The notes beneath the pieces were generated by a model. That model made no database searches. It was given only the letters and a program-made list of their open reading frames with translations, and was not told the DNA's origin. From IMG/VR virus record IMGVR_UViG_3300030102_007626, positions 35,562 to 99,561 of that record: a stretch of 64,000 nucleotides of DNA, one strand, 5' to 3'. Positions 1 through 64,000 of this stretch are shown here, in pieces. This DNA is from a virus. Numbering within the stretch: position 1 is the first letter of the stretch; each line of letters begins with the position of its first letter. Position numbers and translations under genes: made by a program.

Positions 1-770
1 GAAGTAACAAAGCTGACTACCCTCAGCTGAAAAAATTTAAACCCTCTGTAGGTAAACAAACAGTAAGAGTTGTACCATTTAAGTACAATAAGGATTATCC
101 TTTTACTGAAATGAAATTTTATTATAACATTGGTAAGTTTAGAATGCTTGCTTCTCCTTTAAATTGGGATGAAAAAGACCCAATTGCTGAGTTTGCAAAG
201 CAACTTAGAGGTACTAATGATAAGGAAAATTGGCGTTTAGCTAAAAAACTAGACCCTAAAACTCGTATATTTGTCCCTGTAGTTGTTAGAGGACAAGAAT
301 CAGAAGGAGTTCAAATGTGGGAATTTGGAAAATTAATTTATGAAGCATTCCTAAATTTAGCTGCTGATGAAGAAGTAGGTGATTTTACAGATATTGTAAA
401 TGGTAGAGATATTAAACTAGTTACTACTGGTCCTGATACTAATGGTACTAAATATAATGCTACTACAATTTCACCATCAATGAAACAAACCCCTTTATCA
501 ACTGATAAAGCACAAGTTGAAACGTTTTTAAATGATCAACAAAATCCTAAAGAAACATTCCGTCCACTTCCATTTGATACTCTTAAAGGTGCTCTTCAAG
601 AATGGTTATCACCTGAAGAAGATGAAGAAGGAGAAATTTCATCTGAACCCCCTGTAGGATTTGATGATGAAAAACCTGAATCAAACTATAGTCTTTCTAC
701 TAAAAAGAAAGAAACTAAAGTAGATAAGTTTGATGAAATGTTTGATAAAGAAGACGATTTACCATTTTAA
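1..770 (+). CDS. gp32: ssDNA-binding protein, gp32-like (5' end outside window)
   Basis: The frame is open from base 3 to the stop, so the true start lies upstream and the Met codon at 111 is internal. The visible 255 or so residues form a mixed charged/aromatic core followed by an acidic, disordered-looking tail ending DKFDEMFDKEDDLPF. An acidic tail of this kind is the hallmark of T4 gp32-type proteins, which coat ssDNA at forks and recruit replication partners through the tail. No cysteine is visible, so the zinc motif of T4 gp32 is absent from this part. uvsX starts 10 bases after the stop, which supports a replication/recombination role. Confidence 0.75.
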   Translation, partial: SNKADYPQLKKFKPSVGKQTVRVVPFKYNKDYPFTEMKFYYNIGKFRMLASPLNWDEKDPIAEFAKQLRGTNDKENWRLAKKLDPKTRIFVPVVVRGQESEGVQMWEFGKLIYEAFLNLAADEEVGDFTDIVNGRDIKLVTTGPDTNGTKYNATTISPSMKQTPLSTDKAQVETFLNDQQNPKETFRPLPFDTLKGALQEWLSPEEDEEGEISSEPPVGFDDEKPESNYSLSTKKKETKVDKFDEMFDKEDDLPF

Positions 771-780
771 ATAAAGTTAT

Positions 781-1857
781 ATGCCAAGAAAAAGAAAATC
801 ACTGTCTGAAGCAGTAGATAAGGAACTAAAATCTAGTTTTAATTTAAATAGTTTTAAAAATAAAAAGGGTTTAGCATCTAATGTAAAATTTAAAGCACAA
901 GACTGGGTACCACTTTCACCGGCATTTCAAGAAGTTACATCAGTACCAGGAATACCTTTAGGCCATATTGTTTTACTTAGAGGACATTCAGATACAGGAA
1001 AAACTACCGCGCTACTCGAGGCAGCAGTTGCTGCTCAAAAGCGTGGTATACTACCTGTTTTTATCATTACAGAAATGAAATGGTCATGGGAACATGCTAA
1101 AATGATGGGTTTTGAAGTTAATGAAATATTTGATGAAGAAACAGGTGAGTTAATTGATTATGAAGGTCAATTTCTTTATGTTGATAGAGAAACTATTAAC
1201 ACAATTGAAGATGTTGCTGCGTTTATTTTAGATTTAATGGATGAACAAAAGAAAGGTAATTTACCATATGATCTTTTATTTTTATGGGATTCAATTGGTT
1301 CTGTACCTTGTGAAATGTCTGTTAAATCAAACAAAAATAATAATGAATGGAACGCAGGTGCTATGTCAACTCAATTTGGAAATAATGTTAATCAGCGTAT
1401 TACATTATCACGTAAAGAAAGCTCAAAATACACGAATACTTTAGTTTGTGTCAATAAAGTTTGGGCAGCTAAACCTGTTGTACCTATGGGACAACCTAAA
1501 TTAATGAATAAAGGAGGATTTGCAATGTGGTTTGACGCTACATTTGTAGTAACATTTGGAAATATTGCAGACTCTGGTACTTCAAAATTAAAAGCTATCA
1601 AAGATGGTAAACAAGTAGAATTTGCTAAACGAACAAATTTACAAATTGATAAAAACCATATTAATGGTATACAATCTAGAGGAAGAATTATAATGACTCC
1701 TCATGGATTTATTACAGATACAGATAAAGATTTAAAGAAGTATAAAGAATCACAAGCAGAAGAATGGAGACACGTGTTAGGAGGAGGAGACTTTAATATA
1801 ATTGAAGAAAATTCCGATACTTCACAAGTTGAATCCTTTATAAACGAACCAGAATAA
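781..1857 (+). CDS. uvsX: UvsX/RecA-like recombinase
   Basis: The product (358 aa) is a RecA-family strand-exchange ATPase of the T4 UvsX type, used for recombination-dependent replication and repair. Walker A is GHSDTGKT at residues 68-75 and Walker B is LLFLWDS near 165-171. A later stretch, VCVNKVWAAKPVVP, sits where the L2/polymerisation core is expected. The length is close to T4 UvsX (about 390). The N-terminus is basic (MPRKRK). The gene lies between the SSB and nuclease genes, preceded by ATAAAGTTAT directly before the ATG, a start context repeated across the window. Confidence 0.93.
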   Translation: MPRKRKSLSEAVDKELKSSFNLNSFKNKKGLASNVKFKAQDWVPLSPAFQEVTSVPGIPLGHIVLLRGHSDTGKTTALLEAAVAAQKRGILPVFIITEMKWSWEHAKMMGFEVNEIFDEETGELIDYEGQFLYVDRETINTIEDVAAFILDLMDEQKKGNLPYDLLFLWDSIGSVPCEMSVKSNKNNNEWNAGAMSTQFGNNVNQRITLSRKESSKYTNTLVCVNKVWAAKPVVPMGQPKLMNKGGFAMWFDATFVVTFGNIADSGTSKLKAIKDGKQVEFAKRTNLQIDKNHINGIQSRGRIIMTPHGFITDTDKDLKKYKESQAEEWRHVLGGGDFNIIEENSDTSQVESFINEPE

Positions 1858-1864
1858 AAGTTAT

Positions 1865-2893
1865 ATGAAAAAAGACCTTCTAAATCTCCTAGATAATATT
1901 CAAGAAACAGGAGTAAAATTGCCACAACCTGAAAGATATATGCTTATCGACGGCCTAAATCTATTTTTTAGAAATTTTAGTGTTATAAGAGCTGTCAACC
2001 CCGATGGAGCACATATTGGGGGTTTAGGAGGATTTTTTCGTTCATTAGGTTTTTTAATTAAACAAATTCAACCAACTCAAGTATATGTTGTGTTTGATGG
2101 GGTTGGTTCTTCTAATAATAGAAAAAATATTATTCCTGAATATAAATCTAATAGAAATATTAATAGAATTACTAATTGGGATATATTTGATAATATAGAA
2201 GAAGAAGATCAAGCTAAAGTTGATCAAATTACTAGAATAATTCAATATTTAAAAACATTACCTGTAAAGACTATTTCAATTGATAAAGTAGAAGCAGATG
2301 ATATTATAGCTTATTTAGCTCAAACATTACCTACTAAACCTGATGATAGAGCTTTTATAGTATCTAGTGATAAAGATTATCTTCAATTAGTTGATAATAA
2401 TACTGTTGTTTATAGACCAATAGAAAAAGAATTTTATGTAGAACAAACAGTAAAAGATAAATTTAAAGTTACTCCACATAATTTTTTATTATATAAACTA
2501 TTAATGGGAGATAATTCAGATGGTATACCGGGTATAAAAGGATTAGGACTTAAAAAGTTATATAAATTATTCCCTGAACTTACAGAAAAAAACATGTCTT
2601 TTAATGATTTACTTAATTTATGTGAAAACAAATTAAAAAGTCATATAATATATGCTCGTGTTTTACATGACATAGAATTATTAGAAAATAAATATAAGGT
2701 TATGGATCTATCAAACCCTATGATAGATGATAAGGATAAAATATTTATAGATAAATTTGTAGAAAATACACCTATAAATTATTTACCTTCACAATTTATA
2801 GAAATGTATCAACAAGATCAACTTGGAGGTTTAATAAGAAATGTTGATATATGGATTAAAGAAGTTTTTGAAAATTTGTTGGAAAACAAATAA
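1865..2893 (+). CDS. rnh: 5'-3' exonuclease / RNase H (FEN/PIN type)
   Basis: The product (342 aa) belongs to the 5'-nuclease family that removes RNA primers and flaps from lagging strands, as T4 RNase H does. The family acidic motifs are clear: LIDGLNLFFRNF near residue 27, VVFDG near 75, KVEADDIIAYLA near 142, VSSDKDYLQL near 165, and the helix-hairpin-helix signature MGDNSDGIPGIKGLGLKK near 217. The N-terminal 25 residues precede the fold and look unstructured. It starts 8 bases after uvsX. Confidence 0.9.
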   Translation: MKKDLLNLLDNIQETGVKLPQPERYMLIDGLNLFFRNFSVIRAVNPDGAHIGGLGGFFRSLGFLIKQIQPTQVYVVFDGVGSSNNRKNIIPEYKSNRNINRITNWDIFDNIEEEDQAKVDQITRIIQYLKTLPVKTISIDKVEADDIIAYLAQTLPTKPDDRAFIVSSDKDYLQLVDNNTVVYRPIEKEFYVEQTVKDKFKVTPHNFLLYKLLMGDNSDGIPGIKGLGLKKLYKLFPELTEKNMSFNDLLNLCENKLKSHIIYARVLHDIELLENKYKVMDLSNPMIDDKDKIFIDKFVENTPINYLPSQFIEMYQQDQLGGLIRNVDIWIKEVFENLLENK

Positions 2894-2925
2894 AATATTT
2901 TTACATTTAAATAAAAGTTATAAAA

Positions 2926-4284
2926 ATGACGTTAAAATCAATTGACGAATACGGATCAGTCTTTCAAATGAAGGTTATTTCTTCATTGTTAACACATAAG
3001 AATTTTTTACAAAATATAAATGATGTTTTAGATAGTGAATATTTTACCAACCCAGCACATAAATGGATTATAAATGAAATATTAGATTATTACGAAAAAT
3101 ATCATACTACTATTTCAATGGATATTTTAAAAGTTGAAATGAAAAAAGTAGAAAATGAAGTACTTCAAGTTTCAATTAGAGAACAGTTACGTGAAGCATA
3201 TAAAGCAGATATAGAAGATTTAACTTATGTTCAAGAAGAATTTTCTGCATTTTGTAAAAATCAACAACTTAAAAAAGCACTATTAAATAGCGTAGATTTA
3301 CTTAAAGCAGGTGATTATGATTCTATAAAGTTTATGATTGAAGCAGCTATGAAAGCTGGTCAAGATAAAAATATAGGACATGAATATAGAAAAGACGTAG
3401 AGTCTAGATATAGAGAAGACCATAGAACAATTGTTCCAACTCCTTGGGAACCTATAAATCAATTAATACAAGGTGGTTTAGGTAATGGTGATTTAGGATT
3501 AATATTTGGTAATCCTGGAGGAGGTAAATCTTGGACATTAGTTGCTTTAGGAGGATTTGCTGTTAAATTAGGTTATAATGTAATCCATTATACTTTAGAA
3601 CTAAGTGAATCATATACAGGAAGACGATATGACGCTTATTTTACTAGTATAGCTGTAGATAATCTAGAAAAACATAAAACTAAAGTAGAAGAAGTAGTAC
3701 CTGAACTCCCAGGTGAATTAATAATTAAAGAATATCCTATGGGTAAAACTACTATGTCTACAATAGAAGCCCATATTAAAAAAGTTACTGATTTAGGAAT
3801 TAAACCTGATTTAATTCTTATTGACTATATTGACCTTCTTTCAACAAAAAAGAAAAATGTTGATCGTAAAGGAGAAATAGATGATATTTATACTAGTACA
3901 AAAGGATTAGCAAGACAGTTAAACATACCTATTTGGTCAGTTTCACAAGTAAATCGTGCAGGTGCTAAAGATAATGTCATAGAAGGAGACAAAGCAGCTG
4001 GTAGTTACGATAAAATGATGATTACAGATTTGTCTATATCCTTATCAAGAAAAAAAGAAGATAAAGTAAACGGAACAGGAAGATTTCACATTATGAAAAA
4101 TCGATATGGGATGGATGGCCTTACTTACCAAGTTGGTGTTGACACAACTATTGGGAAAATAGAGATTGGAGATGTTTATGATGATGAAGCTGATACTGTT
4201 ACACCTGGCTCTTCAAGTTATAATACTGTTGACGACTTAGATCGTCAAATGCTGAAAAACAAATTTTTTGAATTAAACACTTAA
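2926..4284 (+). CDS. gp41: replicative DNA helicase, DnaB/gp41-like
   Basis: The product (452 aa) is a hexameric RecA-fold helicase of the DnaB/gp41 family that unwinds duplex DNA 5'-3' ahead of the fork. A helical N-terminal domain (residues 1-150) precedes the motor. Walker A is GNPGGGKS at 195-202 and Walker B is LILID at 296-300. The VSQVNRAGAKD stretch corresponds to the H3 motif and KNRYGMDG to the conserved basic motif near the end. No primase domain is fused to it, and no gp61 primase is visible in the window. Confidence 0.92.
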   Translation: MTLKSIDEYGSVFQMKVISSLLTHKNFLQNINDVLDSEYFTNPAHKWIINEILDYYEKYHTTISMDILKVEMKKVENEVLQVSIREQLREAYKADIEDLTYVQEEFSAFCKNQQLKKALLNSVDLLKAGDYDSIKFMIEAAMKAGQDKNIGHEYRKDVESRYREDHRTIVPTPWEPINQLIQGGLGNGDLGLIFGNPGGGKSWTLVALGGFAVKLGYNVIHYTLELSESYTGRRYDAYFTSIAVDNLEKHKTKVEEVVPELPGELIIKEYPMGKTTMSTIEAHIKKVTDLGIKPDLILIDYIDLLSTKKKNVDRKGEIDDIYTSTKGLARQLNIPIWSVSQVNRAGAKDNVIEGDKAAGSYDKMMITDLSISLSRKKEDKVNGTGRFHIMKNRYGMDGLTYQVGVDTTIGKIEIGDVYDDEADTVTPGSSSYNTVDDLDRQMLKNKFFELNT

Positions 4285-4298
4285 TACTTTACTAAATT

Positions 4299-6161
4299 AT
4301 GACAAACCTTGACACCCCACAGAAAATCTTTTCAGATATTGTTGTGTATAACAAATACTCAAAATATTTACCTGAAAAACAAAGAAGAGAAACTTGGGAA
4401 GAGTTAGTAACTAGGAATAAAAATATGCATAAAGAAAAATTTCCTATGTTACAAAATGAAATTGAAGATCTTTATAAACTAGTTTATGATAAAAAAGTTC
4501 TTCCTTCTATGAGAAGTCTTCAATTTGCTGGAAAGCCTATTGGCATAAATAATTCTAGAATATTTAATTGTTCTTATTTACCAATTGAAAATTGGGTAGC
4601 TTTTAGTGAAACAATGTTTTTATTACTTTCAGGGTGTGGAGTTGGATATTCAGTACAAAAACACCATGTTGAAAAACTACCAGAAATAAAAAGGCCTACT
4701 AAAACAAGAAGATTTTTAGTTGGGGATTCAATAGAAGGTTGGGCTGATGCTGTAAAAGTATTAATGAAAAGTTATTTTGGTATTTCAAATTCAAGACCTA
4801 AATTTGATTTTAGAGATATTAGACCAAAAGGAGCAGAATTAATTACAGTAGGAGGAAAAGCCCCAGGACCAGAACCATTAAAAGAGTGTTTATTTCAAAT
4901 ACAAAAAGTACTTGATAGAAAAAAAGATGGTGAACAATTAAAACCAATTGAAGTCCATGATATTATTTGTCATATAGCTGATGCTGTACTATCAGGTGGA
5001 ATTAGAAGAGCAGCATTAATTTCATTGTTTGATCTACATGATGAAGAAATGTTAACATGTAAATATGGGAACTGGTGGGAAAATAACCCACAAAGAGGTA
5101 GGGCTAATAATTCAGCTGTTACTATTCGTTCAAAAGTTAGAAAAAAAGACTTTTTTAGTCTTTGGGAAAAAATAGTAGCAAGTAATTCTGGGGAACCTGG
5201 AATATATTTTTCAAATGATAAAGATTGGGGAACTAACCCATGCTGTGAAATTGCTTTACGTCCTTATCAATTTTGTAATCTTACAGAAGTAAATGTATCA
5301 AATATTGAATCACAAGAAGATTTAAATACTAGAGTAAAAGCCGCTTCTTTTTTAGGTACTTTGCAAGCAAGTTATACTGATTTTCATTATTTAAGAGATA
5401 TATGGAATAAAACAACAGAAAGAGATGCTTTGTTAGGTGTTGGAATGACAGGAATAGGTTCAGGAAAAGTTTTAAAATATAATTTAAAAGAAGCAGCTGA
5501 AGAAGCTAAGAAAACAAATGAAGAGATTGCTAGTATTATAGGTGTTAATAAAGCTGCTAGAGTTACAACAGTAAAACCATCAGGAACTAGTTCATTAGTA
5601 TTAGGTACTTCATCTGGTATTCACGCTTGGCATAATGATTATTATATTCGTAGAATGAGATTAGGTAAAAATGAAGCTTTATATCAATATTTAGCAAAAC
5701 ATCATCCTGAATTAGTAGAAGATGATTTCTTTAAACCAACTATACAAGCAGTAATTTCTATCCCTCAAAAATCACCTAAAGGTTCAATTTTAAGAACAGA
5801 ATCAGCAATTGATTTACTTGAAAGAACTAAGAAATTTAATATGGAATGGGTAAAAGAAGGGCATAGAAAAGGAGACAACACAAATAACGTATCTGCTACT
5901 ATATCAGTTAAACAAGAGGAATGGGAAAAAGTAGGACAATGGATGTGGGAAAATAGAAAAACATTTAATGGTTTATCTGTTCTACCTTATGATAATGGTA
6001 GTTATACACAAGCTCCTTTTGAAGACATTACTGAAGAAAAATATAATAAAATGAAGGGTCATTTAAATAATATTGATTTAACTCTAATCAAAGAAACTAC
6101 AGACGAAACAGACTTAAATGGTCAAGTTGCTTGTGCTGGAGGTGCTTGTGAAGTAATGTAG
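4299..6161 (+). CDS. nrdJ: class II (adenosylcobalamin-dependent) ribonucleotide reductase
   Basis: The product (620 aa) reduces ribonucleotides to deoxyribonucleotides using a B12-generated radical, supplying precursors for replication. It resembles monomeric class II enzymes of the Lactobacillus RTPR type. Key residues are visible: Cys91 (FNCSYLP) and Cys326 (FCNLTE) as the redox pair, Cys315 as the thiyl site and Glu317 in the NPCCEI motif, and a C-terminal thiol pair Cys612/Cys617 (ACAGGACEVM). A glycine is usual where Cys316 stands. Other family motifs are LSGGIRRAALISLFD and KPSGTSSLVLGTSSGIH. No small subunit is present, as expected for class II. Using it implies that the host makes or imports cobalamin. 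Confidence 0.9.
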   Translation: MTNLDTPQKIFSDIVVYNKYSKYLPEKQRRETWEELVTRNKNMHKEKFPMLQNEIEDLYKLVYDKKVLPSMRSLQFAGKPIGINNSRIFNCSYLPIENWVAFSETMFLLLSGCGVGYSVQKHHVEKLPEIKRPTKTRRFLVGDSIEGWADAVKVLMKSYFGISNSRPKFDFRDIRPKGAELITVGGKAPGPEPLKECLFQIQKVLDRKKDGEQLKPIEVHDIICHIADAVLSGGIRRAALISLFDLHDEEMLTCKYGNWWENNPQRGRANNSAVTIRSKVRKKDFFSLWEKIVASNSGEPGIYFSNDKDWGTNPCCEIALRPYQFCNLTEVNVSNIESQEDLNTRVKAASFLGTLQASYTDFHYLRDIWNKTTERDALLGVGMTGIGSGKVLKYNLKEAAEEAKKTNEEIASIIGVNKAARVTTVKPSGTSSLVLGTSSGIHAWHNDYYIRRMRLGKNEALYQYLAKHHPELVEDDFFKPTIQAVISIPQKSPKGSILRTESAIDLLERTKKFNMEWVKEGHRKGDNTNNVSATISVKQEEWEKVGQWMWENRKTFNGLSVLPYDNGSYTQAPFEDITEEKYNKMKGHLNNIDLTLIKETTDETDLNGQVACAGGACEVM

Positions 6162-6163
6162 TT

Positions 6164-6259
6164 ATGAGACATGATGATTGGATAACAAGATTGTATTATA
6201 ATCTAGATATTTCGCACTTGCCTATAGAGTCCTCTTATTTTACTTATATTTATAATTAA
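6164..6259 (+). CDS. possible 31-residue peptide
   Basis: This short ORF begins two bases after the nrdJ stop in the recurrent GTTATG context and fills most of the gap before the next gene. The peptide is aromatic-rich with no recognisable motif. The start context and position make it plausible, but coding is not certain. Confidence 0.35.
   Translation: MRHDDWITRLYYNLDISHLPIESSYFTYIYN
6247..6254 (+). promoter_or_regulatory. TATTTATA box before a leader-type gene
   Basis: The octamer TATTTATA lies 15 bases before the ATG at 6269. The same octamer occurs 6-16 bases before the starts at 7167, 26301, 31909 and 50694, three of which head leader-peptide genes. It may be a late promoter element. 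In DNA this AT-rich, chance is a real alternative. Confidence 0.35.
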
Positions 6260-6268
6260 ATTGTCTAA

Positions 6269-6781
6269 ATGCTTAAATTGAAAGATATATTACTTGAAGT
6301 ATTACAAGATATAACTCCTCAATTTCAAAACATATCTAAATATAACGGTACCCCTCTTGATACTATGTATGATTTTGGAGGATCAGATTATGTTAGTGTT
6401 AATCCTGAAAGTAAGGGTATTAAAAATATAATAGTAGTAGACATAGTAGACCCTTATATAGAGGATTTTGAAGATAAAAATATCTATTTTATTAAAAAAA
6501 ATTTATTTGTTCCTGTTAATTTACCAACACAAGCTAAAGAAATCCAAGCTAATAAACTAATAAGATATGCAGGCAATAAAGAAGATATTATTATAGATAA
6601 TATAGATAAACACCTTATAAAAGGAGGGATTCTTCGTATTTTTGAAGACTCAGATGAAGATGATAATTATGATTCATTAATGTTAAGAATAATAGAAAAA
6701 TTTAAATTAAAAGGGTATAGTGTTATTAAAATTGATGGTATTAACTATGGAGATGTAGAATTAGCTATTTTAAAAAAATAA
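6269..6781 (+). CDS. leader-type protein of unknown function (170 aa)
   Basis: The product opens with MLKLKDILLEVLQD, a short amphipathic leader ending in an acidic cluster like those of the genes at 27427 and 53165. The remainder has alternating strands and helices (KNIIVVDIVDP, HLIKGGILRIFED, KLKGYSVIKIDGI) in the order of a Rossmann-like or degenerate methyltransferase fold, but no SAM-binding glycine motif is visible. Function is unknown. The leader suggests a virion-associated protein, which is inference. Confidence 0.7.
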   Translation: MLKLKDILLEVLQDITPQFQNISKYNGTPLDTMYDFGGSDYVSVNPESKGIKNIIVVDIVDPYIEDFEDKNIYFIKKNLFVPVNLPTQAKEIQANKLIRYAGNKEDIIIDNIDKHLIKGGILRIFEDSDEDDNYDSLMLRIIEKFKLKGYSVIKIDGINYGDVELAILKK

Positions 6782-6812
6782 TTAGTAATATGTATAATCA
6801 AAAATAATAAGT

Positions 6813-7097
6813 ATGGAAAATGTAAAAATTGCTTTATTAATAGTTTTATCATATGTTAAAGAAGCTTTTAAATGGATTGGAAGAAAAATTAAAAGTTTTT
6901 TTGTATGGGTATTTAGTAAAACAACTATTGATGAGAAAGTTATAGAAGTTGCAGAAGAAATATCTGATCGTGCAAAAACTGTAAAAGAAGAATTAAAAGA
7001 CGTAAAAAAAGCTCTTGGTAATGTTGTAGAACAATCAAAAGACGTAGCGGGAGCAGTGAAAGGTAAAAAAAGAAGAGGTAGACCTAAAAAATCTTAA
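6813..7097 (+). CDS. small amphipathic/membrane protein with AT-hook-like tail
   Basis: The product (94 aa) has a hydrophobic N-terminal helix (residues 4-16), a basic aromatic stretch, a lysine/glutamate-rich helical middle that could form a coiled coil, and a tail KKRRGRPKKS with the GRP core of an AT-hook. AT-hooks bind the minor groove of AT-rich DNA, which suits this genome. Four other proteins in the window carry similar tails. It is the last gene before a strong terminator. Confidence 0.7.
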   Translation: MENVKIALLIVLSYVKEAFKWIGRKIKSFFVWVFSKTTIDEKVIEVAEEISDRAKTVKEELKDVKKALGNVVEQSKDVAGAVKGKKRRGRPKKS

Positions 7098-7120
7098 ATA
7101 GCTATTTATATTTTATTTAA

Positions 7121-7147
7121 AAGGTGTACGTTTGTATACCTTTTTTA
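7121..7147 (+). terminator. rho-independent terminator
   Basis: AAGGTGTAC, loop GTTT, then GTATACCTT form a 9-bp stem with one G-T pair, followed by a T run. It closes the replication block and precedes the envelope/lysis unit. Confidence 0.8.
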
Positions 7148-7155
7148 TATTTATA
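7148..7155 (+). promoter_or_regulatory. TATTTATA box before the holin-like gene
   Basis: TATTTATA lies directly after the terminator and 12 bases before the ATG at 7167, so it is well placed to restart transcription of the envelope/lysis unit. It is the same octamer as at 6247, 26281, 31886 and 50681. Confidence 0.4.
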
Positions 7156-7166
7156 CCTGATAATTA

Positions 7167-7466
7167 ATGTTTTATTTTAAAAAGTTTTTTATGAAAATTT
7201 ATAATTATATAAAAAATAGGATTATGGCTTTTAAAGACATGTTTAAAGACAAAAATGATGTAAATGAAAAAAATGTTATAGGATTTTTATCATTTGCAGT
7301 GATGGTATTATTTGCTGTTGCTGACCTAATAACAGGATATTTAGGTAAAGACTTAGTAGTTCAAGAATTTATTTATAATTCTTTTTTAGTAATTACTTTA
7401 GGATGTTTTGGTATAGCAGGAGTTGAAAAAATATTTTCTAAAAAAAATAACGAAGAAGAAGTATGA
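7167..7466 (+). CDS. small two-TM protein, holin-like
   Basis: The product (99 aa) has a basic N-terminus and two hydrophobic segments (about residues 39-56 and 66-84) separated by a short polar loop (GKDLVVQEF), ending in a charged tail. Size, topology and position at the head of a unit that also encodes an endolysin and a spanin-like protein suggest a holin, which would permeabilise the inner membrane at lysis. There is no family-specific motif to prove it. Internal Met codons at 7191 and 7224 are alternative starts. The stop overlaps the next start (ATGA). Confidence 0.6.
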   Translation: MFYFKKFFMKIYNYIKNRIMAFKDMFKDKNDVNEKNVIGFLSFAVMVLFAVADLITGYLGKDLVVQEFIYNSFLVITLGCFGIAGVEKIFSKKNNEEEV

Positions 7467-9868
7467 AAAAGTTTTTATCATTATTATTGTGTTTAACTAC
7501 ATTTTTTAGTTTTTCACAAAACAATTGCAATTTTGAAAGTTCTAATGCATACCAACAATGTATTACCGGCCAGAATGGCATACCTGGAGGTCAAGCAATT
7601 ATTATTTTTGAATGGTTTAATGCTCCTGGAAGTTGTGAAGTAGCTTCTGTTTCTTATTCAAATGCAGAAGGTGCTGGCCCATTTACATACCCAGTAGGAC
7701 AGCCTCCTAATGTACCAAGTGGTAATTTTGGTGTGTATGCAGGACCGGGTGGAGGACAACCTGCACTTCCTACATGGTCTGTAGAGCATTATTTGGTATT
7801 AAACTACTCCAACGGAACACAATCTGATACTATAGCATACACTCCATACCCATGTATACCTGGTTGTACAGACCCTAATTCAGAGTCATATAATCCATGG
7901 GCTAGTGTAAATAATGGATCTTGTGAAGGGGGAAATGGAAATGGAGATAATTGTGACCCTGGTGATTTTGAAATAACAGTTGAAATTACACTAGATAGTT
8001 ACCCAGGAGAAACATCTTGGATATTAACATCATTATCTGATGGTGGTTCTCCTATACAAATGCCACAAGGAGAATATAATTTTAGTGATATTGGACAAAC
8101 ATATAGTTATCCTGTTTGTATAGATGAACAAGGAGTTGAACTTATAATAAATGATACTTATGGTGATGGATTAGCTGGATCAACAACAGGTGGAACTATT
8201 GATGGGAATGTTATTATATATGGTTGTAATGGTGAAATACTTTGGGAATTACCTAACCCAAATTTTGGATATACAGGATACTCAGGAGCAGTTTTAGGAG
8301 TTCCTTGCAATAATATTGAACCTATACCAGGTTGTATGGATCCTTTATATCAAGAATATAACCCTGAAGCAAATGTTGATGATGGAACTTGTGAAAATTT
8401 ACATGTATATGGGTGTATTGATACATCAGCTTATAACTATAATCCAGATGCTACTATAAACCAAATAGTAGAAACATGTAATTATACTTTATGGATAGGA
8501 GATGCCGCTGCTGATGGTTGGGGTAATTCATATATAGGAGTATACCAAGATGGGGAAACTTTAGGTACATATACAATGGGACCTGGTTTAAATGAACAAA
8601 TTTTTCTTATCTCATTAAACACAGATAAACCAGTACAAGTTTATTACTTTGAAAATGCTAGTCCTCAACAACCACCTGAAGAAGTTGAATTTCAAACATG
8701 GCAAAATTCTTTTAAACTAACAAATTCAGATGGTGTAGTATTAATGCATGAAGGATCTAATCCATTTGCTAATAATGGACAAGGTGCATTACAACCTTTT
8801 GAATTACCTACTTGGACAACTTATTCTGCATTACCTTATTGTGGAGATTATTGTGAACCAAAAATATATGGCTGTATGGATACTCTTTCAGTTAACTATA
8901 ACCCCTTAGCTAATACAGACGATGGTTCATGTATCCCAATTATATATGGTTGTACTAATGAATTAGCATTTAATTACAATCCAGACGCGACAGTAGATGA
9001 TGGTAGTTGTATACCTACAGTGTATGGGTGTATGGACCCATTATCTTGGAATTATAATTCAGAAGCCAATATAGATGATGGTTCATGTATTTATTTTGGT
9101 TGTATGGATTCGTTAGCATTAAATTATGATCCTAATGCTAATGTTGATAATGGTACGTGCATATATCCAATTTATGGTTGTACAGACCCCGAAGCATTTA
9201 ATTATGATCCTGAAGCTAATGTTGATGATGGTTCTTGTATACCTGTAATATATGGTTGCATGGACCCAACTGCTTTTAATTATAATCCACTAGCTAATAC
9301 TGATAATGGATCATGTGAACCAATTGTTTTTGGTTGTACTGATTCAACAGCATTAAATTATAACCCACTAGCTAACACAGATAATGGTACTTGTATATTA
9401 CCTTTAGCAGGGTGTACAGACCCTAATGCCTATAATTATGACCCAACAGCAAATGTACCCGATTCATCAGCTTGTTTATATGATGCTGGTTGTATTGGGG
9501 GACCAGGTAATCCTTATTGGTTAAATGATGGTTGTTACGCTTGGGTAATAGATGTTGATATTTATTGTTGTGAAGTAGAATGGGACGCTTCATGCCAATC
9601 CATGTATGATTATTGTGAAGCTGGATGGCCTGTAGGAATAGATGAAATGGATATTAATGGAATTATCGTTTATCCAAACCCAACAGATAATACTTTAAAT
9701 ATTGAAACTCATTTATCATTTAAATATGAATTAAGAGATGCAATGGGTAAACTATTATTAACAGGAGAAAATAAACGTTTAGAATTAGGTAAATATAATG
9801 ATGGAGTTTATTTTTTAACCTTAATTCATAACGAGAAAAAATTTAATAAAAGAATTATAAAACAATGA
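7463..9868 (+). CDS. secreted repeat protein with T9SS C-terminal sorting domain
   Basis: The product (801 aa) has a flavobacterial signal peptide (MKKFLSLLLCLTTFFSFSQ). Eleven copies of a short unit of the form GC.D..A.NYNP.AN.DDG.C follow: three between about residues 130 and 345, interleaved with two beta-rich segments, and eight in tandem (8870-9483). A cysteine-rich segment leads to a final 75-residue T9SS type A domain containing VYPNP and ending in a GVYFLTLI strand and a basic tail. In Bacteroidota such domains send proteins through the outer membrane to the cell surface. The phage therefore appears to use the host secretion system. Repeats of this kind are common in Bacteroidota surface proteins, so host origin is likely. 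The substrate or partner is unknown. Confidence 0.85.
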   Translation: MKKFLSLLLCLTTFFSFSQNNCNFESSNAYQQCITGQNGIPGGQAIIIFEWFNAPGSCEVASVSYSNAEGAGPFTYPVGQPPNVPSGNFGVYAGPGGGQPALPTWSVEHYLVLNYSNGTQSDTIAYTPYPCIPGCTDPNSESYNPWASVNNGSCEGGNGNGDNCDPGDFEITVEITLDSYPGETSWILTSLSDGGSPIQMPQGEYNFSDIGQTYSYPVCIDEQGVELIINDTYGDGLAGSTTGGTIDGNVIIYGCNGEILWELPNPNFGYTGYSGAVLGVPCNNIEPIPGCMDPLYQEYNPEANVDDGTCENLHVYGCIDTSAYNYNPDATINQIVETCNYTLWIGDAAADGWGNSYIGVYQDGETLGTYTMGPGLNEQIFLISLNTDKPVQVYYFENASPQQPPEEVEFQTWQNSFKLTNSDGVVLMHEGSNPFANNGQGALQPFELPTWTTYSALPYCGDYCEPKIYGCMDTLSVNYNPLANTDDGSCIPIIYGCTNELAFNYNPDATVDDGSCIPTVYGCMDPLSWNYNSEANIDDGSCIYFGCMDSLALNYDPNANVDNGTCIYPIYGCTDPEAFNYDPEANVDDGSCIPVIYGCMDPTAFNYNPLANTDNGSCEPIVFGCTDSTALNYNPLANTDNGTCILPLAGCTDPNAYNYDPTANVPDSSACLYDAGCIGGPGNPYWLNDGCYAWVIDVDIYCCEVEWDASCQSMYDYCEAGWPVGIDEMDINGIIVYPNPTDNTLNIETHLSFKYELRDAMGKLLLTGENKRLELGKYNDGVYFLTLIHNEKKFNKRIIKQ
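8870..9483 (+). repeat. eight tandem 24-26-codon repeats in the secreted protein
   Basis: Successive units begin at 8870, 8948, 9026, 9098, 9176, 9254, 9332 and 9410, a 78-base period with one 72-base step. Each encodes GC(T/M)D, an aromatic Asn-Tyr-Asn/Asp-Pro core and a closing Asp/Asn-Gly-Ser/Thr-Cys. The regular period suggests expansion by unequal recombination or slippage, and copy number may vary between relatives. Confidence 0.85.
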
Positions 9869-10926
9869 AAAAACTTTTAATTTTATTTCTATTATTACCC
9901 TTAATTACATTTAGTCAAACAGAGTCTAAATTTAAAAAAACAGTTAAAAAAGTTCTTAAATATTCTACCTTTTATGGTGCTGTTACTGGTGGAAATTCAA
10001 TATCTGATGTTAATGTTTATTCTGTAACAAATGGTTTAGAAACTTCAACTGTTAAAACTCCTTTTGATTATTCAATTGCATTAGGGGTTAGAAAAATAGC
10101 TAGGTTTGGTTATGAAAATAGAGCTAATATATTTTTTGATGGAACAGAAAAAACATATGGTGATGCAGCTACAATTGGTAGAATAAATGGGTTTGAATAT
10201 TTATTTGAAGCAGATTGGACAAGACAACAAGGTACATCATTTTTAAATCAAGACTATTTTTTAAGATATGTAGCAAAAAACTGGATTGCTAAAGCAGAAT
10301 ACTTAGAAGATGGATTTGCTGATATTAGATATTTTGAATCTTCAGAAAGATATAGACAAAAAATAGGAAATAAATTATCTTTTAATATAGGAGCAGTACA
10401 ACGTATAGCTGAACCTTACGGTTATAACCCATTAGACCAATGGTTATTATCAAATGGTAGTTTGCATTATACTGATTTAGCATTACAAGAGGGGTATTCT
10501 ATTGAGTTTGATGGAAATGGTGGTGTAAATTATTTTAACCCTAGTGGAGAATTAGTAGCAGAAAATACCCAAGTATGGGAAGCAGTAGTCATACCAGAAG
10601 TATTAGCTGAGTATACAGAAAAAGAAAGAAAAGCATTAAAATATCAATGGAATCATTCATTAGTAATAGGTTTTGATTTTTATCACTATACTAAAGATTT
10701 TTGGGTACATTCGTGGGGTAACGTGATGCCTTTACATTTAGAAACTAAAAGTGACTATTCATACCATAAATTTAATGGTGGACAGTGGGTAGACTATTCA
10801 GGTGGTTTAATATTTGGATATAAAATAACTAAAAATTTAGGAGTATTTTTAGAAGGTAAATATAATAAATACTGGAATAGAAAATGGCACGATTTTAGTG
10901 TAGGAATAAATTATATAATTTTATAA
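9865..10926 (+). CDS. outer-membrane beta-barrel-like protein with signal peptide
   Basis: The product (353 aa) starts with a signal peptide ending LITFSQ. The rest is rich in alternating aromatic/polar strands, for example YSIALGVRKIARFGYENRAN, SLVIGFDFYHYTKDFW and KNLGVFLEGKY, and ends in an aromatic/hydrophobic strand (FSVGINYIIL). These features fit a small outer-membrane barrel. It overlaps the T9SS gene by four bases and lies within the envelope/lysis unit. A receptor-blocking or lysis role is possible; neither is shown. Confidence 0.6.
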   Translation: MKKLLILFLLLPLITFSQTESKFKKTVKKVLKYSTFYGAVTGGNSISDVNVYSVTNGLETSTVKTPFDYSIALGVRKIARFGYENRANIFFDGTEKTYGDAATIGRINGFEYLFEADWTRQQGTSFLNQDYFLRYVAKNWIAKAEYLEDGFADIRYFESSERYRQKIGNKLSFNIGAVQRIAEPYGYNPLDQWLLSNGSLHYTDLALQEGYSIEFDGNGGVNYFNPSGELVAENTQVWEAVVIPEVLAEYTEKERKALKYQWNHSLVIGFDFYHYTKDFWVHSWGNVMPLHLETKSDYSYHKFNGGQWVDYSGGLIFGYKITKNLGVFLEGKYNKYWNRKWHDFSVGINYIIL

Positions 10927-10927
10927 A

Positions 10928-11212
10928 ATGGCAAAAGAACTAAACGAAGACACAGGTTTTAGAGTAAGTATAAAAACTTTAATAGGTATTGCTTTTGCAA
11001 TAGCAACTGTAGTAGGTATGTGGTTTGCTTTACAAGCTGACATACAAGAAGCAAAAGAATTACCAAAACCCCCCGAACCAGAAGTAACTAGAATGGAATT
11101 TGACATGAAAGATCAAATAGTTAGACAAACTATTATGACTACTCAAGAAGATGTTAAAGAATTAAAAACTGATATGGATCGCATAGAAGAAAAAATTGAT
11201 AATCTAAAGTAA
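10928..11212 (+). CDS. single-TM coiled-coil protein, spanin-like
   Basis: The product (94 aa) has one transmembrane helix (about residues 16-33), a proline-rich hinge (LPKPPEPEV) and a C-terminal coiled coil with charged heptads (EDVKELKTDMDRIEEKIDNL). This is the topology of an inner-membrane spanin (Rz-like), which links inner and outer membranes at lysis. An endolysin gene two genes downstream supports this. No outer-membrane spanin lipoprotein is obvious, unless the next gene serves. Confidence 0.5.
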   Translation: MAKELNEDTGFRVSIKTLIGIAFAIATVVGMWFALQADIQEAKELPKPPEPEVTRMEFDMKDQIVRQTIMTTQEDVKELKTDMDRIEEKIDNLK

Positions 11213-11218
11213 ATTATT

Positions 11219-11548
11219 ATGAAAAAGATGTTTTTACTACTGTTTAGTATATTTTTTACAATAAGTTGTTATACTCAAATTACTATTAAACATTTTAATG
11301 CTTCATGGAATGCTACAAATAATGTTACATGGCTCAAAAGTTTAACAGATTGTAATGTAAAATATTATGACATAACTAAAAATCCTGAATTACAAAAAAA
11401 ATATAAAGTAGTAGTTGTTCCAACTATTGTAGTATTTCAAGATGGAGAAGAAATAGAAAGATATCAAGCAGACATTTCTTTTAAAATGCCCGCTACAAAA
11501 AGTGAAGTACAAGAAGCTATTGATGAAGCTATAATGGGTGGATTTTAA
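11219..11548 (+). CDS. exported thioredoxin-fold protein lacking the CXXC site
   Basis: The product (109 aa) has a signal peptide (MKKMFLLLFSIFFTISC), possibly a lipoprotein signal ending at the cysteine. The remainder follows thioredoxin order: strand, FNASWN at the usual active-site position, VKYYDI, the cis-proline loop VVPTIVVF, and a last helix. The active-site cysteines are replaced (WNATNN for WCGPC), so it cannot act as a dithiol oxidoreductase. A binding or structural role in the periplasm is likely. It lies between the spanin-like gene and the endolysin. Confidence 0.65.
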   Translation: MKKMFLLLFSIFFTISCYTQITIKHFNASWNATNNVTWLKSLTDCNVKYYDITKNPELQKKYKVVVVPTIVVFQDGEEIERYQADISFKMPATKSEVQEAIDEAIMGGF

Positions 11549-11564
11549 ATTATAAACAAAAAAT

Positions 11565-12476
11565 ATGTTACTAAAAAAAGGATCAAAAGGTAAAGAAGTA
11601 AAAGAACTTCAAGAAGCCCTAGAAATAGGAGCAGATGGTATATTCGGACCTGGAACAGAATTATCAGTTAAAAAATTTCAAAAAGAAAATGGATTAATAG
11701 CTGATGGGGTAGTAGGACCTGCTACATGGGAAGCTATAGGAATAGATACAGATACTACAGCTGAAGAAACAGAATACACAACTAAAGATGGTTTAATAAT
11801 TGAACGTCAATATTTAGATAAAAATGAATATGTAAGAGATTATGGTAAAATAGAACCATTAGGTTTTTTCCTCCACCACACAGCAGGTTGGGACAATCCA
11901 TTTGCATGTGTAAATAGTTGGAATAAAGATAAAAGAGGTAGAGTTGCTACTCAATATGTTATAGGAGGAACTAATGTAAAAGGTAAAGAAGCTAAATATG
12001 ATGGTGTTGTAGTTGAATGTTTCCCAAATAATTATTTAGGATGGCATTTAGGTAAAGTAGGAAATTTTAAAATATCAAAACTATCAGGTGGTGTAGAACT
12101 TAATAACTTTGGCTATTTAACTAAAAAAGGAGATAAGTATTATACTTATGTTAATACAGAAGTTAAACCTGAATTTGTTTGTGATTTAGGATATAAATTT
12201 AGAGGTCATCAATATTGGCATGCTTATTCAGATAAACAAATTGAATCCCTTCGATTACTAATTTTACATTTAAAAGATATTTATCCTAAAATGGATTTAG
12301 AAAATGGACTTCCAAAACTATTAAAAGAAGGAGTTCATCCAAAAGATGCATTTGAATTTAATTTAGATGCTTATAATGCAAAACAATTTGGATTATGGAC
12401 ACACACAAATGTTCGTAAAGACAAATTTGATTGCTTTCCTCAACATGAATTAGTTGAGATGCTTAAAGGTTTGTAA
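11565..12476 (+). CDS. endolysin: PG-binding domain plus N-acetylmuramoyl-L-alanine amidase
   Basis: The product (303 aa) begins with a peptidoglycan-binding type 1 domain (residues 1-60, with GADGIFGPGTELSVKKFQ and DGVVGPATWEAIG). A zinc amidase of the type 2/PGRP fold follows, with FFLHHTAGWDNPF carrying the first zinc histidines near 103, GWHLG near 163, and HAYS further on. It cuts the bond between MurNAc and the stem peptide. No signal peptide is present, so release needs a holin, for which 7167 is the candidate. A strong terminator follows. Confidence 0.9.
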   Translation: MLLKKGSKGKEVKELQEALEIGADGIFGPGTELSVKKFQKENGLIADGVVGPATWEAIGIDTDTTAEETEYTTKDGLIIERQYLDKNEYVRDYGKIEPLGFFLHHTAGWDNPFACVNSWNKDKRGRVATQYVIGGTNVKGKEAKYDGVVVECFPNNYLGWHLGKVGNFKISKLSGGVELNNFGYLTKKGDKYYTYVNTEVKPEFVCDLGYKFRGHQYWHAYSDKQIESLRLLILHLKDIYPKMDLENGLPKLLKEGVHPKDAFEFNLDAYNAKQFGLWTHTNVRKDKFDCFPQHELVEMLKGL

Positions 12477-12499
12477 AATCGCATTTTTTAAAAATACTT

Positions 12500-12527
12500 G
12501 GAGCCCTAAAAGGGGCTCCTTATTTTA
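12500..12527 (+). terminator. rho-independent terminator
   Basis: GGAGCCC and GGGCTCC form a perfect 7-bp stem around a short A-rich loop, followed by TTATTTTA. It closes the 7167-12476 envelope/lysis unit. Confidence 0.8.
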
Positions 12528-12533
12528 CATGCT

Positions 12534-13580
12534 ATGAAACGATTTTTTCCAATATTAATTTTAATAGCAGCCCTAAGTTTAGCAACTGTAGCTGCTTACT
12601 ATAGTGTTTTTGGTATTAGTAAATTATTTTCTTCTCAAGCTAGTGCTGTAATATTAATGGCTGCTATACTTGAAGCTTCTAAACTTATTACTGCTTCTTA
12701 TTTAGAAAGATTTTGGGAAACTATTCATTGGATAAGAAAAACTTATTTAATTTCCGCTTTAATAGCATTAATGGCTATAACTTCACTTGGGATTTATGGG
12801 TTTTTAGTTTCTGCTTATCAAGAAACGGCATATAAAATGCAAGCAGTAGATAAACAAGTTGAAGTAAAAGTTAAAAAACGTAATAGATATCAACAACAAA
12901 TAAAAGATATATCTAAAGAACAAAAAGATATAAATACACAAATAATTGAATTAAGTGAAAGCTTAGGTAATAATGTAATACAATATACTAATAGCGAAGG
13001 ACAACTTATAACTACCCAATCATCAGCAACACGTAAAATCATCCAACAACAATTAGATGCACAAACATCTAGAAGAGATAGTTTAACTACTAAACAAGAT
13101 ATCTTAAATGATAGTATAACAAAATTTGATTTAGATATACTAAACCTAGAAATTAATTCAGATGTTGCAGCAGAAATTGGACCTTTAAAATATGTTGCTA
13201 ATATTACAGGAAAAGATACTGATCAAGTAGTAAACTGGTTTATACTAGTTTTTATTTTTGTTTTTGATCCTTTAGCTGTTATGTTACTTATTTCTGCAAA
13301 TAAAATATTCTATGAAAATTCTAAAAAAAACATTTATGGAGAAAAAAAAACTAAAGTTTTAAAGGAAGAAAAAGTAGAGGTAAAACAGGAGGAGAGTAAA
13401 GCCGAGCGGGTTAAAGCCCCAACTCCACCCTCTACTGCTTCTTCTGAAAAGCAACAACTTCAAAATGAAATAGCTAAAATCCAAAGATCTGGAGCTTCAA
13501 GTAGAAAAACAGGACAAGCTATAGAAAACTTACAATCTAGAATTAAAAAAATAGATGATGATAACACTAAAACTTATTAA
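12534..13580 (+). CDS. multi-pass membrane protein with periplasmic coiled coil
   Basis: The product (348 aa) has hydrophobic segments at about residues 5-25, 36-52, 70-93 and 231-253. A long charged helical region (residues 100-200) lies between the third and fourth and would form a coiled coil. The C-terminal 80 residues are basic and disordered-looking (KAPTPPSTASSEKQQLQ). Function is not recognised. Superinfection exclusion or membrane anchoring of another complex are options. It begins just after the terminator at 12500. Confidence 0.7.
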   Translation: MKRFFPILILIAALSLATVAAYYSVFGISKLFSSQASAVILMAAILEASKLITASYLERFWETIHWIRKTYLISALIALMAITSLGIYGFLVSAYQETAYKMQAVDKQVEVKVKKRNRYQQQIKDISKEQKDINTQIIELSESLGNNVIQYTNSEGQLITTQSSATRKIIQQQLDAQTSRRDSLTTKQDILNDSITKFDLDILNLEINSDVAAEIGPLKYVANITGKDTDQVVNWFILVFIFVFDPLAVMLLISANKIFYENSKKNIYGEKKTKVLKEEKVEVKQEESKAERVKAPTPPSTASSEKQQLQNEIAKIQRSGASSRKTGQAIENLQSRIKKIDDDNTKTY

Positions 13581-13621
13581 AGTTACGTGTTTTTTTAAAG
13601 GTTATTAATTATATTTAGGTT

Positions 13622-14416
13622 ATGAAAAAAGTAAAAATATCTCACGAAGTACCATTTTGTTTATTAAGTAAAAGTCTTGAATTTAATGACTATGATTATT
13701 GTTTACCTCATTTATTAGATCAAAATGAAGAGTATAGAACGTTTTTTTATAATGTTAAAAGTATAGATAGATATGTTGTAATGGATAATTCACTACATGA
13801 ATTAGGGGAAGCATACAATACAGAACGTTTAATGTATTGGATTAAAGAAATTAAACCTAATGAATTTATAGTACCTGATGTTTGGGAAAATTATAGTGAA
13901 TCAGTTAGAAATGCTAAAATATGGTCTCAAATTGAATTACCTGAAGGAGTAACTAAAGTTGCAGTAGTACAAGCTAAAACAAAACACTATGCAGCATTAT
14001 GTACTCAAGTGTATAAAGATTTAGGATATAAAAAAATAGCATATTCATACGGTGCTTCATATTATAATGATGTTTGTCCTCACCCAAATAAAGATTTTGG
14101 TAAAGCAATTGGTAGATATATGGTTATAAATGATTTAATGAAAGATAGAATATTATCTCCAACAGATAGAGTACATCTATTAGGTACTGCTTCTCCCATT
14201 GAATTTGGATTATATAAAGATATGGAATGTATTGAATCAATAGATACATCAAACCCAGTAATGGCTGGTATTGAACAAAAAATGTATTTTGATTTAGGTT
14301 TACCTCATAAACCAGAGGCAAATATGAATAATTTTCAAGATATAGAAGAAAAAGATGCTAATTTAGAGTTTATAGAGTATAATGTTAAAAAGTTTCGTGA
14401 AATAAATGGATTATAG
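13622..14416 (+). CDS. dpdA: DpdA-like DNA deazaguanine transglycosylase
   Basis: The product (264 aa) looks like a short phage member of the TGT/DpdA superfamily, which swaps guanine for a 7-deazaguanine base in DNA. Family-like features are MDNSLHELGEAY with Asp55 in the base-recognition position, EFIVPDVW near 81, VAVVQ near 113, HLLGTASP near 185, and ESIDTSNP with Asp208 as the candidate nucleophile. No zinc-binding tail is visible. The assignment rests strongly on context, because genes for making preQ0 (QueC, QueD, QueE, FolE2) follow within 4 kb. Confidence 0.72.
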   Translation: MKKVKISHEVPFCLLSKSLEFNDYDYCLPHLLDQNEEYRTFFYNVKSIDRYVVMDNSLHELGEAYNTERLMYWIKEIKPNEFIVPDVWENYSESVRNAKIWSQIELPEGVTKVAVVQAKTKHYAALCTQVYKDLGYKKIAYSYGASYYNDVCPHPNKDFGKAIGRYMVINDLMKDRILSPTDRVHLLGTASPIEFGLYKDMECIESIDTSNPVMAGIEQKMYFDLGLPHKPEANMNNFQDIEEKDANLEFIEYNVKKFREINGL

Positions 14417-14444
14417 CTTGGAGATTATAAGTTTTTTTCTTATA
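14414..14444 (+). promoter_or_regulatory. possible promoter, CTTGG-type variant
   Basis: TAGCTTGG, then TTCTTATA 17 bases after the first hexamer, precede the gene at 14464. The layout matches the elements at 29976, 33398 and 51178. The upstream box overlaps the dpdA stop region. Confidence 0.35.
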
Positions 14445-14463
14445 TTATCACAAATTAAAGGTT

Positions 14464-14967
14464 ATGTTATACAATACGTCTGATGAAAAAACTGTAAGGC
14501 AAAAAATTAAACAGTTACAACCCTTAAATTATAATCAATTCTTTTGGTGGAGACGATATACAACAAAAACACCACCATTACCAAAAAAATCAACATTTTT
14601 AGATCGTATTAAAAACGGTGAATATGAATTTTCACATTATTACTGGCAGTGGAAATTAACTGAGATAGAACTTAATGAAATATTTAAATCTTATGGTAAT
14701 GATCATCAAAGATTAGTTGAATCAAACCAAGTTGATTTAGCTCGTAGAAAACGATTAATTGAGGATTTTGAAAAAGATGAAACTGCTAAATTAGAAGCAC
14801 TACAAAAAGGTTTTTTACGAGAATTTGTTATGACAAAAGATGAGTATGAAGAGCATATTATGAATTTTGATGGTACAACAGAAGAATTTTATATGTATTG
14901 TTTAAAAACATTTGATCGCTCTGGTAGATCAATAGAAAGAAGAGGTAGACCCCCAAAACAAAAATGA
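14464..14967 (+). CDS. unrecognised protein with C-terminal AT-hook
   Basis: The product (167 aa) has an aromatic, basic N-terminal part (FFWWRRYTT), a charged helical middle and a tail RRGRPPKQK with the AT-hook core. It lies between dpdA and queC, so a DNA-binding accessory role in base modification is possible, but nothing in the sequence proves it. The start has the GGTTATG context. The stop overlaps the next start by four bases. Confidence 0.7.
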   Translation: MLYNTSDEKTVRQKIKQLQPLNYNQFFWWRRYTTKTPPLPKKSTFLDRIKNGEYEFSHYYWQWKLTEIELNEIFKSYGNDHQRLVESNQVDLARRKRLIEDFEKDETAKLEALQKGFLREFVMTKDEYEEHIMNFDGTTEEFYMYCLKTFDRSGRSIERRGRPPKQK

Positions 14968-15263
14968 AAGATAAAATAACTGAACATATAGAAGATTTAC
15001 CAAGAGAAATTAGTAAAATAAATGTTGATTCTCTTATAGATAACTTAACTAACCTCAAAAAGAAATATGAGAAAAAGGGTTATAGAAATATGGAGGTGTC
15101 CATACGAGAAGATTTAGGTATTCTTGATATGTCCTTATTTGGTGATAGAGATTTAACTGAAAAAGAAAAATATGAAGATGAACGAATTAGCGTTATCTTT
15201 AGAACCAAAAGTAAAACCTCTAAAGGTGAAACTAGAGATGATTTATTAAACCTAAACAAATAA
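14964..15263 (+). CDS. unrecognised charged protein (99 aa)
   Basis: The product is a highly charged helical protein with a possible coiled coil (DSLIDNLTNLKKKYEKKG) followed by a strand-rich half (MEVSIREDLGILDMS, RISVIFRTK). No motif is recognised. It overlaps the AT-hook gene upstream and is one of four small genes between dpdA and queC. Confidence 0.65.
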   Translation: MKDKITEHIEDLPREISKINVDSLIDNLTNLKKKYEKKGYRNMEVSIREDLGILDMSLFGDRDLTEKEKYEDERISVIFRTKSKTSKGETRDDLLNLNK

Positions 15264-15264
15264 G

Positions 15265-15357
15265 ATGAGTAAAGAAGAAAATACAGGTTGTTTTGAAGCA
15301 TGGTTAGGAATCGTAATCTTTTCCATAGTAATGATATTATTAATGATGATAGAATGA
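15265..15357 (+). CDS. 30-residue single-TM peptide
   Basis: A short ORF one base after the previous stop. It encodes a polar N-terminus and one hydrophobic helix (WLGIVIFSIVMILLMM). Its stop overlaps the next start (ATGA), typical of true genes here. Function unknown. Confidence 0.55.
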   Translation: MSKEENTGCFEAWLGIVIFSIVMILLMMIE

Positions 15358-15539
15358 CTGAAAAAGACTTAAATAAAAAAATTGAATTTGAAAAATTCCG
15401 TGAAGAATGGAAAGAAAATTGGTATGATTATTATCGTTTATTAGACATAGATTTTGAAGCATTTATGTTAATGAAAGGACTAACAATAGAAGAATTTAAA
15501 CATTTAAATAACGAAGAATTATGGAAAAACATGTTGTAG
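15354..15539 (+). CDS. unrecognised acidic protein (61 aa)
   Basis: The ATG at 15354 overlaps the stop of the TM peptide (ATGA) and is preferred to an upstream in-frame Met at 15300, which would lie inside that gene. The protein is acidic, helical and aromatic-rich (EEWKENWYDYYRLLDIDF). It overlaps queC by 19 bases. Confidence 0.6.
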   Translation: MTEKDLNKKIEFEKFREEWKENWYDYYRLLDIDFEAFMLMKGLTIEEFKHLNNEELWKNML

Positions 15540-16423
15540 TTTCACTATCTGGAGGGATGGACTCCAGTACATTATTATTACGTTGTCTAAAAGAATATGA
15601 CACGGTAACAGCTATTTCATTTGATTATGGACAAAAACATAGAGTTGAACTAGAACGCGCTCAATCATTAGTAGATTATATTAATAATCTTGAAAATAAA
15701 GCAGCAGAAGACGGGCAAAAAGCCCCATATTATCCTGTTAACTATAGAGTAATTAAATTAGATGGTTTAGTAGATTTACTTGATTCTGCTTTAGTAGATG
15801 GGGGAGATGAAGTACCTGAAGGTCATTATGCTGAAGATAATATGAAAGCAACAGTTGTTCCAAATAGAAATAAAATATTTGCTTCTATTACACAAGCAGT
15901 AGCCCTATCTAGGGCAAACCAAACAGGTGAAGGTTGTGATATTGCACTTGGTATTCATGCAGGTGATCATGCTATTTACCCTGATTGTAGACAAGAATTT
16001 AGAGACGCAGATGATGCTGCTTTTAGAATAGGTAATTGGAATGCTGATAAAGTAGGTTATTTTACACCTTATCTTGAAGGTGATAAATTTACTATCTTAC
16101 AAGATGGGGAAAAATTATGTGATTATTTAGGTTTAGATTTTGATGAAGTTTATAAACGAACAAATACAAGCTATAAACCTATTAAACATTATGATAAAAC
16201 AGGACCTGTAGCATGGGAAACACACAACCCTACAAGATGGAAATGGTACTCAGATTATAAATCAGCTTCATCAGTAGAGAGAGTAGAAGCATTTATTAAA
16301 TTAGGAAGACCTGATCCTGTAGCATACGCAGATGAAACAGGACCTGTAGAATGGGAAACAGCAAGAATATATGTTGAACAAGTACTCTCAGAGTATGAAA
16401 AAGAACAATTTAACGTAAAATAA
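15521..16423 (+). CDS. queC: QueC, 7-cyano-7-deazaguanine synthase (zinc cysteines lost)
   Basis: The product (300 aa, against about 225 usual) carries the PP-loop SGGMDSS at residues 10-16 and the QueC hallmarks FDYGQKH and VPNRNKIF. The enzyme converts 7-carboxy-7-deazaguanine to preQ0 with ATP and ammonia. The four zinc cysteines near the C-terminus are missing. Ser217 stands where the first is expected, and Asp245, Ser248 and Ser251 replace the CXXCXXC residues just before the intact VERVEAF helix. Two inserted copies of a D(K/E)TGPV.WET unit (residues 225-234 and 271-280) flank this region. It overlaps queD by one base. Confidence 0.88.
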   Translation: MEKHVVVSLSGGMDSSTLLLRCLKEYDTVTAISFDYGQKHRVELERAQSLVDYINNLENKAAEDGQKAPYYPVNYRVIKLDGLVDLLDSALVDGGDEVPEGHYAEDNMKATVVPNRNKIFASITQAVALSRANQTGEGCDIALGIHAGDHAIYPDCRQEFRDADDAAFRIGNWNADKVGYFTPYLEGDKFTILQDGEKLCDYLGLDFDEVYKRTNTSYKPIKHYDKTGPVAWETHNPTRWKWYSDYKSASSVERVEAFIKLGRPDPVAYADETGPVEWETARIYVEQVLSEYEKEQFNVK

Positions 16424-16884
16424 TGAAACATCAATCAACTAAAATATTTGACGGATTCAGTACAGTATTTCGTCAATGGAGAGCAAAAGAAACACATTGT
16501 AGTTATTTACATGGATATGGAGTATCATTTAAAGTAACATTTGAAGGTCAACTTGATCATAGGAATTGGGTTTGGGATTTTGGTGGTATGAAAAGAGCTA
16601 AAACCCAAATAGATGGTATGTCCCCAAAAGCTTGGATGGATTACATGTTTGATCATACTTTAATTGCTGCAAATGATGACCCAGAACTAGATTCATTTAG
16701 AATGATGGATGCACAAGGAATAATCCAATTAAGAGTAGTAGATGATACTGGTGCAGAAAAATTTGCTGAGTATATTTATAATAAGTTAAATAGTTTTGTT
16801 GAAGAAGAAACAGATGGTAGAGTAAGAGTCACCCAAGTTGAATTTATGGAACATGGAAAAAACACAGCGATTTATGGAGAATAA
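16423..16884 (+). CDS. queD: QueD-like 6-carboxytetrahydropterin synthase, altered zinc site
   Basis: The product (153 aa) belongs to the PTPS/QueD fold that makes 6-carboxytetrahydropterin from dihydroneopterin triphosphate. The conserved catalytic Cys26 (THCSYLHG), Asp77-His78 (MFDHTL) and Glu143 (FMEHG) are present. Of the three usual zinc histidines, the first is Phe16 (FSTVFRQW) and the third is Tyr32 (LHGY for LHGH), leaving His30. His25 might substitute. It sits between queC and queE, so pathway membership is well supported, but it is a divergent branch. Confidence 0.8.
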   Translation: MKHQSTKIFDGFSTVFRQWRAKETHCSYLHGYGVSFKVTFEGQLDHRNWVWDFGGMKRAKTQIDGMSPKAWMDYMFDHTLIAANDDPELDSFRMMDAQGIIQLRVVDDTGAEKFAEYIYNKLNSFVEEETDGRVRVTQVEFMEHGKNTAIYGE

Positions 16885-16946
16885 TTACTGGTATGTGACT
16901 ACAACTTATAGCAATTTTAAATTTAAATACATTTTAGTAAAATAAT

Positions 16947-17732
16947 ATGGAAAGACCTTTAGGAAGAATAAAAGATTATGATAAAAGATTACCTGTACTA
17001 GAACTATACAGGTGTGTTCAATCTGAAGGGAGTAGATTTGGTAGACCAACTATAGCAGTTAGAACAACTGGATGTACACATAGGTGCTATTTTGGAGAAG
17101 AAGGAGGATGGTGTGATAGTTGGTATACTAGTATACATCCAGAAAAAGGAACATTTAATTTTAATGATATTATCAAAATATATGATGAAAATCCTCATGT
17201 AAAAGAGATGATGTTAACAGGTGGTTCACCCACAATGCATCCTAAGTTAGTAAATGAATTAACTCATTTTGCAAATCAAAGAGACATTCTTATTACTATT
17301 GAAACTGAAGGTTCTCATTTTCTTAAAACAGATTTCCCTCTAAATCTTATTTCTTTATCTCCTAAATTTTCTAATTCTGTCCCTAAATTAGGTGCTCTAA
17401 CACCTAATGGAAAAGAAACAGATGAAAGAATGATTAAACAACATAATAAATTAAGATTAAATTATAGTGCTATTAGAAAAACATTAGATTACCATACTGA
17501 TTATCATTATAAACCAGTTTGGGATGGTACTGATGAATGTTTAAAAGAAATAGAAGATTTTAGAATTAAAATGGAAATCCCTAAGCATAAAACATTTATA
17601 ATGCCTGCGGGTGATACAAGAAAAGAATTAATTAAAATGTATCCTTTAGTATTTGATTTATGTGCTGAACATGGTTATAACTTAACAGGTAGGGATCATA
17701 TAATAGCATTTGACACAGAACGAGGAGTATAA
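16947..17732 (+). CDS. queE: QueE, 7-carboxy-7-deazaguanine synthase (radical SAM)
   Basis: The product (261 aa) is a radical SAM enzyme that contracts the pterin ring to 7-carboxy-7-deazaguanine. The N-terminal VLELYRCVQSEGSRFGRPT motif is typical of QueE. The 4Fe-4S cysteines are Cys43, Cys47 and Cys56, a CX3CX8C spacing, where many QueE proteins have CX3CX2C. Six extra residues (YFGEEG) appear inserted between the second and third cysteines. The SAM-binding motif reads LTGGSP in place of GGEP. It lies directly between queD and folE2. Confidence 0.87.
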   Translation: MERPLGRIKDYDKRLPVLELYRCVQSEGSRFGRPTIAVRTTGCTHRCYFGEEGGWCDSWYTSIHPEKGTFNFNDIIKIYDENPHVKEMMLTGGSPTMHPKLVNELTHFANQRDILITIETEGSHFLKTDFPLNLISLSPKFSNSVPKLGALTPNGKETDERMIKQHNKLRLNYSAIRKTLDYHTDYHYKPVWDGTDECLKEIEDFRIKMEIPKHKTFIMPAGDTRKELIKMYPLVFDLCAEHGYNLTGRDHIIAFDTERGV

Positions 17733-17788
17733 AGATATATTTGGATATTATTAAAAAATTTTTTATATTAACATAAATAAGTTATTAA

Positions 17789-18829
17789 ATGAGCGAAAAA
17801 AATACAATCGAAAAAAAATTTGTTAAAAAATATGAATGGGTAGGTGATGTTAAATCATATAAAGAACCCGAAGACAACGAACATTCATTAAAATATAATG
17901 AACCTAATAGAGAATATGATAAAAATTATTTTCCTACAAAAAAAGATATTGAAACATTTCCCGATTTACAAAATGGACCCTCTTCACTTATTCAAGGTTC
18001 ACCTGTAGAAATTCAACAAGTAGGAATTCATAACTTTAGATTACCTTTAAGATATAAAACACGAGATAATGGTGATATAGAATTAGAAACTAAAGTAACA
18101 GGAACAGTATCACTTGAAGCACATAAAAAAGGTATTAATATGTCTCGTATTATGAGATCATTTTATGAATTTAAAAATGATACTTTTAGTATTGATAAGT
18201 TAGAAACAGTTTTATCTGCTTACCAAGATAAATTAAAAGCATTTGATTCTAAAATAGCACTTAAATTTTCATATCCTATTATTCAAAAATCATTAAGATC
18301 AGATAATGCTGGGTACCAATATTATGATGTTACTTTAGAGGGTGATTTAAATAAACAAGGTGAATTAAGAAAAATTATTCATTTTGATTTTGTATACTCT
18401 TCAGCTTGTCCTTGTTCTTATGAATTAGCTGAATATGCTAGAAAATATAGAAATAAAGCAACAGTATCTCATTCACAAAGATCTGTAACTAGAATATCAA
18501 TTGAATTTGATGATATGGTTTGGATAGAAGAATTACAAGAAATGTGTGCTAAAGCATTACAAACTGAAACACAAGTAGTAGTAAAAAGAGAAGATGAAAT
18601 GGCATTTGCTGAATTAAATGGGTCATATTTAAAGTTTGTAGAAGATGCTGCTAGATTATTATATAAACAATTAATTGATGATAAAAGAATAAAAGATTTT
18701 AGAATTATATGTTCTCACCAAGAATCCCTCCATTCACATGATGCTATTTCAGTTATGCTAGCTCCTGATAGTAATTTTAGTGGAGATATTCCCCATGAAC
18801 TGTGGTCAAGTTTAATACATATTTCTTAA
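17789..18829 (+). CDS. folE2: GTP cyclohydrolase FolE2 (GCYH-IB)
   Basis: The product (346 aa) belongs to the type IB GTP cyclohydrolase family, which turns GTP into dihydroneopterin triphosphate, the first step of the deazaguanine pathway. Conserved blocks are HKKGINMSR near 112, ACPCS with Cys207/Cys209, HSQRS at 228-232 and QESLHSHDA near 311. About 70 poorly conserved residues precede the catalytic fold. No gene for QueF, which would reduce preQ0 further, is visible in the window. Confidence 0.9.
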   Translation: MSEKNTIEKKFVKKYEWVGDVKSYKEPEDNEHSLKYNEPNREYDKNYFPTKKDIETFPDLQNGPSSLIQGSPVEIQQVGIHNFRLPLRYKTRDNGDIELETKVTGTVSLEAHKKGINMSRIMRSFYEFKNDTFSIDKLETVLSAYQDKLKAFDSKIALKFSYPIIQKSLRSDNAGYQYYDVTLEGDLNKQGELRKIIHFDFVYSSACPCSYELAEYARKYRNKATVSHSQRSVTRISIEFDDMVWIEELQEMCAKALQTETQVVVKREDEMAFAELNGSYLKFVEDAARLLYKQLIDDKRIKDFRIICSHQESLHSHDAISVMLAPDSNFSGDIPHELWSSLIHIS

Positions 18830-18841
18830 ATTATATAAATT

Positions 18842-19393
18842 ATGCAAAAACAAAAACAAAAACCAGAATTATCATTACAAGAAAAGTCTGATCAAATAAC
18901 ACAACAAGAATTAGAAAAAAAAGAAAAATATGTTCCATTTGTAAGTGAAGTTGAAGAATTTAACGCAACAATGGGTAAACCTAATAATTATGAACCAAAA
19001 ATCCCTGAAAAAAAGGAGTGGCAGTTTGTATATGACTTCATCCTTGAAGAGCTCGAAGAATATAAAGAAGCCTGTGAAACCGGAAATATTACTGAAGTTC
19101 TTGATGCTTTATGTGACATTGCCTATGTTTCGTTGGGCAACGGCACTATGTTACATGGTCTTAAGGATCAAATATGGCCCGCGTATCAAGAAGTACAAGC
19201 AAGTAATATGTCAAAAGCTTGTATTAACGAAGAAGAGGCACAAGAGACCGTTAGGGTACGTTCTGAAGAGCAAAAGGAACCATGTCACTATGAAAAGGTT
19301 GGAGACTATTATATCGTCTATAGAACACGTGATAAAAAAGTAATGAAAAATATAAATTATTTTAGACCAAATCTAAAACAATTTTTAAAGTAA
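18842..19393 (+). CDS. MazG-like nucleotide pyrophosphohydrolase
   Basis: The product (183 aa) has an all-alpha core with the MazG metal-binding pattern: FILEELEEYKEA (EEXXE) near residue 67 and EVLDALCDIAYV (EXXD) near 85. Such enzymes hydrolyse (d)NTPs or related nucleotides. It follows the deazaguanine genes and precedes the polymerase, so nucleotide-pool control is likely. Bases 19020-19270 use more GC-rich codons than neighbouring genes and leave a long spurious frame open, which may reflect a recent acquisition. Confidence 0.78.
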   Translation: MQKQKQKPELSLQEKSDQITQQELEKKEKYVPFVSEVEEFNATMGKPNNYEPKIPEKKEWQFVYDFILEELEEYKEACETGNITEVLDALCDIAYVSLGNGTMLHGLKDQIWPAYQEVQASNMSKACINEEEAQETVRVRSEEQKEPCHYEKVGDYYIVYRTRDKKVMKNINYFRPNLKQFLK

Positions 19394-21157
19394 ATGTATA
19401 AGAAGTGTTTTGCCGAATATAAAAGTTATAATAAATACTTGATCCACTTATGGACTGATGAGGGCTATTCAACCACAGAATGGTCCTCTCCTGCTTATAT
19501 TGAATGTGATGAAAGTGAAGCGGAGTATAAAGGTCTAAATAATGAACCATTAAAAAAGATATATAAATGGAAAAGAGATATGGATGGTCTTCATTTTCAT
19601 GATATGTCACCTTATCAAAATTTTTTAATTGATAAGTATGGAACTAATGATGAACCATCAACTACTCATAAGGAAATATTTTTTGATATAGAAATTGAAA
19701 TGGGAGATGCTTTAACTCCTGAATATATCCAATCTGCACCTAAAAAAGTTACTTCAATTGCTTGGTATTTTAAACAAGAAGATGAATGGAAAATTATAAT
19801 ACTAGATCCTAAACAACAAATTCAACCAACAGTAAATGGGAATAAAGAAATAATTCCTGTTTACAATGAAGAAGTATTATTATCTAAATTTCTTACTTAT
19901 ATGAGAGAATTAGACCCAGATATTCTTATAGGTTATAATAGTGATTATTTTGATATTCCTTATTTATACTATAGAATTAAAAAGGTATTAGGTGAGGAAA
20001 TGGTAGAGTATTTATCTCCAATCCAACAAGTTAAAGAAAAACGTAGTTTTAGAACAGGTGAAATTTATGATTCTAAACAACCTATAGAGATAGCAGGTGT
20101 TGAATCACTTGATTATATGCGTTTACATAAAAAATATAGTTGGGAAGATGAACCAAGTTGGAAGTTAGATGCATTAGGTGAAAAATATGCTGATTTAAAT
20201 AAAATAGAATATAATGGTTCTTTAGATAGATTATTTGAAGAAGATATTGAAACATTTATAGAATATAACTTTCGTGATGTTGAAATTTTAGTTGAATTAG
20301 ATAAAAAATTAGAATATTTAGCACTAACCAAAAACCTATCCCATAAAGGCAAACATAACTATGGAGAAGTATACCATAATACAGTTACACAAGATGGTGC
20401 TATTTCAGCTTATTTATTATCTGAAGGTATAGTTCCACCACCTAAGGAAAAACACCAAGAAAAGAAAAAGGGATATGCAGGTGGTTATTTATTTTGTCCT
20501 AAAGCAGGTATTTACAAATATATGTTTGATGAAGATTTAACTTCATTATATCCTTGTATTATTATGTCTTTAAATATAGGTAAAGAAACAATGGTGGGTA
20601 GAATTATAAGTGATACTTTACCTGAAAATTTAAGATATAGACCTTATATGAATGCTGAAACAGGTTTACCTATACCTTCTAGAAATAACTATTTAGGTTT
20701 AAATGATTTAAAGAAAAAAAACCCACAAGAAAAACTTACAATTGAAAATGCTAAAGGTAAACGTACTCAAATTGAAGTAGATGCCTTAATTAATTTAATT
20801 GAGGATATGAAAATGGCTGTATCTGCAAATGGTACATTTTTTAGAACAGACAAACAATCAGTATTATCAATTATCTTAGATAAATGGTTTAATGAAAGAG
20901 TAAAGTACAAAAATCAAATGAAAAAAGCATATAAAGCAGGTAATGCTGAATTAGGTGCTTCGTTTCATTTAAAGCAATATACAATGAAAATTTTGCTAAA
21001 CAGTTTGTATGGTGCAACTGCTTTACCTTCATTTAGATACGCAATGAATAAAGCAATATTAAGTGAAGCAATTACCTTAAGTGGTTGGAGAATTATCCAA
21101 GAATCAGCTTTAGCAGCAAATAGACATATTAATAAACTAATGAAAACAGAAGTATAA
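19394..21157 (+). CDS. gp43: DNA polymerase B, N-terminal part (exonuclease, palm A and B)
   Basis: The product (587 aa) is the first part of a T4 gp43-like family B polymerase. Exonuclease motifs are FFDIEIE near 97, GYNSDYFDIPY at 180-190 and YNFRDVE at 291-297. Polymerase motif A is DEDLTSLYP at 379-387 and motif B ends in NSLYG at 536-540. The gene stops after the motif B helix, before the DTDS catalytic motif, which is encoded two genes downstream at 21422. The two parts together (about 900 aa) equal a normal gp43, so a split active enzyme is likely. Confidence 0.93.
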   Translation: MYKKCFAEYKSYNKYLIHLWTDEGYSTTEWSSPAYIECDESEAEYKGLNNEPLKKIYKWKRDMDGLHFHDMSPYQNFLIDKYGTNDEPSTTHKEIFFDIEIEMGDALTPEYIQSAPKKVTSIAWYFKQEDEWKIIILDPKQQIQPTVNGNKEIIPVYNEEVLLSKFLTYMRELDPDILIGYNSDYFDIPYLYYRIKKVLGEEMVEYLSPIQQVKEKRSFRTGEIYDSKQPIEIAGVESLDYMRLHKKYSWEDEPSWKLDALGEKYADLNKIEYNGSLDRLFEEDIETFIEYNFRDVEILVELDKKLEYLALTKNLSHKGKHNYGEVYHNTVTQDGAISAYLLSEGIVPPPKEKHQEKKKGYAGGYLFCPKAGIYKYMFDEDLTSLYPCIIMSLNIGKETMVGRIISDTLPENLRYRPYMNAETGLPIPSRNNYLGLNDLKKKNPQEKLTIENAKGKRTQIEVDALINLIEDMKMAVSANGTFFRTDKQSVLSIILDKWFNERVKYKNQMKKAYKAGNAELGASFHLKQYTMKILLNSLYGATALPSFRYAMNKAILSEAITLSGWRIIQESALAANRHINKLMKTEV

Positions 21158-21420
21158 TGGCACTTTCACCACAATCAATTAGAAAAAATGTTCAAGTTAA
21201 ATTTGATGATGTTATAGTAGATAAACAAACTATAATTGAAAGAAGTGAATCTTGGACAGAAAAACAAGAAATATTATTTAAAAAATTCCTTAAACAAGGA
21301 GGTAAATGTAAAATACAAGGTGTTAAGATAGAAGTAGTTCCACCTCATGAAGTACTTACCTCAAAAGGAGAAAAACCAAGTGGTAAAATGGTAGCACCTG
21401 GAATTGACCAAAGATTTTAA
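21157..21420 (+). CDS. 87-residue ORF inserted between polymerase halves
   Basis: The ORF overlaps the stop of the first polymerase gene by one base and ends just before the second part. The product is lysine-rich, with a helix (WTEKQEILFKKFLKQGG) and a strand-rich end. It has no intein, homing-endonuclease or polymerase motif that I can recognise. It may be a cargo gene left by the event that split the polymerase, or a small partner of the assembled enzyme. Confidence 0.7.
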   Translation: MALSPQSIRKNVQVKFDDVIVDKQTIIERSESWTEKQEILFKKFLKQGGKCKIQGVKIEVVPPHEVLTSKGEKPSGKMVAPGIDQRF

Positions 21421-21421
21421 A

Positions 21422-22354
21422 ATGAAGCATATAGAAGACGTACCATGGATGATTTGTGATGAAGGTGATGTAAACTACTGTGCTTATGTAGACACAGATA
21501 GTAATTATTTTCATGCTGAACCTATACTAAAACACTTCTATCCTGATTTTGATAAAATGTCTGATGAAGATAAGGATGAAAAACTTGAAAAAGTAGCCCT
21601 TAAATATCAAGATATTATTACAGATTCTTATAACACATTGGCTAAAGAATGTTTTAATGTTCCTACTCATAGACTTGAAATGAAAACTGAATGTGTAATT
21701 AGATCAGCCTATTTTAGAAAAACTAGAAGATATGCTCAATGGATTACTAAACAAGAAGGTATAGTAAAAGAGTCACTTGATATAAAAGGCCTTGAATTTA
21801 AAAAGGCAAATTTTCCACCTGTATTAGGTAAATTTTTTAAAGACATTTTAATTAATGTTTTGAAAGGTTCTACACAAACTGACATAGATCAAAAAGTTAA
21901 AGAATTTAAAAAACAAATATTAAATGGAGAAATACCTTTAGTTAAATTAGGTAACCCAACAGGAGTAAAAACATTAAACAAATATATGGGGCGTAAACCC
22001 AAAGCAGGTGAAATGTTTACTCAAATGACTAAAGGTGCTCCTGTAAGTGCTAAAGCAGCTGCTGTGTATAATGATTTAATTAGGTTTTGGAGATTAAATA
22101 CTAAACATTCTTATATAGCACAAGGTGATAAAATTAAATATATCTATTTAAAACCAAACCCATACCAGATAGATACATTAGGGTTTTTAGATTTTGATTT
22201 ACCATCTAAAATAGAAGAGTTTATGGAAAAATATGCTGATAGACAAAAGATATTTGATGCTATATTACTTAATAAATTAGAAGGTTTTTATGACGATTTA
22301 GGTTGGTCATTAAATTTAAACCCATATAAAGACAAGTTTTTTAATTTTAGTTAG
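21422..22354 (+). CDS. gp43: DNA polymerase B, C-terminal part (motif C and thumb)
   Basis: The ATG at 21422 follows the stop of the intervening ORF by one base and is preferred to an in-frame TTG at 21404. The product (310 aa) carries the catalytic motif C YVDTDSNYF with DTDS at residues 24-27, then the thumb with TRRYAQW. The C-terminus ends in an aromatic peptide (YKDKFFNFS) that resembles a sliding-clamp-binding tail. The clamp gene follows. It must pair with the 19394 product to make a complete polymerase. Confidence 0.92.
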   Translation: MKHIEDVPWMICDEGDVNYCAYVDTDSNYFHAEPILKHFYPDFDKMSDEDKDEKLEKVALKYQDIITDSYNTLAKECFNVPTHRLEMKTECVIRSAYFRKTRRYAQWITKQEGIVKESLDIKGLEFKKANFPPVLGKFFKDILINVLKGSTQTDIDQKVKEFKKQILNGEIPLVKLGNPTGVKTLNKYMGRKPKAGEMFTQMTKGAPVSAKAAAVYNDLIRFWRLNTKHSYIAQGDKIKYIYLKPNPYQIDTLGFLDFDLPSKIEEFMEKYADRQKIFDAILLNKLEGFYDDLGWSLNLNPYKDKFFNFS

Positions 22355-22385
22355 GTTATTTAATAAAAAGTTATTATATTTAAAT

Positions 22386-23120
22386 ATGGTTAATAAATTA
22401 GTTTTACAAAGTGTTATAAACAAATACTACCTTGGTGAGGTAGAATCTGTTAAATGGAAAATTCAAGATAAAGTCTTAACAATAGACTTTATGTCTATAA
22501 ATAAAGAAGTAATAGGAAATATTACTCATACTGATATTGATATTGAAGATAGTAATTTAGCAATCTTTGACACTAAAAAATTATTAAACCTAATAAATAT
22601 CACCTCAGGTGATTTATTAATTAATCTAGAAAAAACAAAATCTGTTTATACTAAATTATATCTTGCAGATAGTGATTTTAATTTAACTTATGCCTTATCT
22701 GATCCTTTACTTATAGCTAAACCAGGTACAGTAGATGAACCCAAATGGGATATGGTTTTACCACTTGAAAAAGAACATGTAGATAATTTAATTAAAGCAA
22801 AATCTGCTTTAGCAGGTGTAGGTAATATGACTTTATCCCCTGATAAAGATTTAGATGGAGGTGATTTATGTGTTGTTACTTTTGGAGATGAACAAGGTCA
22901 TAACAATAAAATTGTTTATAATTTGCTAGGTGACATAAGACAAGCAGATGTAAGTATTCCATTTAATTCAGATATGTTTAAAACTATTTTAAATGCAAAT
23001 AAAGATCTAGAAGATGGAACTTTATATTTAAGTTATCAAGGTTTACTTAAACTAGAATTTAAATCTGAAAACACTACAAGCACTTATTACATGATTCGTA
23101 AAGAAGAAAGTGCTTTTTGA
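22386..23120 (+). CDS. gp45: sliding clamp, gp45-like
   Basis: The product (244 aa) has the length and strand/helix order of T4 gp45, the trimeric ring that tethers the polymerase to DNA. The middle LIAKPGTVDEPKWDMVLPL, between the first and second domains, is typical of gp45 relatives. It follows the polymerase as in T4-like gene order, and the loader genes are at 30028 and 31206. Confidence 0.85.
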   Translation: MVNKLVLQSVINKYYLGEVESVKWKIQDKVLTIDFMSINKEVIGNITHTDIDIEDSNLAIFDTKKLLNLINITSGDLLINLEKTKSVYTKLYLADSDFNLTYALSDPLLIAKPGTVDEPKWDMVLPLEKEHVDNLIKAKSALAGVGNMTLSPDKDLDGGDLCVVTFGDEQGHNNKIVYNLLGDIRQADVSIPFNSDMFKTILNANKDLEDGTLYLSYQGLLKLEFKSENTTSTYYMIRKEESAF

Positions 23121-23144
23121 TATGTATTAACAAATAACATTGTA

Positions 23145-23154
23145 GCTAGAGCAC
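23145..23154 (+). repeat. inverted repeat flanking hsp20 (left copy)
   Basis: GCTAGAGCAC is the exact reverse complement of GTGCTCTAGC at 23651-23660. The pair brackets the small heat-shock gene. In this AT-rich region the GC-rich decamer stands out. It could be an operator for a regulator of the chaperone genes, or chance. Confidence 0.35.
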
Positions 23155-23207
23155 AAGTTATATTTTTATAAACCCGAGCAGCTAAGGCGCTCACAAAAAT
23201 TAATGAT

Positions 23208-23633
23208 ATGAGTACATTAGAATTTTATGAAAGACAACATAGTCCTTTCGACATTTTATTCCGCAACTTTTTTAATGCGCAAGACCAATTTGCACCTGCA
23301 TTAAATTCCAAACAACCACATCCATTAAATATTTTTTATAATAGTAAAGGTCTCAATTTTGAGATTGCCTGCACTGGTTTAACTAAGAAAGATATTATAA
23401 TAGATATTGAAGATGATGTATTAAAAATTAGTTATGAAAAAAATGACAAAAATGAAAATGTTCCTGAAGGGACAATTTATCATGGTTTGTCTAAAAAATC
23501 TTTTAACTTAGGGTATAAAATAGCCCCCAAATTTGATTTAGCCCAAACAGAAGCTAAACTGGAAAATGGGTTGCTTGAAGTATTTATTCCTTTAGCTGAA
23601 AGTTCAAAACCAAAATCAATTAAAATTAAGTAA
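23208..23633 (+). CDS. small heat-shock protein (Hsp20/alpha-crystallin)
   Basis: The product (141 aa) has an alpha-crystallin domain (about residues 43-130) with the family pattern of strands (DIIIDIEDDVLKISYEK, KLENGLLEVFIPL), an N-terminal aromatic arm (SPFDILFRNFF) and a C-terminal IXI-like tail (SIKIK). It holds unfolding proteins for refolding. Together with GroES and GroEL downstream it forms a phage chaperone set. Confidence 0.92.
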   Translation: MSTLEFYERQHSPFDILFRNFFNAQDQFAPALNSKQPHPLNIFYNSKGLNFEIACTGLTKKDIIIDIEDDVLKISYEKNDKNENVPEGTIYHGLSKKSFNLGYKIAPKFDLAQTEAKLENGLLEVFIPLAESSKPKSIKIK

Positions 23634-23650
23634 GTTTTATTTAAAAAAGC

Positions 23651-23660
23651 GTGCTCTAGC
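23651..23660 (+). repeat. inverted repeat flanking hsp20 (right copy)
   Basis: GTGCTCTAGC is the reverse complement of 23145-23154. It lies about 45 bases before the gene at 23705, next to a TTTGTACA sequence. Confidence 0.35.
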
Positions 23661-23704
23661 GCAATTTTATTTGTACATTTATACGAACAAATTTAAATTT
23701 AGTT

Positions 23705-24057
23705 ATGCCAAAAACTACAAAAAGAGGACGTCCCTCAAAAGACACACAAACACAAAATTCATCTTATTGTACTATAAAAGACCCATTAATGGAACCCTTT
23801 TATATTTCTAAAGATGCAACAAATTTCACTGTAATAGAAAAATCGATTTCAACTAGAGGGTTTGCTGGAAGGAAAGCAACTGGAAAAGAAGTAGAAAAAG
23901 TAGTAGGTTATTATACAAGTTTTAAAAATGCTTTAAATAAAATAGCAAAAGAAAAATTCCATAATAACCCAGGTGAATTTAGTTCAATACAAGATTATAT
24001 TAATTCTTGGGATGAAGTAAAAAATGGATTAGAAACAATGTTAAATAAAGTAGAATT

Positions 24058-24061
<4 letters not shown>
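23705..24061 (+). CDS. unrecognised protein with N-terminal AT-hook
   Basis: The product (118 aa) begins MPKTTKRGRPSKD, with an AT-hook core at residues 7-11. It then has a compact strand-rich segment (FYISKDATNFTVIEK) and a helical end. The AT-hook suggests DNA binding, but position in the Hsp20-GroES-GroEL cluster points elsewhere, so its role is unclear. It overlaps groES by four bases. Confidence 0.7.
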
Positions 24062-25998
<1,937 letters not shown>

Positions 25999-25999
<1 letters not shown>

Positions 26000-26262
26000 T
26001 GCAGACAGAAAAAGTAGAGTATAATGAACTTATCGCAACACGAGTACCTCCTGGAGACCAGTGGGTGCTTGTGGGAGATAAGAAAAAAATTGTTCATAAA
26101 ACAATAACTGATGCTTTAGAAGCATGGTTTGATAAAAACCAAGAACAAGTTGAGTTTCGTTTAGCACCTCTAGATAGTAAACTCTATGTAATAAGAAGTG
26201 AGGAAAAAGAAATTATTCCTGAACCAACTAAAAGATACAATATTTACGGGGACCCACTATAA
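25999..26262 (+). CDS. unrecognised small protein after groEL (87 aa)
   Basis: The gene overlaps the groEL stop by one base. The product has a strand-rich core (DQWVLVGDKKKIV, EFRLAPLDSKLYVIRS) and ends just inside the loop of a terminator. No motif is recognised. Its coupling to groEL suggests co-expression. Confidence 0.7.
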
Positions 26263-26277
26263 TTGGTCCCTTTTTTT
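26249..26277 (+). terminator. rho-independent terminator
   Basis: GGGACC and GGTCCC form a 6-bp stem with the stop codon in the loop, followed by seven T. It ends the chaperone unit. Confidence 0.8.
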
Positions 26278-26280
26278 ATA

Positions 26281-26288
26281 TATTTATA
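26281..26288 (+). promoter_or_regulatory. TATTTATA box before the leader-gene run
   Basis: TATTTATA occurs directly after the terminator and 12 bases before the GTG start at 26301, so it is well placed to start transcription of the leader-protein genes. The octamer matches those at 6247, 7148, 31886 and 50681. Confidence 0.4.
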
Positions 26289-26300
26289 ACAAATAATTAA

Positions 26301-27152
26301 GTGGATAATTTTGATTTGAGAAAATATTTAGCTGAAAATATACTGTTTAAAGAAGATACTAGTGATAAAACTGCTATATTAATAGATGGTACATCATCTG
26401 CAGGAAAATCAATGGCTGCTTCATTATTAAAGGCTGTTCCTTTTTATAAAACAACAGATAAAAATCAATGGGTTCAAATAGATAGCGATATGTTTCAGGG
26501 GTTTGATAACGAAGCAGAAGAAAGAAGGTTAAAATTAGACCATCCTAACATAAGGGATTGGGCTAAAGGTAATGAAGTGGGGATGACTTCGGGAATGTAT
26601 AGAAAAGATGGTGTTGAGGATATACCAGAAAATCCTTATGAAACAGAAAGACCATATAAAGGCGGAGACATTAGAGCTTGGTATATGGCTCAAGAATATA
26701 AAGTAGGTGGTTGGAAAAAAGTTATCTTTGATGACGTATCTGATGATATATTAAAATATGTCCCTAATGTAAAACACGTATTATTGCATGCCCCTATTGA
26801 AATTTTGCTCCAAAACATACAAGCAAGGAAAGAAAAAGACCCTAGAAAAATTGACATGGTGTTAGATCAATATTTAGAAAAATATAAAGCTACCCCTTCC
26901 AAACCAGATGAAAATGTAGGAGATCCAAATACCCCTTTAACAAAAGAAGGATTAACAAAATTATTATCTCAACACACAACTGATCAAGAATATATTGATA
27001 AATTTATCAAAGAATTAGGGATTACTGGAGATGGTACTTATTATATTAAAGCTAAAAATATAGATCCAAATAAAACAATAATAGTAAATGTAGATAAAGA
27101 GTCAAGAGCAGCAAATGTTCCTCCTGCTAAATTACAACAAATTTTTAAATAA
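26301..27152 (+). CDS. leader-type P-loop kinase-like protein
   Basis: The product (283 aa) starts at GTG with leader MDNFDLRKYLAEN, shared with the next genes. The body has a Walker A motif GTSSAGKS (residues 30-37), a following acidic strand (WVQIDSDMF) and a kinase-like second strand (KKVIFDDVSD), with a pattern like zeta-toxin or small-molecule phosphotransferase kinases. The substrate is unknown. The leader resembles T4 capsid-targeting peptides, so the kinase could be packaged and injected with the DNA, which is inference. Confidence 0.75.
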   Translation: MDNFDLRKYLAENILFKEDTSDKTAILIDGTSSAGKSMAASLLKAVPFYKTTDKNQWVQIDSDMFQGFDNEAEERRLKLDHPNIRDWAKGNEVGMTSGMYRKDGVEDIPENPYETERPYKGGDIRAWYMAQEYKVGGWKKVIFDDVSDDILKYVPNVKHVLLHAPIEILLQNIQARKEKDPRKIDMVLDQYLEKYKATPSKPDENVGDPNTPLTKEGLTKLLSQHTTDQEYIDKFIKELGITGDGTYYIKAKNIDPNKTIIVNVDKESRAANVPPAKLQQIFK

Positions 27153-27166
27153 AAAAATAAAATAAT

Positions 27167-27430
27167 ATGGACAATTTTAATCTAAAAAAATACTTAGCTG
27201 AAAATAAACTTGACGAACCGTATATAGGTCAATTTGAAAGTAGAGCAGCAGAAAACTTAGCAAGAGCTCAAGCAAAATTTTCAAATGCTATTCTTGCTCT
27301 TAGATCAGACAATATTCGTACAGCAGAAGAAGCAGAAAACGCATACTTAGCAATAGCTTACCATTTAAAAACTCATTTTAAAGAAAAATATCCTGATTAT
27401 AGACCACACCCAACTATTGCCCAAATATGA
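27167..27430 (+). CDS. leader-type small helical protein (87 aa)
   Basis: The product starts MDNFNLKKYLAENKLDE, a copy of the leader at 26301, 28434 and 29183. The rest is an alanine-rich helical segment (ESRAAENLARAQAKFSNAIL) and a basic tail. Small helical cargo of this kind is typical of phage internal head proteins, although nothing proves packaging. It overlaps the next gene by four bases. Confidence 0.7.
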   Translation: MDNFNLKKYLAENKLDEPYIGQFESRAAENLARAQAKFSNAILALRSDNIRTAEEAENAYLAIAYHLKTHFKEKYPDYRPHPTIAQI

Positions 27431-28437
27431 AACTAATAGACATTTTAAGAGAGGTAGAGGGTGAAGAAGATGGGATGAAGCAACTTAAGGTTCAATACGA
27501 CCTTGCTATTCAACCTACAGATATACCAGCTGCATTAAACGCTTTAGATAATATAGACAACTATGGTATCTATGCTCAAAACCTACGTGACCCAAAAGTT
27601 ATAGATAAAATATTTGGTTTTTCTAATCCTGGTAAAAAAACAGTCCAAGCTCAAACCGAATGGAATGAGATGACACCTGAAAAAAGGTTAAAAAAGATAG
27701 ATCAAATAAAAAATGATAGGATTATAAAAGATCGTGAAGGGAATATTGTAAAAGATCTTGGAAAAGAAACTTGGAATAACACATTAAAACTTCTTGAAAA
27801 ATATAAACCTTATCAAGAATGGGTAGAAGAAAATGGAGATAATCCTGAAGAATATTTATCATCTTTAGATGGGGTAACAGCTGGCAGTTCAAAAGGTTTA
27901 AAATTGTTTGGAAGTAGAGCAGAAACATACTTTCCATTTAGATCCCCAGAAAACATGAAAAAGTACGCTGGTAGATTAGAAAAAGATGTCCATTTTATGG
28001 TAAAAGATGGTAAAATTGTTTTTCCATTAGAAAACAGCCCTTATAAACCAAAAGCATACTTACAAAAAGTAATGAAAACAATAATGGATAACTCAGGTTT
28101 AGAGTATGAAATTGTTGATGTTGAAAAAACAGATGATAAAGGAGAAGTAATTAAAAAACCTGAAAAAAAGGTAACACCACCTTTATCTGTAACAGCAGAT
28201 ACTTTAGATAAAGTTGAAAAAATTAGAAGCCAATTTCAAAAAGAAATTGGAGATGTTCCAACAGCAAACTACACAACTGAACCAGTTGAGGTAGATGGTA
28301 AAAGAAAATATAAACTAGTTGTAACAGGTATTTCACCTGATCAAAGACAAAAATTATTAATTAAAAAAGCGTCATTAAAAGAAGGTGTAGAATTTGATTT
28401 AGATCTATATTTAATGCAAAAAAGAGCAGGATTATGA
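27427..28437 (+). CDS. leader-type protein of unknown function (336 aa)
   Basis: The product begins MKLIDILREVEGEED, a leader of the second type (also at 6269 and 53165). The body is lysine/glutamate-rich with proline-containing segments and no recognised catalytic motif. It ends in a segment reading EFDLDLYLMQKRAGL, which resembles the leader itself. Overlapping starts and stops tie it to the genes on both sides. Confidence 0.7.
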   Translation: MKLIDILREVEGEEDGMKQLKVQYDLAIQPTDIPAALNALDNIDNYGIYAQNLRDPKVIDKIFGFSNPGKKTVQAQTEWNEMTPEKRLKKIDQIKNDRIIKDREGNIVKDLGKETWNNTLKLLEKYKPYQEWVEENGDNPEEYLSSLDGVTAGSSKGLKLFGSRAETYFPFRSPENMKKYAGRLEKDVHFMVKDGKIVFPLENSPYKPKAYLQKVMKTIMDNSGLEYEIVDVEKTDDKGEVIKKPEKKVTPPLSVTADTLDKVEKIRSQFQKEIGDVPTANYTTEPVEVDGKRKYKLVVTGISPDQRQKLLIKKASLKEGVEFDLDLYLMQKRAGL

Positions 28438-28471
28438 AAGAATTTGACTTAAAAAAATACTTAGCTGAAAA
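28434..28471 (+). repeat. 38-bp direct repeat encoding the leader (copy 1)
   Basis: Bases 28434-28471 are identical to 29183-29220, and nine of the next ten bases also match. Both copies are the start of a gene. Identity at codon third positions shows recent duplication or recombination of the leader module. Confidence 0.9.
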
Positions 28472-29171
28472 TAAGCTATTAGATGAAGTTAGATATTTAG
28501 AAGGTAAAGCAGTCACCCAAGATGAATTACATAACATCATAGGTAAAAAAATGGAAGAACAGGGCTACCAAAGAGTGGGTTTTGGGAACACCAGTTACCG
28601 AGATTATGTTAAAGAAGTAAGAGATGAAGATGGAAATTTATATTACTTTAATATATCTGTACTAGTCTCTTCAACAATTGAAACTGATTATCATGGTGAA
28701 ATTACTTTTGAACTTAGAGTTGCAAGAGATAAAAAAGGTTTAAAAGCATTATTTTCTAGAGAAAAAAGAGAAATGATTAAGTCTTTAGCAACAAATAAAG
28801 ATATAACAAGAGGTATAAATTTTGATGGGTCTTATAATAAAATTCGAAAAGCAGTCTTATTAAGAACTCCTTCTACAATTAAATCTTTAGAAGATAAAGC
28901 ATTAAGAAAAATTAATAGAGCAGCTGATCCATTAAATTTAGAAGAACAAGAAACAGAAATCTTCAAACCTGGAATATACAGAGTACTAAAATATAGTATA
29001 GATCGTTATGAATACTATGGAGATTTTCTTGAACTTACCAGAGAAGCAACTTTAGAAGAAATACGAGCGGTTATTGGAAAAGAAATGGGTCTACCAGAAA
29101 GTGCTTATTGGGTAATCGACTTGGGTGATACTGTATCAAAAAATGACTTACCAACAATATATAAATTATAA
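28434..29171 (+). CDS. leader-type protein of unknown function (245 aa)
   Basis: The product opens with MKEFDLKKYLAENKLLDE. Its first 38 bases are identical to those of the gene at 29183. The body has strand-rich (YYFNISVLVSSTIETDYHG) and basic helical segments and no recognised motif. A leader-proximal LLDE might be a protease site by analogy with the (L/I)-X-E sites of T4 prohead protease. Confidence 0.7.
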   Translation: MKEFDLKKYLAENKLLDEVRYLEGKAVTQDELHNIIGKKMEEQGYQRVGFGNTSYRDYVKEVRDEDGNLYYFNISVLVSSTIETDYHGEITFELRVARDKKGLKALFSREKREMIKSLATNKDITRGINFDGSYNKIRKAVLLRTPSTIKSLEDKALRKINRAADPLNLEEQETEIFKPGIYRVLKYSIDRYEYYGDFLELTREATLEEIRAVIGKEMGLPESAYWVIDLGDTVSKNDLPTIYKL

Positions 29172-29182
29172 GTTTAATTAAA

Positions 29183-29220
29183 ATGAAAGAATTTGACTTA
29201 AAAAAATACTTAGCTGAAAA
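29183..29220 (+). repeat. 38-bp direct repeat encoding the leader (copy 2)
   Basis: Exact copy of 28434-28471, at the start of the next leader gene. Confidence 0.9.
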
Positions 29221-29773
29221 CAAGCTATTAAACGAACAATCTAAAAACCACCCACTAACAGATTTATTAAAAATCCATTTTCAAGTAGCATATGAAAAGG
29301 GATTAGAAGCACAACCTGAAGATGATTATGATTCTTTTGATGAAAAATATTGGAAAAATAATGCATTTGAAATTGATACTACAATAAGAAGATTCCAACA
29401 AAAATCAGATGATGATTTACGCGATACTTACAATCAATATGGCTCTTTTAAAGAAGAAGTTAATGAAGGGTATGAACAAGAACAATCTAAACTAACCTCA
29501 TCACTAATGAGGTGGATTCAGTATTCTATGGATAACGGGGATAGTAAAGAAGAAGTACTTGCTACACTAGAGAGGCTTGGAGAAAGAATTATAAATAAAC
29601 TTCCTTTAGCTGAAAATAAACTATTAAATGAATCAATTGAACTTACTCCTATAGAGAGAAGAAAATTAATTTATTTTCTAGAAATGAAGGTTGAAGAAAT
29701 GCAAAATAAGGGGGATAATTTCTTTTCTGATGAGATAGGAATTTTTAACAGTATTTTAAATAAAATAAGATGA
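29183..29773 (+). CDS. leader-type protein with second internal leader (196 aa)
   Basis: The product starts MKEFDLKKYLAENKLLNE. Near residue 142 a second copy of the leader core appears (LPLAENKLLNES), followed by a small helical domain (ELTPIERRKLIYFLEMK). The protein therefore looks like two leader proteins fused in frame. The first part is acidic and helical. Function is unknown. It overlaps the next gene by four bases. Confidence 0.7.
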   Translation: MKEFDLKKYLAENKLLNEQSKNHPLTDLLKIHFQVAYEKGLEAQPEDDYDSFDEKYWKNNAFEIDTTIRRFQQKSDDDLRDTYNQYGSFKEEVNEGYEQEQSKLTSSLMRWIQYSMDNGDSKEEVLATLERLGERIINKLPLAENKLLNESIELTPIERRKLIYFLEMKVEEMQNKGDNFFSDEIGIFNSILNKIR

Positions 29774-29976
29774 AACACTCACAACTAAAACAACTTATTA
29801 AAGAAGAAATACGTAGCGCAATTAATGAAAATGGTGGTTGGGACTATGACTTAATGGAACAGATAGTAGAGGATGTTGAACAATTAGATAGTGAAATTGG
29901 AAAATATGATGATGATTACATTTTATATACGATTAATAGTATTATAGATCAACTAAATAAATTAAAAAATAAATAA
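29770..29976 (+). CDS. small leader-like acidic protein (68 aa)
   Basis: The product begins MKHSQLKQLIKEEIRSAINENGG, a helical, charged N-terminus related in style but not in sequence to the neighbouring leaders. The rest is acidic and helical (YDLMEQIVEDVEQLDSE). It is the last gene before the clamp-loader promoter region. Confidence 0.65.
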   Translation: MKHSQLKQLIKEEIRSAINENGGWDYDLMEQIVEDVEQLDSEIGKYDDDYILYTINSIIDQLNKLKNK

Positions 29977-30001
29977 AACTTGCCTATTGGTAAAAGTTTT
30001 T
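29975..30001 (+). terminator. weak terminator-like hairpin
   Basis: AAAACTT and AAGTTTT pair around GCC-TATT-GGT, followed by TTTTTG. The stem is AT-rich with a small bulge, so termination is uncertain. It overlaps the promoter-like element for the next gene. Confidence 0.4.
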
Positions 30002-30006
30002 GTATA
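29976..30006 (+). promoter_or_regulatory. possible promoter, CTTG-type variant
   Basis: AAACTTGC, then TTTGTATA 17 bases after the hexamer AAACTT, precede gp44 at 30028. Layout and spacing match the GGAATA class, with a different upstream box. Confidence 0.45.
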
Positions 30007-30027
30007 ATTAAGTTATAAAAATAAGTT

Positions 30028-30951
30028 ATGAAAGACAACACTTTGTTGGTTGAAAAATACCGTCCTACTGTTTTACAAGATTATGTAGGAAATGAACAAG
30101 TTAAAGAGACAATTCAAAAATATCTTGACCAAAACGACATCCAAAACTTTATATTCTATGGACCTGCTGGAACTGGTAAAACAACACTAGCTAAACTTAT
30201 AGTTAAAAATCTAGATTGTGATTACCTTTACATTAATGCAAGTGATGAAAATGGAATTGATACAATCAGAGAAAAAGTAAAAGGATTTGCTTCTGCTGCT
30301 TCTTGGAATGGTATAAAAGTAGTTATTTTAGATGAAGCAGATTTTATCACTATAAATGGACAAGCAGCACTTAGAAATGTAATTGAAACATTTTCTCGTT
30401 CAACTCGCTTTATATTAACGTGTAATTTTATTGAGAGAATAATTGATCCAATACAATCACGTTGTCAAGTACTTAAAATTCGACCACCATCCAAACTTAC
30501 TATAGCACACCATTTAGCAGATATAATGGGGAAAGAAAATATTTCACATGATGTTAAAGAAGTAGCTACTATAGTAAATAAAAACTATCCTGATGTTAGA
30601 AAAATGTTGAATACAATTCAACTATCTACTGTTGATGGAGGACAAAATGATTTATACCTTAAAATAGATGAATCAGTTCTAGCTTCAAACAACTATACTA
30701 AAGAGGTACTAAAAGAACTTACCCAAACAAAAAATTGGATTAAAATAAGACAAATTATAGCAGATAGTGGTGTAAAAGACTTTGAAGAATTATACCGCTT
30801 ACTCTTTGAACATATTTCAGTATATGCTAAAGATAAGGAAGGATCAGTAACTATAATACTAAATGAACATCTTTTTCAAGCAAATTTCCGAATTGATAAA
30901 GAGATTAATATAATGTCGGCAATAGCCAAAATAATAGAAACAATTAAATAA
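30028..30951 (+). CDS. gp44: clamp-loader large subunit, gp44/RFC-like AAA+ ATPase
   Basis: The product (307 aa) is an AAA+ clamp loader. VEKYRPTVLQDYVG opens the fold, Walker A is GPAGTGKTT near 50, Walker B is VVILDEAD near 100, and sensor 1 (FILTCNF) and the SRC motif (IQSRCQVLKIRPP) follow. The last 100 residues form the collar. It opens the gp45 ring onto primed DNA with gp62. Confidence 0.93.
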   Translation: MKDNTLLVEKYRPTVLQDYVGNEQVKETIQKYLDQNDIQNFIFYGPAGTGKTTLAKLIVKNLDCDYLYINASDENGIDTIREKVKGFASAASWNGIKVVILDEADFITINGQAALRNVIETFSRSTRFILTCNFIERIIDPIQSRCQVLKIRPPSKLTIAHHLADIMGKENISHDVKEVATIVNKNYPDVRKMLNTIQLSTVDGGQNDLYLKIDESVLASNNYTKEVLKELTQTKNWIKIRQIIADSGVKDFEELYRLLFEHISVYAKDKEGSVTIILNEHLFQANFRIDKEINIMSAIAKIIETIK

Positions 30952-30961
30952 ATAATAAATA

Positions 30962-31216
30962 ATGCAAAATCAAGCACCCCCACAACAACCAAACATTGAC
31001 CTAACAAACACTACAGCAGTAGAAGGATTCGATGGAGGTAAATTATTTGGACAAGCGGTAGTAATCCGTAAAGTATCTAAATTTGTAACAGGAACAGATG
31101 AAGATATGCTTATGCCTATTCCTGTATTTTATGATCTAGAATCAAAGAAAATTCTAAAAGATTCTATTCCACCTGAAATTAGGGAAGAATATAAAGATAT
31201 GACTATTGAAGACTAA
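30962..31216 (+). CDS. unrecognised small protein between clamp-loader genes (84 aa)
   Basis: The product begins with a disordered Pro/Gln segment (NQAPPQQPNIDL), then a strand-rich core (KLFGQAVVIRKVSKFV, PIPVFYDLESKKIL). It overlaps the gp62 start by 11 bases. No motif is recognised. Confidence 0.65.
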   Translation: MQNQAPPQQPNIDLTNTTAVEGFDGGKLFGQAVVIRKVSKFVTGTDEDMLMPIPVFYDLESKKILKDSIPPEIREEYKDMTIED

Positions 31217-31640
31217 AAAGCAAATAAAAAATATATGGGGGTGGTTAAACGAAATCACCCTATATAAAACACCTGCTGATTGTTTTACTGATGAATCATG
31301 GGATTGTTTTAATTCCTATATGATTCATCGGTTTGTATCTATGAATATAAATTACGTTGAGTTGACTAATTATGTTCAAACTATACCTTATGATAATAAA
31401 ATACAGACCTATAATATTTATAGAGAAATGATCCCAAAAAAGAAGGTTTTTTTAAAGTATATAAAAAGTAAGAAAAAATCCCCTAATCCACAACTTGTAG
31501 AAATTTTAAGTGACTATTTTCAATGTGGTAAATTTACAGCTGCTAGATATTTAGAGGTAATGAAGAAAAAAGAAACATTAAATATACTTTCTACTATGGG
31601 TATTGATGAAAAAGAATCTAAAAAGTTATTAAAAGCATGA
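31206..31640 (+). CDS. gp62: clamp-loader small subunit, gp62-like
   Basis: The product (144 aa) starts at TTG; the first in-frame ATG is some 40 codons in, past the conserved-looking WGWLNEIT stretch. An aromatic-rich N-terminal half and a helical C-terminus (YFQCGKFTAARYLEVMKKK) fit the small, poorly conserved gp62 subunit, as does its place right after gp44. It is shorter than T4 gp62 (187). The assignment relies mostly on context. Confidence 0.65.
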   Translation: MKTKKQIKNIWGWLNEITLYKTPADCFTDESWDCFNSYMIHRFVSMNINYVELTNYVQTIPYDNKIQTYNIYREMIPKKKVFLKYIKSKKKSPNPQLVEILSDYFQCGKFTAARYLEVMKKKETLNILSTMGIDEKESKKLLKA

Positions 31641-31885
31641 CAAAAAATAGAGAAATATGGGGGACACCCACACCATATCAAACTCGTACAATTGAACAAA
31701 CAGATTCAGTAGTTGATTCAATTATTGATCAATTTGTTGAAAGAGCCAAATTCGGCAAAGAAAAATATAATACAGATTTAGATAGAGAAGATTTAGGTTT
31801 ATTAGATTGGATAGAGCATGCTAAACAAGAACATATGGATGCTATACTTTATCTTGAAAAAATTGAAAGAACAATAAAGGGTTAA
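31637..31885 (+). CDS. small MazG-like helical protein (82 aa)
   Basis: The product has the form RAKFGKEKYNTDLDREDLGLLDWIEHAKQEHMDAILYLEKI split over two helices. The conserved acidic residues and HAKQEHMDA helix resemble small phage all-alpha NTP pyrophosphohydrolase-like proteins. Catalysis is not certain. It overlaps gp62 by four bases. Confidence 0.55.
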   Translation: MTKNREIWGTPTPYQTRTIEQTDSVVDSIIDQFVERAKFGKEKYNTDLDREDLGLLDWIEHAKQEHMDAILYLEKIERTIKG

Positions 31886-31893
31886 TATTTATA
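31886..31893 (+). promoter_or_regulatory. TATTTATA box before a leader-type gene
   Basis: TATTTATA lies 15 bases before the ATG at 31909. See 6247 for the set of five. Confidence 0.35.
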
Positions 31894-31908
31894 ATAAAAT
31901 ATCATAAA

Positions 31909-33066
31909 ATGTCAGATGAATTAAAACGAATGCAAGAATTAGCAGGAGTATCTATTAACGAAGTTGCAGATTTTGGATCAGAAGGATTTAAATGGATTGA
32001 TTCACACTCCGCACCTTATTTTCCTGCATATCAAGGATTTAATAATGTATCAGATATTCCTAATAAAATTAGGGCATATTGGGATGAAATTAAAAGAGAA
32101 CCAAAACAATATGATAAAAGAGATTGGGGTTTTTATATAGGAGATACTATACCTACCTATTTTAAAAATGCTTATATGATGCTAGCAAATCAAATATCTT
32201 CTCCTGAAAGAAGAGAATATCTTTTAAAAGGCCCTACAGACCCATATCAAGAAGAACAAATTAAAAAAGCGAGTAATGGTAAAATTGGAGATGGAAAAAA
32301 AGCATTTGATTTTCTTAAATCTATTCCTGATAACTATTCTTTTAATAATGACAGTAAATTCAATTCTAAATATTTAGGAAATGATTCTAGATTTGCAGCA
32401 ATTAATAGTTCATTTCAAAAACTATTCAATGAATATGCTTCGGGACCAAGTTATCTTTTAACCCCTATGATAATTCCTTATATAATGCAACAATTTAATG
32501 ATATAATTTGGGATAATAGATCAGGTGTAAAAGCTAGTTTTGATAGAAGAGAAAAAATGAAACAAGATGATACCGTTCCTAGATTAGAAGAAAATAAAAT
32601 AAATAAAATGAACACAGAATTAAAACGAATGCAAGAACTAGCAGGAGTACCTGTTAATGAAGAAAAAGAATCACTTAATGAACACCAAATTGGTGGTGTT
32701 GTAGGAATTGGAGCAATTCATACTCCTAAAAAAGAAAAATCAGATTATGAAATGGCTTTTGAGCATTTTATGAATGAAGAAATGGATCCAATTACGGGAA
32801 CAGATATAGATAATATTGAAATTTCTTCACCACCTGATTTTGGAGATGATGAAATTACAGGAACTTCACTTGAAGAAGAAGAAGCTGTTGAGGTAGAAAA
32901 ATTAAAAAATTATTTAGAAGGAATGGGTAAAAGTGCTTTATCCCAAATAAACAAAAAAGAAGAACTTAAAAATGTATTTATAGCTATAAAAAATGGAATG
33001 GGTAAAAATTTACAAAAAGATCCAGCTGTTATTAAAGGATTTGAATTAATAATGGCTAGATTATAA
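31909..33066 (+). CDS. leader-type protein with two leader modules (385 aa)
   Basis: The product begins MSDELKRMQELAGVSINEV. An almost identical module, MNTELKRMQELAGVPVNEE, begins at residue 234 (base 32608), with its own Met. The protein may be a fusion of two leader proteins, or a 152-residue product may also start at 32608. The first half is aromatic-rich and globular-looking. The second is very acidic and ends in a helical domain (KALSQINKKEELKNVF spans part of it). No enzyme motif is recognised. A virion protein is the best guess. Confidence 0.7.
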   Translation: MSDELKRMQELAGVSINEVADFGSEGFKWIDSHSAPYFPAYQGFNNVSDIPNKIRAYWDEIKREPKQYDKRDWGFYIGDTIPTYFKNAYMMLANQISSPERREYLLKGPTDPYQEEQIKKASNGKIGDGKKAFDFLKSIPDNYSFNNDSKFNSKYLGNDSRFAAINSSFQKLFNEYASGPSYLLTPMIIPYIMQQFNDIIWDNRSGVKASFDRREKMKQDDTVPRLEENKINKMNTELKRMQELAGVPVNEEKESLNEHQIGGVVGIGAIHTPKKEKSDYEMAFEHFMNEEMDPITGTDIDNIEISSPPDFGDDEITGTSLEEEEAVEVEKLKNYLEGMGKSALSQINKKEELKNVFIAIKNGMGKNLQKDPAVIKGFELIMARL

Positions 33067-33078
33067 TAATTTTTCCTA

Positions 33079-33315
33079 ATGAGAAACCCAAAAGACATAG
33101 TTAAATTAGACGTTCCTTTACTTCTTCGTATACTAGAATTTGCTAAAGAAGATGCTGCATCTGATGATGAACTTCATAAAATAGCAAGTAACATAGTTGA
33201 ATTAAGTAGGATTGGAGGTACATTAGGAATGATGGATTATGAAGCTATAATGGGTAGTGAAGAGCAATTAGCTGAAAGAAAATTAATGATGGTGAGAGCC
33301 GGAATTTTAAAATAA
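33079..33315 (+). CDS. unrecognised helical protein (78 aa)
   Basis: The product is a compact all-helical protein (DVPLLLRILEFAKEDAASDD, ELHKIASNIVELSRIGG) ending in a basic helix. No motif is recognised. It follows the two-leader gene by 12 bases. Confidence 0.65.
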   Translation: MRNPKDIVKLDVPLLLRILEFAKEDAASDDELHKIASNIVELSRIGGTLGMMDYEAIMGSEEQLAERKLMMVRAGILK

Positions 33316-33316
33316 A

Positions 33317-33385
33317 ATGAAAGATTGTAATTGCCAAACATGTAAATGTGTAGATAGTTGCAGCTGTAGTTGCTGTGATTGTTAA
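33317..33385 (+). CDS. 22-residue cysteine-rich metallothionein-like peptide
   Basis: The ATG is one base after the previous stop. The peptide has nine cysteines in 22 residues, at positions 4, 6, 9, 11, 15, 17, 19, 20 and 22, arranged as CXC and CXXC. This is the pattern of short metallothioneins that bind Cu(I), Zn or Cd as thiolate clusters. A strong terminator follows 12 bases later. So regular a cysteine pattern is unlikely by chance in AT-rich DNA. Function is inferred only. Confidence 0.65.
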   Translation: MKDCNCQTCKCVDSCSCSCCDC

Positions 33386-33397
33386 AAGAAAATAATT

Positions 33398-33423
33398 AAG
33401 CTTGGCCTAGCCAAGCTTTTTTT
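33398..33423 (+). terminator. rho-independent terminator
   Basis: AAGCTTGGC, loop CTA and GCCAAGCTT form a perfect 9-bp stem followed by a T run. It ends the leader-gene region. Confidence 0.88.
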
Positions 33424-33428
33424 GTATC
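33398..33428 (+). promoter_or_regulatory. possible promoter overlapping the terminator
   Basis: AAGCTTGG and TTTGTATC, separated by 17 bases from the hexamer AAGCTT, overlap the terminator hairpin and lie before the ATG at 33437. The layout matches the CTTG-type elements at 29976 and 51178. Confidence 0.35.
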
Positions 33429-33436
33429 ATATAGTT

Positions 33437-34372
33437 ATGTCAAAAAAGAAACCCTCTATTCTTAAAGAGATTAGAGAAAAACAATTGCCTGAGATAAATT
33501 TTGCTTATCAAAAGGCAATTTCTTATTCTCAACTGTCTATGTTTAATGAATGTCCTAAAAAATGGTCATTACAATATAGAGAAGGTCATAAACAGTTTAC
33601 CTCAAGTATTCATACCGTATTTGGAACTGCTTTACACGAAGTTTTACAACATTACCTTACAGTAATGTATGATAAAAGTTATGCTGAAGCAGATAAGATA
33701 AATACTTCTGAAATGCTAGAAGATAAACTTAGAGAAGAATATACAAAGCAATATAAAGCAAATGATAAACAACATTTTTCATCCCCTGAAGAATTAAGAG
33801 AATTTTATGAAGATGGGGTTGAAATTATTAGAGAATTTGCTAAACGAAAGAAAAAATATTTTTCAAAACGTGGTTGGCATTTAGTTGGATGTGAAGTACC
33901 TATTAAAGTTACACCTCATAAGTACAAACCTAACTTATTGTTACAGGGCTATTTAGATGTTGTGATGTATCATGAACCTTCCCAAACATTTAAAATAATA
34001 GATATTAAAACAAGTAAATCTGGTTGGAATAAAACAATGAAATCAGATGAAAATAAACAACTTCAATTAGTGTTGTATAAAAAATATTTTGCTGAATTAT
34101 ATAACGTCCCTGTTGAAAAAATAGAGGTAGAGTTTTTTATTGTTAAACGTAAACTGTATAAAAGCAAAGAATTTATAATTAGAAGAATTCAAACATTTAC
34201 TCCCCCTTCTGGTAAAGTAAAAATGAATAGAGTAACAAAATCTTTAAATAATTTTATAAACGGGGCATTTGGTCAAGATGGGTATTTAGATAAAGATCAT
34301 CAACCTACTCCACATAAAAACTGTCATTGGTGTCCTTTTAATAAAACTCATCTATGTTCTGCGACTTTCTAA
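33437..34372 (+). CDS. PD-(D/E)XK nuclease, Cas4/RecB-like
   Basis: The ATG at 33437 (AGTTATG context) is preferred to a TTG 15 bases upstream. The product (311 aa) has the RecB-family nuclease order: SYSQLSMFNECPKKW, GTALHEVLQHYL, LLQGYLDVVMYH, then the core IIDIKTSK and QLQLVLYKKYF. A cysteine near residue 32 and a C-terminal cluster, CHWCPFNKTHLC, suggest a 4Fe-4S cluster as in Cas4/AddB nucleases. It probably processes DNA ends in replication or recombination. No CRISPR array is nearby. Confidence 0.85.
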   Translation: MSKKKPSILKEIREKQLPEINFAYQKAISYSQLSMFNECPKKWSLQYREGHKQFTSSIHTVFGTALHEVLQHYLTVMYDKSYAEADKINTSEMLEDKLREEYTKQYKANDKQHFSSPEELREFYEDGVEIIREFAKRKKKYFSKRGWHLVGCEVPIKVTPHKYKPNLLLQGYLDVVMYHEPSQTFKIIDIKTSKSGWNKTMKSDENKQLQLVLYKKYFAELYNVPVEKIEVEFFIVKRKLYKSKEFIIRRIQTFTPPSGKVKMNRVTKSLNNFINGAFGQDGYLDKDHQPTPHKNCHWCPFNKTHLCSATF

Positions 34373-34415
34373 AATACTCATATATGTATATCTAACAATA
34401 TTAAAATAAAAGTAT

Positions 34416-34604
34416 ATGCCTAAAGATCAACAACTAACAAGTGTTAAAATTAATAAAACACTTTTTGAAGAATTTAAAGTAGAATGTATTAAAAGAAAAT
34501 TTTCATTTCAAAAACTATCAGAAAGAGCAATTCATCTTTATCTGACAGAAGAAGAATTTAGAAAACAAGTTCATAACCATACTAATTTAAGTTTGGAAAA
34601 ATAA
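34416..34604 (+). CDS. small ribbon-helix-helix-like protein (62 aa)
   Basis: The product has a short strand (LTSVKINKTLFEEFK) followed by two helices (SFQKLSERAIHLYLT), the layout of ribbon-helix-helix DNA-binding proteins. It may be a regulator. No operator is identified. Confidence 0.55.
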   Translation: MPKDQQLTSVKINKTLFEEFKVECIKRKFSFQKLSERAIHLYLTEEEFRKQVHNHTNLSLEK

Positions 34605-34639
34605 ATTAAAAGTTTTATATTTAAAAAATAAAAAGTTAT

Positions 34640-36148
34640 ATGCAAAATACACCTAAATTAAAATTACCTAAACTTAAAAAAGTAGGTGATAAGTTACCAC
34701 AATTTGATGTTTCTAAAAAATTTAAATATCTTCCTAAAAATAAAAGGAAAAAAATCTTATTAATTTGTGATGATATTAGAGTCCATTCAGGAGTTGCAAC
34801 AGTTGCTCGTGAAATAGTAATTAATACTTGTCAACATTTTAATTGGGTACAAGTAGCAGGAGCTATTAAACACCCTGAACAAGGGAAAAAATTTGATTTA
34901 TCTCAGGATGCTAACACAAACGCTAAAATTAATGACTCTTCAGTTATACTTTATCCTGTTGATGGATATGGAAATGCAGATTTAGTTAGACAGTTTATTA
35001 CTATAGAAAAACCTGATGCTGTAATGATTTTTACAGACCCTAGATATTTTGAATGGTTGTTTATGATTGAAAATGAAATTAGAAAGCAAATTCCTATTAT
35101 TTATTTAAATATTTGGGATGATTATCCAACCCCACTCTATAATAAGTCTTTTTATGAATCATGTGATGCACTTTTAGCTATTTCTAAACAAACAAAACTT
35201 ATAAATGAGCTTGTTTTAGGAGATAAAGCAAAAAATAAAGTAATTGAATATGTACCACATGGTTTAAACCATAATATTTATTATCCTCTTGAAAGTGAAA
35301 ATGATTTAAAAGAATTTGAACAATTTAAAAATCAAGTTTTTGGAGGTAAAGAAAAAGATTTTATATTATTTTTTAACTCTAGAAACATTAGAAGAAAACA
35401 AATTCCTGATACGATGCTTGCTTTTAAGTATTTTTTGGATAAATTACCTAAAGAAAAAGCAAATAAATGCAGTTTAATTTTACATACTGAAGTTATAAGT
35501 GAAGCTGGTACTAATTTAGAAGAAGTAAGAAAAATTCTATTTAAAGATTACCCTGAAGCAATTTTATTTTCCCAAAATAAATTAGGAAATAAAGAATTAA
35601 ATTTTATGTATAATTTAGCAGATGCTCAAATTTTACTAACTTCAAATGAAGGTTGGGGATTAACCATAACAGAAGCTATACTAGCAGGTACTCCAATTAT
35701 AGCTAATGTAACTGGTGGAATGCAAGACCAAATGGGATTTGAAGATGAAGATGGTAATTGGTATGACCCAACTCCTAAAGTACCTTCAAACCATACAGGA
35801 AGATATACTAAACATGGAAACTGGGCATTTCCAGTATACCCAACAAATAGATCTTTACAAGGTTCTCCCAAAACTCCTTATATTTGGGATGATAGATGCA
35901 ACCCTGAGGATGCAACTGAACAAATTGTACAGTTATATGAAATGGGGAGAGAAGAAAGAAAACGTAGGGGTAAAGAAGGTAGAAAATGGGCTATAGAAAA
36001 AGTAGGATTTACTAGTGAAGCTATGGCAGAACGCGTAATTAATGCGGTAGATAAACTCTTTAATACGTGGATTCCACGTGAAAAATATGAGTTAATCAAT
36101 GTAAATGAAGTAAAAGAAGACACAATCAATCACGAATTATTATATTAA
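34640..36148 (+). CDS. glycosyltransferase, GT-B (GT4-like)
   Basis: The product (502 aa) has a GT-B layout. The N-terminal Rossmann half starts KKILLICDDIRVHSGVATVAREI. The C-terminal donor half has FFNSRNIRRKQIPDTMLAF and NEGWGLTITEAILAGTPII with the EX7E motif. The N-terminal peptide KLKLPKLKKV recurs at the C-terminus of the next protein through a 30-bp exact repeat. It opens the sugar gene cluster. Confidence 0.82.
   Translation: MQNTPKLKLPKLKKVGDKLPQFDVSKKFKYLPKNKRKKILLICDDIRVHSGVATVAREIVINTCQHFNWVQVAGAIKHPEQGKKFDLSQDANTNAKINDSSVILYPVDGYGNADLVRQFITIEKPDAVMIFTDPRYFEWLFMIENEIRKQIPIIYLNIWDDYPTPLYNKSFYESCDALLAISKQTKLINELVLGDKAKNKVIEYVPHGLNHNIYYPLESENDLKEFEQFKNQVFGGKEKDFILFFNSRNIRRKQIPDTMLAFKYFLDKLPKEKANKCSLILHTEVISEAGTNLEEVRKILFKDYPEAILFSQNKLGNKELNFMYNLADAQILLTSNEGWGLTITEAILAGTPIIANVTGGMQDQMGFEDEDGNWYDPTPKVPSNHTGRYTKHGNWAFPVYPTNRSLQGSPKTPYIWDDRCNPEDATEQIVQLYEMGREERKRRGKEGRKWAIEKVGFTSEAMAERVINAVDKLFNTWIPREKYELINVNEVKEDTINHELLY
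34656..34685 (+). repeat. 30-bp direct repeat in glycosyltransferase genes (copy 1)
   Basis: Bases 34656-34685 are identical to 37386-37415 and in the same frame, encoding LKLPKLKKV. The copy here is near the N-terminus. Confidence 0.88.
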
Positions 36149-36154
36149 AAAGTT

Positions 36155-37423
36155 ATGAACAAACCAGTATTTGTAATAAGTTGTCCTATTGATACTTACT
36201 CTGGATATGGAGCAAGGTCAAGAGATATAGTTAAAGCAATTATAGAATTAGAAAAATATGATGTAAAAATCTTATCTCAAAAATGGGGAAATACTCCTTT
36301 TGGGTTTATTAAAGATAACCCTGAATGGGGATTTTTAGTTCCCTTAATTTTACAACAACCCCAACTCCCCTCTCAACCAGAAGTTTGGGCTCAAATTACA
36401 GTTCCAAATGAATTTCAAAAAGTGGGTAAATACAATATTGGAATTACAGCAGGCATTGAAACAACAATAGCACCCGCTGAATGGGTTGAAGGTTGTAAAA
36501 GAATGGATTTAGTTTTAGGTTCTTCTAAACACACTATTGATGTTTTAAAAAATAGTAAATTTGAAAAAAGAGATAAACAGACTAACCAACAAGTAGGGAT
36601 TATAGAATGGAAAGGAGATAGTGAGATAATGTTTGAAGGAGCTGATACTGAAGTGTACAAGCCCCTTACATCAACATTTGATTTATCTAATGTAAAAGAA
36701 TCATTTGCTTATTTATTTGTAGGGCATTGGATGCAAGGAGATTTAGGTGAAGATAGAAAAAATGTAGGACTATTAATAAAAGCGTTTTTTGAAACTTTTA
36801 AAAATAAATCTAAAAAACCTGCCCTTATTTTAAAAACCTCTCAAGTTGGATCATCTTATATGGATAGGGATGCTATAATTAAAAAAATCCAAATGATTAA
36901 AGCTACTTGTAAATCTAAAAATTTACCTAATGTATATTTACTTCACGGTGAATTTACTAATAAAGAAATGAATGAAATTTATAATCATTCTAAAATTAAA
37001 GCAATGGTTAATTTAACTAAAGGAGAAGGATTTGGTAGACCATTACTTGAATTTTCTTTAACAAACAAACCACTTCTAACAACAAATTGGAGTGGGCATA
37101 TAGACTACCTAAACCCAGAGTTTACAACACTACTTTCTGGTAGTTTAAAAGAAGTACACCCTTCAGCTGCAAATAATATGTTACTAAAAGAAGCACAATG
37201 GTTTAATGTTGATACAGGTCAAGTAGGACACTATTTAAAAGATATATTTGAAAATTATAAAAAATATAAAGATTTAGCTAAACGACAAGGTTATTATAGC
37301 AGAACAAATTTTTCATTTGAAAAGATGAAAGAAAAATTAGGTAAAGTACTTGAAGAAAAAACAGCTAAAATTCCTAAACAGGTAGAATTAAAATTACCTA
37401 AACTTAAAAAAGTAGAAGCATGA
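36155..37423 (+). CDS. glycosyltransferase, GT-B
   Basis: The product (422 aa) has a GT-B fold. The N-terminus includes DTYSGYGARSRDIVKAI. The donor half has LFVGHWMQGDLGEDRKNVG and NLTKGEGFGRPLLEFSLTNK, with the acidic donor-site residues of GT4-like enzymes. It ends KQVELKLPKLKKVEA, the repeated peptide. It overlaps the next gene by four bases. Confidence 0.8.
   Translation: MNKPVFVISCPIDTYSGYGARSRDIVKAIIELEKYDVKILSQKWGNTPFGFIKDNPEWGFLVPLILQQPQLPSQPEVWAQITVPNEFQKVGKYNIGITAGIETTIAPAEWVEGCKRMDLVLGSSKHTIDVLKNSKFEKRDKQTNQQVGIIEWKGDSEIMFEGADTEVYKPLTSTFDLSNVKESFAYLFVGHWMQGDLGEDRKNVGLLIKAFFETFKNKSKKPALILKTSQVGSSYMDRDAIIKKIQMIKATCKSKNLPNVYLLHGEFTNKEMNEIYNHSKIKAMVNLTKGEGFGRPLLEFSLTNKPLLTTNWSGHIDYLNPEFTTLLSGSLKEVHPSAANNMLLKEAQWFNVDTGQVGHYLKDIFENYKKYKDLAKRQGYYSRTNFSFEKMKEKLGKVLEEKTAKIPKQVELKLPKLKKVEA
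37386..37415 (+). repeat. 30-bp direct repeat in glycosyltransferase genes (copy 2)
   Basis: Exact copy of 34656-34685, encoding the C-terminal LKLPKLKKV of the second glycosyltransferase. Confidence 0.88.
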
Positions 37424-37884
37424 AACATGAAGCAATAATTGATTGCCCTAAATCAGGAGGTGATCTATGTTATAAAATCCAAATTAATCAAGATATCACA
37501 AATTATATGAGTTTAAGTTGTGGGTTTTGGACTAATAGTTTAATGAAACCAGGTAAAGAATTTTATGAACACCAAATGTCTACTTTACCTGAATTATATA
37601 TTGATTTGGCTTGGGAAGACCCTGATACAAAAATGGTTTGGATACCAAACACAATTAATGAACCAGGAGTTGGAATGATATTTGCTAATGGGACTAATAA
37701 AAATGATTGGGGATGGGCAGCAGTTAAAGCTATAAAAGTCCCTGAAGAAGATAAAGAAAAATATCCTGTACCAGGTAAAGAAGGAGAATTTATGGAATTT
37801 AGAATGGATATGGATAATATGAAAATGTTCCCAGAAAGAGAATATATAGATGCTTTATCTCATGTTGGAATTATACCAGAATAA
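37420..37884 (+). CDS. unrecognised protein in the sugar cluster (154 aa)
   Basis: The product has a cysteine pair near the start (CPKSGGDLC), an aromatic core (YIDLAWEDPDTKMVWIPN) and a Met-rich end. No family is recognised. It overlaps the glycosyltransferase by four bases and may act with it. Confidence 0.65.
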   Translation: MKHEAIIDCPKSGGDLCYKIQINQDITNYMSLSCGFWTNSLMKPGKEFYEHQMSTLPELYIDLAWEDPDTKMVWIPNTINEPGVGMIFANGTNKNDWGWAAVKAIKVPEEDKEKYPVPGKEGEFMEFRMDMDNMKMFPEREYIDALSHVGIIPE

Positions 37885-37912
37885 GTAGGTATTTTAATAA
37901 AAGTTTTGTATA
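37882..37912 (+). promoter_or_regulatory. possible promoter, variant upstream box
   Basis: TAAGTA, then TTTGTATA 17 bases later, precede the gene at 37940. The downstream box and spacing match the GGAATA class; the upstream box is weak. Confidence 0.35.
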
Positions 37913-37939
37913 TTTTAGTATATTAAAAATAAAAGTTAT

Positions 37940-38188
37940 ATGACAAGATTAACAGTACACCTAGAAGAACCTATTTTTGTTGAAGTAGACCAAACAAATA
38001 TTGGTACTAAAGAAAATGTTGTTCTTAAACCTAAAAAAAGAAAGTGTATTCAAAACACTTTATCCTTTAAAAACATTTCTGAAAACGAAGCAGGTAGAAT
38101 TATTTCTGATATTCGAAAAAATCATGGAATTGCTAAATGGAAAGAAGGTAAGAGAAAAGGGCAAGAAATGATTTATATAGTAAAATAA
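37940..38188 (+). CDS. unrecognised basic protein (82 aa)
   Basis: The product has a strand-rich start (RLTVHLEEPIFVEVD), a basic linker (KPKKRKC), a helix (SENEAGRIISDIRKNHG) and a basic end. No motif is recognised. It has its own promoter-like element. Confidence 0.65.
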   Translation: MTRLTVHLEEPIFVEVDQTNIGTKENVVLKPKKRKCIQNTLSFKNISENEAGRIISDIRKNHGIAKWKEGKRKGQEMIYIVK

Positions 38189-38193
38189 AAGTT

Positions 38194-38814
38194 ATGAAAA
38201 TAAGTTATGCAATTACAGTATGCAATGAGTTTGTAGAAATACAACGTTTAGTTAATTTTTTAGTTAAAAATAAACAACAAAAAGATGAAATAGTTATTCT
38301 TTATGATGAATCAAATGGAGATATTGAAATAGAAAACTATTTAAGATCCCATTCAGTCAATGGGGAATTTAATTGGCATAAAGATAAATTTAAAGGACAC
38401 TTTGCAGATTGGAAAAATAAATTAGCATCGTTTTGTAATGGTGATTATATATTTCAAATTGATGCTGATGAAATGATATCCCCCTATACAATAGATAATA
38501 TTGGAATGGTATTACAATATAATAGTGTAGATGTAATTAAAGTTCCAAGAATAAATACTGTTGAAGGGCTTACTCAAGAACATATTAATAAATGGGGTTG
38601 GGGTATAAATGAACAAGGTTGGGTTAATTTTCCTGACTACCAGTGGAGAGTTTATAAAAATAATGGTAAGATTAAATGGGTAAATAAAGTACATGAAGTA
38701 CTTGAAGGTTATAAAACCATGTCGTATCTTCCAACAGAAGAAGAGTGGTGTTTACAACACCCTAAAACAATAAAAAGACAAGAAAAACAAAACGAGTTGT
38801 ATGGTAAATTATGA
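38194..38814 (+). CDS. glycosyltransferase family 2-like
   Basis: The product (206 aa) starts with the GT2 nucleotide-sugar strand (SYAITVCNEF), has the DXD-type metal motif in IFQIDADEM near 92, and an aromatic acceptor region (WGWGINEQGWVNFPDYQWRV). It overlaps the next gene by four bases. Confidence 0.82.
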   Translation: MKISYAITVCNEFVEIQRLVNFLVKNKQQKDEIVILYDESNGDIEIENYLRSHSVNGEFNWHKDKFKGHFADWKNKLASFCNGDYIFQIDADEMISPYTIDNIGMVLQYNSVDVIKVPRINTVEGLTQEHINKWGWGINEQGWVNFPDYQWRVYKNNGKIKWVNKVHEVLEGYKTMSYLPTEEEWCLQHPKTIKRQEKQNELYGKL

Positions 38815-39977
38815 AAAATATAGTTATATTTGCTTCCGATACTAAACATGCAAGTTATTTAAATAGTATTATAAATAAAGGATGGAATGATCCTACTTTA
38901 AACATATTTTATATGATATGTAATAATACTTTAATTAAAAATCCTTCAACCCAACAGTCATTTTATTCTATTAATAATAACCTTAAAGAGACAGATTCTA
39001 TTGTCCCCCACTTCTCAAACACACTAAACTTAAACCTCCCCTTCAAACCAGACTGGTTAATACTAAGTAGAGAAAGATGGTTCCCTGAAGATCATATAAT
39101 ACAGGAATTTAAACAAAAATGGAATACTAAAGTTGCATTAGTTGAACCCAACTCAGCTTTTATAAACAGTGTTAATCAGTTCCTAGAATCAGAAAGTAAA
39201 AATAATTTTGTAAAAAATATAGATGTTTGGTTTGATCATAGTGAATTTATTAAAAATCAAAGAAAATTATTAGGATTTAAAGGTAATAGTGTTGTAGTAG
39301 GAAATCCTAAATATGATCAAAACTTAGATGTTGAAGAATCTGAGTTAGAGTATTTAAAAAAACACTATAATATAGACTCCAATAAAAAACAAGTAATATT
39401 TTATACCTTTATTAACAAGTTTAGATATAAACTGTTTGATGAGTTTATAAAATTTAAAGATGCCCACCCTGAATATCAGTATTTTGTAAAACCTTATCCA
39501 AAAGAACCTTTTGAAAATTTAAGAAATGAATACTTTCCTAAGTTTATTGTTGAAGGTGTAACCCCTATTTTAGAAGAATCTCATATTTGGGGAATGTATA
39601 ATATATGTGATATTCATATAGGTGCTATTAGTTCTGTTATGTATCCTTCATATCTTTTAAATAAAGAAGTACATGATTTTTCTTCTCAAATAGGCTATTT
39701 TAATGACTTAGATAGTAATCAAGATATAATAAATAACTCGGGAGGAGATGAAGAAAAGTTAGATTTATGGAAAAGGGTGTTTAACATTAGTAGTGAAGAA
39801 TTTAAACAGATGACTTCAAAAGAAAAAATGTTACCTATGTTAAAAAATAATAAAAATGTTATTAGATTTTTATCTGATTCAACAACTCACAGTAAAGATA
39901 TATTAAAAATATATGATGAATTTAATGATGGTAAAGCATCTCAAAGAATTTTAAACTACATAAAGAATGAAAAATAA
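38811..39977 (+). CDS. GT-B-like surface-carbohydrate protein
   Basis: The product (388 aa) contains VVVGNPKYDQ near 162 and KPYPKEP near 222. An IHIGAISSVMYPSYLLNKEV stretch near 266 resembles donor-binding loops of CDP-glycerol phosphotransferases and related surface-polysaccharide enzymes. Specificity is unknown. It overlaps the dehydratase gene by 11 bases. Confidence 0.5.
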   Translation: MKNIVIFASDTKHASYLNSIINKGWNDPTLNIFYMICNNTLIKNPSTQQSFYSINNNLKETDSIVPHFSNTLNLNLPFKPDWLILSRERWFPEDHIIQEFKQKWNTKVALVEPNSAFINSVNQFLESESKNNFVKNIDVWFDHSEFIKNQRKLLGFKGNSVVVGNPKYDQNLDVEESELEYLKKHYNIDSNKKQVIFYTFINKFRYKLFDEFIKFKDAHPEYQYFVKPYPKEPFENLRNEYFPKFIVEGVTPILEESHIWGMYNICDIHIGAISSVMYPSYLLNKEVHDFSSQIGYFNDLDSNQDIINNSGGDEEKLDLWKRVFNISSEEFKQMTSKEKMLPMLKNNKNVIRFLSDSTTHSKDILKIYDEFNDGKASQRILNYIKNEK

Positions 39978-40932
39978 AACAATTTTAATTACAGGGGGGA
40001 CAGGATCTTTAGGTAAGGCTTTAATTAAACGTCTTAATAAAAATAATACTATTATAGTATATAGTCGAGATGAAGGCAAACAAGCGTTAGAATTTGGACA
40101 TGATCCTTCTATTATTAGAGTAATAGGTGATGTTAGGGATTTTGATAAACTAAATATTACTTTACAACGCCATAAAGTAGATTATGTCATACACACAGCG
40201 GCTTTAAAACGGATAGATGATATGGAATTTTATCCCGATGAATGTGTTAAAACAAACATTAATGGGTCTGAAAATGTAGCTAGAGCAGCATTAGAGAACA
40301 AGATAAAAAAGTGTATTTTAGTATCAACAGATAAAGCTTGCCAACCAGTAAATGTATATGGCTCAAGTAAATTTATTGCTGAACGTATTTTTACTAATTA
40401 TGATTACCATTCAACTGATACCATTTTTGCCTCTGTTAGGTATGGAAATGTAATAGCATCTCGTGGTTCATTTGTTCCTTTATTTATGGAATGGATTAAA
40501 AATAAGCAAACTATAAGAGTAACATCTGAAGAAATGACACGTTTTTTATTCACTTTAGATGATGCTGTAGACGCTGTATTAGGTGCTTTAGAAAATGCTA
40601 AAGGTGGTGAAGTATTTGTTCCACAAATTAACTCTTACACTTTACCTACTTGTATTAAAGCTTTAGAAAAGATTACAAATAAAAAATCAAACACAACAGT
40701 TATAGGCCTTCGCCCAGGAGAAAAATTACATGAAGATATGTTAGCGGAAACAGAATTACCTTTTACATATCAAGTACCCAATGTTAATTTATTACAAATC
40801 AGACCACAATATACAAATAAAACGTACCAAGACTGGGAAAAATATAATGGTCCTCATTTTAATTCAGAATTATGGGTAAAAGAAGATATTGAAGAATTAA
40901 TAGAATTAATTAATAAAGGTTTAAAATGTTAA
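39967..40932 (+). CDS. NAD-dependent UDP-sugar 4,6-dehydratase (PseB/CapD-like)
   Basis: The product (321 aa) is an extended SDR enzyme. The nucleotide-binding motif is TGGTGSLG near 8. The catalytic block reads STDKACQPVNVYGSSK with YXXXK, and GLRPGEKLHEDML is the family end motif. PseB-like enzymes make UDP-4-keto-6-deoxy sugars from UDP-GlcNAc as the first step of pseudaminic or related nonulosonic acids. An aminotransferase and a synthase gene follow. Confidence 0.85.
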   Translation: MKNKTILITGGTGSLGKALIKRLNKNNTIIVYSRDEGKQALEFGHDPSIIRVIGDVRDFDKLNITLQRHKVDYVIHTAALKRIDDMEFYPDECVKTNINGSENVARAALENKIKKCILVSTDKACQPVNVYGSSKFIAERIFTNYDYHSTDTIFASVRYGNVIASRGSFVPLFMEWIKNKQTIRVTSEEMTRFLFTLDDAVDAVLGALENAKGGEVFVPQINSYTLPTCIKALEKITNKKSNTTVIGLRPGEKLHEDMLAETELPFTYQVPNVNLLQIRPQYTNKTYQDWEKYNGPHFNSELWVKEDIEELIELINKGLKC

Positions 40933-41906
40933 AACATTCTTTTTTATCTAACTCAATCTCAAACATAACCCAAACTATCCAATCAGGAAATATTGGATTT
41001 GGACCCTTAGTAAAACAATTAGAATCTTCTTTTAATACAATAAATAACCAACATAACATAGCTACAAACTCAGCATCTGCTGCTGCTTTTATGATATTTG
41101 CTTATTTAAAAGAAAAACATGGAAGGTGTGAAGTATATGTACCTTCATTAACTTTTAATTCTCCTGTTTGGGCAGCTAAACATTTTGATCATAAAATAAT
41201 ATTTGTGGATGTTAATGATGAGCTTTTATTTGACTGTAGTGACTATTTAGAAAAAAGTACAACCCCATCATGGAAAGATCCTACAGGGTTAAAAAAAGTA
41301 GTTATGCCTACTCTATATGGTGGGATTAGTAATATTGAGGGATGGAAATTAAGAGGTGATGAGATAGTTGTTGTAGATGCTGCACACTGTCCTACCCCAA
41401 CAATAAAATATGATTTTGCGTTTACATCATTCCACCCAACAAAACCTATTTGTAGTCCTGATGGTGGAATGATATTTACTCCTAATAAAGAAGCAGCTGA
41501 TTATTTTTATTTATATAGAAATTTTGGGAGAAAAAATTTATCTGAAGGGTATGACATAATTCAAAATGGGTTTAAATTTTATATGAATAATTTAAGTGCT
41601 GCAATTGCTTTAGAAAGTTTAAAGAATTATAGTAAAAATTTAAAAATTAGAAAAAAGAATTTTATCTTAATACAAGATAAATTTGAAGGAAGATTTTTAA
41701 AACATGATGAAAATTCTTCATATTATTTTGCAACATTAATAACAGATCAAGCAGATTTTTTAAAAAATAAATACCAAACAAATAAACATTATCCTATGTT
41801 ACATAAAACTACATACTATGATAATTGTAACTTACCTAACACTGAAAGATTACACCCAAAAATAGTTAATTTACCATTATATGACATCAACATTTATAAT
41901 AGCTGA
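40926..41906 (+). CDS. DegT/DnrJ/EryC1-type sugar aminotransferase (PseC-like)
   Basis: The product (326 aa) is a PLP enzyme that would aminate the 4-keto sugar. The PLP lysine lies in FTSFHPTKPICSPDGGMI, and the Asp of VVVDAAHC holds the ring nitrogen. The protein is shorter than usual (about 370) and stops just after the VNLPLYD motif, which in relatives is followed by a last helix. Its final 26 bases also encode the start of the next gene, so the tail may have been lost as the overlap formed. Confidence 0.82.
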   Translation: MLKHSFLSNSISNITQTIQSGNIGFGPLVKQLESSFNTINNQHNIATNSASAAAFMIFAYLKEKHGRCEVYVPSLTFNSPVWAAKHFDHKIIFVDVNDELLFDCSDYLEKSTTPSWKDPTGLKKVVMPTLYGGISNIEGWKLRGDEIVVVDAAHCPTPTIKYDFAFTSFHPTKPICSPDGGMIFTPNKEAADYFYLYRNFGRKNLSEGYDIIQNGFKFYMNNLSAAIALESLKNYSKNLKIRKKNFILIQDKFEGRFLKHDENSSYYFATLITDQADFLKNKYQTNKHYPMLHKTTYYDNCNLPNTERLHPKIVNLPLYDINIYNS

Positions 41907-42891
41907 AGCAGGAGCTAACCATAATCGTAATTTTAAACAAGCATTATCTTTAATTGATGTTGCTGTTGAAAGTGGGGCAGATGCTTGTAAATTTCAAACA
42001 TATACCGCAGATAAACTATTTTCAACTAAAAGTAAAAAAGTTAATGGGTTTGATGTTTTAAATATGTTTAAGGACATAGAATTACCCAGAACTTGGCAAT
42101 ATGATTTAAAACAATATTGTGATGAAAAAAATATTGAATTTATGTCAACTCCATTTGACGAGGAGGCTGTAGATGAATTATATAAATTAGGAGTAAAACG
42201 GTTTAAAATAGCTGGGTTTGAATCAACAGATTTAAGATTTATTAAATATGTAGCTTCAACTAAATTACCTATCATTATATCCGCAGGTATAGGTACTAAT
42301 ATAGATTTTATTAAGAATATATTAGAAACTTGTTATAACGTAGGGTGTGAAGATGTTACTATATTACATTGTAATAATGGATATCCTACTAATATAGAAG
42401 AAACAAACTTATTAACAATCCCCCAAATAAAAAATAAATATAATATTAAAGTAGGTTTTTCGGATCATACTTTAGACACTTTAACCCCTTCATTAGCGGT
42501 AGCTATAGGGGCAGAAGTAATTGAAAAACATTATACATTATCAAAAAAACTATCTGGTCCTGACCATCACTTTGCTTTAGAACCCCATGAGTTAAAACAA
42601 ATGGTAAAAAATATAAGACATACCGAAAAAACATTAACAGTTAAAAGTGATTTAACTATAAGTGAAAAACTTAATTGGCAAGGGCAAAGATCTATTATTT
42701 TAAAAAAAGATGTTAAAAAGGGGGATTTAGTAAATGAACAAACAATTACTACTAAAAGACCCTATTATTCTAATTCAATACATGCAAAATATTACTTGGA
42801 TTTTGTTGGAAAAGGTTATACATTTAACCAAGATATAAATAAAGATGAATTTTTAAAAACAAAAAATATTAATTATGGTAAAAAGAACTGA
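41881..42891 (+). CDS. NeuB/PseI-type nonulosonic acid synthase
   Basis: The product (336 aa) condenses a hexosamine with phosphoenolpyruvate to a nine-carbon sialic-type acid. The TIM-barrel shows FIIAEAGANHN at the start, DACKFQTY near 35, STPFDEEAVD near 90, and VGFSDHTLD and GAEVIEKHYTL near the metal site. An antifreeze-like SAF domain forms the last 60 residues (RSIILKKDVKKGD). Whether it makes pseudaminic, legionaminic or neuraminic acid cannot be told by eye. Confidence 0.9.
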   Translation: MTSTFIIAEAGANHNRNFKQALSLIDVAVESGADACKFQTYTADKLFSTKSKKVNGFDVLNMFKDIELPRTWQYDLKQYCDEKNIEFMSTPFDEEAVDELYKLGVKRFKIAGFESTDLRFIKYVASTKLPIIISAGIGTNIDFIKNILETCYNVGCEDVTILHCNNGYPTNIEETNLLTIPQIKNKYNIKVGFSDHTLDTLTPSLAVAIGAEVIEKHYTLSKKLSGPDHHFALEPHELKQMVKNIRHTEKTLTVKSDLTISEKLNWQGQRSIILKKDVKKGDLVNEQTITTKRPYYSNSIHAKYYLDFVGKGYTFNQDINKDEFLKTKNINYGKKN

Positions 42892-43069
42892 TTTAGATAT
42901 TATTAATGAAATAGAAACGATACGTTCTAAAAATAATATTAATTGGATGGATGTTGTTAGATTATGTTTTGAATTAGCCCCAGACAGAGCTCGAAAATTA
43001 TTTTCAGAAATAAAAGAATGTGATAGAAAAATACAAAAATTAAGTGACGATTTAGCTAATAATGGGTAA
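42875..43069 (+). CDS. unrecognised small helical protein (64 aa)
   Basis: The product is helical and charged, with a tail of possible coiled coil (KECDRKIQKLSDDLA). It overlaps neuB-like and cytidylyltransferase genes at both ends, so it is probably co-translated. Function is unknown. Confidence 0.65.
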   Translation: MVKRTDLDIINEIETIRSKNNINWMDVVRLCFELAPDRARKLFSEIKECDRKIQKLSDDLANNG

Positions 43070-43745
43070 AGATATAAGAGACATATGTTTTATTATTCAA
43101 TCTAGGTTAGATTCTAAAAGATTACCAGGTAAAATGTTAAAACCATTTGCTAATTCTAATTTATTTGAAATTACAATTAATAAATTAGTAAATTGTAGTT
43201 TTATACCTAATGAAAATATTTATTTGTCTTTATATGATGAAGAATTAATTTCAGTAGGAAAAAAATACCCTGTAAATATATTTAAACGTTCTAAAGAATC
43301 TGTTAGTGAATCAAAAGAACCTAAGGTAGTGTCAGAATGGGGTTGGAAATTACCACATAAATGGTTTATAACTATAAATGCATGTACTCCTCTTCTTACT
43401 GAAAAAACTATAACTAATTTTACTAAACATTTTTTAAAATCTTCAAATAAAAGTTTATTTGCAGTACATAAAAAAAATAATTTTTATTGGGATAATAAAG
43501 GAAATATGATTACTAAATACCCTGGCTCTTTGGATAGTAAATTAGTAAATAGTACTTTTGAAGCAGCTCATTGTCTGTATGCCGGATGCAAAAACGATTT
43601 AAGTAATAATACATATTTAGGAGATTTTACTTTTAACTATCCTGAACTTTATATAGTTCATGAAAAAGAAACTTTTGATATAGATGAACCTTGGCAGTTT
43701 CCTGTAGTTGAAATATTATATAACAATAAAAACCAATTTTTATGA
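43062..43745 (+). CDS. cytidylyltransferase-like protein (SpsF/NeuA type)
   Basis: The product (227 aa) begins with the nucleotide-binding motif FIIQSRLDSKRLPGKML of SpsF-type cytidylyltransferases. The ending DIDEPWQFPVVEILY matches sugar-nucleotide cytidylyltransferases. It would activate the nonulosonic acid as a CMP-sugar. It overlaps the next gene by four bases. Confidence 0.78.
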   Translation: MGKDIRDICFIIQSRLDSKRLPGKMLKPFANSNLFEITINKLVNCSFIPNENIYLSLYDEELISVGKKYPVNIFKRSKESVSESKEPKVVSEWGWKLPHKWFITINACTPLLTEKTITNFTKHFLKSSNKSLFAVHKKNNFYWDNKGNMITKYPGSLDSKLVNSTFEAAHCLYAGCKNDLSNNTYLGDFTFNYPELYIVHEKETFDIDEPWQFPVVEILYNNKNQFL

Positions 43746-44416
43746 AAACCCTTATATTTGGAAATGGAGAAATAGCAGAATTAGCTTATTATTATTTTAC
43801 TAATGATTCCTTGTATGATGTAGTAGCTTTTGTTGCTGATGATGAATATGTTAATAGTTCTACCTTTAAAGACTTACCTTTAATTAAGGTATCTGAAGTT
43901 TGTAATTTGTATCCACCTCAAGATTATAAAGCCCATGTAGCTCTATCATATAATAAGTTAAATCAAATCAGAGAAGAAAAATATAACTTAATGAAAAGTT
44001 TAGGTTATGATTTAGTCAGTTATGTTTGTTCTAAATCTGTAACATGGTCTGATCTTGACATAGGAGATAATTGTTTTATATTAGAAAATCAAACCATACA
44101 ACCTACAGTAAAAATAGGTAATAATGTCATGGTATGGAGTACTAACCATTTAGGACATAATTGTCAAATAGATGATCATGCTTATTTAGCTTCTGGTATC
44201 ACAGTATCGGGTCATACAAAAATAGGCAAAAGAACTTTTGTAGGAGTTAATGCTTCGTTTAAAGATTTTATCAACATAGGATCAGATACGTTTGTAACTA
44301 TGGGCGCTAATGTAACTAGAGATATCCCAAATGATTCAACAGTTACATCAACTGATTTATTTGAATCAGATAATATAGTTAATAAAAAACTAAAAAGAAA
44401 ATATTTTAATATATGA
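43742..44416 (+). CDS. sugar acyltransferase, PglD/NeuD-like
   Basis: The product (224 aa) has an N-terminal Rossmann-like part (TLIFGNGEIAELAYYYF) and a C-terminal left-handed beta-helix of hexapeptide repeats (VKIGNNVMVW, AYLASGITVSGHTKIGKRTF). The likely catalytic His is in TNHLGHNC. PglD-type enzymes acetylate amino-deoxy sugars, which fits the dehydratase/aminotransferase pair. Confidence 0.8.
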   Translation: MKTLIFGNGEIAELAYYYFTNDSLYDVVAFVADDEYVNSSTFKDLPLIKVSEVCNLYPPQDYKAHVALSYNKLNQIREEKYNLMKSLGYDLVSYVCSKSVTWSDLDIGDNCFILENQTIQPTVKIGNNVMVWSTNHLGHNCQIDDHAYLASGITVSGHTKIGKRTFVGVNASFKDFINIGSDTFVTMGANVTRDIPNDSTVTSTDLFESDNIVNKKLKRKYFNI

Positions 44417-44419
44417 AAT

Positions 44420-45307
44420 GTGTGGAATAAAAAAGGATTAATTATAGAACCAAATAAAAACCTATGGTGGAATCAATCACATGGAATGTTACCTACAATA
44501 CAACACTTAAAGGGTGACCAGTACAAGGTATTTTATTCAGGACGAGATAAAGATAACATATCTCATATTGGTTATTCTATTATTGAAATAAAAGATAATA
44601 TTATAACTGAAATATCTAAATCAACAGATCCCGTATTATCTCCGGGTGAGAGAGGGTGTTTTGATGATAATGGAGTAACTCCCTCATGTGTTATAAATAA
44701 TAAATTATACTACATAGGTTGGAATTCAGGTACAACTACAATTCGTATGTCTCTGATTATGGGTATGGCTGAGGAAATAGGTGGTAATTATGAACGTGTA
44801 TCACGAGCACCTTTAATGCCCAAAACTAATAAAGAGCCATTTGGTATTTGTACAGCTCCATATGTAATAAAAGATGGAGATGTGTACAAGATGTGGTATG
44901 TATCTGGTAATGGTTGGATTAATAAAGATCTACCTAAATATGATATTAAATATGCAACATCAGAAGATGGATATATTTGGAATCGTAAGGGTATAGTATC
45001 TTTAGCTTTAAAAAAAAATGAAACAGCACTAGCAAGACCTTGTGTTATAAAATCAGGTATATATGAAATGTACTTTTCTTATAAAGACCCAAAAATAGGT
45101 TATAGAATAGGATATGCTACATCAACAGATGGGATAAAATTTACACGTCACTTAAACTCAGATCACTGTTTATCAGTATCTAAAAATGGTTTTGATTCAA
45201 AAATGGCTGAATATAGTTTGGTATTTGAACATAAGGGTCGTAGATTCATGTTATATAATGGAAATAATTATAGTGAAAATGGAATAGGATATGCAGTCAA
45301 ACAGTAA
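44420..45307 (+). CDS. five-bladed beta-propeller, glycoside hydrolase-like
   Basis: The product (295 aa) starts at GTG; an overlapping ATG at 44413 reads only five codons. Repeated blades with YKVFYSGR, MWYVSGNG and MYFSYKDP, each with a preceding acidic residue, resemble GH43/GH32/GH130-like propellers. Such genes occur in sialic-type sugar clusters. Activity is unproven. It overlaps the next gene by 17 bases. Confidence 0.65.
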   Translation: MWNKKGLIIEPNKNLWWNQSHGMLPTIQHLKGDQYKVFYSGRDKDNISHIGYSIIEIKDNIITEISKSTDPVLSPGERGCFDDNGVTPSCVINNKLYYIGWNSGTTTIRMSLIMGMAEEIGGNYERVSRAPLMPKTNKEPFGICTAPYVIKDGDVYKMWYVSGNGWINKDLPKYDIKYATSEDGYIWNRKGIVSLALKKNETALARPCVIKSGIYEMYFSYKDPKIGYRIGYATSTDGIKFTRHLNSDHCLSVSKNGFDSKMAEYSLVFEHKGRRFMLYNGNNYSENGIGYAVKQ

Positions 45308-45992
45308 AATAATGTCACTTATGCAACCAACGTATTATCCTTGGTTGGGGTATTTTAACTTAATAAAACAAAGTGATATATTTGTAATGTATAATACAAC
45401 TCAATTAGTAAAGAGAAGTTGGCAAGTAAGGAATAAAATAAAAACCCCCCAAGGAGAAATATTTTTAACAATCCCAGTAAAAAAAACTACTAATAGAGAT
45501 AACCTAATGATTAAGGATGCTGAAGTATTATATGATAATAAATGGAATATTAAACATCTAACATCTATAAAACAGGCATATTCTAAAACACCTTATTTTA
45601 AGGATATTTTTCCTATAATTGAATATCATCTTAGTGGAACTCATAAATTATTAACTGATATAACTTTTGGTTTAATATTGGATATAGTTGATTTATTAAA
45701 TATAGACACTAAAATAGTACTATCATCAGATATAAACTATACAGGTAAAAAAGATCATGCGCTTATATCTATGTGTAAAGAATTAGGCATAAATAGATAT
45801 TTATCAGTCAAGGGATCTATGGATTATATTTTAGATGGTGAAAATCTATTCGAAAATAATAATATAGATTTACTATGGCATGAATATAAACACCCTGTAT
45901 ATAAACAAGTTAATGGGGGTTTTATTCCGTATATAGGAATAATAGATGCTTTATTTAATATAGGGCCTGAAAAAACAAAAAATCTAATATGA
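45291..45992 (+). CDS. WbqC-like family protein
   Basis: The product (233 aa) starts with the family motif MQPTYYPWLGYFNLIKQSD, followed by KRSWQVRNKIKTPQG and a final YKHPVYKQ segment. WbqC-like proteins occur in O-antigen and sialic-acid-type clusters; their reaction is unclear. It overlaps the next gene by four bases. Confidence 0.82.
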   Translation: MQSNSKIMSLMQPTYYPWLGYFNLIKQSDIFVMYNTTQLVKRSWQVRNKIKTPQGEIFLTIPVKKTTNRDNLMIKDAEVLYDNKWNIKHLTSIKQAYSKTPYFKDIFPIIEYHLSGTHKLLTDITFGLILDIVDLLNIDTKIVLSSDINYTGKKDHALISMCKELGINRYLSVKGSMDYILDGENLFENNNIDLLWHEYKHPVYKQVNGGFIPYIGIIDALFNIGPEKTKNLI

Positions 45993-46807
45993 AAAGATTA
46001 TTATTAATAGGTCCTGGGGATTCTTTAGAAACATTAAACTCAAATCTACTAAAATCAACCCCTTCTTTATACTTTGGTAGTTCATTTCATTGGTTTGATA
46101 AAAATGATGTTTGTCCTACTTATTATACTTTTATTGATCCTAATACTATTACATATTTTGATGCATTAATAAATGGAATTTCTGATTATGATAAAACCCA
46201 CCCTAATCGTTATGATTATAAAAGTTACATCAGTTATTTAAAAAATACCCCTCCTTATTCTAAAAATTTTCTATCCAACATTTCAAAATCAACGACATTG
46301 ATGTATGGAGACTTACAAGGTTCAGAAGATTTTTACAAAAAAGGATTTACAACAAGCAGAGGACTAAGATGGTTTATGGGAGAATATAAAAATGGTGTAT
46401 TATCTAGAGTAGAATCACATTTTAAAGAAGTTAAAAAACTTCCACAAAATATATGTGTAAATGATTATTCTTCTCTTTACAATCCATCATTAAAACATTT
46501 ATCCCCTATAATAATCCACGAACCTAACATTAACACTGATAAATTCACATGTTATATTCTTCCTTTAGTTTTATCTTATTTTAAAGAATTAAAAGAAATA
46601 GAATGTATAGGCTTTGGGGATTTTAATACTCCTCGATTATCTAATAATACAAGTGAAGGATATAATCAATACAAAGCTTCATATGAAAGAATGAAAAATG
46701 AATTAATAAACCTTTTAAATTTTAAAAATATATCTATAAGTTTTAAAAATAAAGACTCATATTTTATAGAACTAGAAAATAACACAAATAAAAATAATAT
46801 AAACTAA
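45989..46807 (+). CDS. possible glycosyltransferase (GT42/DUF115-like)
   Basis: The product (272 aa) starts LLLIGPGDSLETLNSNLL and later has LPLVLSYFKELKEIECIGFGDF. This resembles the order of bacterial sialyltransferases such as CstII and of DUF115 proteins (a GPS-type glycine/serine loop, then a strand with a GXD-like motif). It would be a candidate for transferring the nonulosonic acid. The resemblance is weak. Confidence 0.4.
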   Translation: MKRLLLIGPGDSLETLNSNLLKSTPSLYFGSSFHWFDKNDVCPTYYTFIDPNTITYFDALINGISDYDKTHPNRYDYKSYISYLKNTPPYSKNFLSNISKSTTLMYGDLQGSEDFYKKGFTTSRGLRWFMGEYKNGVLSRVESHFKEVKKLPQNICVNDYSSLYNPSLKHLSPIIIHEPNINTDKFTCYILPLVLSYFKELKEIECIGFGDFNTPRLSNNTSEGYNQYKASYERMKNELINLLNFKNISISFKNKDSYFIELENNTNKNNIN

Positions 46808-48573
46808 TGGCATTAAATAACAATCAAATAAGTAATAAAGGATTTTGGTTAACAACCGATGAAGAAGGACATTGCTTTGATCAACCCCTATGTGAAGTTA
46901 TAAAAGATATAACTAAAAATAAATCACTACTTGATTTAGGATGTGGCACAGGTGCTTACACTAAAGAATTGCAAACTACCTGCACCTCAGCTAAAGGGTA
47001 TGATGGAAACCCAAACACCCCTAAAATATCAAATGGGTTATGTGGTGTAGCAGATTTAACTAAAAAACAGGATTTTGATAAAGTAGATTGGGTTTTATCT
47101 CTAGAAGTTGGGGAACACATCCCAAAAGAATTTGAAGATATTCTTTTAGACAATATATGCTCTCATTCTACCAAAGGAGTAATTCTTAGTTGGGCTGTAC
47201 CTGGTCAACCTGGGGATGGGCATATTAATTGTCAATCTAATGAGTATGTTGTGAGTAAAATGTTAAGTAAAGGATTTGCTATAGATTGGGATTTATCTTT
47301 TAAGTTAAGAGAAAATGCTACTTTATGGTGGTTTAAAAACACTGTTATGTGTTTTAAAAAACTTCCAACCCCTAAACACATTAATTCTATAGATAAAATA
47401 ACATTTTGCATACCAAGCAAATCAAATTTAAGATACCTAAAAACTTGTATCCCATCAATTAGAAACAACGCTTATAGAAATGATCACGATATTATAATAT
47501 TTGTTGATTCAGATGAAGATGGCACAGTTAAGTGGTTAGAGCAAGTAAAAAGCGAATATAATTTATCTTACTACGTAAATCCTAAACTAGGAGAAGAATT
47601 ATATGGAATTGGAAGAGCATATGATTTTTGTATTAAAAAGTCAACAACAGATATTTTTATGATATTTCATGCTGACATGATTTTAGGTAAAAATGCTGAT
47701 TTTGAAACATATAAATACTTAAAAGAAAAAACAGTTGTATGTACAACACGTATTGAACCACCTTTACACCCAAATAACGGAGAAAAAGTATTAAAAGACT
47801 TTGGAATGTATCCTGAAGAATTTAAAGAAAAAGAATTCCATCAATATATTAAGGATAGAGTAGAAAAGTTTTGGACTGGACCAACAGAAGGTATATTTGC
47901 ACCTTGGATGATGTATAAAAAAGAATATCTAGAAATACTAGGTGGACATGACCCAATTTTACACTCGTGTAGAGAAGACTCTGATGTGTTCAATAGAATG
48001 CTACTTTCAGGATTTGAATTTATCCAAACATGGGAAGGTTTTGTATACCACTTTACAGGTAGAGGAGCAGGAAGTTTTGATGGTGATGAAGAAAGACATA
48101 AATTTTGGCAGCAACAAATGAGTAATTCAACTAAAGATTTTATTCGTAAATGGGGTCAAAATGTTAATCACACACCTATGATGAAACCAATTGTTTTTCC
48201 TAAATATGAAATAGGTATTGTAGTTGAAAACTGTACCCCTCAGTTACTAGAAGCATTAGAACCTTGGTGTAGCTACATTTATGTTGATATGGAAGAGTTT
48301 GTTATGTATTCTATAAAAGAACAAGAAAACAGTTCATTTAATATAGATAAAAGAGTTAGAGGGTTTGATCCAAATAAACATGTTATAAAAGATAATATTA
48401 CTATTAAAGTAGATGGTAATACATTTAGAAATGAAGAATATAGACATATTCAAAATTTTTCTGCAATTATACAAGATAGTGGAGAAGTAGGTGAATTTGA
48501 GTTAGGTAACATAAAAATTCAAATAAATGATTTAACAACATACGAAAACGAACTAATAAAATATGAAAGATAA
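46807..48573 (+). CDS. fusion of SAM methyltransferase and GT2-like glycosyltransferase
   Basis: The product (588 aa) has an N-terminal class I methyltransferase (residues 1-190, motif I LLDLGCGTGAY near 41 and a GEHIPKEFED block). A GT2-like domain follows (from about 200, KITFCIPSKSNLRYLKTCIPS, with HADMIL near 291 as the DXD position). A 100-residue C-terminal segment is of unknown role. The two activities may methylate and transfer sugars on one polymer. Confidence 0.78.
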   Translation: MALNNNQISNKGFWLTTDEEGHCFDQPLCEVIKDITKNKSLLDLGCGTGAYTKELQTTCTSAKGYDGNPNTPKISNGLCGVADLTKKQDFDKVDWVLSLEVGEHIPKEFEDILLDNICSHSTKGVILSWAVPGQPGDGHINCQSNEYVVSKMLSKGFAIDWDLSFKLRENATLWWFKNTVMCFKKLPTPKHINSIDKITFCIPSKSNLRYLKTCIPSIRNNAYRNDHDIIIFVDSDEDGTVKWLEQVKSEYNLSYYVNPKLGEELYGIGRAYDFCIKKSTTDIFMIFHADMILGKNADFETYKYLKEKTVVCTTRIEPPLHPNNGEKVLKDFGMYPEEFKEKEFHQYIKDRVEKFWTGPTEGIFAPWMMYKKEYLEILGGHDPILHSCREDSDVFNRMLLSGFEFIQTWEGFVYHFTGRGAGSFDGDEERHKFWQQQMSNSTKDFIRKWGQNVNHTPMMKPIVFPKYEIGIVVENCTPQLLEALEPWCSYIYVDMEEFVMYSIKEQENSSFNIDKRVRGFDPNKHVIKDNITIKVDGNTFRNEEYRHIQNFSAIIQDSGEVGEFELGNIKIQINDLTTYENELIKYER

Positions 48574-48700
48574 ATTAAAAGAATATTTAAATAAATTAAA
48601 TGTTGAGTTAGTTATGAAAGATAGACTTGATGGCTGGCATGTAAAATGGTTACGTAAAAAAATAAAAGAAATAAAACAAAAAATAAAAAGATGCGATTAA
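48563..48700 (+). CDS. small basic helical peptide (45 aa)
   Basis: The ATG overlaps the previous stop by 11 bases and the stop overlaps the next start by 10. The peptide is lysine-rich and helical (WLRKKIKEIKQKIKRCD). It is probably real by its coupling to both neighbours; function unknown. Confidence 0.5.
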   Translation: MKDKLKEYLNKLNVELVMKDRLDGWHVKWLRKKIKEIKQKIKRCD

Positions 48701-49029
48701 TATTAGGATTATTATTTTTTCTAGGAGCACATTTAGTAACATGGTTTCAATTAAATGGTCAATTTATTTGGAATTGGTTTGAAAAAAATAACTTTATACT
48801 TGCATTATTTGGTATACCAATCTCTTACCTATATATTTATGGAACAAAATATACAGTAGAACATTTTGAAGGAATAATGTGGCCAGCTCGTTTTATTGGA
48901 TTTGGTGTGGGGATATTAGTTTATGCTTTATTTGTAGGAATATTTTTTAAAGAAGGTATTACATTAAAAACCCTAACTTCTCTTTTGTTGTCTTTATCTT
49001 TAATATTTATACAAGTATTCTGGAAGTAA
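48691..49029 (+). CDS. small membrane protein, about four TM segments (112 aa)
   Basis: The product has four hydrophobic segments (about residues 1-17, 34-50, 66-86, 92-110) with the polar loop LNGQFIWNWFEKNN. No family function is recognised. Confidence 0.7.
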   Translation: MRLILGLLFFLGAHLVTWFQLNGQFIWNWFEKNNFILALFGIPISYLYIYGTKYTVEHFEGIMWPARFIGFGVGILVYALFVGIFFKEGITLKTLTSLLLSLSLIFIQVFWK

Positions 49030-49042
49030 AAAATATATTAAT

Positions 49043-49429
49043 ATGAAGGAAACAAAATTAAAAGAGGTTATCCAAAAATTAGGTAAAGGTATTAGTATAA
49101 AAATGAGTAAAAAAAGTATTAAAAACCAAGAAGATAAATTTTTACTAGAGTTAATTGAGCATCTTTGTGAAATAGAAGCTCTAACAATGGGTGTTAGTAA
49201 AGCAGGAGTTAATCTATTTGAATATGAAGAAAAATATTTATTTATTATAAAAAGTCTCATAGATAAATTATATGGAGAAAAAAAAGGAAATATTATAATC
49301 TGGTGGGTATTTGAAAGTATAACTGGAGATGATAAAATATTACCTATAGTTGATGAAGATGAAAAAGAACATATAGTTAAAACACCAAAACAACTAGTAA
49401 AATTTTTAAAACGATATGATGAAAAATGA
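49043..49429 (+). CDS. unrecognised charged protein (128 aa)
   Basis: The product is lysine/glutamate-rich with a central helical segment (ELIEHLCEIEALTMGVS) and an aromatic patch (NIIIWWVFESI). No motif is recognised. It overlaps the zinc-finger gene by 14 bases. Confidence 0.6.
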   Translation: MKETKLKEVIQKLGKGISIKMSKKSIKNQEDKFLLELIEHLCEIEALTMGVSKAGVNLFEYEEKYLFIIKSLIDKLYGEKKGNIIIWWVFESITGDDKILPIVDEDEKEHIVKTPKQLVKFLKRYDEK

Positions 49430-49661
49430 AATATGTGTTAAATGTAAAAAACCTATTAATCCATTAAGACTAAAAGCCCTACCAGGAACAAAAGTTTGTG
49501 TTAAGTGCTCTACAGTTGGGGCAAAAAGTGGGGTACCTGTAATGTTTGGATCAAAAGACCATACTTGGACTGATTTAGTAATTATGGAAGAGGATGAATT
49601 TAAAGCATTTAAAGAAAGAGAAAAAAGTACTAATAAGGGATTTGATAAACTAAATGACTAA
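49416..49661 (+). CDS. TraR/DksA-type zinc-finger protein (81 aa)
   Basis: The product has a CXXC-X17-CXXC zinc finger (CVKCKKPINPLRLKALPG, then CVKC) like that of TraR/DksA, including the conserved RL.ALPGT linker. TraR/DksA proteins bind the RNA polymerase secondary channel, so a transcription role is possible. The long acidic coiled coil of DksA is not present before the finger. An ATG one codon later is an alternative start. Confidence 0.75.
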   Translation: MMKNEICVKCKKPINPLRLKALPGTKVCVKCSTVGAKSGVPVMFGSKDHTWTDLVIMEEDEFKAFKEREKSTNKGFDKLND

Positions 49662-50034
49662 AAAACCTGACCAAATTGTAGACAATCCAGGCATAATGCC
49701 TTACACTACAAATGTAGGTGCTCCTGCTATACAAAAAGAAGACATTGAAGTATGGAAGCAACGAAGTGTTATCAAAGTAAATCACCAATTTAAAACTAGA
49801 TTTGAAGAATTAAAAGAACAATATAAACAGCTTATTGAAGAAATTGATTGGAACGATTTAGTTTATAATTCAAAATATTCTTTTGAACCAATAGTAGGAG
49901 AAGTGTATTATCTTTATTATAATACTAAAGAAGAAGAATTTCTATCATTAATATCACCTAATGAGTGGAATAAACAATGTATTGGAGCTTTTAAATTAGA
50001 TAGTAATCAAAAATGGGTAAAAACTAATGGCTAA
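49654..50034 (+). CDS. DUF2452-like protein (126 aa)
   Basis: The product has the pattern NPGIMPYTTNVGAPAI near residue 11, then KVNHQFKTRFEELKEQY, WNDLVYNSKYSFEP, GEVYYLYYN and a SLISPNEW end. This is the conserved layout of DUF2452 proteins, whose function is unknown. It overlaps both neighbours by eight bases. Confidence 0.68.
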   Translation: MTKKPDQIVDNPGIMPYTTNVGAPAIQKEDIEVWKQRSVIKVNHQFKTRFEELKEQYKQLIEEIDWNDLVYNSKYSFEPIVGEVYYLYYNTKEEEFLSLISPNEWNKQCIGAFKLDSNQKWVKTNG

Positions 50035-50680
50035 ACCAAAACCTATATCAAAAGAAATGTGCCTAGCAGCAATGGCTAAAACTAAATCTGTATTAGCAGC
50101 TGCTAGATATCTAAATTGTTCGTATCAACATTTAAAACCTTATATGAAATCATATAAGGATGAAGAAACAGGTTTATCATTATTTGAATTACATAAAAAC
50201 CAAAGTGGAAAAGGTATACCAAAGTTTATGAGTGATACCCCATTTGGTAGAAAATCACCTGCAATTGATGATATAGTAAACGGTAGAGCAGATGCTTCAT
50301 CTTTTAATTTAGAAAAAGTTAAATTTAAAATGATTGAAGCTGGGTATTTATTAGAACAGTGTTACCATTGTGGTTATGATGAAAAGCGAGATATAGATGG
50401 TAAACTACCATTACTAATGTTTTTTAAAGATGGAAATAAAAATAATTTTCAAGATGGTAATGCTCAAATGTCTTGTTATAATTGTTATTTTTTAAACATT
50501 GGTAAAATATTCAATGAAAAAGATATTGAAAAACTAGAAGGACATTCAGTTGTATATAATACAACAGACGCTTCAGATTTTCAATTAGATGATTATCATA
50601 AAAAGAAATTAAATGAATTAGGAGAATGGAAAGATAAGGTAGATGAAGACCCCTATTCATTAGTTTCAAGAAAAAAATAA
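50027..50680 (+). CDS. HTH plus CXXC/CXXC protein, HNH-like
   Basis: The product (217 aa) has an N-terminal helix-turn-helix-like part (KSVLAAARYLNCSYQHLKPYM) and a treble-clef-like zinc site (CYHCGYDE near 112, then CYNCYF near 149). The layout resembles HNH endonucleases, but the catalytic histidines are not evident between the cysteine pairs (LLMFFKDGNKNNF), so it may be an inactive or purely binding relative. Confidence 0.55.
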   Translation: MAKPKPISKEMCLAAMAKTKSVLAAARYLNCSYQHLKPYMKSYKDEETGLSLFELHKNQSGKGIPKFMSDTPFGRKSPAIDDIVNGRADASSFNLEKVKFKMIEAGYLLEQCYHCGYDEKRDIDGKLPLLMFFKDGNKNNFQDGNAQMSCYNCYFLNIGKIFNEKDIEKLEGHSVVYNTTDASDFQLDDYHKKKLNELGEWKDKVDEDPYSLVSRKK

Positions 50681-50688
50681 TATTTATA
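50681..50688 (+). promoter_or_regulatory. TATTTATA box
   Basis: TATTTATA lies directly after the previous stop and 5 bases before the ATG at 50694. See 6247 for the set of five. Confidence 0.3.
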
Positions 50689-50693
50689 ACCGA

Positions 50694-50849
50694 ATGAAAA
50701 ATAAAAAGCACAATAAATTAGTTAAAGAATATGACAAACAAAAAGAACGTCATTTAGAAAAATTAGCTAGTAAAATGCTTAAAGATGATGAAAAGTTACA
50801 ACAATTAAAAGGAAAAAATATTAATCCTAAGTTTTTAAATTTATTTTAA
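50694..50849 (+). CDS. small charged helical peptide (51 aa)
   Basis: The peptide is lysine-rich and helical (KLVKEYDKQKERHLEKLASK). It fills the gap between two genes and ends one base before the next start. No motif is recognised. Confidence 0.55.
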   Translation: MKNKKHNKLVKEYDKQKERHLEKLASKMLKDDEKLQQLKGKNINPKFLNLF

Positions 50850-50850
50850 A

Positions 50851-51189
50851 ATGGAAAGTATGGCAACTGAAATTAGTGTTTTAAATGCTGAAGAATTTGA
50901 ACAGTTAATACATGATAAAGATATTCGTATTGCTAAAGGTTTAGTTAATACTATTTTAAAAAATTTAAAAAAACCAAAAAAACATTATCACGCATTAACT
51001 ATTTTAGTAGTTCAAGAACAAACTGTGTATGACATAACAGTTGAAAAAAAGGAATTTTTAAATACTCTAGAAACTAATTTGCCTATTTTTGAAAAACAGG
51101 AAATGTATGAAGAGTGTGCTGAAATTGTAAAGGCAATAAAATATATTAAAAATAAGCCTAAAAGAGGAAGACCAAAAAAACTTGGATAA
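50851..51189 (+). CDS. unrecognised protein with C-terminal AT-hook (112 aa)
   Basis: The product has a helical, mixed core and a C-terminal tail KPKRGRPKKLG with an AT-hook core. It is one of five AT-hook proteins here. A Met at 50860 is an alternative start. Confidence 0.68.
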   Translation: MESMATEISVLNAEEFEQLIHDKDIRIAKGLVNTILKNLKKPKKHYHALTILVVQEQTVYDITVEKKEFLNTLETNLPIFEKQEMYEECAEIVKAIKYIKNKPKRGRPKKLG

Positions 51190-51208
51190 GTAAAAATTTC
51201 TTTGTATG
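51178..51208 (+). promoter_or_regulatory. possible promoter, CTTGG-type variant
   Basis: AAACTTGG, then TTTGTATG 17 bases after the hexamer AAACTT, precede the gene at 51228. The hexamer is identical to the one before gp44 at 29976, at the same distance. Confidence 0.45.
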
Positions 51209-51227
51209 TTTTTATAAAATTAAGGTT

Positions 51228-51656
51228 ATGCCATTATTTGAGTTTTCAAATTTAAACAAGTACGGAAATTTAAGAACTAGATTAGTATATAGAGAAAGTT
51301 CCCAATTTAAATTTTATCCAAAAGGATTAGGAAGGTTTGTAGGTGTGAAACGTTTTAAATATGAATATGTTCACCCATATATGTCTCCTGCTTTACTTGA
51401 TATAGGAGATAAAAAATACCTTGTACCTGATTGGAAAGAAGTGGACCCAAACACTACACTAGATGATATTAATTGGGTTAAACCTACCAAACCAGAACCA
51501 AAAGTAGAACCTAATTTATTTAAATTTAAATCAAGTTCTAGTGATGCTGTATACACAGTAAGAAAAATAATGGATAGTTATAAATGTAATTGTCCTGGGT
51601 ATTGGAGGTCTAAAACTAGGGAATGTAAACATATTAAAGAATTAAAAAATAAATGA
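51228..51656 (+). CDS. SWIM-like zinc-finger protein (142 aa)
   Basis: The product has a basic, aromatic N-terminal half and a C-terminal motif YTVRKIMDSYKCNCPGYWR followed by CKHI. This is the CXCX(n)CXH pattern of SWIM zinc fingers, which mediate DNA or protein binding. It overlaps the next gene by four bases. Confidence 0.68.
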   Translation: MPLFEFSNLNKYGNLRTRLVYRESSQFKFYPKGLGRFVGVKRFKYEYVHPYMSPALLDIGDKKYLVPDWKEVDPNTTLDDINWVKPTKPEPKVEPNLFKFKSSSSDAVYTVRKIMDSYKCNCPGYWRSKTRECKHIKELKNK

Positions 51657-52717
51657 AAAAAATTATAATAACCTGCTTATACTTTTTATGCTTAAATATT
51701 TTTTCTCAAACAGAAAATCTTATAGTATATGATCACATAGAATCAGGAGACTGGGGGGGTAATTGGATTTCTTCAATACCCACTACAGGGAATTACCCAA
51801 ATGTTTCTGTTTCTCCCCCTAATAGTACTGTGCTATATGGAGCAGGATCAAATACTCCTGAATCTGATATATATGAACTACCTAATATATCTGTAAATCC
51901 ATTAAATCAACATTATTTTTGGATGGAACTTTCAGCTCAAAACTTTACTAATTTCTTTGGTTTAATGGATGCAGGATTAGATACTAGTGATTATGTATTA
52001 ATCCAATTAAGTACAGATGGTGGCATAAATTACTTTGATGAGATTAAAATTACTGGAAGGGAAAATGCTATTTGGGATTATAATAATGGTTCATTCATAT
52101 CAAAAAATAGTAATGGTGTTCTTTCTACTTATTCTCCTTCTGGTGGTGGGGATAGAACACTATTAGGAGATGGTTATTGTGCAGTAGAGCTTTATATACC
52201 ACAAGGGGTTTCTGATATATCTTTGAGAATACAAGTCCAAGCAAATACTCTAGGTGAAGATTGGTGGCTAGACAACTTTGAATTATGGGAAATTGAGGAA
52301 ATTTCTCTGCCTGTTGAGTTATCTTCCTTTACAGGAAATTCTTACCCTAATTTAAACCTAATAGAGTGGACTACCCAATCAGAATATAATTCAGATTATT
52401 TTTCTCTAGAAAAGTCAATTAATGGGGTTAACTGGGAAGAAATAACTCAGATTTCTGCTGCTGGGACTAGTAATGAAGAAATAGGATATTCGTTTAATGA
52501 TTATGACTTACATTCTATATGTTATTATCGTTTAATTCAATATGATATAGATGGGTTATATGATATGTTTGGACCTATTGTTGTTCAAAGAACAATAAAA
52601 GAAAGAAAAATTATCAAATGTTTTAATTTAATGGGTCAAGAAGTAGACATAGTAAAATCTAAAGGGGTTATTATTATTGTTTATGATGATGGAACATTAA
52701 TTAAAACTATTAAATAA
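51653..52717 (+). CDS. secreted protein with T9SS-like C-terminal strands (354 aa)
   Basis: The product has a signal peptide ending LNIFSQ. A beta-rich ectodomain follows, including a SLPVELSSFTG segment near 221 that is common in Bacteroidota T9SS cargo. The end (KCFNLMGQEVDIVKSKG, then IIIVYDDG and a short basic tail) resembles the last strands of a sorting domain, but a YPNP motif is missing. It may be a degenerate or variant T9SS substrate. It sits among small cytoplasmic genes, unlike the first secreted protein at 7463. Confidence 0.7.
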   Translation: MKKIIITCLYFLCLNIFSQTENLIVYDHIESGDWGGNWISSIPTTGNYPNVSVSPPNSTVLYGAGSNTPESDIYELPNISVNPLNQHYFWMELSAQNFTNFFGLMDAGLDTSDYVLIQLSTDGGINYFDEIKITGRENAIWDYNNGSFISKNSNGVLSTYSPSGGGDRTLLGDGYCAVELYIPQGVSDISLRIQVQANTLGEDWWLDNFELWEIEEISLPVELSSFTGNSYPNLNLIEWTTQSEYNSDYFSLEKSINGVNWEEITQISAAGTSNEEIGYSFNDYDLHSICYYRLIQYDIDGLYDMFGPIVVQRTIKERKIIKCFNLMGQEVDIVKSKGVIIIVYDDGTLIKTIK

Positions 52718-52735
52718 AAATTAAAATAAAAATAA

Positions 52736-52852
52736 ATGAGTAAAAATTCACCAAAACAAAGACTTATAACATTTAAAAACTGGCTATCTACAGTTAAACC
52801 AATGAAAGTTAATAAAAATAAAAAGAAAAAATTAGTTAAGCAATTTAAATAG
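52736..52852 (+). CDS. small basic peptide (38 aa)
   Basis: The peptide is lysine-rich (VNKNKKKKLVKQFK at the end). It fills the gap between two genes. No motif is recognised. Confidence 0.45.
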   Translation: MSKNSPKQRLITFKNWLSTVKPMKVNKNKKKKLVKQFK

Positions 52853-52856
52853 TATT

Positions 52857-53168
52857 ATGTACATTATTGGAATATCCCTTATAGGATTGCCATTTTTAAT
52901 CAGAGCAATTCAATTTAGAAAATTTTTAAAAAGTATTACTAAAGTATGTCATATTTATGATTGGAAACATGTTGATGAAAATGGTGATCTTTTATTAGAA
53001 ATTATTAAAGATAATTATTGGGAAAAAGCAGAGTGGTCAGCTTATAATTTTTTATATTTAAAAGGTCCTAGCCCCTTCAAAATGTTTTTTTCATTTAAAG
53101 CTCTAGAATTAAAAAGTTTTTATGATGAAAAGATTATTGAAAAAGTAAGAAAAAAGGTAGTAAAATGA
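52857..53168 (+). CDS. unrecognised protein with N-terminal TM (103 aa)
   Basis: The product has an N-terminal hydrophobic segment (residues 1-17), a basic stretch (RAIQFRKFLK) and a mixed, aromatic C-terminal half. No family is recognised. It overlaps the next gene by four bases. Confidence 0.65.
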   Translation: MYIIGISLIGLPFLIRAIQFRKFLKSITKVCHIYDWKHVDENGDLLLEIIKDNYWEKAEWSAYNFLYLKGPSPFKMFFSFKALELKSFYDEKIIEKVRKKVVK

Positions 53169-53839
53169 AATTATTAGAGATTTATCTTAAAGAGGTCTTG
53201 ATAAATGAAGTATGGAGTGAAATAGAAGAGTCACTTCAAATTGATGAAGCCATAACAGGTAAATTATCTTCACTGTTAAAACAAGCAGATAAACTTATAT
53301 TTGAACCCTTTGGTATTACAAAAGATGACCATAAAAAATATCTAGTATCTGGGTCAGGTAGATTGTATTTATATCCTGCAATTAGAAAAGCATTTGAATT
53401 AACTGAACCAGGTGATTTAGATCTAGTAATTCCAGGAGAACAAGAATGGGCTAACTTAAAAAAATATCTACAAAAAAATGGTACTTGGGAAAAATATAAA
53501 TCAAATTATGAAAAAGGTATCTACAGACCTACAGGTGAAATAGAGGCATTTAAAGATTGGAATCCACCAGGGGTAAGTGTTGCTTCAACAGATCAAATAT
53601 TAGCAAATAGTAGTGTAGTAGATGGTTATAGCTTTATGAGTTTTAGAGATATAGTTGATTATAAAATTAAACTTTCTAGACCTAAAGAAGAAAAAATCAC
53701 TAAACTACTTCTAAAATACAGAAATGAAACTACCCCAGAAGCTAAAGAAGAAATAATTAATGGGATTCTTAAATTAGTAGGAAAAGAAGATACAGAAGAA
53801 AATGAACAAGCAGTAAGAGATTTATTTGCTACTGATTAA
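53165..53839 (+). CDS. leader-type nucleotidyltransferase-like protein (224 aa)
   Basis: The product begins MKLLEIYLKEVLINEV, a leader similar to those at 6269 and 27427. The body shows VSGSGRLYLYPAIRKAF followed by DLDLVIPG, the GS...DXD order of the nucleotidyltransferase fold. A helical end follows. The substrate is unknown. Because the leader resembles capsid-targeting peptides it may be packaged, which is inference. Confidence 0.55.
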   Translation: MKLLEIYLKEVLINEVWSEIEESLQIDEAITGKLSSLLKQADKLIFEPFGITKDDHKKYLVSGSGRLYLYPAIRKAFELTEPGDLDLVIPGEQEWANLKKYLQKNGTWEKYKSNYEKGIYRPTGEIEAFKDWNPPGVSVASTDQILANSSVVDGYSFMSFRDIVDYKIKLSRPKEEKITKLLLKYRNETTPEAKEEIINGILKLVGKEDTEENEQAVRDLFATD

Positions 53840-53899
53840 TTCTTCTTTGGTAATCTAAAGATTTTTTCATATATTTTAATAAATAAAAATTTTTAAAAA

Positions 53900-54064
53900 A
53901 TGAAAAAATTAGAAAAATATTACCCTTTATTATTAGCATTTATTAGTTTTATATTTTCAGTTAGTTTATGGTTTGGGGGTTATAAAGAAGAAGGAATGTT
54001 TGTTGGTATATGGGTACCATCAATTTTAGGATTAGCAACTTTTTTTAATACATTAAAAAAGTAA
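53900..54064 (+). CDS. small two-TM protein (54 aa)
   Basis: The peptide has two hydrophobic segments (residues 8-24 and 34-50) around the loop GGYKEEGM. No function is recognised. Confidence 0.6.
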   Translation: MKKLEKYYPLLLAFISFIFSVSLWFGGYKEEGMFVGIWVPSILGLATFFNTLKK

Positions 54065-54068
54065 AGTT

Positions 54069-54266
54069 ATGGATATATTAATATTTAGTATTGGTTTCTC
54101 TATATTTGTTACATATATGTTTTTTCTGTTGAGAATGATTAATAGATCACATAAATCACAAGAAAAGGCACAACTTAAGTACAACTATAAAAGAATGAAT
54201 CGAGAAATTCATGCCATCGAGAGCATGCGAGCAAGGCATAAAGAGATGAGTAAGGAGGAGAAATAA
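54069..54266 (+). CDS. small single-TM protein (65 aa)
   Basis: The product has an N-terminal TM helix (residues 3-22) and a basic, charged C-terminal helix. The last 60 bases are more GC-rich than the surroundings. It starts in the AAAGTTATG context. Confidence 0.6.
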   Translation: MDILIFSIGFSIFVTYMFFLLRMINRSHKSQEKAQLKYNYKRMNREIHAIESMRARHKEMSKEEK

Positions 54267-54273
54267 AAGATAG

Positions 54274-54471
54274 ATGGGATTTATAATATTTTTTGTTGGT
54301 TCTGTAGTGTTTATTTCTTATATGCTTTTTTATGGATTTTTTGAAAAACAAGAAAAAAATAAAAATAAGAAAATAAAAGATGATGACAGCATAGATTATG
54401 ATGGTCATGGTAATTGGGGTAGATTCCCACCAAAAAAATATGAAAAAAAGAAAAGAAAAATTAAAATATAG
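54274..54471 (+). CDS. small single-TM protein with basic tail (65 aa)
   Basis: The product has an N-terminal TM helix (residues 3-22), an acidic/aromatic middle and a lysine-rich end. A GGAGGAG sequence lies upstream, at about 20 bases, too far for a normal Shine-Dalgarno site. Function unknown. Confidence 0.6.
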   Translation: MGFIIFFVGSVVFISYMLFYGFFEKQEKNKNKKIKDDDSIDYDGHGNWGRFPPKKYEKKKRKIKI

Positions 54472-54607
54472 CTTTAAAACATTGGAATATTATCCTGCTA
54501 AAGATCATTGTCATTATAGTGGATTACCATCTCCTTTAGCTTATATAGAAAATAAAAAACATGATAAAAAGTTTATTAAAAAAAGTTCTGATTTGGAAAA
54601 TAATTAA
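54440..54607 (+). CDS. small basic protein (55 aa)
   Basis: The Met at 54440 is preferred to one at 54398, which lies deep inside the previous gene. The product is basic, with a His/Cys segment (KDHCHYSGLPSPLAYIE). No motif is recognised. Confidence 0.5.
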   Translation: MKKRKEKLKYSFKTLEYYPAKDHCHYSGLPSPLAYIENKKHDKKFIKKSSDLENN

Positions 54608-54637
54608 AAATTTAGGAACAAATAAAAACAGAATATT

Positions 54638-54730
54638 ATGAATGGAATAGAATATGTAGGAGTTGTTTTTGGCATAGTCGCTCTAATTATAGGGATTAAG
54701 GCATATAACTGGAATAAAAAAAATAAATGA
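54638..54730 (+). CDS. 30-residue single-TM peptide
   Basis: The peptide is one hydrophobic helix (YVGVVFGIVALIIGI) with a basic end. Its stop overlaps the next start (ATGA). It resembles, in size and layout, the peptides at 15265 and 57099. Confidence 0.5.
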   Translation: MNGIEYVGVVFGIVALIIGIKAYNWNKKNK

Positions 54731-54948
54731 GCAAAGGGAGACCCTTAGAAAAGAAGATTACCACAGTTATTGTTTATAAAAAACCAACTGGAAAGAAATA
54801 TTGGATGTTAACTACAGAAAGTGGAGTTGATGATATTATTAATTCTAGAAAACGAGATCCTTTATTACCTAGTAATTATGAAATAATAGAAATAGGGATT
54901 GGTAAATCATTTATTGAGCAATATAAAAAACAATATAACATCAAATGA
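54727..54948 (+). CDS. unrecognised small protein (73 aa)
   Basis: The product is basic at the start with a strand/helix alternation (TTVIVYKKPTGKKYWMLTT). No motif is recognised. It overlaps both neighbours by four bases. Confidence 0.62.
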   Translation: MSKGRPLEKKITTVIVYKKPTGKKYWMLTTESGVDDIINSRKRDPLLPSNYEIIEIGIGKSFIEQYKKQYNIK

Positions 54949-55154
54949 AACAGTTTTATAAAAATGGTAATGAATATTATTTTGTTCATAGAGATATTAG
55001 GATTTCCCACTTTACAGATAAAAATGGAGTACTAAATATGGATAATGTTAAAATATGGAGGGATGGGTTAAATGAAGTTGATCATGTTTTACGTACTGAT
55101 TCTCACTTTTTGTTTGTAGAAACAATTAAAGATGCTCAAATAGTAGAGGAATAG
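54945..55154 (+). CDS. unrecognised small protein (69 aa)
   Basis: The product is His- and aromatic-rich with strands (YYFVHRDIRISHFTD, FLFVETIKDAQIV). No motif is recognised. Its stop lies inside the GGAATA box of the next promoter. Confidence 0.62.
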   Translation: MKQFYKNGNEYYFVHRDIRISHFTDKNGVLNMDNVKIWRDGLNEVDHVLRTDSHFLFVETIKDAQIVEE

Positions 55155-55178
55155 TTTTTTAAATTTTATTTTTGTATA
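55148..55178 (+). promoter_or_regulatory. GGAATA-N17-TTTGTATA promoter-like element
   Basis: GGAATA (55148-55153), 17 bases, TTTGTATA (55171-55178), 20 bases before the ATG at 55198. It is one of twelve elements with identical spacing. Confidence 0.7.
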
Positions 55179-55197
55179 TTTCATTCAAATTTAAAGA

Positions 55198-55407
55198 ATG
55201 AAATTAGTTTTAAATAAAAAAGAAATTGAAGAACCTGTCAGAAAATTCATTGTATTAAATGAATACTGTCAGGTTTTTTGTGGACTTAAACATGGATTAC
55301 CAGCATTTAGTGATAATATTGATGATGCTAAACCATTAGAAAACCAACGTCAAGTTGAAATGATCCAACGTGGGACTTTATTTAAATTAGAAAAAAGTTA
55401 TCTTTAA
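55198..55407 (+). CDS. unrecognised small protein (69 aa)
   Basis: The product has a strand-rich start (PVRKFIVLNEYCQVFCGLKH) and a short helical end. No motif is recognised. It has its own promoter-like element. Confidence 0.62.
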   Translation: MKLVLNKKEIEEPVRKFIVLNEYCQVFCGLKHGLPAFSDNIDDAKPLENQRQVEMIQRGTLFKLEKSYL

Positions 55408-55408
55408 A

Positions 55409-55439
55409 GGAATAGAGTTTTAAAATAAGAGTTCGTATA
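55409..55439 (+). promoter_or_regulatory. GGAATA-N17-TTCGTATA promoter-like element
   Basis: GGAATA (55409-55414), 17 bases, TTCGTATA (55432-55439), followed by ATATAGTATAAATTTAAA and the ATG at 55472. Confidence 0.75.
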
Positions 55440-55471
55440 ATATAGTATAAATTTAAAAAATAAAATAAGTT

Positions 55472-56293
55472 ATGAAAGTTACTCAAAGAGTTATTAAAAC
55501 AGGTAAAAGAGGTCGCCCAAGAAAAGTTCAAAATTTGACCCCGGTCCCATCATTAATTGATTTTGACCAAATTACAAAATTAAACAAATTAGATATTGAT
55601 CCTAAAATGCTAGAATCAATGAAAACAGGTTTACGTAATGTAGATCAATTATTTTCATTTGAAGGTGGTATACCATGTGCATCAAATATTATGGCAATAG
55701 GTGATCCAGGTGTAGGAAAAACATCAATTATGTTAGATTTAGTTGCTGCTGTTCAAAATAAAGGTAGAAAATGTTTATTTATTTCTGCTGAAATGGGTAG
55801 AAAACAAATGTTTAAATATACAAAACGTTTTCCTCAATTTGGATTAGTTGACACATTATTTACATCTGATTTCATGAGTTTTAATATGAAAGACGTTGTT
55901 GAACAAGCATTAGATCGTGGTTATGATTTAGTATTAATTGATTCAATTGCTGAAGTGATTGAAGGTGTTCGTGATGATAATGGTTGGGATAGAAAAACCG
56001 CTGAAGGATGGTTAGTTGAAACTTGTGTTAGAAATAATAAAGGTGAAAATAAAGAAGATAAATATACTTCATTCCTATTGATTCAACAAGTTACTAAATC
56101 AGGTGAATTTGTAGGTTCAAATAAATTAAAGCACATGACTGATGCATTACTTGAAATGCGACGTGAATCTGATCGTGATGGTGGTGGTGCTTATATGTCA
56201 TTTCAGAAAAACCGTAATGGTAGAGCTGAGGATAGAATGAATTTCTTCCTAACAAATAATAAAATTGAATATTCAGTAATTGTAAGTGAATAA
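55472..56293 (+). CDS. RadA/RecA-like ATPase with N-terminal AT-hook
   Basis: The product (273 aa) has an N-terminal GKRGRPRK AT-hook, then a RecA-fold core with Walker A GDPGVGKT near 77, an Asp-containing Walker B (LVLIDSIAEV) and a late QKNRNGRAEDR segment that recalls the KNRFG motif of RadA. It is distinct from the UvsX at 781 and lacks a zinc finger and Lon domain of full RadA. It may load or remodel recombination or replication complexes. Codon use here is somewhat less AT-biased than its neighbours. Confidence 0.75.
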   Translation: MKVTQRVIKTGKRGRPRKVQNLTPVPSLIDFDQITKLNKLDIDPKMLESMKTGLRNVDQLFSFEGGIPCASNIMAIGDPGVGKTSIMLDLVAAVQNKGRKCLFISAEMGRKQMFKYTKRFPQFGLVDTLFTSDFMSFNMKDVVEQALDRGYDLVLIDSIAEVIEGVRDDNGWDRKTAEGWLVETCVRNNKGENKEDKYTSFLLIQQVTKSGEFVGSNKLKHMTDALLEMRRESDRDGGGAYMSFQKNRNGRAEDRMNFFLTNNKIEYSVIVSE

Positions 56294-56294
56294 T

Positions 56295-56495
56295 ATGAAA
56301 TTAGACCCAATTATAGAGGCAAGTAACCTATCCCTCGAATCAAAACATTTAATAAATCGTTTATTAAAGATAGAGTTCGGGGGGAATTGGGATTTACTCT
56401 TAAAAGATATGGAAGAACATGCTGTAAGTGATGAAGAATATGAACTGGCAGCAGAAATTAGAGATTACTTAAAAAAATATAGTGAAAATGGCTAA
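56295..56495 (+). CDS. small protein with UVR-like helix pair (66 aa)
   Basis: The ATG at 56295 is preferred to a GTG at 56286 that would overlap the upstream gene. The C-terminal half (VSDEEYELAAEIRDYLKKY) resembles the UVR motif used by UvrB/UvrC and chaperone regulators for protein contacts. The next gene overlaps the end. Confidence 0.55.
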   Translation: MKLDPIIEASNLSLESKHLINRLLKIEFGGNWDLLLKDMEEHAVSDEEYELAAEIRDYLKKYSENG

Positions 56496-56853
56496 GAAAG
56501 AAAAAAATATTATTGAAAAAAAGTGGTTAACAATTAAAACCAAATCAAAAGAAGATAATTACGATTTAAAAGAACTAGACCACTTAACCTGTGATTTAAT
56601 AGCACATCTAGCTCAATTAACAGATAAAGGTATAACTGATATAGATGGAACATCCATTGATATGTACAAAGATAGAGTATGGTGGGTTGTAGAAAAAATA
56701 GGATTATTACCTGAATATAAAGATGAAGATGATAATGTTGAAGAAGAAATAGTTGATGATTGGGAATCATATGAAGAAGATGATTTTGATCTAGAAGAGG
56801 AAGAATTATCTGTTGGTAGTATGAAAAAATTAAAGGAATGGGATTTTAAATAA
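56488..56853 (+). CDS. unrecognised acidic protein (121 aa)
   Basis: The ATG at 56488 is preferred to the in-frame GTG at 56482. The product has a basic start, a helical core (HLTCDLIAHLAQLTDKG) and a strongly acidic tail (YEEDDFDLEEEEL). No motif is recognised. Confidence 0.62.
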   Translation: MAKKEKNIIEKKWLTIKTKSKEDNYDLKELDHLTCDLIAHLAQLTDKGITDIDGTSIDMYKDRVWWVVEKIGLLPEYKDEDDNVEEEIVDDWESYEEDDFDLEEEELSVGSMKKLKEWDFK

Positions 56854-56865
56854 AATTTTCGTATA
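56835..56865 (+). promoter_or_regulatory. GGAATG-N17-TTCGTATA promoter-like element
   Basis: GGAATG (56835-56840), 17 bases, TTCGTATA (56858-56865), before the ATG at 56898. The box lies inside the end of the previous gene. Confidence 0.7.
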
Positions 56866-56897
56866 ATACAATTATAAAAAAAATAAAAAAATAAGTT

Positions 56898-57095
56898 ATG
56901 AAAAAGTATATTGGTAAAACTATTCAATTATTCCCTAATGACTCTCAGGAAAAGATAGGTATAGTGAGAGAGGTTTTTGGTGATGGTGTAGAGGTAATAA
57001 TTACACGATTAGGTGATACATCTTTTTATTCCAATTTAAAGGTTGGGGATGTTATGTACTATCCATTATCAAAGTTAATATTTAAATTAAAATAA
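56898..57095 (+). CDS. unrecognised small beta-rich protein (65 aa)
   Basis: The product has alternating strands (KIGIVREVFGDGVEVIITRLG) suggestive of an SH3-like or similar small barrel. No family is recognised. Confidence 0.62.
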   Translation: MKKYIGKTIQLFPNDSQEKIGIVREVFGDGVEVIITRLGDTSFYSNLKVGDVMYYPLSKLIFKLK

Positions 57096-57098
57096 AAA

Positions 57099-57191
57099 AT
57101 GACTACATTATTAATAATAAGTTGGGTATTTGCCACATTCATGTTAGCAGGATGGGCTATTAGATATGAAAGAAAAAGGAGAAAAAAATGA
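57099..57191 (+). CDS. 30-residue single-TM peptide
   Basis: The peptide is one hydrophobic helix (LLIISWVFATFMLAGWAI) with a basic tail (RYERKRRKK). Its stop overlaps the next start (ATGA). Confidence 0.5.
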   Translation: MTTLLIISWVFATFMLAGWAIRYERKRRKK

Positions 57192-57418
57192 TAAGAAAAA
57201 AACAACCACCTTGGAAAAGAGAAGTAATAATTGACCTAACTGGCCCAGATGGTAATGCATTTGCATTAATGGGTTATGCAAGACGATTTGCTAGACAGTT
57301 AGGATATTCAAAAGAAGATCAAGATCAACTCCTAGAATTAATGACATCAGGGGATTATGAAAATTTAATAGAAGTATTTGATGATCATTTTGGTTCATTT
57401 GTAATACTAGAAAGATGA
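57188..57418 (+). CDS. unrecognised small protein (76 aa)
   Basis: The product has a strand (EVIIDLTGPDGNAFALMGYA), a helix with basic residues (RRFARQLGYSKEDQDQL) and an acidic end. No family function is known to me. It overlaps both neighbours by four bases. Confidence 0.62.
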   Translation: MIRKKQPPWKREVIIDLTGPDGNAFALMGYARRFARQLGYSKEDQDQLLELMTSGDYENLIEVFDDHFGSFVILER

Positions 57419-57675
57419 GTAATTGCTATCCAGATCAAAGAAGAGGAATAACACCTAGAGAAGTAGTAATCGATAAACTAGATAATGTTATAGGAAGAAA
57501 GTTTTCAACAAATATTTCCCCAACAACAAAAGCTAGATTGTTATATTATGAAGGTGACAAAGCATACTATGAAATACTAGAATATGATAAATGGCCTAAA
57601 TATAATATGTGCGCTGGTGAAGTGTTTTATTTACCTACTCATATGGCTGTTACAATGACTCCATTAGAGGAATAG
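57415..57675 (+). CDS. unrecognised small protein (86 aa)
   Basis: The product is mixed, with strands (YYEGDKAYYEILEYDKW) and a hydrophobic end. No motif is recognised. It ends inside the GGAATA box of the next promoter. Confidence 0.62.
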   Translation: MSNCYPDQRRGITPREVVIDKLDNVIGRKFSTNISPTTKARLLYYEGDKAYYEILEYDKWPKYNMCAGEVFYLPTHMAVTMTPLEE

Positions 57676-57699
57676 AATTTTAAATAAGGTTTTTGTATA
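57669..57699 (+). promoter_or_regulatory. GGAATA-N17-TTTGTATA promoter-like element
   Basis: GGAATA (57669-57674), 17 bases, TTTGTATA (57692-57699), 23 bases before the ATG at 57723. Confidence 0.72.
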
Positions 57700-57722
57700 T
57701 TATAATTATAAAAAAATAAGTT

Positions 57723-58271
57723 ATGAACGATTTAGAAGATAAGTATTGGAAACAAATTGAAGAACTAGAATGGTACACTGATAGTTTTATTAGTGATGGG
57801 GATTATGGCAGAATTAAACAACAATTAATAGATAATTTCACTCCCTCAGAAATAAAACAACTTGATGGTTTTGTTCGCAACAAAGTAAATGAATTAGGTA
57901 AACGATTCCATAATGATTGGCTAGGAAACCCAGGTATAGATGTTGGTGAAGATAGTTGGGGTGATTTACGAAATGAGGTTGTAGGTAGAGGAAAAGAATT
58001 CTATGAAAACATTACAGTAGCAAAACTTCAAGAAATGGCTGATAATAATGATTACAATGAAAGTTTTGGATATTGTTTTCATATTACATTTTATGATGAA
58101 AAAAGTGAAATGGAAAAAAGATCCCAATTTCAACTAAATAAACCAAAACGAATTGATGAGTTTATAAAGAAAATAAATATGTTATATGATGAATATCATG
58201 CTGAACTTTATCAAGGTGAGGTTTATAGCTATTTAATAAAATTAATAGAAGAAGCTAAAAAATTAAAATAA
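57723..58271 (+). CDS. unrecognised helical protein (182 aa)
   Basis: The product is charged and helical with aromatic clusters (LGKRFHNDWLGNPGIDVG). No catalytic motif is recognised. It is one of the larger proteins of this small-gene region. Confidence 0.65.
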   Translation: MNDLEDKYWKQIEELEWYTDSFISDGDYGRIKQQLIDNFTPSEIKQLDGFVRNKVNELGKRFHNDWLGNPGIDVGEDSWGDLRNEVVGRGKEFYENITVAKLQEMADNNDYNESFGYCFHITFYDEKSEMEKRSQFQLNKPKRIDEFIKKINMLYDEYHAELYQGEVYSYLIKLIEEAKKLK

Positions 58272-58277
58272 TAAATT

Positions 58278-58355
58278 ATGAATGAATGTAAAAATTGCCA
58301 CGAAACAGAGTTATATGGAGATGAAATATGCCCTGATTGTGGAAGAGAAGGTTAA
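58278..58355 (+). CDS. 25-residue zinc-ribbon peptide
   Basis: The peptide has CKNC and CPDC separated by 11 residues, a minimal zinc-ribbon pattern. It starts six bases after the previous stop in the context AATTATG. A second zinc-ribbon-like peptide lies at 59971. Confidence 0.55.
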   Translation: MNECKNCHETELYGDEICPDCGREG

Positions 58356-58377
58356 ATATAGTTTCTCCTGTACAAGA

Positions 58378-58408
58378 GGAATTGGTTTTACAGAAGATTT
58401 TTCGTATA
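58378..58408 (+). promoter_or_regulatory. GGAATT-N17-TTCGTATA promoter-like element
   Basis: GGAATT (58378-58383), 17 bases, TTCGTATA (58401-58408), then AATACAGTATAAATTTAAA and the ATG at 58446. Confidence 0.72.
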
Positions 58409-58445
58409 ATACAGTATAAATTTAAAAAAAAATAAAATAAAAGTT

Positions 58446-59276
58446 ATGTTTACAGATCAAAATTTAAAAGAGTTAAAATTTTTAAGTAATGATGAAATTA
58501 GAGAAATAGCACCAGCAGTGTTTACTGAAACGCCTGCCTCTAATGTTTCAAAACATTACACACATATCCCAACAGCACAAGTGCTAGAAGATATGAGCAA
58601 ATTAGGTTGGGGAGTAGTAGATGCCCAACAAGTTAAAGCACGTAAGAATACCACTAAGGGATTCCAAAAACACCTATTAACGTTTAGAAATCCTGATGTT
58701 GTTATTAATGGTAAAGATGGAGATACAGTATTTCCACAAATCCTATTAACAAATAGTCATGATGGTAAAAATGCATTTACATTTACAGCTGGTTTATTTC
58801 GACTAGTATGTTCAAATGGATTAGTTATTGCTGATAAAAAGTTTGAGGACGTTAAAATGCGTCACATGGGTTATACATTTGAAAATTTGCAAGTGCAAAT
58901 TAAAGAAATGGTTGAGCGTTTGCCACTAACAGTTGATTCAATGAATAAAATGAAAGCAATTGAGTTAGATAAAAAGCAAATGAAAGAATTAGCTCAAAAA
59001 TCGCTTACAACTCGATTCACTGAGGATCAATTGAAAGTAGCAAAAATTAATTTAGATGAAATAATCAACCCAGTTCGTGATGAAGATAAAGGTAATGATT
59101 TATGGAGTGTATTCAATGTAATACAGGAAAAAATTATTACAGGTGATTTTTCATACCTATCAGGTGCTAGATCACGTAAAGCACGAGAAGTTAAAAACTT
59201 TAAACAAGACATGGATATCAACAAGAAACTATTTGCAATGGCAAATGAGTTGGTACCACAAGAAATCGCTTCATAA
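58446..59276 (+). CDS. DUF932 phage/plasmid-like protein (276 aa)
   Basis: The product matches the DUF932 layout: SKHYTHIPTAQVLEDMSKLGW near 35, HLLTFRNPD, a core with ILLTNSHDGKNAFTFTAGLF and RLVCSNGLVI near 113, and a helical end. The function is unknown; such proteins are carried by phages and plasmids. Codon use is less AT-biased than its neighbours. A strong terminator follows. Confidence 0.78.
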   Translation: MFTDQNLKELKFLSNDEIREIAPAVFTETPASNVSKHYTHIPTAQVLEDMSKLGWGVVDAQQVKARKNTTKGFQKHLLTFRNPDVVINGKDGDTVFPQILLTNSHDGKNAFTFTAGLFRLVCSNGLVIADKKFEDVKMRHMGYTFENLQVQIKEMVERLPLTVDSMNKMKAIELDKKQMKELAQKSLTTRFTEDQLKVAKINLDEIINPVRDEDKGNDLWSVFNVIQEKIITGDFSYLSGARSRKAREVKNFKQDMDINKKLFAMANELVPQEIAS

Positions 59277-59287
59277 CCGATTCTTTT

Positions 59288-59325
59288 CCACCAAAGGGCT
59301 CAAAACGAGCCCTAGGTGGTTTTTA
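59288..59325 (+). terminator. rho-independent terminator
   Basis: CCACC and GGTGG enclose a second stem AGGGCTC/GAGCCCT around an AAAAC loop, followed by TTTTT. It is the most stable hairpin in this region. Confidence 0.85.
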
Positions 59326-59330
59326 ATTAA

Positions 59331-59361
59331 GGAATAAAGGTTATAAAATATTTTTTGTATA
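59331..59361 (+). promoter_or_regulatory. GGAATA-N17-TTTGTATA promoter-like element
   Basis: GGAATA (59331-59336), 17 bases, TTTGTATA (59354-59361), 22 bases before the ATG at 59384, directly after a terminator. Confidence 0.75.
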
Positions 59362-59383
59362 TTACAATTATAAAATAAAGGTT

Positions 59384-59539
59384 ATGAAAAAAGTTTATAT
59401 AGTCTATAGTGAAAAAGGAAATATAGGTAAATCAATTGAGGTCTTTAATGAAGAAGAAGATGCCGCTAGATATGCTAGTATGAATGGTTTACAAGTTATA
59501 GAAAAATCATTATGGAAAGATTTAATGGAATATAAATAA
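59384..59539 (+). CDS. small mixed protein (51 aa)
   Basis: The product has a strand-helix layout (KVYIVYSEKGNIG, EEEDAARYASMNG). No motif is recognised. It has its own promoter-like element. Confidence 0.6.
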   Translation: MKKVYIVYSEKGNIGKSIEVFNEEEDAARYASMNGLQVIEKSLWKDLMEYK

Positions 59540-59544
59540 AAGTT

Positions 59545-59874
59545 ATGAGTGAATTTAATCAATTATGTGTATGGCCAGGTACGGTTGTAGGAGATAGTAA
59601 AAAAATCCAAAAAGATTTTGTTAAGTATTTCAAAGATGAAATGGGTGTCACAGTAAAATATGAAACAGAAGTTAAAACATTACCTGACACACCAGAGTGT
59701 ACTGAAACAGGAGGTAGAAATGATTTATTTTTCTATATTGCAGATGATGATATAGGGAAATTTGCAGTACCACGTTTACAAATGGGTATTCGTTGGTGGG
59801 AAGATGTTTTAGGAAATGGAGGTGGTAATTTGTACACAAAAGAATTCCTAGAAAAATACCCAAAAGGTTGGTAA
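59545..59874 (+). CDS. unrecognised protein (109 aa)
   Basis: The product is aromatic and Gly-rich (QLCVWPGTVVGDSKKIQ, GIRWWEDVLGNGGGN). No family function is recognised. It starts in the AAAGTTATG context. Confidence 0.65.
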   Translation: MSEFNQLCVWPGTVVGDSKKIQKDFVKYFKDEMGVTVKYETEVKTLPDTPECTETGGRNDLFFYIADDDIGKFAVPRLQMGIRWWEDVLGNGGGNLYTKEFLEKYPKGW

Positions 59875-59875
59875 A

Positions 59876-59974
59876 ATGAAAAGAAACGCAACAAATATAA
59901 TTGACTGGATTGAATATTGGGATCATTTTGATTATGGATTATATCTAGCAATATTAAAAGCAAAACAACAATGA
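59876..59974 (+). CDS. 32-residue peptide
   Basis: The ATG is one base after the previous stop and the stop overlaps the next start (ATGA). The peptide is aromatic and helical (WIEYWDHFDYGLYLAIL). Function unknown. Confidence 0.5.
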   Translation: MKRNATNIIDWIEYWDHFDYGLYLAILKAKQQ

Positions 59975-60081
59975 AACACACATATAAACAAATAGACAAA
60001 GATGGTACAGTTGAATGTACCAAATGTGGATTAAGAAACTCAGATCCTACTAAAGAGGATTCAATAAAATGTAAAAAATGA
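59971..60081 (+). CDS. 36-residue zinc-ribbon-like peptide
   Basis: The peptide has one CTKC pair and a later single cysteine with basic residues. It overlaps both neighbours by four bases. It may bind zinc; function unknown. Confidence 0.5.
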   Translation: MKHTYKQIDKDGTVECTKCGLRNSDPTKEDSIKCKK

Positions 60082-60290
60082 AAGAATTAAAACAACGATT
60101 AGAATATTTCGCAAGAACACTTAAAGAACATACAGAATATGTTGATTATAATTCTACAGGTCACTTAGAACAATCAGCAATTAGAACAAAAGAACAAACA
60201 ATGAATGAAATAGGTGATATGCTTCTAGAAATTCTAGAATTGGATAATAAAACTTTCAAATCTTGGTTAGCTCAGGAAGAGGATGAATAA
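60078..60290 (+). CDS. small acidic helical protein (70 aa)
   Basis: The product is helical and charged (QRLEYFARTLKEHTEYV). No motif is recognised. Its end encodes part of the next promoter box. Confidence 0.6.
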   Translation: MKELKQRLEYFARTLKEHTEYVDYNSTGHLEQSAIRTKEQTMNEIGDMLLEILELDNKTFKSWLAQEEDE

Positions 60291-60305
60291 AATTATTTTC
60301 GTATA
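60275..60305 (+). promoter_or_regulatory. GGAAGA-N17-TTCGTATA promoter-like element
   Basis: GGAAGA (60275-60280), 17 bases, TTCGTATA (60298-60305), then TTACAGTATATTTAAA and the ATG at 60330. Confidence 0.72.
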
Positions 60306-60329
60306 TTACAGTATATTTAAAGAAAAGTT

Positions 60330-60500
60330 ATGAAAAGGAAAAAAGATTATAAACAAAAAATTGTATTTCACTCAAATCGTTTACATGAAGGGTTAAACGC
60401 AGCACCGTCTGAGTATAATAGTGAAAATATAAAAAAATCACTAGAAAGTTTAAATTATTTTGTAGAACGTCAATTAGAAGTAAATAAAGGTTATGAATAA
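60330..60500 (+). CDS. small basic protein (56 aa)
   Basis: The product is basic and helical. It has its own promoter-like element, and its stop overlaps the next ATG by eight bases. Function unknown. Confidence 0.55.
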   Translation: MKRKKDYKQKIVFHSNRLHEGLNAAPSEYNSENIKKSLESLNYFVERQLEVNKGYE

Positions 60501-60663
60501 AGATTACATAGATAGAATGGAAGGTTTAGCCAATGTAAATGAACTTAACCAATTAAAAGATTTAATACTAATACTAGGTGGAGAATGGGCTAATGATGGG
60601 TTTGAAAATGAAGATATTGTAAAATATTTTAAATATCTAGTTGATAAATTAATAAAAAAATAA
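60493..60663 (+). CDS. small acidic protein (56 aa)
   Basis: The product is helical with an NELNQLKDLILILGGEW segment. It overlaps the previous gene. No motif is recognised. Confidence 0.55.
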   Translation: MNKDYIDRMEGLANVNELNQLKDLILILGGEWANDGFENEDIVKYFKYLVDKLIKK

Positions 60664-60672
60664 ATAAAGATT

Positions 60673-60846
60673 ATGAATAAAGAAGCAGAAACATTAACAA
60701 TCAAAATGAAATTTGGAATGAGAGAAGAAATGTCATCACTTATTCTATTGTTACGAGATGGTAACTATGAAGGACAGAAATTCGCATCAGAAAGATTAAT
60801 GCAAATAGCAGATCAAATTGATAAGTTTAATAAAGAAAATGAATAA
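60673..60846 (+). CDS. small protein (57 aa)
   Basis: The product is mixed helical with a Met-rich start (TIKMKFGMREEMSSLIL). Its stop overlaps the next ATG. No motif is recognised. Confidence 0.55.
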   Translation: MNKEAETLTIKMKFGMREEMSSLILLLRDGNYEGQKFASERLMQIADQIDKFNKENE

Positions 60847-61012
60847 ACAACTATTAACAAAATTAAAAGAGGATTGGAATAAATGGCAATCCAAAGTACA
60901 CCCTGAAGATAGAATGTCGTTTATTGAATATGCTGAAGATCTAGGTACATATCAGGGTTATGATATTGAAATAGATTTTAGGGGTAATATAGAGTTTTTA
61001 ATTAGGGAATAA
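60839..61012 (+). CDS. small acidic protein (57 aa)
   Basis: The Met at 60839 overlaps the previous stop and is preferred to an upstream one at 60818 inside the preceding gene. The product is aromatic and acidic. Its last codons form the next GGAATA box. Confidence 0.55.
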   Translation: MNKQLLTKLKEDWNKWQSKVHPEDRMSFIEYAEDLGTYQGYDIEIDFRGNIEFLIRE

Positions 61013-61036
61013 GATTATTAAACTTAATTTCGTATA
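61006..61036 (+). promoter_or_regulatory. GGAATA-N17-TTCGTATA promoter-like element
   Basis: GGAATA (61006-61011), 17 bases, TTCGTATA (61029-61036), 21 bases before the ATG at 61058. Confidence 0.75.
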
Positions 61037-61057
61037 TTATATTAAATAAAAAAGGTT

Positions 61058-61303
61058 ATGACAAAAGATTTTAGTAAAGAATTAGCAAGAATACAAAGAG
61101 ATAGCTTTGTAGAAAGACAAATACAATTATATGCTGATTATCTCCCAAAACGATTCAAAGAAATACAAAAAGAATCAGAAAAACTAGATTGGAGAGATAG
61201 AAACACATATGAAGCAGGCTGTCTTAGAGTATTATTAGAAGCAGCAATTGAACAAATTGTGGCAGTAAATAAAAATCTTGAGGAAAGAAGAAATGAACGA
61301 TAA
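61058..61303 (+). CDS. small charged helical protein (81 aa)
   Basis: The product is helical with coiled-coil potential (KRFKEIQKESEKLDW). No motif is recognised. It overlaps the next gene by 11 bases. Confidence 0.6.
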   Translation: MTKDFSKELARIQRDSFVERQIQLYADYLPKRFKEIQKESEKLDWRDRNTYEAGCLRVLLEAAIEQIVAVNKNLEERRNER

Positions 61304-61424
61304 AATAAAATTAACAGAAGCACTTCCACACATTAAGCATATTGCTAAATGTTATGGATTGAAATTAAATTTATTATCAGACTTTAAAATAGCTAAAGTG
61401 ATTTGGGCTAGAAGTTTAAATTAA
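61293..61424 (+). CDS. 43-residue basic peptide
   Basis: The peptide is basic with hydrophobic segments (LPHIKHIAKCYGLKLNLL). It overlaps the upstream stop. Function unknown. Confidence 0.5.
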   Translation: MNDKIKLTEALPHIKHIAKCYGLKLNLLSDFKIAKVIWARSLN

Positions 61425-61430
61425 AAAGAT

Positions 61431-61643
61431 ATGGCAATTAGTAAAGAAATGATTCAGGAATCAAAAATTAATGTAATTAGATCATTAGAGTATTATTTAA
61501 ATGCTACTGAAAATGAAATTCATCAATTTGTTAAACGAATTGAAGATGAAAATTCAGAAAATTGGACTTGTGGTTTTGCAGATGAATTGGTTCCTAATTT
61601 TGAAAAAATGAGGCAAGAAAATAAAGATAATAAACCATTTTAA
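61431..61643 (+). CDS. small acidic protein (70 aa)
   Basis: The product is helical and acidic with a single cysteine (NWTCGFADELVPNFEKM). No motif is recognised. Confidence 0.58.
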   Translation: MAISKEMIQESKINVIRSLEYYLNATENEIHQFVKRIEDENSENWTCGFADELVPNFEKMRQENKDNKPF

Positions 61644-61657
61644 AATAAAAAAATTAA

Positions 61658-61688
61658 GGAATAGAGGGTTTAAAGTTTTTTTCGTATA
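61658..61688 (+). promoter_or_regulatory. GGAATA-N17-TTCGTATA promoter-like element
   Basis: GGAATA (61658-61663), 17 bases, TTCGTATA (61681-61688), before the ATG at 61711. Confidence 0.78.
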
Positions 61689-61710
61689 TTACATCAAAAT
61701 TAAAAAGGTT

Positions 61711-62016
61711 ATGACAATTAAGGAAATTAAAGAACAGTTACAATTTAAAAAAGTAGTATTTAACGTTAAAGGACTTAAAGATTATCAAGAAGGACCTGAT
61801 GGTAAATATGGTTATTACCCAACTAGGTTTAGAACACATGGTAGTGAAGGAAAACATGGAACGAGTGCAATATTTAAAGGTTTTTCAGATGGAATGAATG
61901 TAACTAAGTTTGGTCCTACTTGTGTTACGTTATACACTTATAATATGTTAGGTAAAAAAACAGTAGGCAAAATAAAATATGCTGATGTAACAATATTAGA
62001 AGATGAAACAGATTAA
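61711..62016 (+). CDS. unrecognised Gly/aromatic-rich protein (101 aa)
   Basis: The product has strands and Gly-rich loops (YQEGPDGKYGYYPTRFRTHG, GPTCVTLYTYNMLG). No family is recognised. It overlaps the next gene by 14 bases. Confidence 0.62.
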   Translation: MTIKEIKEQLQFKKVVFNVKGLKDYQEGPDGKYGYYPTRFRTHGSEGKHGTSAIFKGFSDGMNVTKFGPTCVTLYTYNMLGKKTVGKIKYADVTILEDETD

Positions 62017-62116
62017 AGTAACACAGAAAGAAATTAATGACGCAACGCGTCCAAGTATTCAAAAGAATAAAAAGAAATATACTAGAAAAAAGAAACATAA
62101 AAATGGAGAAGAATAA
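62003..62116 (+). CDS. 37-residue basic peptide
   Basis: The peptide is very lysine-rich at its end (KNKKKYTRKKKHKNG). It overlaps both neighbours. A nucleic-acid-binding role is possible. Confidence 0.48.
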   Translation: MKQIKVTQKEINDATRPSIQKNKKKYTRKKKHKNGEE

Positions 62117-62405
62117 TTTATATATAACGAATTTATGTGTGGGGCATAAGTCAATTTATTATCAAACACCTGAAGTACCTAATAGGACTGTTGGGGATGA
62201 TATTAATGAATTGTTAGAAGATAAATATACCCACAACATTAATATGGAATTTTTTTATCTTGATAGTACTGGTGACAAGCATTATGGATCAGTAATGGTT
62301 AATAAAATAAATGATTATCAAGATTTTGTAATGGAAAATGATAATTTCTATGAAGAAACACAGTTAACAGATGAAAATTTAATTGATTTATTTGAATTTG
62401 ATTAA
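62103..62405 (+). CDS. unrecognised acidic protein (100 aa)
   Basis: The ATG at 62103 overlaps the basic peptide by 14 bases and is preferred to an upstream in-frame start at 62037. The product is acidic with strands and aromatic residues. Its stop precedes the next GGAATA box. Confidence 0.58.
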   Translation: MEKNNLYITNLCVGHKSIYYQTPEVPNRTVGDDINELLEDKYTHNINMEFFYLDSTGDKHYGSVMVNKINDYQDFVMENDNFYEETQLTDENLIDLFEFD

Positions 62406-62436
62406 GGAATATTTTTCTAGAAAAAAAATTCGTATA
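62406..62436 (+). promoter_or_regulatory. GGAATA-N17-TTCGTATA promoter-like element
   Basis: GGAATA (62406-62411), 17 bases, TTCGTATA (62429-62436). The spacer contains the palindrome TTTTTCTAGAAAAA (62412-62425). It precedes the ATG at 62468; CTAGAA also occurs in the spacer at 63017. Confidence 0.75.
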
Positions 62437-62467
62437 TTATTGTATATTTAAAAAAAAGATTTAAAAA

Positions 62468-63016
62468 ATGGAATTTAAAAAAGAGTATAAAGATTGGAGT
62501 TTAGATGATAGAGTTGTTAGTTGTGGTTTATATAATTTTGAAGATGGTTATATAAGATGTAGTGATTATGAAAATGGTCCTTACGAATCTAAATTTAGAA
62601 ATGAAGATGGGGAATTAGATTATAAAGTAGGAATTGATTATTTAGATACTATTAAAAGTGAAGATGATTTAATGTGTCGGATATTAGATAAGGAAGAATT
62701 TAAAAATAATGTGGATGAGGATGGTGAATTTTATGATGGATATGGTGATGTATTTACTAAGTGGGATGATTTATTTGATAAATATTTTAGTGATTGTGAG
62801 GAGTGGGAAGTATTTGGAAATGAAATGAAAATTGTTGTTGATAAAGAAAATAAAAGTGTAAAGATAATGGCGGGTCCCTTAGTAGCAGGATGTTGGGCAG
62901 AAGGAAAAAGTAGTTATCATGCAATTGAATTTTGTGAAAAAAGTGGGGAGATATATAGGAAATTTTCTAGAAAAAGATTGGAATTTTTGATTGATAATGG
63001 TTATATTTTATGTTAA
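62468..63016 (+). CDS. unrecognised acidic protein (182 aa)
   Basis: The product is strongly acidic and aromatic (DGEFYDGYGDVFTKWDDLFD) with a basic C-terminal segment. The acidic, DNA-mimic-like composition could be of interest but no family is recognised. Confidence 0.62.
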   Translation: MEFKKEYKDWSLDDRVVSCGLYNFEDGYIRCSDYENGPYESKFRNEDGELDYKVGIDYLDTIKSEDDLMCRILDKEEFKNNVDEDGEFYDGYGDVFTKWDDLFDKYFSDCEEWEVFGNEMKIVVDKENKSVKIMAGPLVAGCWAEGKSSYHAIEFCEKSGEIYRKFSRKRLEFLIDNGYILC

Positions 63017-63047
63017 GGAATATTTTAATTAACTAGAAGTTCGTATA
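63017..63047 (+). promoter_or_regulatory. GGAATA-N17-TTCGTATA promoter-like element
   Basis: GGAATA (63017-63022), 17 bases, TTCGTATA (63040-63047), then TTATAGTATATTTAAA and the ATG at 63075. Confidence 0.78.
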
Positions 63048-63074
63048 TTATAGTATATTTAAAAAAAGAAAGTT

Positions 63075-63605
63075 ATGTTAAGTGAAAAAGTATTTAAAAG
63101 CGGTTATGATGTTACAAGTAATTCAAAACTAGCAGGTGGTGAAAAAAATGATTGTTTTGTTAGGGCTTGTTCTAATGCATTTGATGTTAGTTATGAAGCA
63201 GCACATAAATTTGTAGCGGAACGATTTGATAGAAAAAACGGTAAAGGAACTAAAATGTGTAATCTTAGAATGAAAGATTTACAAAATGAAGTTCTAGAAT
63301 TTCAACCTGAAGGACAATTAAGTTTGTTTAGTGATAATGGTGGAAAACGAATTAAAGTAAAACACATTGGTGATACACCTAAAGTAGGTGGACGATTAAT
63401 TAATAAGGACTATACACATAAAAAAGTAGCATATACAGTTAAAACATTTATGCAACGATTTAGAAAAGGAACTTATATATTACTAGTTAATAAACATGCC
63501 TTAGTATGTAAAGGTGGTGTAATATTTGATAATGGTGATATGCAGTTTAATGGTTATAGACGACCTGTTGAATCAGCATTTAAAATAGAGGAAGAGGTTA
63601 AATAA
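63075..63605 (+). CDS. papain-like cysteine protease-fold protein (176 aa)
   Basis: The product shows a possible catalytic order: Cys27 in EKNDCFVRACSNAF, His141 in LLVNKHALVCKGG, and Asp152/Asn153 in VIFDNGD. This is the Cys-His-Asp/Asn order and spacing of papain-fold peptidases and related amidases. The target is unknown. It is one of few proteins in this region with a recognisable fold. Confidence 0.5.
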   Translation: MLSEKVFKSGYDVTSNSKLAGGEKNDCFVRACSNAFDVSYEAAHKFVAERFDRKNGKGTKMCNLRMKDLQNEVLEFQPEGQLSLFSDNGGKRIKVKHIGDTPKVGGRLINKDYTHKKVAYTVKTFMQRFRKGTYILLVNKHALVCKGGVIFDNGDMQFNGYRRPVESAFKIEEEVK

Positions 63606-63620
63606 AACCTCTTTCGTATA
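63590..63620 (+). promoter_or_regulatory. GGAAGA-N17-TTCGTATA promoter-like element
   Basis: GGAAGA (63590-63595), 17 bases, TTCGTATA (63613-63620), before the ATG at 63644. It overlaps a hairpin (63592-63613). Confidence 0.72.
63592..63616 (+). terminator. possible terminator overlapping a promoter
   Basis: AAGAGGTT and AACCTCTT form an 8-bp stem with the stop codon in the loop, followed by only TTTC, so termination is uncertain. The stem lies inside the spacer of the promoter-like element. Confidence 0.4.
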
Positions 63621-63643
63621 TTATAGTATAAATAAAGAAAGTT

Positions 63644-63997
63644 ATGAGTTTTAAATATAAAGCCCATTTATGGGATGATAAAAAAGAAGTTATGAGTAAA
63701 TATCAAGAGTTATTAAAAAATCCATTTTACATGCATTATAAAACAGTTAAGGAAAATGCTAGAGAAGTAATATTCTATGTAGTGAGTTGTATGTGTGATA
63801 ATAAATACACACTACGATTCAGAAAGAATGATAATGATGAGTTTAAAATGAGTGGGATGGGATTTGCTTTAAGTAATTTTCAATTCGAACACAAACCATT
63901 TGAAATAGAATGGATAGCAGATGAAGGTGATTGGATTGGAGTAAAAAACATGATTAACACGGGAACTGTTAAGGTTGAAAAAGTAATAAGTAGATAA
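63644..63997 (+). CDS. unrecognised protein (117 aa)
   Basis: The product is complete within the window. It is mixed, aromatic-rich, with strands (REVIFYVVSCMCDNKYTLRF) and an EWIADEGDWIGVKNM segment near the end. No family is recognised. Confidence 0.65.
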   Translation: MSFKYKAHLWDDKKEVMSKYQELLKNPFYMHYKTVKENAREVIFYVVSCMCDNKYTLRFRKNDNDEFKMSGMGFALSNFQFEHKPFEIEWIADEGDWIGVKNMINTGTVKVEKVISR

Positions 63998-64000
63998 GGT

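Follow-up and report, generated by a model that had tools for sequence, protein, structure and literature searches.

What does a virus gain from carrying genes for 7-deazaguanine synthesis directly ahead of its DNA polymerase gene, and which base do these genes make? The question was raised by a window of 64,000 nucleotides (the whole stretch of DNA analyzed here, positions 35562–99561 of the 155,669-base virus record IMGVR_UViG_3300030102_007626). A preliminary description had proposed that FolE2, QueD, QueE, and QueC encoded in this window supply preQ0 and that a short DpdA-like transglycosylase inserts the base into DNA. This reading is supported as far as sequence can tell, and we consider it likely that the cluster makes a 7-deazaguanine base and inserts it into the phage's own DNA. 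From the gene set, the folds, the conserved residues, the synteny, and the absence of later-step genes in the record, we infer what the enzymes do, that DNA is the target, which base results, and that this base would protect the phage. The source virus is a marine phage, probably of Bacteroidota, a host group indicated by the C-terminal Por_Secre_tail domain (type IX secretion sorting) of an 801-aa phage protein encoded at window positions 7463–9868.

A predicted preQ0 pathway ahead of DNA polymerase B

All five ORFs of the gene set lie on the + strand, a short way ahead of the DNA polymerase B gene. Matches to Pfam, NCBIfam, and PHROG profiles bear out each of the four pathway enzymes named in the preliminary description. 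The FolE2-type GTP cyclohydrolase IB (17789–18829, + strand) matches PF02649 (E = 1e-70) and scores 272 bits against NCBIfam NF010200, above the cut-off of 215, and it keeps the CPCS, HxQRS, and LHxH active-site motifs along with the active-site Cys. FolE2 is a known zinc-independent stand-in for FolE (PMC2770081, PMC5007448). QueE, a radical SAM 7-carboxy-7-deazaguanine synthase (16947–17732, + strand), is matched by the phage QueE family phrog_2076 (E = 5e-47), by PF04055, and by the NCBIfam QueE models with scores under their cut-off, and its radical SAM cysteines (C43-X3-C47-X8-C56) are present. QueC (15521–16423, + strand; PF06508, E = 5e-36) is an unusual variant that is described below.

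QueD (6-carboxytetrahydropterin synthase; 16423–16884, + strand) is matched by the PTPS family PF01242 (E = 1e-15) and by the phage QueD family phrog_2389 (E = 9e-39). The catalytic residues Cys27, Asp70, His71, and Glu110 are all retained, and the zinc-ligand positions hold F, H, and Y in place of H, H, and H (H16 to F and H33 to Y). Loss of these ligands was considered as a speciality of the cluster and rejected, because other phages have it too, among them phi38:2, Iggy, RHEph04, and R7M.

Downstream of FolE2 lies a cluster-linked gene for a MazG-like nucleotide pyrophosphohydrolase (18842–19393, + strand; PF01503, E = 3e-10). The polymerase B region that follows (19394–22354) consists of three ORFs of 587, 87, and 316 aa. 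In many relatives the gene is divided in the same way, with gaps that vary between the three pieces, and others have one ORF of ~840–912 aa. A small protein is encoded between the transglycosylase and QueC genes (14464–14967), but 101 of the 105 places scored for its homologues are elsewhere, and it is therefore no stable part of the cluster.

The transglycosylase is predicted to form a TGT barrel

The 264-aa protein encoded at 13622–14416 (+ strand), hereafter the 13622 protein, gave nothing above cut-off in Pfam and NCBIfam, and a PDB search with the single sequence returned zero matches. Its PHROG matches, phrog_19058 (E = 8e-33) and phrog_20335, are both families of unknown function. An AlphaFold (AF2) model was built on a 45-member viral alignment (pLDDT 94.2), and the modeled fold is a full TGT/TIM barrel. 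In structure comparison, 233 of the 264 residues align with 7ui4, the structure of a DpdA that inserts preQ0 into DNA (Z 17.3, rmsd 3.4), and archaeal and bacterial TGTs align end to end (Z ~17). The comparison with DpdA that the preliminary description had suggested thus finds the barrel present.

Four residues (Asp55, Asp86, Gln117, and Asp208) are conserved, with Asp55 and Asp208 invariant across the 45 viral relatives. The motif that contains Asp208 (VHLLGTASPIEF..SIDTSNP) aligns, in a weak profile match, with VHLLGIARPESF..SIDSTTP of 7ui4, and we propose Asp208 (codon 14243–14245, + strand) as the catalytic nucleophile. Asp55 is the likely general acid/base, an assignment made from its motif only. 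The CxCxxC zinc site of TGT is absent from the protein. Identity as a cellular TGT was considered and dropped, because the Pfam TGT model has no match anywhere in the record.

The family HMM detects a single homologue in each of the phages CP220, immuto, BSP7, and phiST, and every one of these carries 7-deazaguanine genes; the matches include CP220 gp056 (E = 2e-59) and phiST gp042 (E = 2e-14). By sequence, the 13622 protein groups with the CP220/phiST type, rather than with the DpdA1 of Enterobacteria phage 9g or the DpdA2 of Vibrio phage nt-1. We take the CP220/phiST type to be DpdA3, a type reportedly named by Cui et al. in 2023 and said to replace guanine completely. The CP220 (Campylobacter phage) and phiST (Cellulophaga phage) homologues are annotated as hypothetical and fall in phrog_19058 and phrog_20335, for which a function is suggested here and which have so far been without one. 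Membership in DpdA1 (the 9g/Iggy type) was tried and rejected: the hhalign match is not significant (E = 0.39), and phrog_887, the separate PHROG that holds the Iggy DpdA1, is unmatched. Because of this, the link to DpdA is carried by the fold and by the CP220/phiST family. The 9g DpdA1 and nt-1 DpdA2 have the pathway logic and the TGT superfamily in common with the 13622 protein, but nt-1 DpdA2 exceeds it in length and resembles it only weakly in the fold search.

The CP220 transglycosylase is ~32–33% identical to the 13622 protein over 98% of its length, with family motifs in common, and CP220 also has FolE, QueD, QueE, and QueC as pathway counterparts. In contrast to the window, CP220 has dispersed genes, a QueC with the zinc site, FolE rather than FolE2 as cyclohydrolase, and DNA that is reported to contain dADG (PMC8306585). 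In 2019, Campylobacter phages were counted among the pathway carriers without DpdA (PMC6884629). With a barrel in the model and a homologue in CP220, the identification of the 13622 protein as a short DpdA-like transglycosylase is supported, and sequence and model together point to a DpdA that would exchange guanine in DNA.

QueC lacks its zinc site and retains its catalytic motifs

In canonical QueC, a C(x)8CxxCxxC zinc site accompanies the SGGxDS, YxQxHxxE, VPxRN, and YPDC motifs and Tyr189 (PMC13329287). The window QueC retains SGGMDS, YGQKH, VPNRN, YPDC, and the equivalent of the essential Tyr189, but all four zinc cysteines are gone. At the position of the canonical CY...CGxCxxC, the region TNTSYKP...SDYKSASSVER (16160–16282, + strand) has SY...D-x2-S-x2-S in place of CY...C-x2-C-x2-C, and a long variable loop stands where canonical QueC has its zinc cysteines. 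The protein scores 122 against the NCBIfam QueC model, below the cut-off of 150. Its structural model nevertheless matches canonical QueC (3bl5 and 2pg3, Z 17–18; Z 18.3 to B. subtilis 3bl5), with which all catalytic motifs are in common. For the E. coli QueC and QueD reference sequences, PDB alignments and bacterial QueCs served as the only cross-check.

The region is conserved in ~130 viral QueCs, in which the Tyr is kept and the Cys residues are replaced by Ser and others, and essentially every close viral relative that is complete has lost the cysteines and retained the catalytic motifs. The zinc cysteines are likewise missing from cellular relatives in Poseidoniales, Pirellulaceae, Marinimicrobia, and Fastidiosibacteraceae. 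In the tree, the sampled zinc-less QueCs, those of viruses together with those of marine archaea and planctomycetes, form one group (94/92) adjoining zinc QueCs of Bacteroidota; the exception is RHEph04 QueC, which also misses the motif and lies elsewhere on a long branch. The variant conflicts with the view of the zinc motif as a hallmark of QueC, and it opens the question of whether QueC can synthesize a nitrile without zinc. As a marker of dADG phages the zinc-less QueC was rejected, because CP220 QueC carries the zinc site. The marine zinc-site-less QueCs of Poseidoniales, Pirellulaceae, and Marinimicrobia occur at genome-contig loci L268–L323, where FolE often adjoins in the archaea.

The cluster recurs in viruses with FolE and FolE2 exchanged

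In a comparison set of 166 non-redundant viral locus groups, all five functions occur together in 66, with hardly any departure from one order and one strand, which rules out chance. The prevailing order is DpdA-QueC-QueD-QueE-FolE/FolE2-(PRT)-MazG, with MazG present in 56 of the 66 complete clusters. A phosphoribosyltransferase gene, absent from the window cluster, is present in 35 of them (for example, L087:5846–6238), and its product could salvage the guanine freed by base exchange. The conserved operon, the four preQ0-pathway enzymes, and the adjacency to DNA polymerase B also count toward DNA modification. Palindrome avoidance was tried as a sign of G modification and rejected as uninformative: the 4-mer pattern is no different in CP220, a phage known to have modified DNA.

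FolE occurs in 59 of the 166 groups and FolE2 in 49, and no group has both. Along the DpdA tree the FolE2 label switches at least nine times, so the two enzymes are swapped within one slot, and this is good evidence that they do the same job; their alternation also points to a GTP-cyclohydrolase step that the pathway cannot do without. FolE2 is nearly missing from cultured phages (three weak records), whereas it is common in uncultured viruses (195 candidates).

QueF is confined to the DpdA branch that contains Flavobacterium phage immuto, mostly alongside a formyltransferase, and the window's branch has neither gene. Immuto is close to the window in QueC (75% identity), QueD (69%), QueE (67%), and MazG (78%); its QueC is likewise zinc-less, and its DpdA is annotated. 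It differs in having FolE, QueF, a formyltransferase, and a phosphoribosyltransferase, and its DpdA, from the other branch, is ~34% identical. The QueF-bearing related viral clusters (L202, L206–L209, and L132, most also with the formyltransferase) suggest a preQ1-derived, perhaps formylated, DNA base in those viruses.

The proposed mechanism and the final base

In the mechanism that we propose, FolE2 would convert GTP to dihydroneopterin triphosphate, from which QueD would form 6-carboxytetrahydropterin and QueE would form CDG, and QueC would then carry CDG through ADG to preQ0. The transglycosylase would act during or after replication: Asp208 would attack the glycosidic bond of deoxyguanosine, and guanine would be released and preQ0 coupled in its place, Asp55 probably serving as general acid/base. 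The benefit to the phage would most likely be protection from host restriction enzymes.

Across the 155,669-base record, which is possibly incomplete, searches for QueF, formyltransferase, phosphoribosyltransferase, and glutamine amidotransferase (GATase_6) found none, and the lack of QueF noted in the preliminary description thus extends to the whole record. Because QueF, formyltransferase, and amidotransferase are absent from it, dPreQ0 would be the likeliest final base, followed by dADG. The same cluster could yield dADG if QueC stopped at ADG or if the nitrile were hydrated. CP220, the closest relative by transglycosylase whose DNA chemistry is known, carries dADG, and an unusual QueC could halt at the ADG intermediate. 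However, CP220 itself has an ordinary QueC with zinc site, so the variant fails to track dADG; moreover, zinc-less QueC is also found in Poseidoniales and Pirellulaceae genomes, which presumably need preQ0 (for tRNA G+ or Q), and immuto pairs the same QueC with QueF, which needs preQ0. We therefore regard dADG as rather unlikely.

Much less probable is entry of the base as a nucleotide, with 7-deaza-dGTP used by the phage polymerase and dGTP cleared by MazG. A proposal of this kind was made earlier for Campylobacter phages (PMC6884629), the tight linkage of MazG to the cluster would fit it, and the record holds a nucleoside-kinase-like ORF (L006:9179–9727) related to CP220 gp057. That ORF is far from the cluster, however, no recognizable gene would attach deoxyribose to preQ0, and the conserved cluster includes the gene for a TGT-fold transglycosylase. 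In CP220, the gp057 gene adjoins the transglycosylase gene. The early pathway and the TGT fold would also fit a cluster that boosts queuosine in host tRNA through a transglycosylase acting on tRNA. The short length of the 13622 protein and its missing CxCxxC site, the lack of a Pfam TGT match in the record, the absence of tRNA genes from the window, and the homology to a protein of CP220, whose DNA is modified, make this the most improbable of the three alternatives. Exchange of guanine for preQ0 in the phage's DNA is the reading that we prefer.

A possibly zinc-free pathway and its distribution

A canonical zinc site is seen at no step, namely FolE2, QueD (one of three zinc histidines), QueC, and the transglycosylase. 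We tentatively suggest, while leaning slightly against it, that the pathway is zinc-free throughout, including a zinc-independent QueC that makes preQ0, and that it was possibly selected by marine zinc scarcity; zinc saving by the cluster is a hypothesis. These zinc-site losses, the swapping of FolE and FolE2, and the placement of the transglycosylase with CP220 and phiST go beyond the preliminary description.

The kind of system is already known, as preQ0/DpdA DNA modification, and so is the anti-restriction trick. The FolE2 slot and the clade of zinc-site-less QueC appear to be undescribed in the open-licence literature, which is weak evidence of novelty. The CP220-type transglycosylase occurs commonly among uncultured viruses, so cultured phages probably understate how widespread 7-deazaguanine DNA is.

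Follow-up and report, generated by a model that had tools for sequence, protein, structure and literature searches.

Two promoter classes in one frame in a clade of T4-type phages, one with a GGA box in place of the host-type -33 word

Introduction

What directs the expression of the small genes that are clustered in this phage genome? In the stretch analysed here (the window: 64,000 nucleotides, positions 35,562 to 99,561 of IMG/VR record IMGVR_UViG_3300030102_007626), a first-pass annotation described twelve copies of an element made of GGAATA and TTYGTATA, separated by exactly 17 bases, and read it as the promoter of an early or middle regulon with a phage-specified reader. The parent record (155,669 bp, 155.7 kb) is a T4-type phage genome with Gp23 and DNA polymerase B, and its host probably belongs to the Bacteroidota. 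Promoter use by Bacteroidota phages has been little described, and the literature that we searched yielded no paper on this promoter class. We propose, at a probability of about one half, that the element serves as the chief promoter type (early or middle) of the small-gene region in a clade of T4-type phages, and that a phage-specific box has replaced the host -33 contact in it.

A two-box element with a single spacing

All twelve copies (class I hereafter) are present where they had been annotated, and the first ATG after each is the annotated gene start and opens an ORF of 51-276 aa; shuffled sequences gave none. The predicted leaders to the following ORFs measure 11-29 nt in 12 of 12 cases. 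The sites are:

55148..55180, + strand: class I promoter 1, GGAATA-N17-TTTGTATATT, predicted leader 11 nt, before ORF 55198-55407
55409..55441, + strand: class I promoter 2, GGAATA-N17-TTCGTATAAT, before the RecA/UvsX-like gene 55472-56293 (Pfam RecA/KaiC matches)
56835..56867, + strand: class I promoter 3, GGAATG-N17-TTCGTATAAT, before ORF 56898-57095
57669..57701, + strand: class I promoter 4, GGAATA-N17-TTTGTATATT, before ORF 57723-58271
58378..58410, + strand: hybrid promoter 5, GGAATTGG-N15-TTCGTATAAT, before the DUF932 gene 58446-59276
59331..59363, + strand: class I promoter 6, GGAATA-N17-TTTGTATATT, before ORF 59384-59539
60275..60307, + strand: class I promoter 7, GGAAGA-N17-TTCGTATATT, before ORF 60330-60500
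61006..61038, + strand: class I promoter 8, GGAATA-N17-TTCGTATATT, before ORF 61058-61303
61658..61690, + strand: class I promoter 9, GGAATA-N17-TTCGTATATT, before ORF 61711-62016
62406..62438, + strand: class I promoter 10, GGAATA-N17-TTCGTATATT, before ORF 62468-63016
63017..63049, + strand: class I promoter 11, GGAATA-N17-TTCGTATATT, before ORF 63075-63605
63590..63622, + strand: class I promoter 12, GGAAGA-N17-TTCGTATATT, containing the end of the upstream ORF, before ORF 63644-63997

The strict pattern GGAATA-N17-TTYGTATA matches eight times in the window, always on the + strand (shuffle mean 0.00). In the whole record, GGAA-N19-TTYGTATA has 23 matches and none on the reverse strand, and the reversed pattern used as a control has none. 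These 23 copies all lie on the coding strand within 15.4 kb of small genes (record positions 90709-106140). Across 12 related contigs we count 286 distinct sites; the form GGAAT-N18-TTYGTATA occurs there 155 times on the + strand and never on the - strand, and at each of the other spacings between 8 and 29 the GGAAT/TTYGTATA pair has 0-1 matches. The annotated invariance of the spacing therefore extends to the relatives, and the analysis supports a promoter class used by one RNA polymerase geometry ahead of a small-gene regulon, as had been suggested.

The first box is looser than annotated, GGAATA being its commonest form and not its whole range: only GGA, at -39/-37, is invariant (G-39 G-38 A-37), followed by A (74%) or C (18%). 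The core of class I reads AGGA(A>C)(T)A at -40/-34, then TTYG and TATATT at -16/-7, so that box 2 extends to TATATT, and the spacer carries a conserved TAAAA at -26/-22.

A host-type class in the same frame

Alongside class I, these phages have promoters of the form TTTGG-N15-TTYGTATATT (class II), which also occur in Flavobacterium phage immuto (NC_055915). Sites at the N15 spacing number 45, and 34 in immuto. In the window, class II is represented by:

14414..14446, + strand: class II promoter, CTTGG-N15-TTCTTATATT, before gene 14464
17737..17769, + strand: class II promoter, TTTGG...TATATT, before gene 17789
29976..30008, + strand: class II promoter, CTTGC...TATAAT, before the clamp-loader-like gene 30028
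33398..33430, + strand: class II promoter with the nested hairpin AAGCTTGGCCTAGCCAAGCTTTTTTTGTATCAT, before the PD-(D/E)XK nuclease gene 33437 (Pfam)
51178..51210, + strand: class II promoter before gene 51228-51656, nearly all orthologues of which have strong class II promoters
53843..53875, + strand: class II promoter, TTTGG...TATATT, before gene 53900 and ahead of the class I array

The TTTG of class II lies exactly 20 nt ahead of TATA (TTTG-N20-TATA). The Bacteroidota sigma-A promoter has the -33/-7 elements TTTG/TAnnTTTG (PMC6847099), and the spacing and TATATT register of class II, as read from the sequence, match that geometry. TA..TT is invariant, and T-6 and G-5 are conserved in neither phage class, so that the published consensus (PMC6847099) is matched in part.

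The two classes share the TTYGTATA geometry, and the GGA box occupies the place that TTTG has in class II. The -33 TTTG is missing from class I except in a few hybrids. A-34 is present in 72% of class I sites, where class II carries T-34, which indicates that the TTG contact has been lost rather than just weakened. Five GGA/TTTGG hybrids, such as GGAATTGG, occur; hybrid promoter 5 combines GGAA with the host-type TTGG in one frame, and the DUF932 orthologue in related contigs has TTTGG-type promoters upstream. Promoter class also differs between relatives for uvsX, the 90759 gene and the AT-hook gene. The annotation's view that the element does not match the Bacteroidota consensus is right for the -33 half, which is replaced, and needs correcting for TTYG-TATATT, which is common to the host-type class and sits in the -7/-10 register of Bacteroidota sigma-A.

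Hairpins nested in the spacers

Strong RNA hairpins sit directly past the stop codon of the upstream gene, inside the promoter spacer. Among 422 distinct spacers, 60 (~14%) fold at -9 kcal/mol or better (1.0 expected), and their stems are highly variable in sequence with pairing preserved. About 80% of sites are hairpin-free, with both boxes and the precise spacing intact. One example lies in promoter 12:

63590..63615, + strand: hairpin GGAAGAGGTT-AAATAA-AACCTCTTTC, fold -11.8 kcal/mol, which we propose as a candidate terminator of the upstream gene

Class II promoters hold hairpins at the same position, among them the classical terminator hairpin AAGCTTGGCCTAGCCAAGCTTTTTTTGTATCAT at 33398-33424 (-11.0 kcal/mol), as do some promoters of the immuto array.

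Distribution among phages and host genomes

Every viral contig rich in GGA-class copies has proteins in common with the phage clade. The small-gene array of immuto is syntenic with the class I region; immuto and the related contig G029 lack the GGA class and have host-type promoters alone. Trees of two baseplate-region genes, which do not fix the placement of contig G026 relative to immuto, allow a possible single origin of class I.

In bacterial genomes the strict GGA-class pattern has no match. A search of 84,980 species gave 14 matches of the GGA class, each single, and 198 Bacteroidota genomes gave control-level counts. The strict host-type pattern is likewise at control level in Bacteroidota genomes; that hosts lack the GGA class therefore counts for less than it appears to, and the genome comparison by itself is insufficient against a host reader. 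With a relaxed -7 element, the GGA class again shows no clear enrichment in Bacteroidota genomes, among which the actual hosts may be unsampled. Several of these genomes, in contrast, have more TTTG-N20-TAnnTTTG matches than the control.

Candidate readers of the GGA box

Two genes of the window are candidate regulators:

54945..55154, + strand: 69-aa gene, directly upstream of the class I array
51228..51656, + strand: 142-aa protein with a SWIM-like C-x-C...C-x-H zinc motif, behind a class II promoter

The family of the first (69-79 aa) occurs in 11 of the 12 class I contigs, and all four control phages lack it; its confident structure model (pLDDT 89) has no PDB fold match at E<=0.001. The SWIM-like protein has no Pfam or PHROG match and a poor model (pTM 0.40). 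A PHROGs search with ten conserved proteins gave no match. A single ORF resembles a sigma factor, a gp55-type late factor with a weak Sigma70_r2 score, and sigma region 4 was not detected among the phage proteins. The MotA and AsiA profiles (PF09114 and PF09010) match none of six records, which leaves room for very distant homologues. The ten large proteins scanned hold no RNA polymerase domain, including that of a multisubunit polymerase, in a contig that may be incomplete. A number of the structural proteins lack any known domain. Of the annotated phage-encoded or phage-modified specificity factor, then, the phage-specific GGA half is borne out; on the side of the factor the searches detected the gp55-type ORF and neither region 4 nor MotA or AsiA.

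A model for class I recognition, and its alternatives

We hypothesize that the host RNA polymerase with its primary sigma factor would contact TTYG-TATATT in the usual -10 register, and that the host -33 contact (TTTG) would be replaced, in the same helical frame, by the phage AGGA(A/C)TA box at -40/-34. The most likely reader of this box would be a small phage protein, expressed from the TTTGG promoters of the same phage, which may either bind the GGA box or remodel sigma region 4 to accept it. The overall action would resemble that of MotA/AsiA at T4 middle promoters without being homologous. Many class I copies also have the putative terminator hairpin of the upstream gene within the 17-bp spacer. 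We infer both the transcription start and the phage-encoded reader, and gene content and synteny suggest the early or middle timing. In its specific form, the model is plausible but tentative, at somewhat less than even odds: the 54945 family or the SWIM-like protein at 51228 would redirect the Bacteroidota primary sigma factor clade-wide, exchanging the -33 contact for the GGA box by a route unrelated to MotA/AsiA, with terminators in the spacers.

The identical geometry and -10 of the two classes, the hybrids and the easy orthologue swaps could instead mean that the unaided host holoenzyme accepts the GGA box as an alternative -33-region element, by way of sigma region 4 or an accessory subunit of the host, in which case class I would simply be strong early promoters suited to a certain group of hosts. 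Since orthologues swap class freely, one unaided enzyme may read both classes in the same time window. The synteny with the host-type immuto array fits this, and T4 early promoters likewise work without a phage factor (PMC6024815). Against it, Bacteroidota genomes show no clear excess of the GGA class even with the relaxed -7, whereas TTTG-N20-TAnnTTTG is above its control in several of them. We consider recognition by the unaided holoenzyme possible, if on the whole doubtful.

Other readers are far less probable. A host alternative sigma factor of the ECF type, exploited by the phage, might read GGAA(T/C) and CGTATA, because ECF promoters have a GGAAC-like -35, a CGTA/CGTC-like -10 and a fixed spacing, usually of 16-17. 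Yet GGAAT-N20-CGTA exceeds that spacing by 3-4 nt, class I shares its -10 and frame with the sigma-A-type class found alongside it, and host genomes hold the GGA class at zero, single or control-level matches, which makes this reading improbable. Slightly less credible still is a phage-encoded RNA polymerase, or a specificity factor delivered with the virion, that reads the boxes from the onset of infection. The clade-specific box and the structural proteins of unassigned domain would fit it, but no polymerase domain appears in the ten large proteins scanned, the genome is T4-type and the -10 is common to host-type promoters. The excess of folding spacers with conserved pairing could make the element mainly an RNA feature, a hairpin between GGAA and TTYC for termination or processing; the hairpin-free majority with both boxes intact, and the hairpins in the same place in class II, leave this the least probable reading.

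Several hundred sites in one clade, with a matched host-type class in one frame with them, offer a means of testing which promoter part the phage takes over. Should the GGA box be read by a phage factor, the strategy of T4 would have a second and independent counterpart in class I, in a phylum whose sigma factor and promoters are unlike those of E. coli. Such short rigid elements are also potential expression parts for Bacteroidota.

Comparison with known promoter systems

The T4 late promoter, a single -10 octamer (TATAAATA) without a -35, was rejected as a counterpart because class I has two boxes; separate TATTTATAATA motifs lie upstream of structural genes, and the annotation had rightly set the element apart from the late box. 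The -10 resembles the phiKZ-type early promoter (TATATTAC), a counterpart that was set aside; the ten large proteins scanned showed no multisubunit polymerase. ECF promoters share a GGAA-like upstream word, a CGTA-like downstream word and strict spacing with class I, but class I (GGAAT-N20-CGTATA) is 3-4 nt longer and has its TATATT in the sigma-A frame.

Promoters of the Bacteroidota primary sigma factor, sigma-ABfr, resemble the phage promoters in the -7/-10 TA..TT register and in the 20 nt that separate it from the -33 word. In contrast to them, class I lacks TTTG and has GGA upstream instead, and both phage classes lack T-6/G-5 and carry TTYG at -16/-13. The immuto early array occupies the same place in the genome, with small genes upstream of the gp55-type gene, and has the same fixed spacing and -10; AGTTGC, the -33 word of the host, stands as its first box, and the GGA class is wholly absent.

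The MotA box of T4 middle promoters is centred at -30 (PMC2988021), whereas the class I box lies at -40/-34 and differs from it in sequence. T4 middle promoters depend on MotA/AsiA, of which no homologue was detected in the phages described here, and the host sigma factor here is of the Bacteroidota type. The likenesses are nevertheless several. Both systems keep a host-type -10 (here TATATT in the host -12/-7 register, common to class II), both exchange the host -35/-33 word for a phage-specific box, both coexist with fully host-type promoters in one genome, and both count uvsX among their members.

Class I promoters in the record

The window spans bases 35562-99561 of a virus record 155,669 bp long. 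The first-pass annotation had described twelve copies of a two-box element with invariant spacing, each ahead of a gene. Its coordinates and main claim are correct: all 12 sites are present, and the first downstream ATG is in each case the annotated gene start and opens an ORF.

Class I (GGA box) or hybrid (GGA box plus host-type upstream word) promoters, site starts in the window:
55148, 55409, 56835, 57669, 58378, 59331, 60275, 61006, 61658, 62406, 63017, 63590

Shuffled windows gave zero matches to the two-box pattern. In the whole record, GGAA-N19-TTYGTATA occurs at 23 sites, all inside 90.7-106.1 kb, with 0 on the reverse strand and 0 for the reversed pattern. The promoter array extends beyond the window end, just past which a run of ten Ns (about record 99562-99571) makes the upstream box of a further promoter (TTCGTATA at record 99573) unreadable.

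A pattern scan of IMG/VR found class I in at least 117 stretches. Many contigs have 10-28 copies each, clustered on one strand (reversed control 0-1), and all of these many-copy contigs encode proteins common to this phage's clade; single-copy contigs without shared proteins look like chance matches. The fixed spacing also holds: in twelve contigs that were covered completely or for the most part, we counted 155 sites of GGAAT-N18-TTYGTATA, 0-1 at every other gap from 8 to 29, and none at that spacing for the reversed pattern. The anchored logo of 286 distinct sites, numbered with TATATT presumed to stand at host positions -12/-7, reads A(-40) G G A, then A (74%) or C (18%), then T A, with TAAAA at -26/-22, T TTYG TATATT at -17/-7 and an A-rich leader after it. 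The GGA-box element is a real promoter class, clade-wide in these phages.

Relation to host-type promoters

The twelve class I contigs also contain 45 sites of the host-type promoter, class II (TTTGG-N15-TTYGTATATT), with at most one at other spacings. The cultured relative Flavobacterium phage immuto (NC_055915) has 34 sites of its own TTG(G/C) form, spaced as in class II. From the end of TTTG to TATA, class II measures 20 nt, a distance shared with the Bacteroidota primary-sigma promoter, TTTG / TAnnTTTG (PMC6847099). On a common scale, the class II TTTG lies at -36/-33 and the class I GGA at -39/-37; base -34 is A in 72% of class I sites and always T in class II. Five sites, including window 58378, have both words (GGAATTG). 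Promoter class can differ between orthologues. The uvsX promoter is class I in this phage and class II in the compared sequences G017 and G029. DUF932 has a hybrid promoter here, where most relatives have a class II one, and the AT-hook gene has a class I promoter in eleven contigs but a class II promoter in G026. The -10 half of class I is of host type, and the -33 half is swapped for a phage-specific box.

Among 84,980 bacterial and archaeal genomes, the strict class I form had no match, and the 17-base form had 14, single and scattered. Class I counts in 198 Bacteroidota genomes were close to control. Strict class II was at control level there too, a result of the unusually tight constraint on the phage -10, and this makes the strict comparison weak when taken alone. 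Relaxed TTTG-N20-TAnnTTTG is clearly above control in several Bacteroidota genomes (e.g. 113 vs 28 in G058, 74 vs 18 in G052), whereas the excess of relaxed GGAAT-N22-TAnnTTTG is small and inconsistent. The GGA class thus looks phage-specific with respect to the compared genomes.

Hairpins nested in promoters

The GGAA-to-TTY segment (26 nt; 422 distinct sequences) reaches a folding energy of -9 kcal/mol or better in 60 cases (shuffled, 1.0). The stems vary in sequence with pairing kept, and the common loops (GTAA, GCAA, AATTAA) retain the A-A favoured by the promoter logo at -25/-24. Folding at -6 or better was found for 14/108 class II promoters (0.8 expected) and 7/44 immuto promoters (0.4 expected); their hairpins with T runs after them look like ordinary intrinsic terminators, for example AAGCTTGGCCTAGCCAAGCTTTTTTT at window 33398. 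Strong hairpins lie a median of 3 nt downstream of the upstream gene's stop codon.

Terminator-like hairpins exactly between two boxes:
Window 33398-33430
Window 63590-63615
Stretches L056, L025, L135 and others

This exact placement, seen in many promoters of the clade and in immuto, puts terminator and promoter on the same DNA, and a nested hairpin is likely one gene's putative terminator folded into the next gene's promoter. Since such a hairpin is missing from about 80% of class I sites, the promoter is independent of it.

The phage and its host

All but a few of the record's ORFs lie on the + strand. T4-type genes encode a Gp23 capsid protein, family B DNA polymerase, gp44-like clamp loader and DnaB-type helicase, and the baseplate wedge protein is 46% identical to its immuto counterpart. 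The polymerase is seemingly split (window 19394-22354) into 587-aa and 310-aa ORFs with an 87-aa ORF between them; several related contigs have orthologues of all three. A full-length GroEL/Cpn60-type chaperonin (window 24353-25996, 547-548 aa, Pfam E 6.6e-65) also occurs in relatives. A gp55-like protein has a weak Sigma70_r2 match. A separate motif, TATTTATAATA, is repeated upstream of structural genes (stretches L009-L013 and the window; e.g. record 6299, 17061, 19198, 119362) and is probably the clade's gp55-dependent late promoter.

A Bacteroidota bacterium is the probable host, as judged from a type IX secretion C-terminal domain on one phage protein, a closest cultured relative that infects Flavobacterium, and the start-site leader type, which appears to resemble that reported for F. 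johnsoniae start sites (PMC6847099). The domain, Por_Secre_tail (a type IX secretion sorting signal; Pfam E 4e-08), ends an 801-aa protein (window 7463-9865) and is a host-range clue and odd phage cargo.

Candidate readers of the GGA box

We put the probability that a phage factor reads the GGA box at about one half; reading by the unaided host enzyme is a less favoured but serious alternative. Sigma region 4, MotA and AsiA were not detected among the phage proteins. By distribution, the best candidate, as a lead only, is a family of 69-79 aa encoded directly upstream of the array (window 54945-55154), present in 11/12 class I contigs and 0/4 control phages; its predicted structure is a confident model with no PDB match. 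A SWIM-like zinc protein (window 51228-51656), not found in G016, nearly always has a class II promoter upstream, as expected of an early activator, and is likewise only a lead. So is the AT-hook protein, which has a homologue in G030, where class I is lacking. The protein (record 105294-105626; L011:5733-6065) is small and early, has four GRP repeats resembling AT-hooks, and occurs in 12/12 class I contigs. AT-hook-like motifs are also found on the UvsX-like protein (window 55472) and other small proteins (window 50851); phage GC is 29%.

Comparison with known systems

In immuto, the equivalent small genes are preceded by host-type promoters only. Class I resembles T4 middle promoters in anatomy, but differs from them in the position of the box and in having no detected counterpart of MotA/AsiA.
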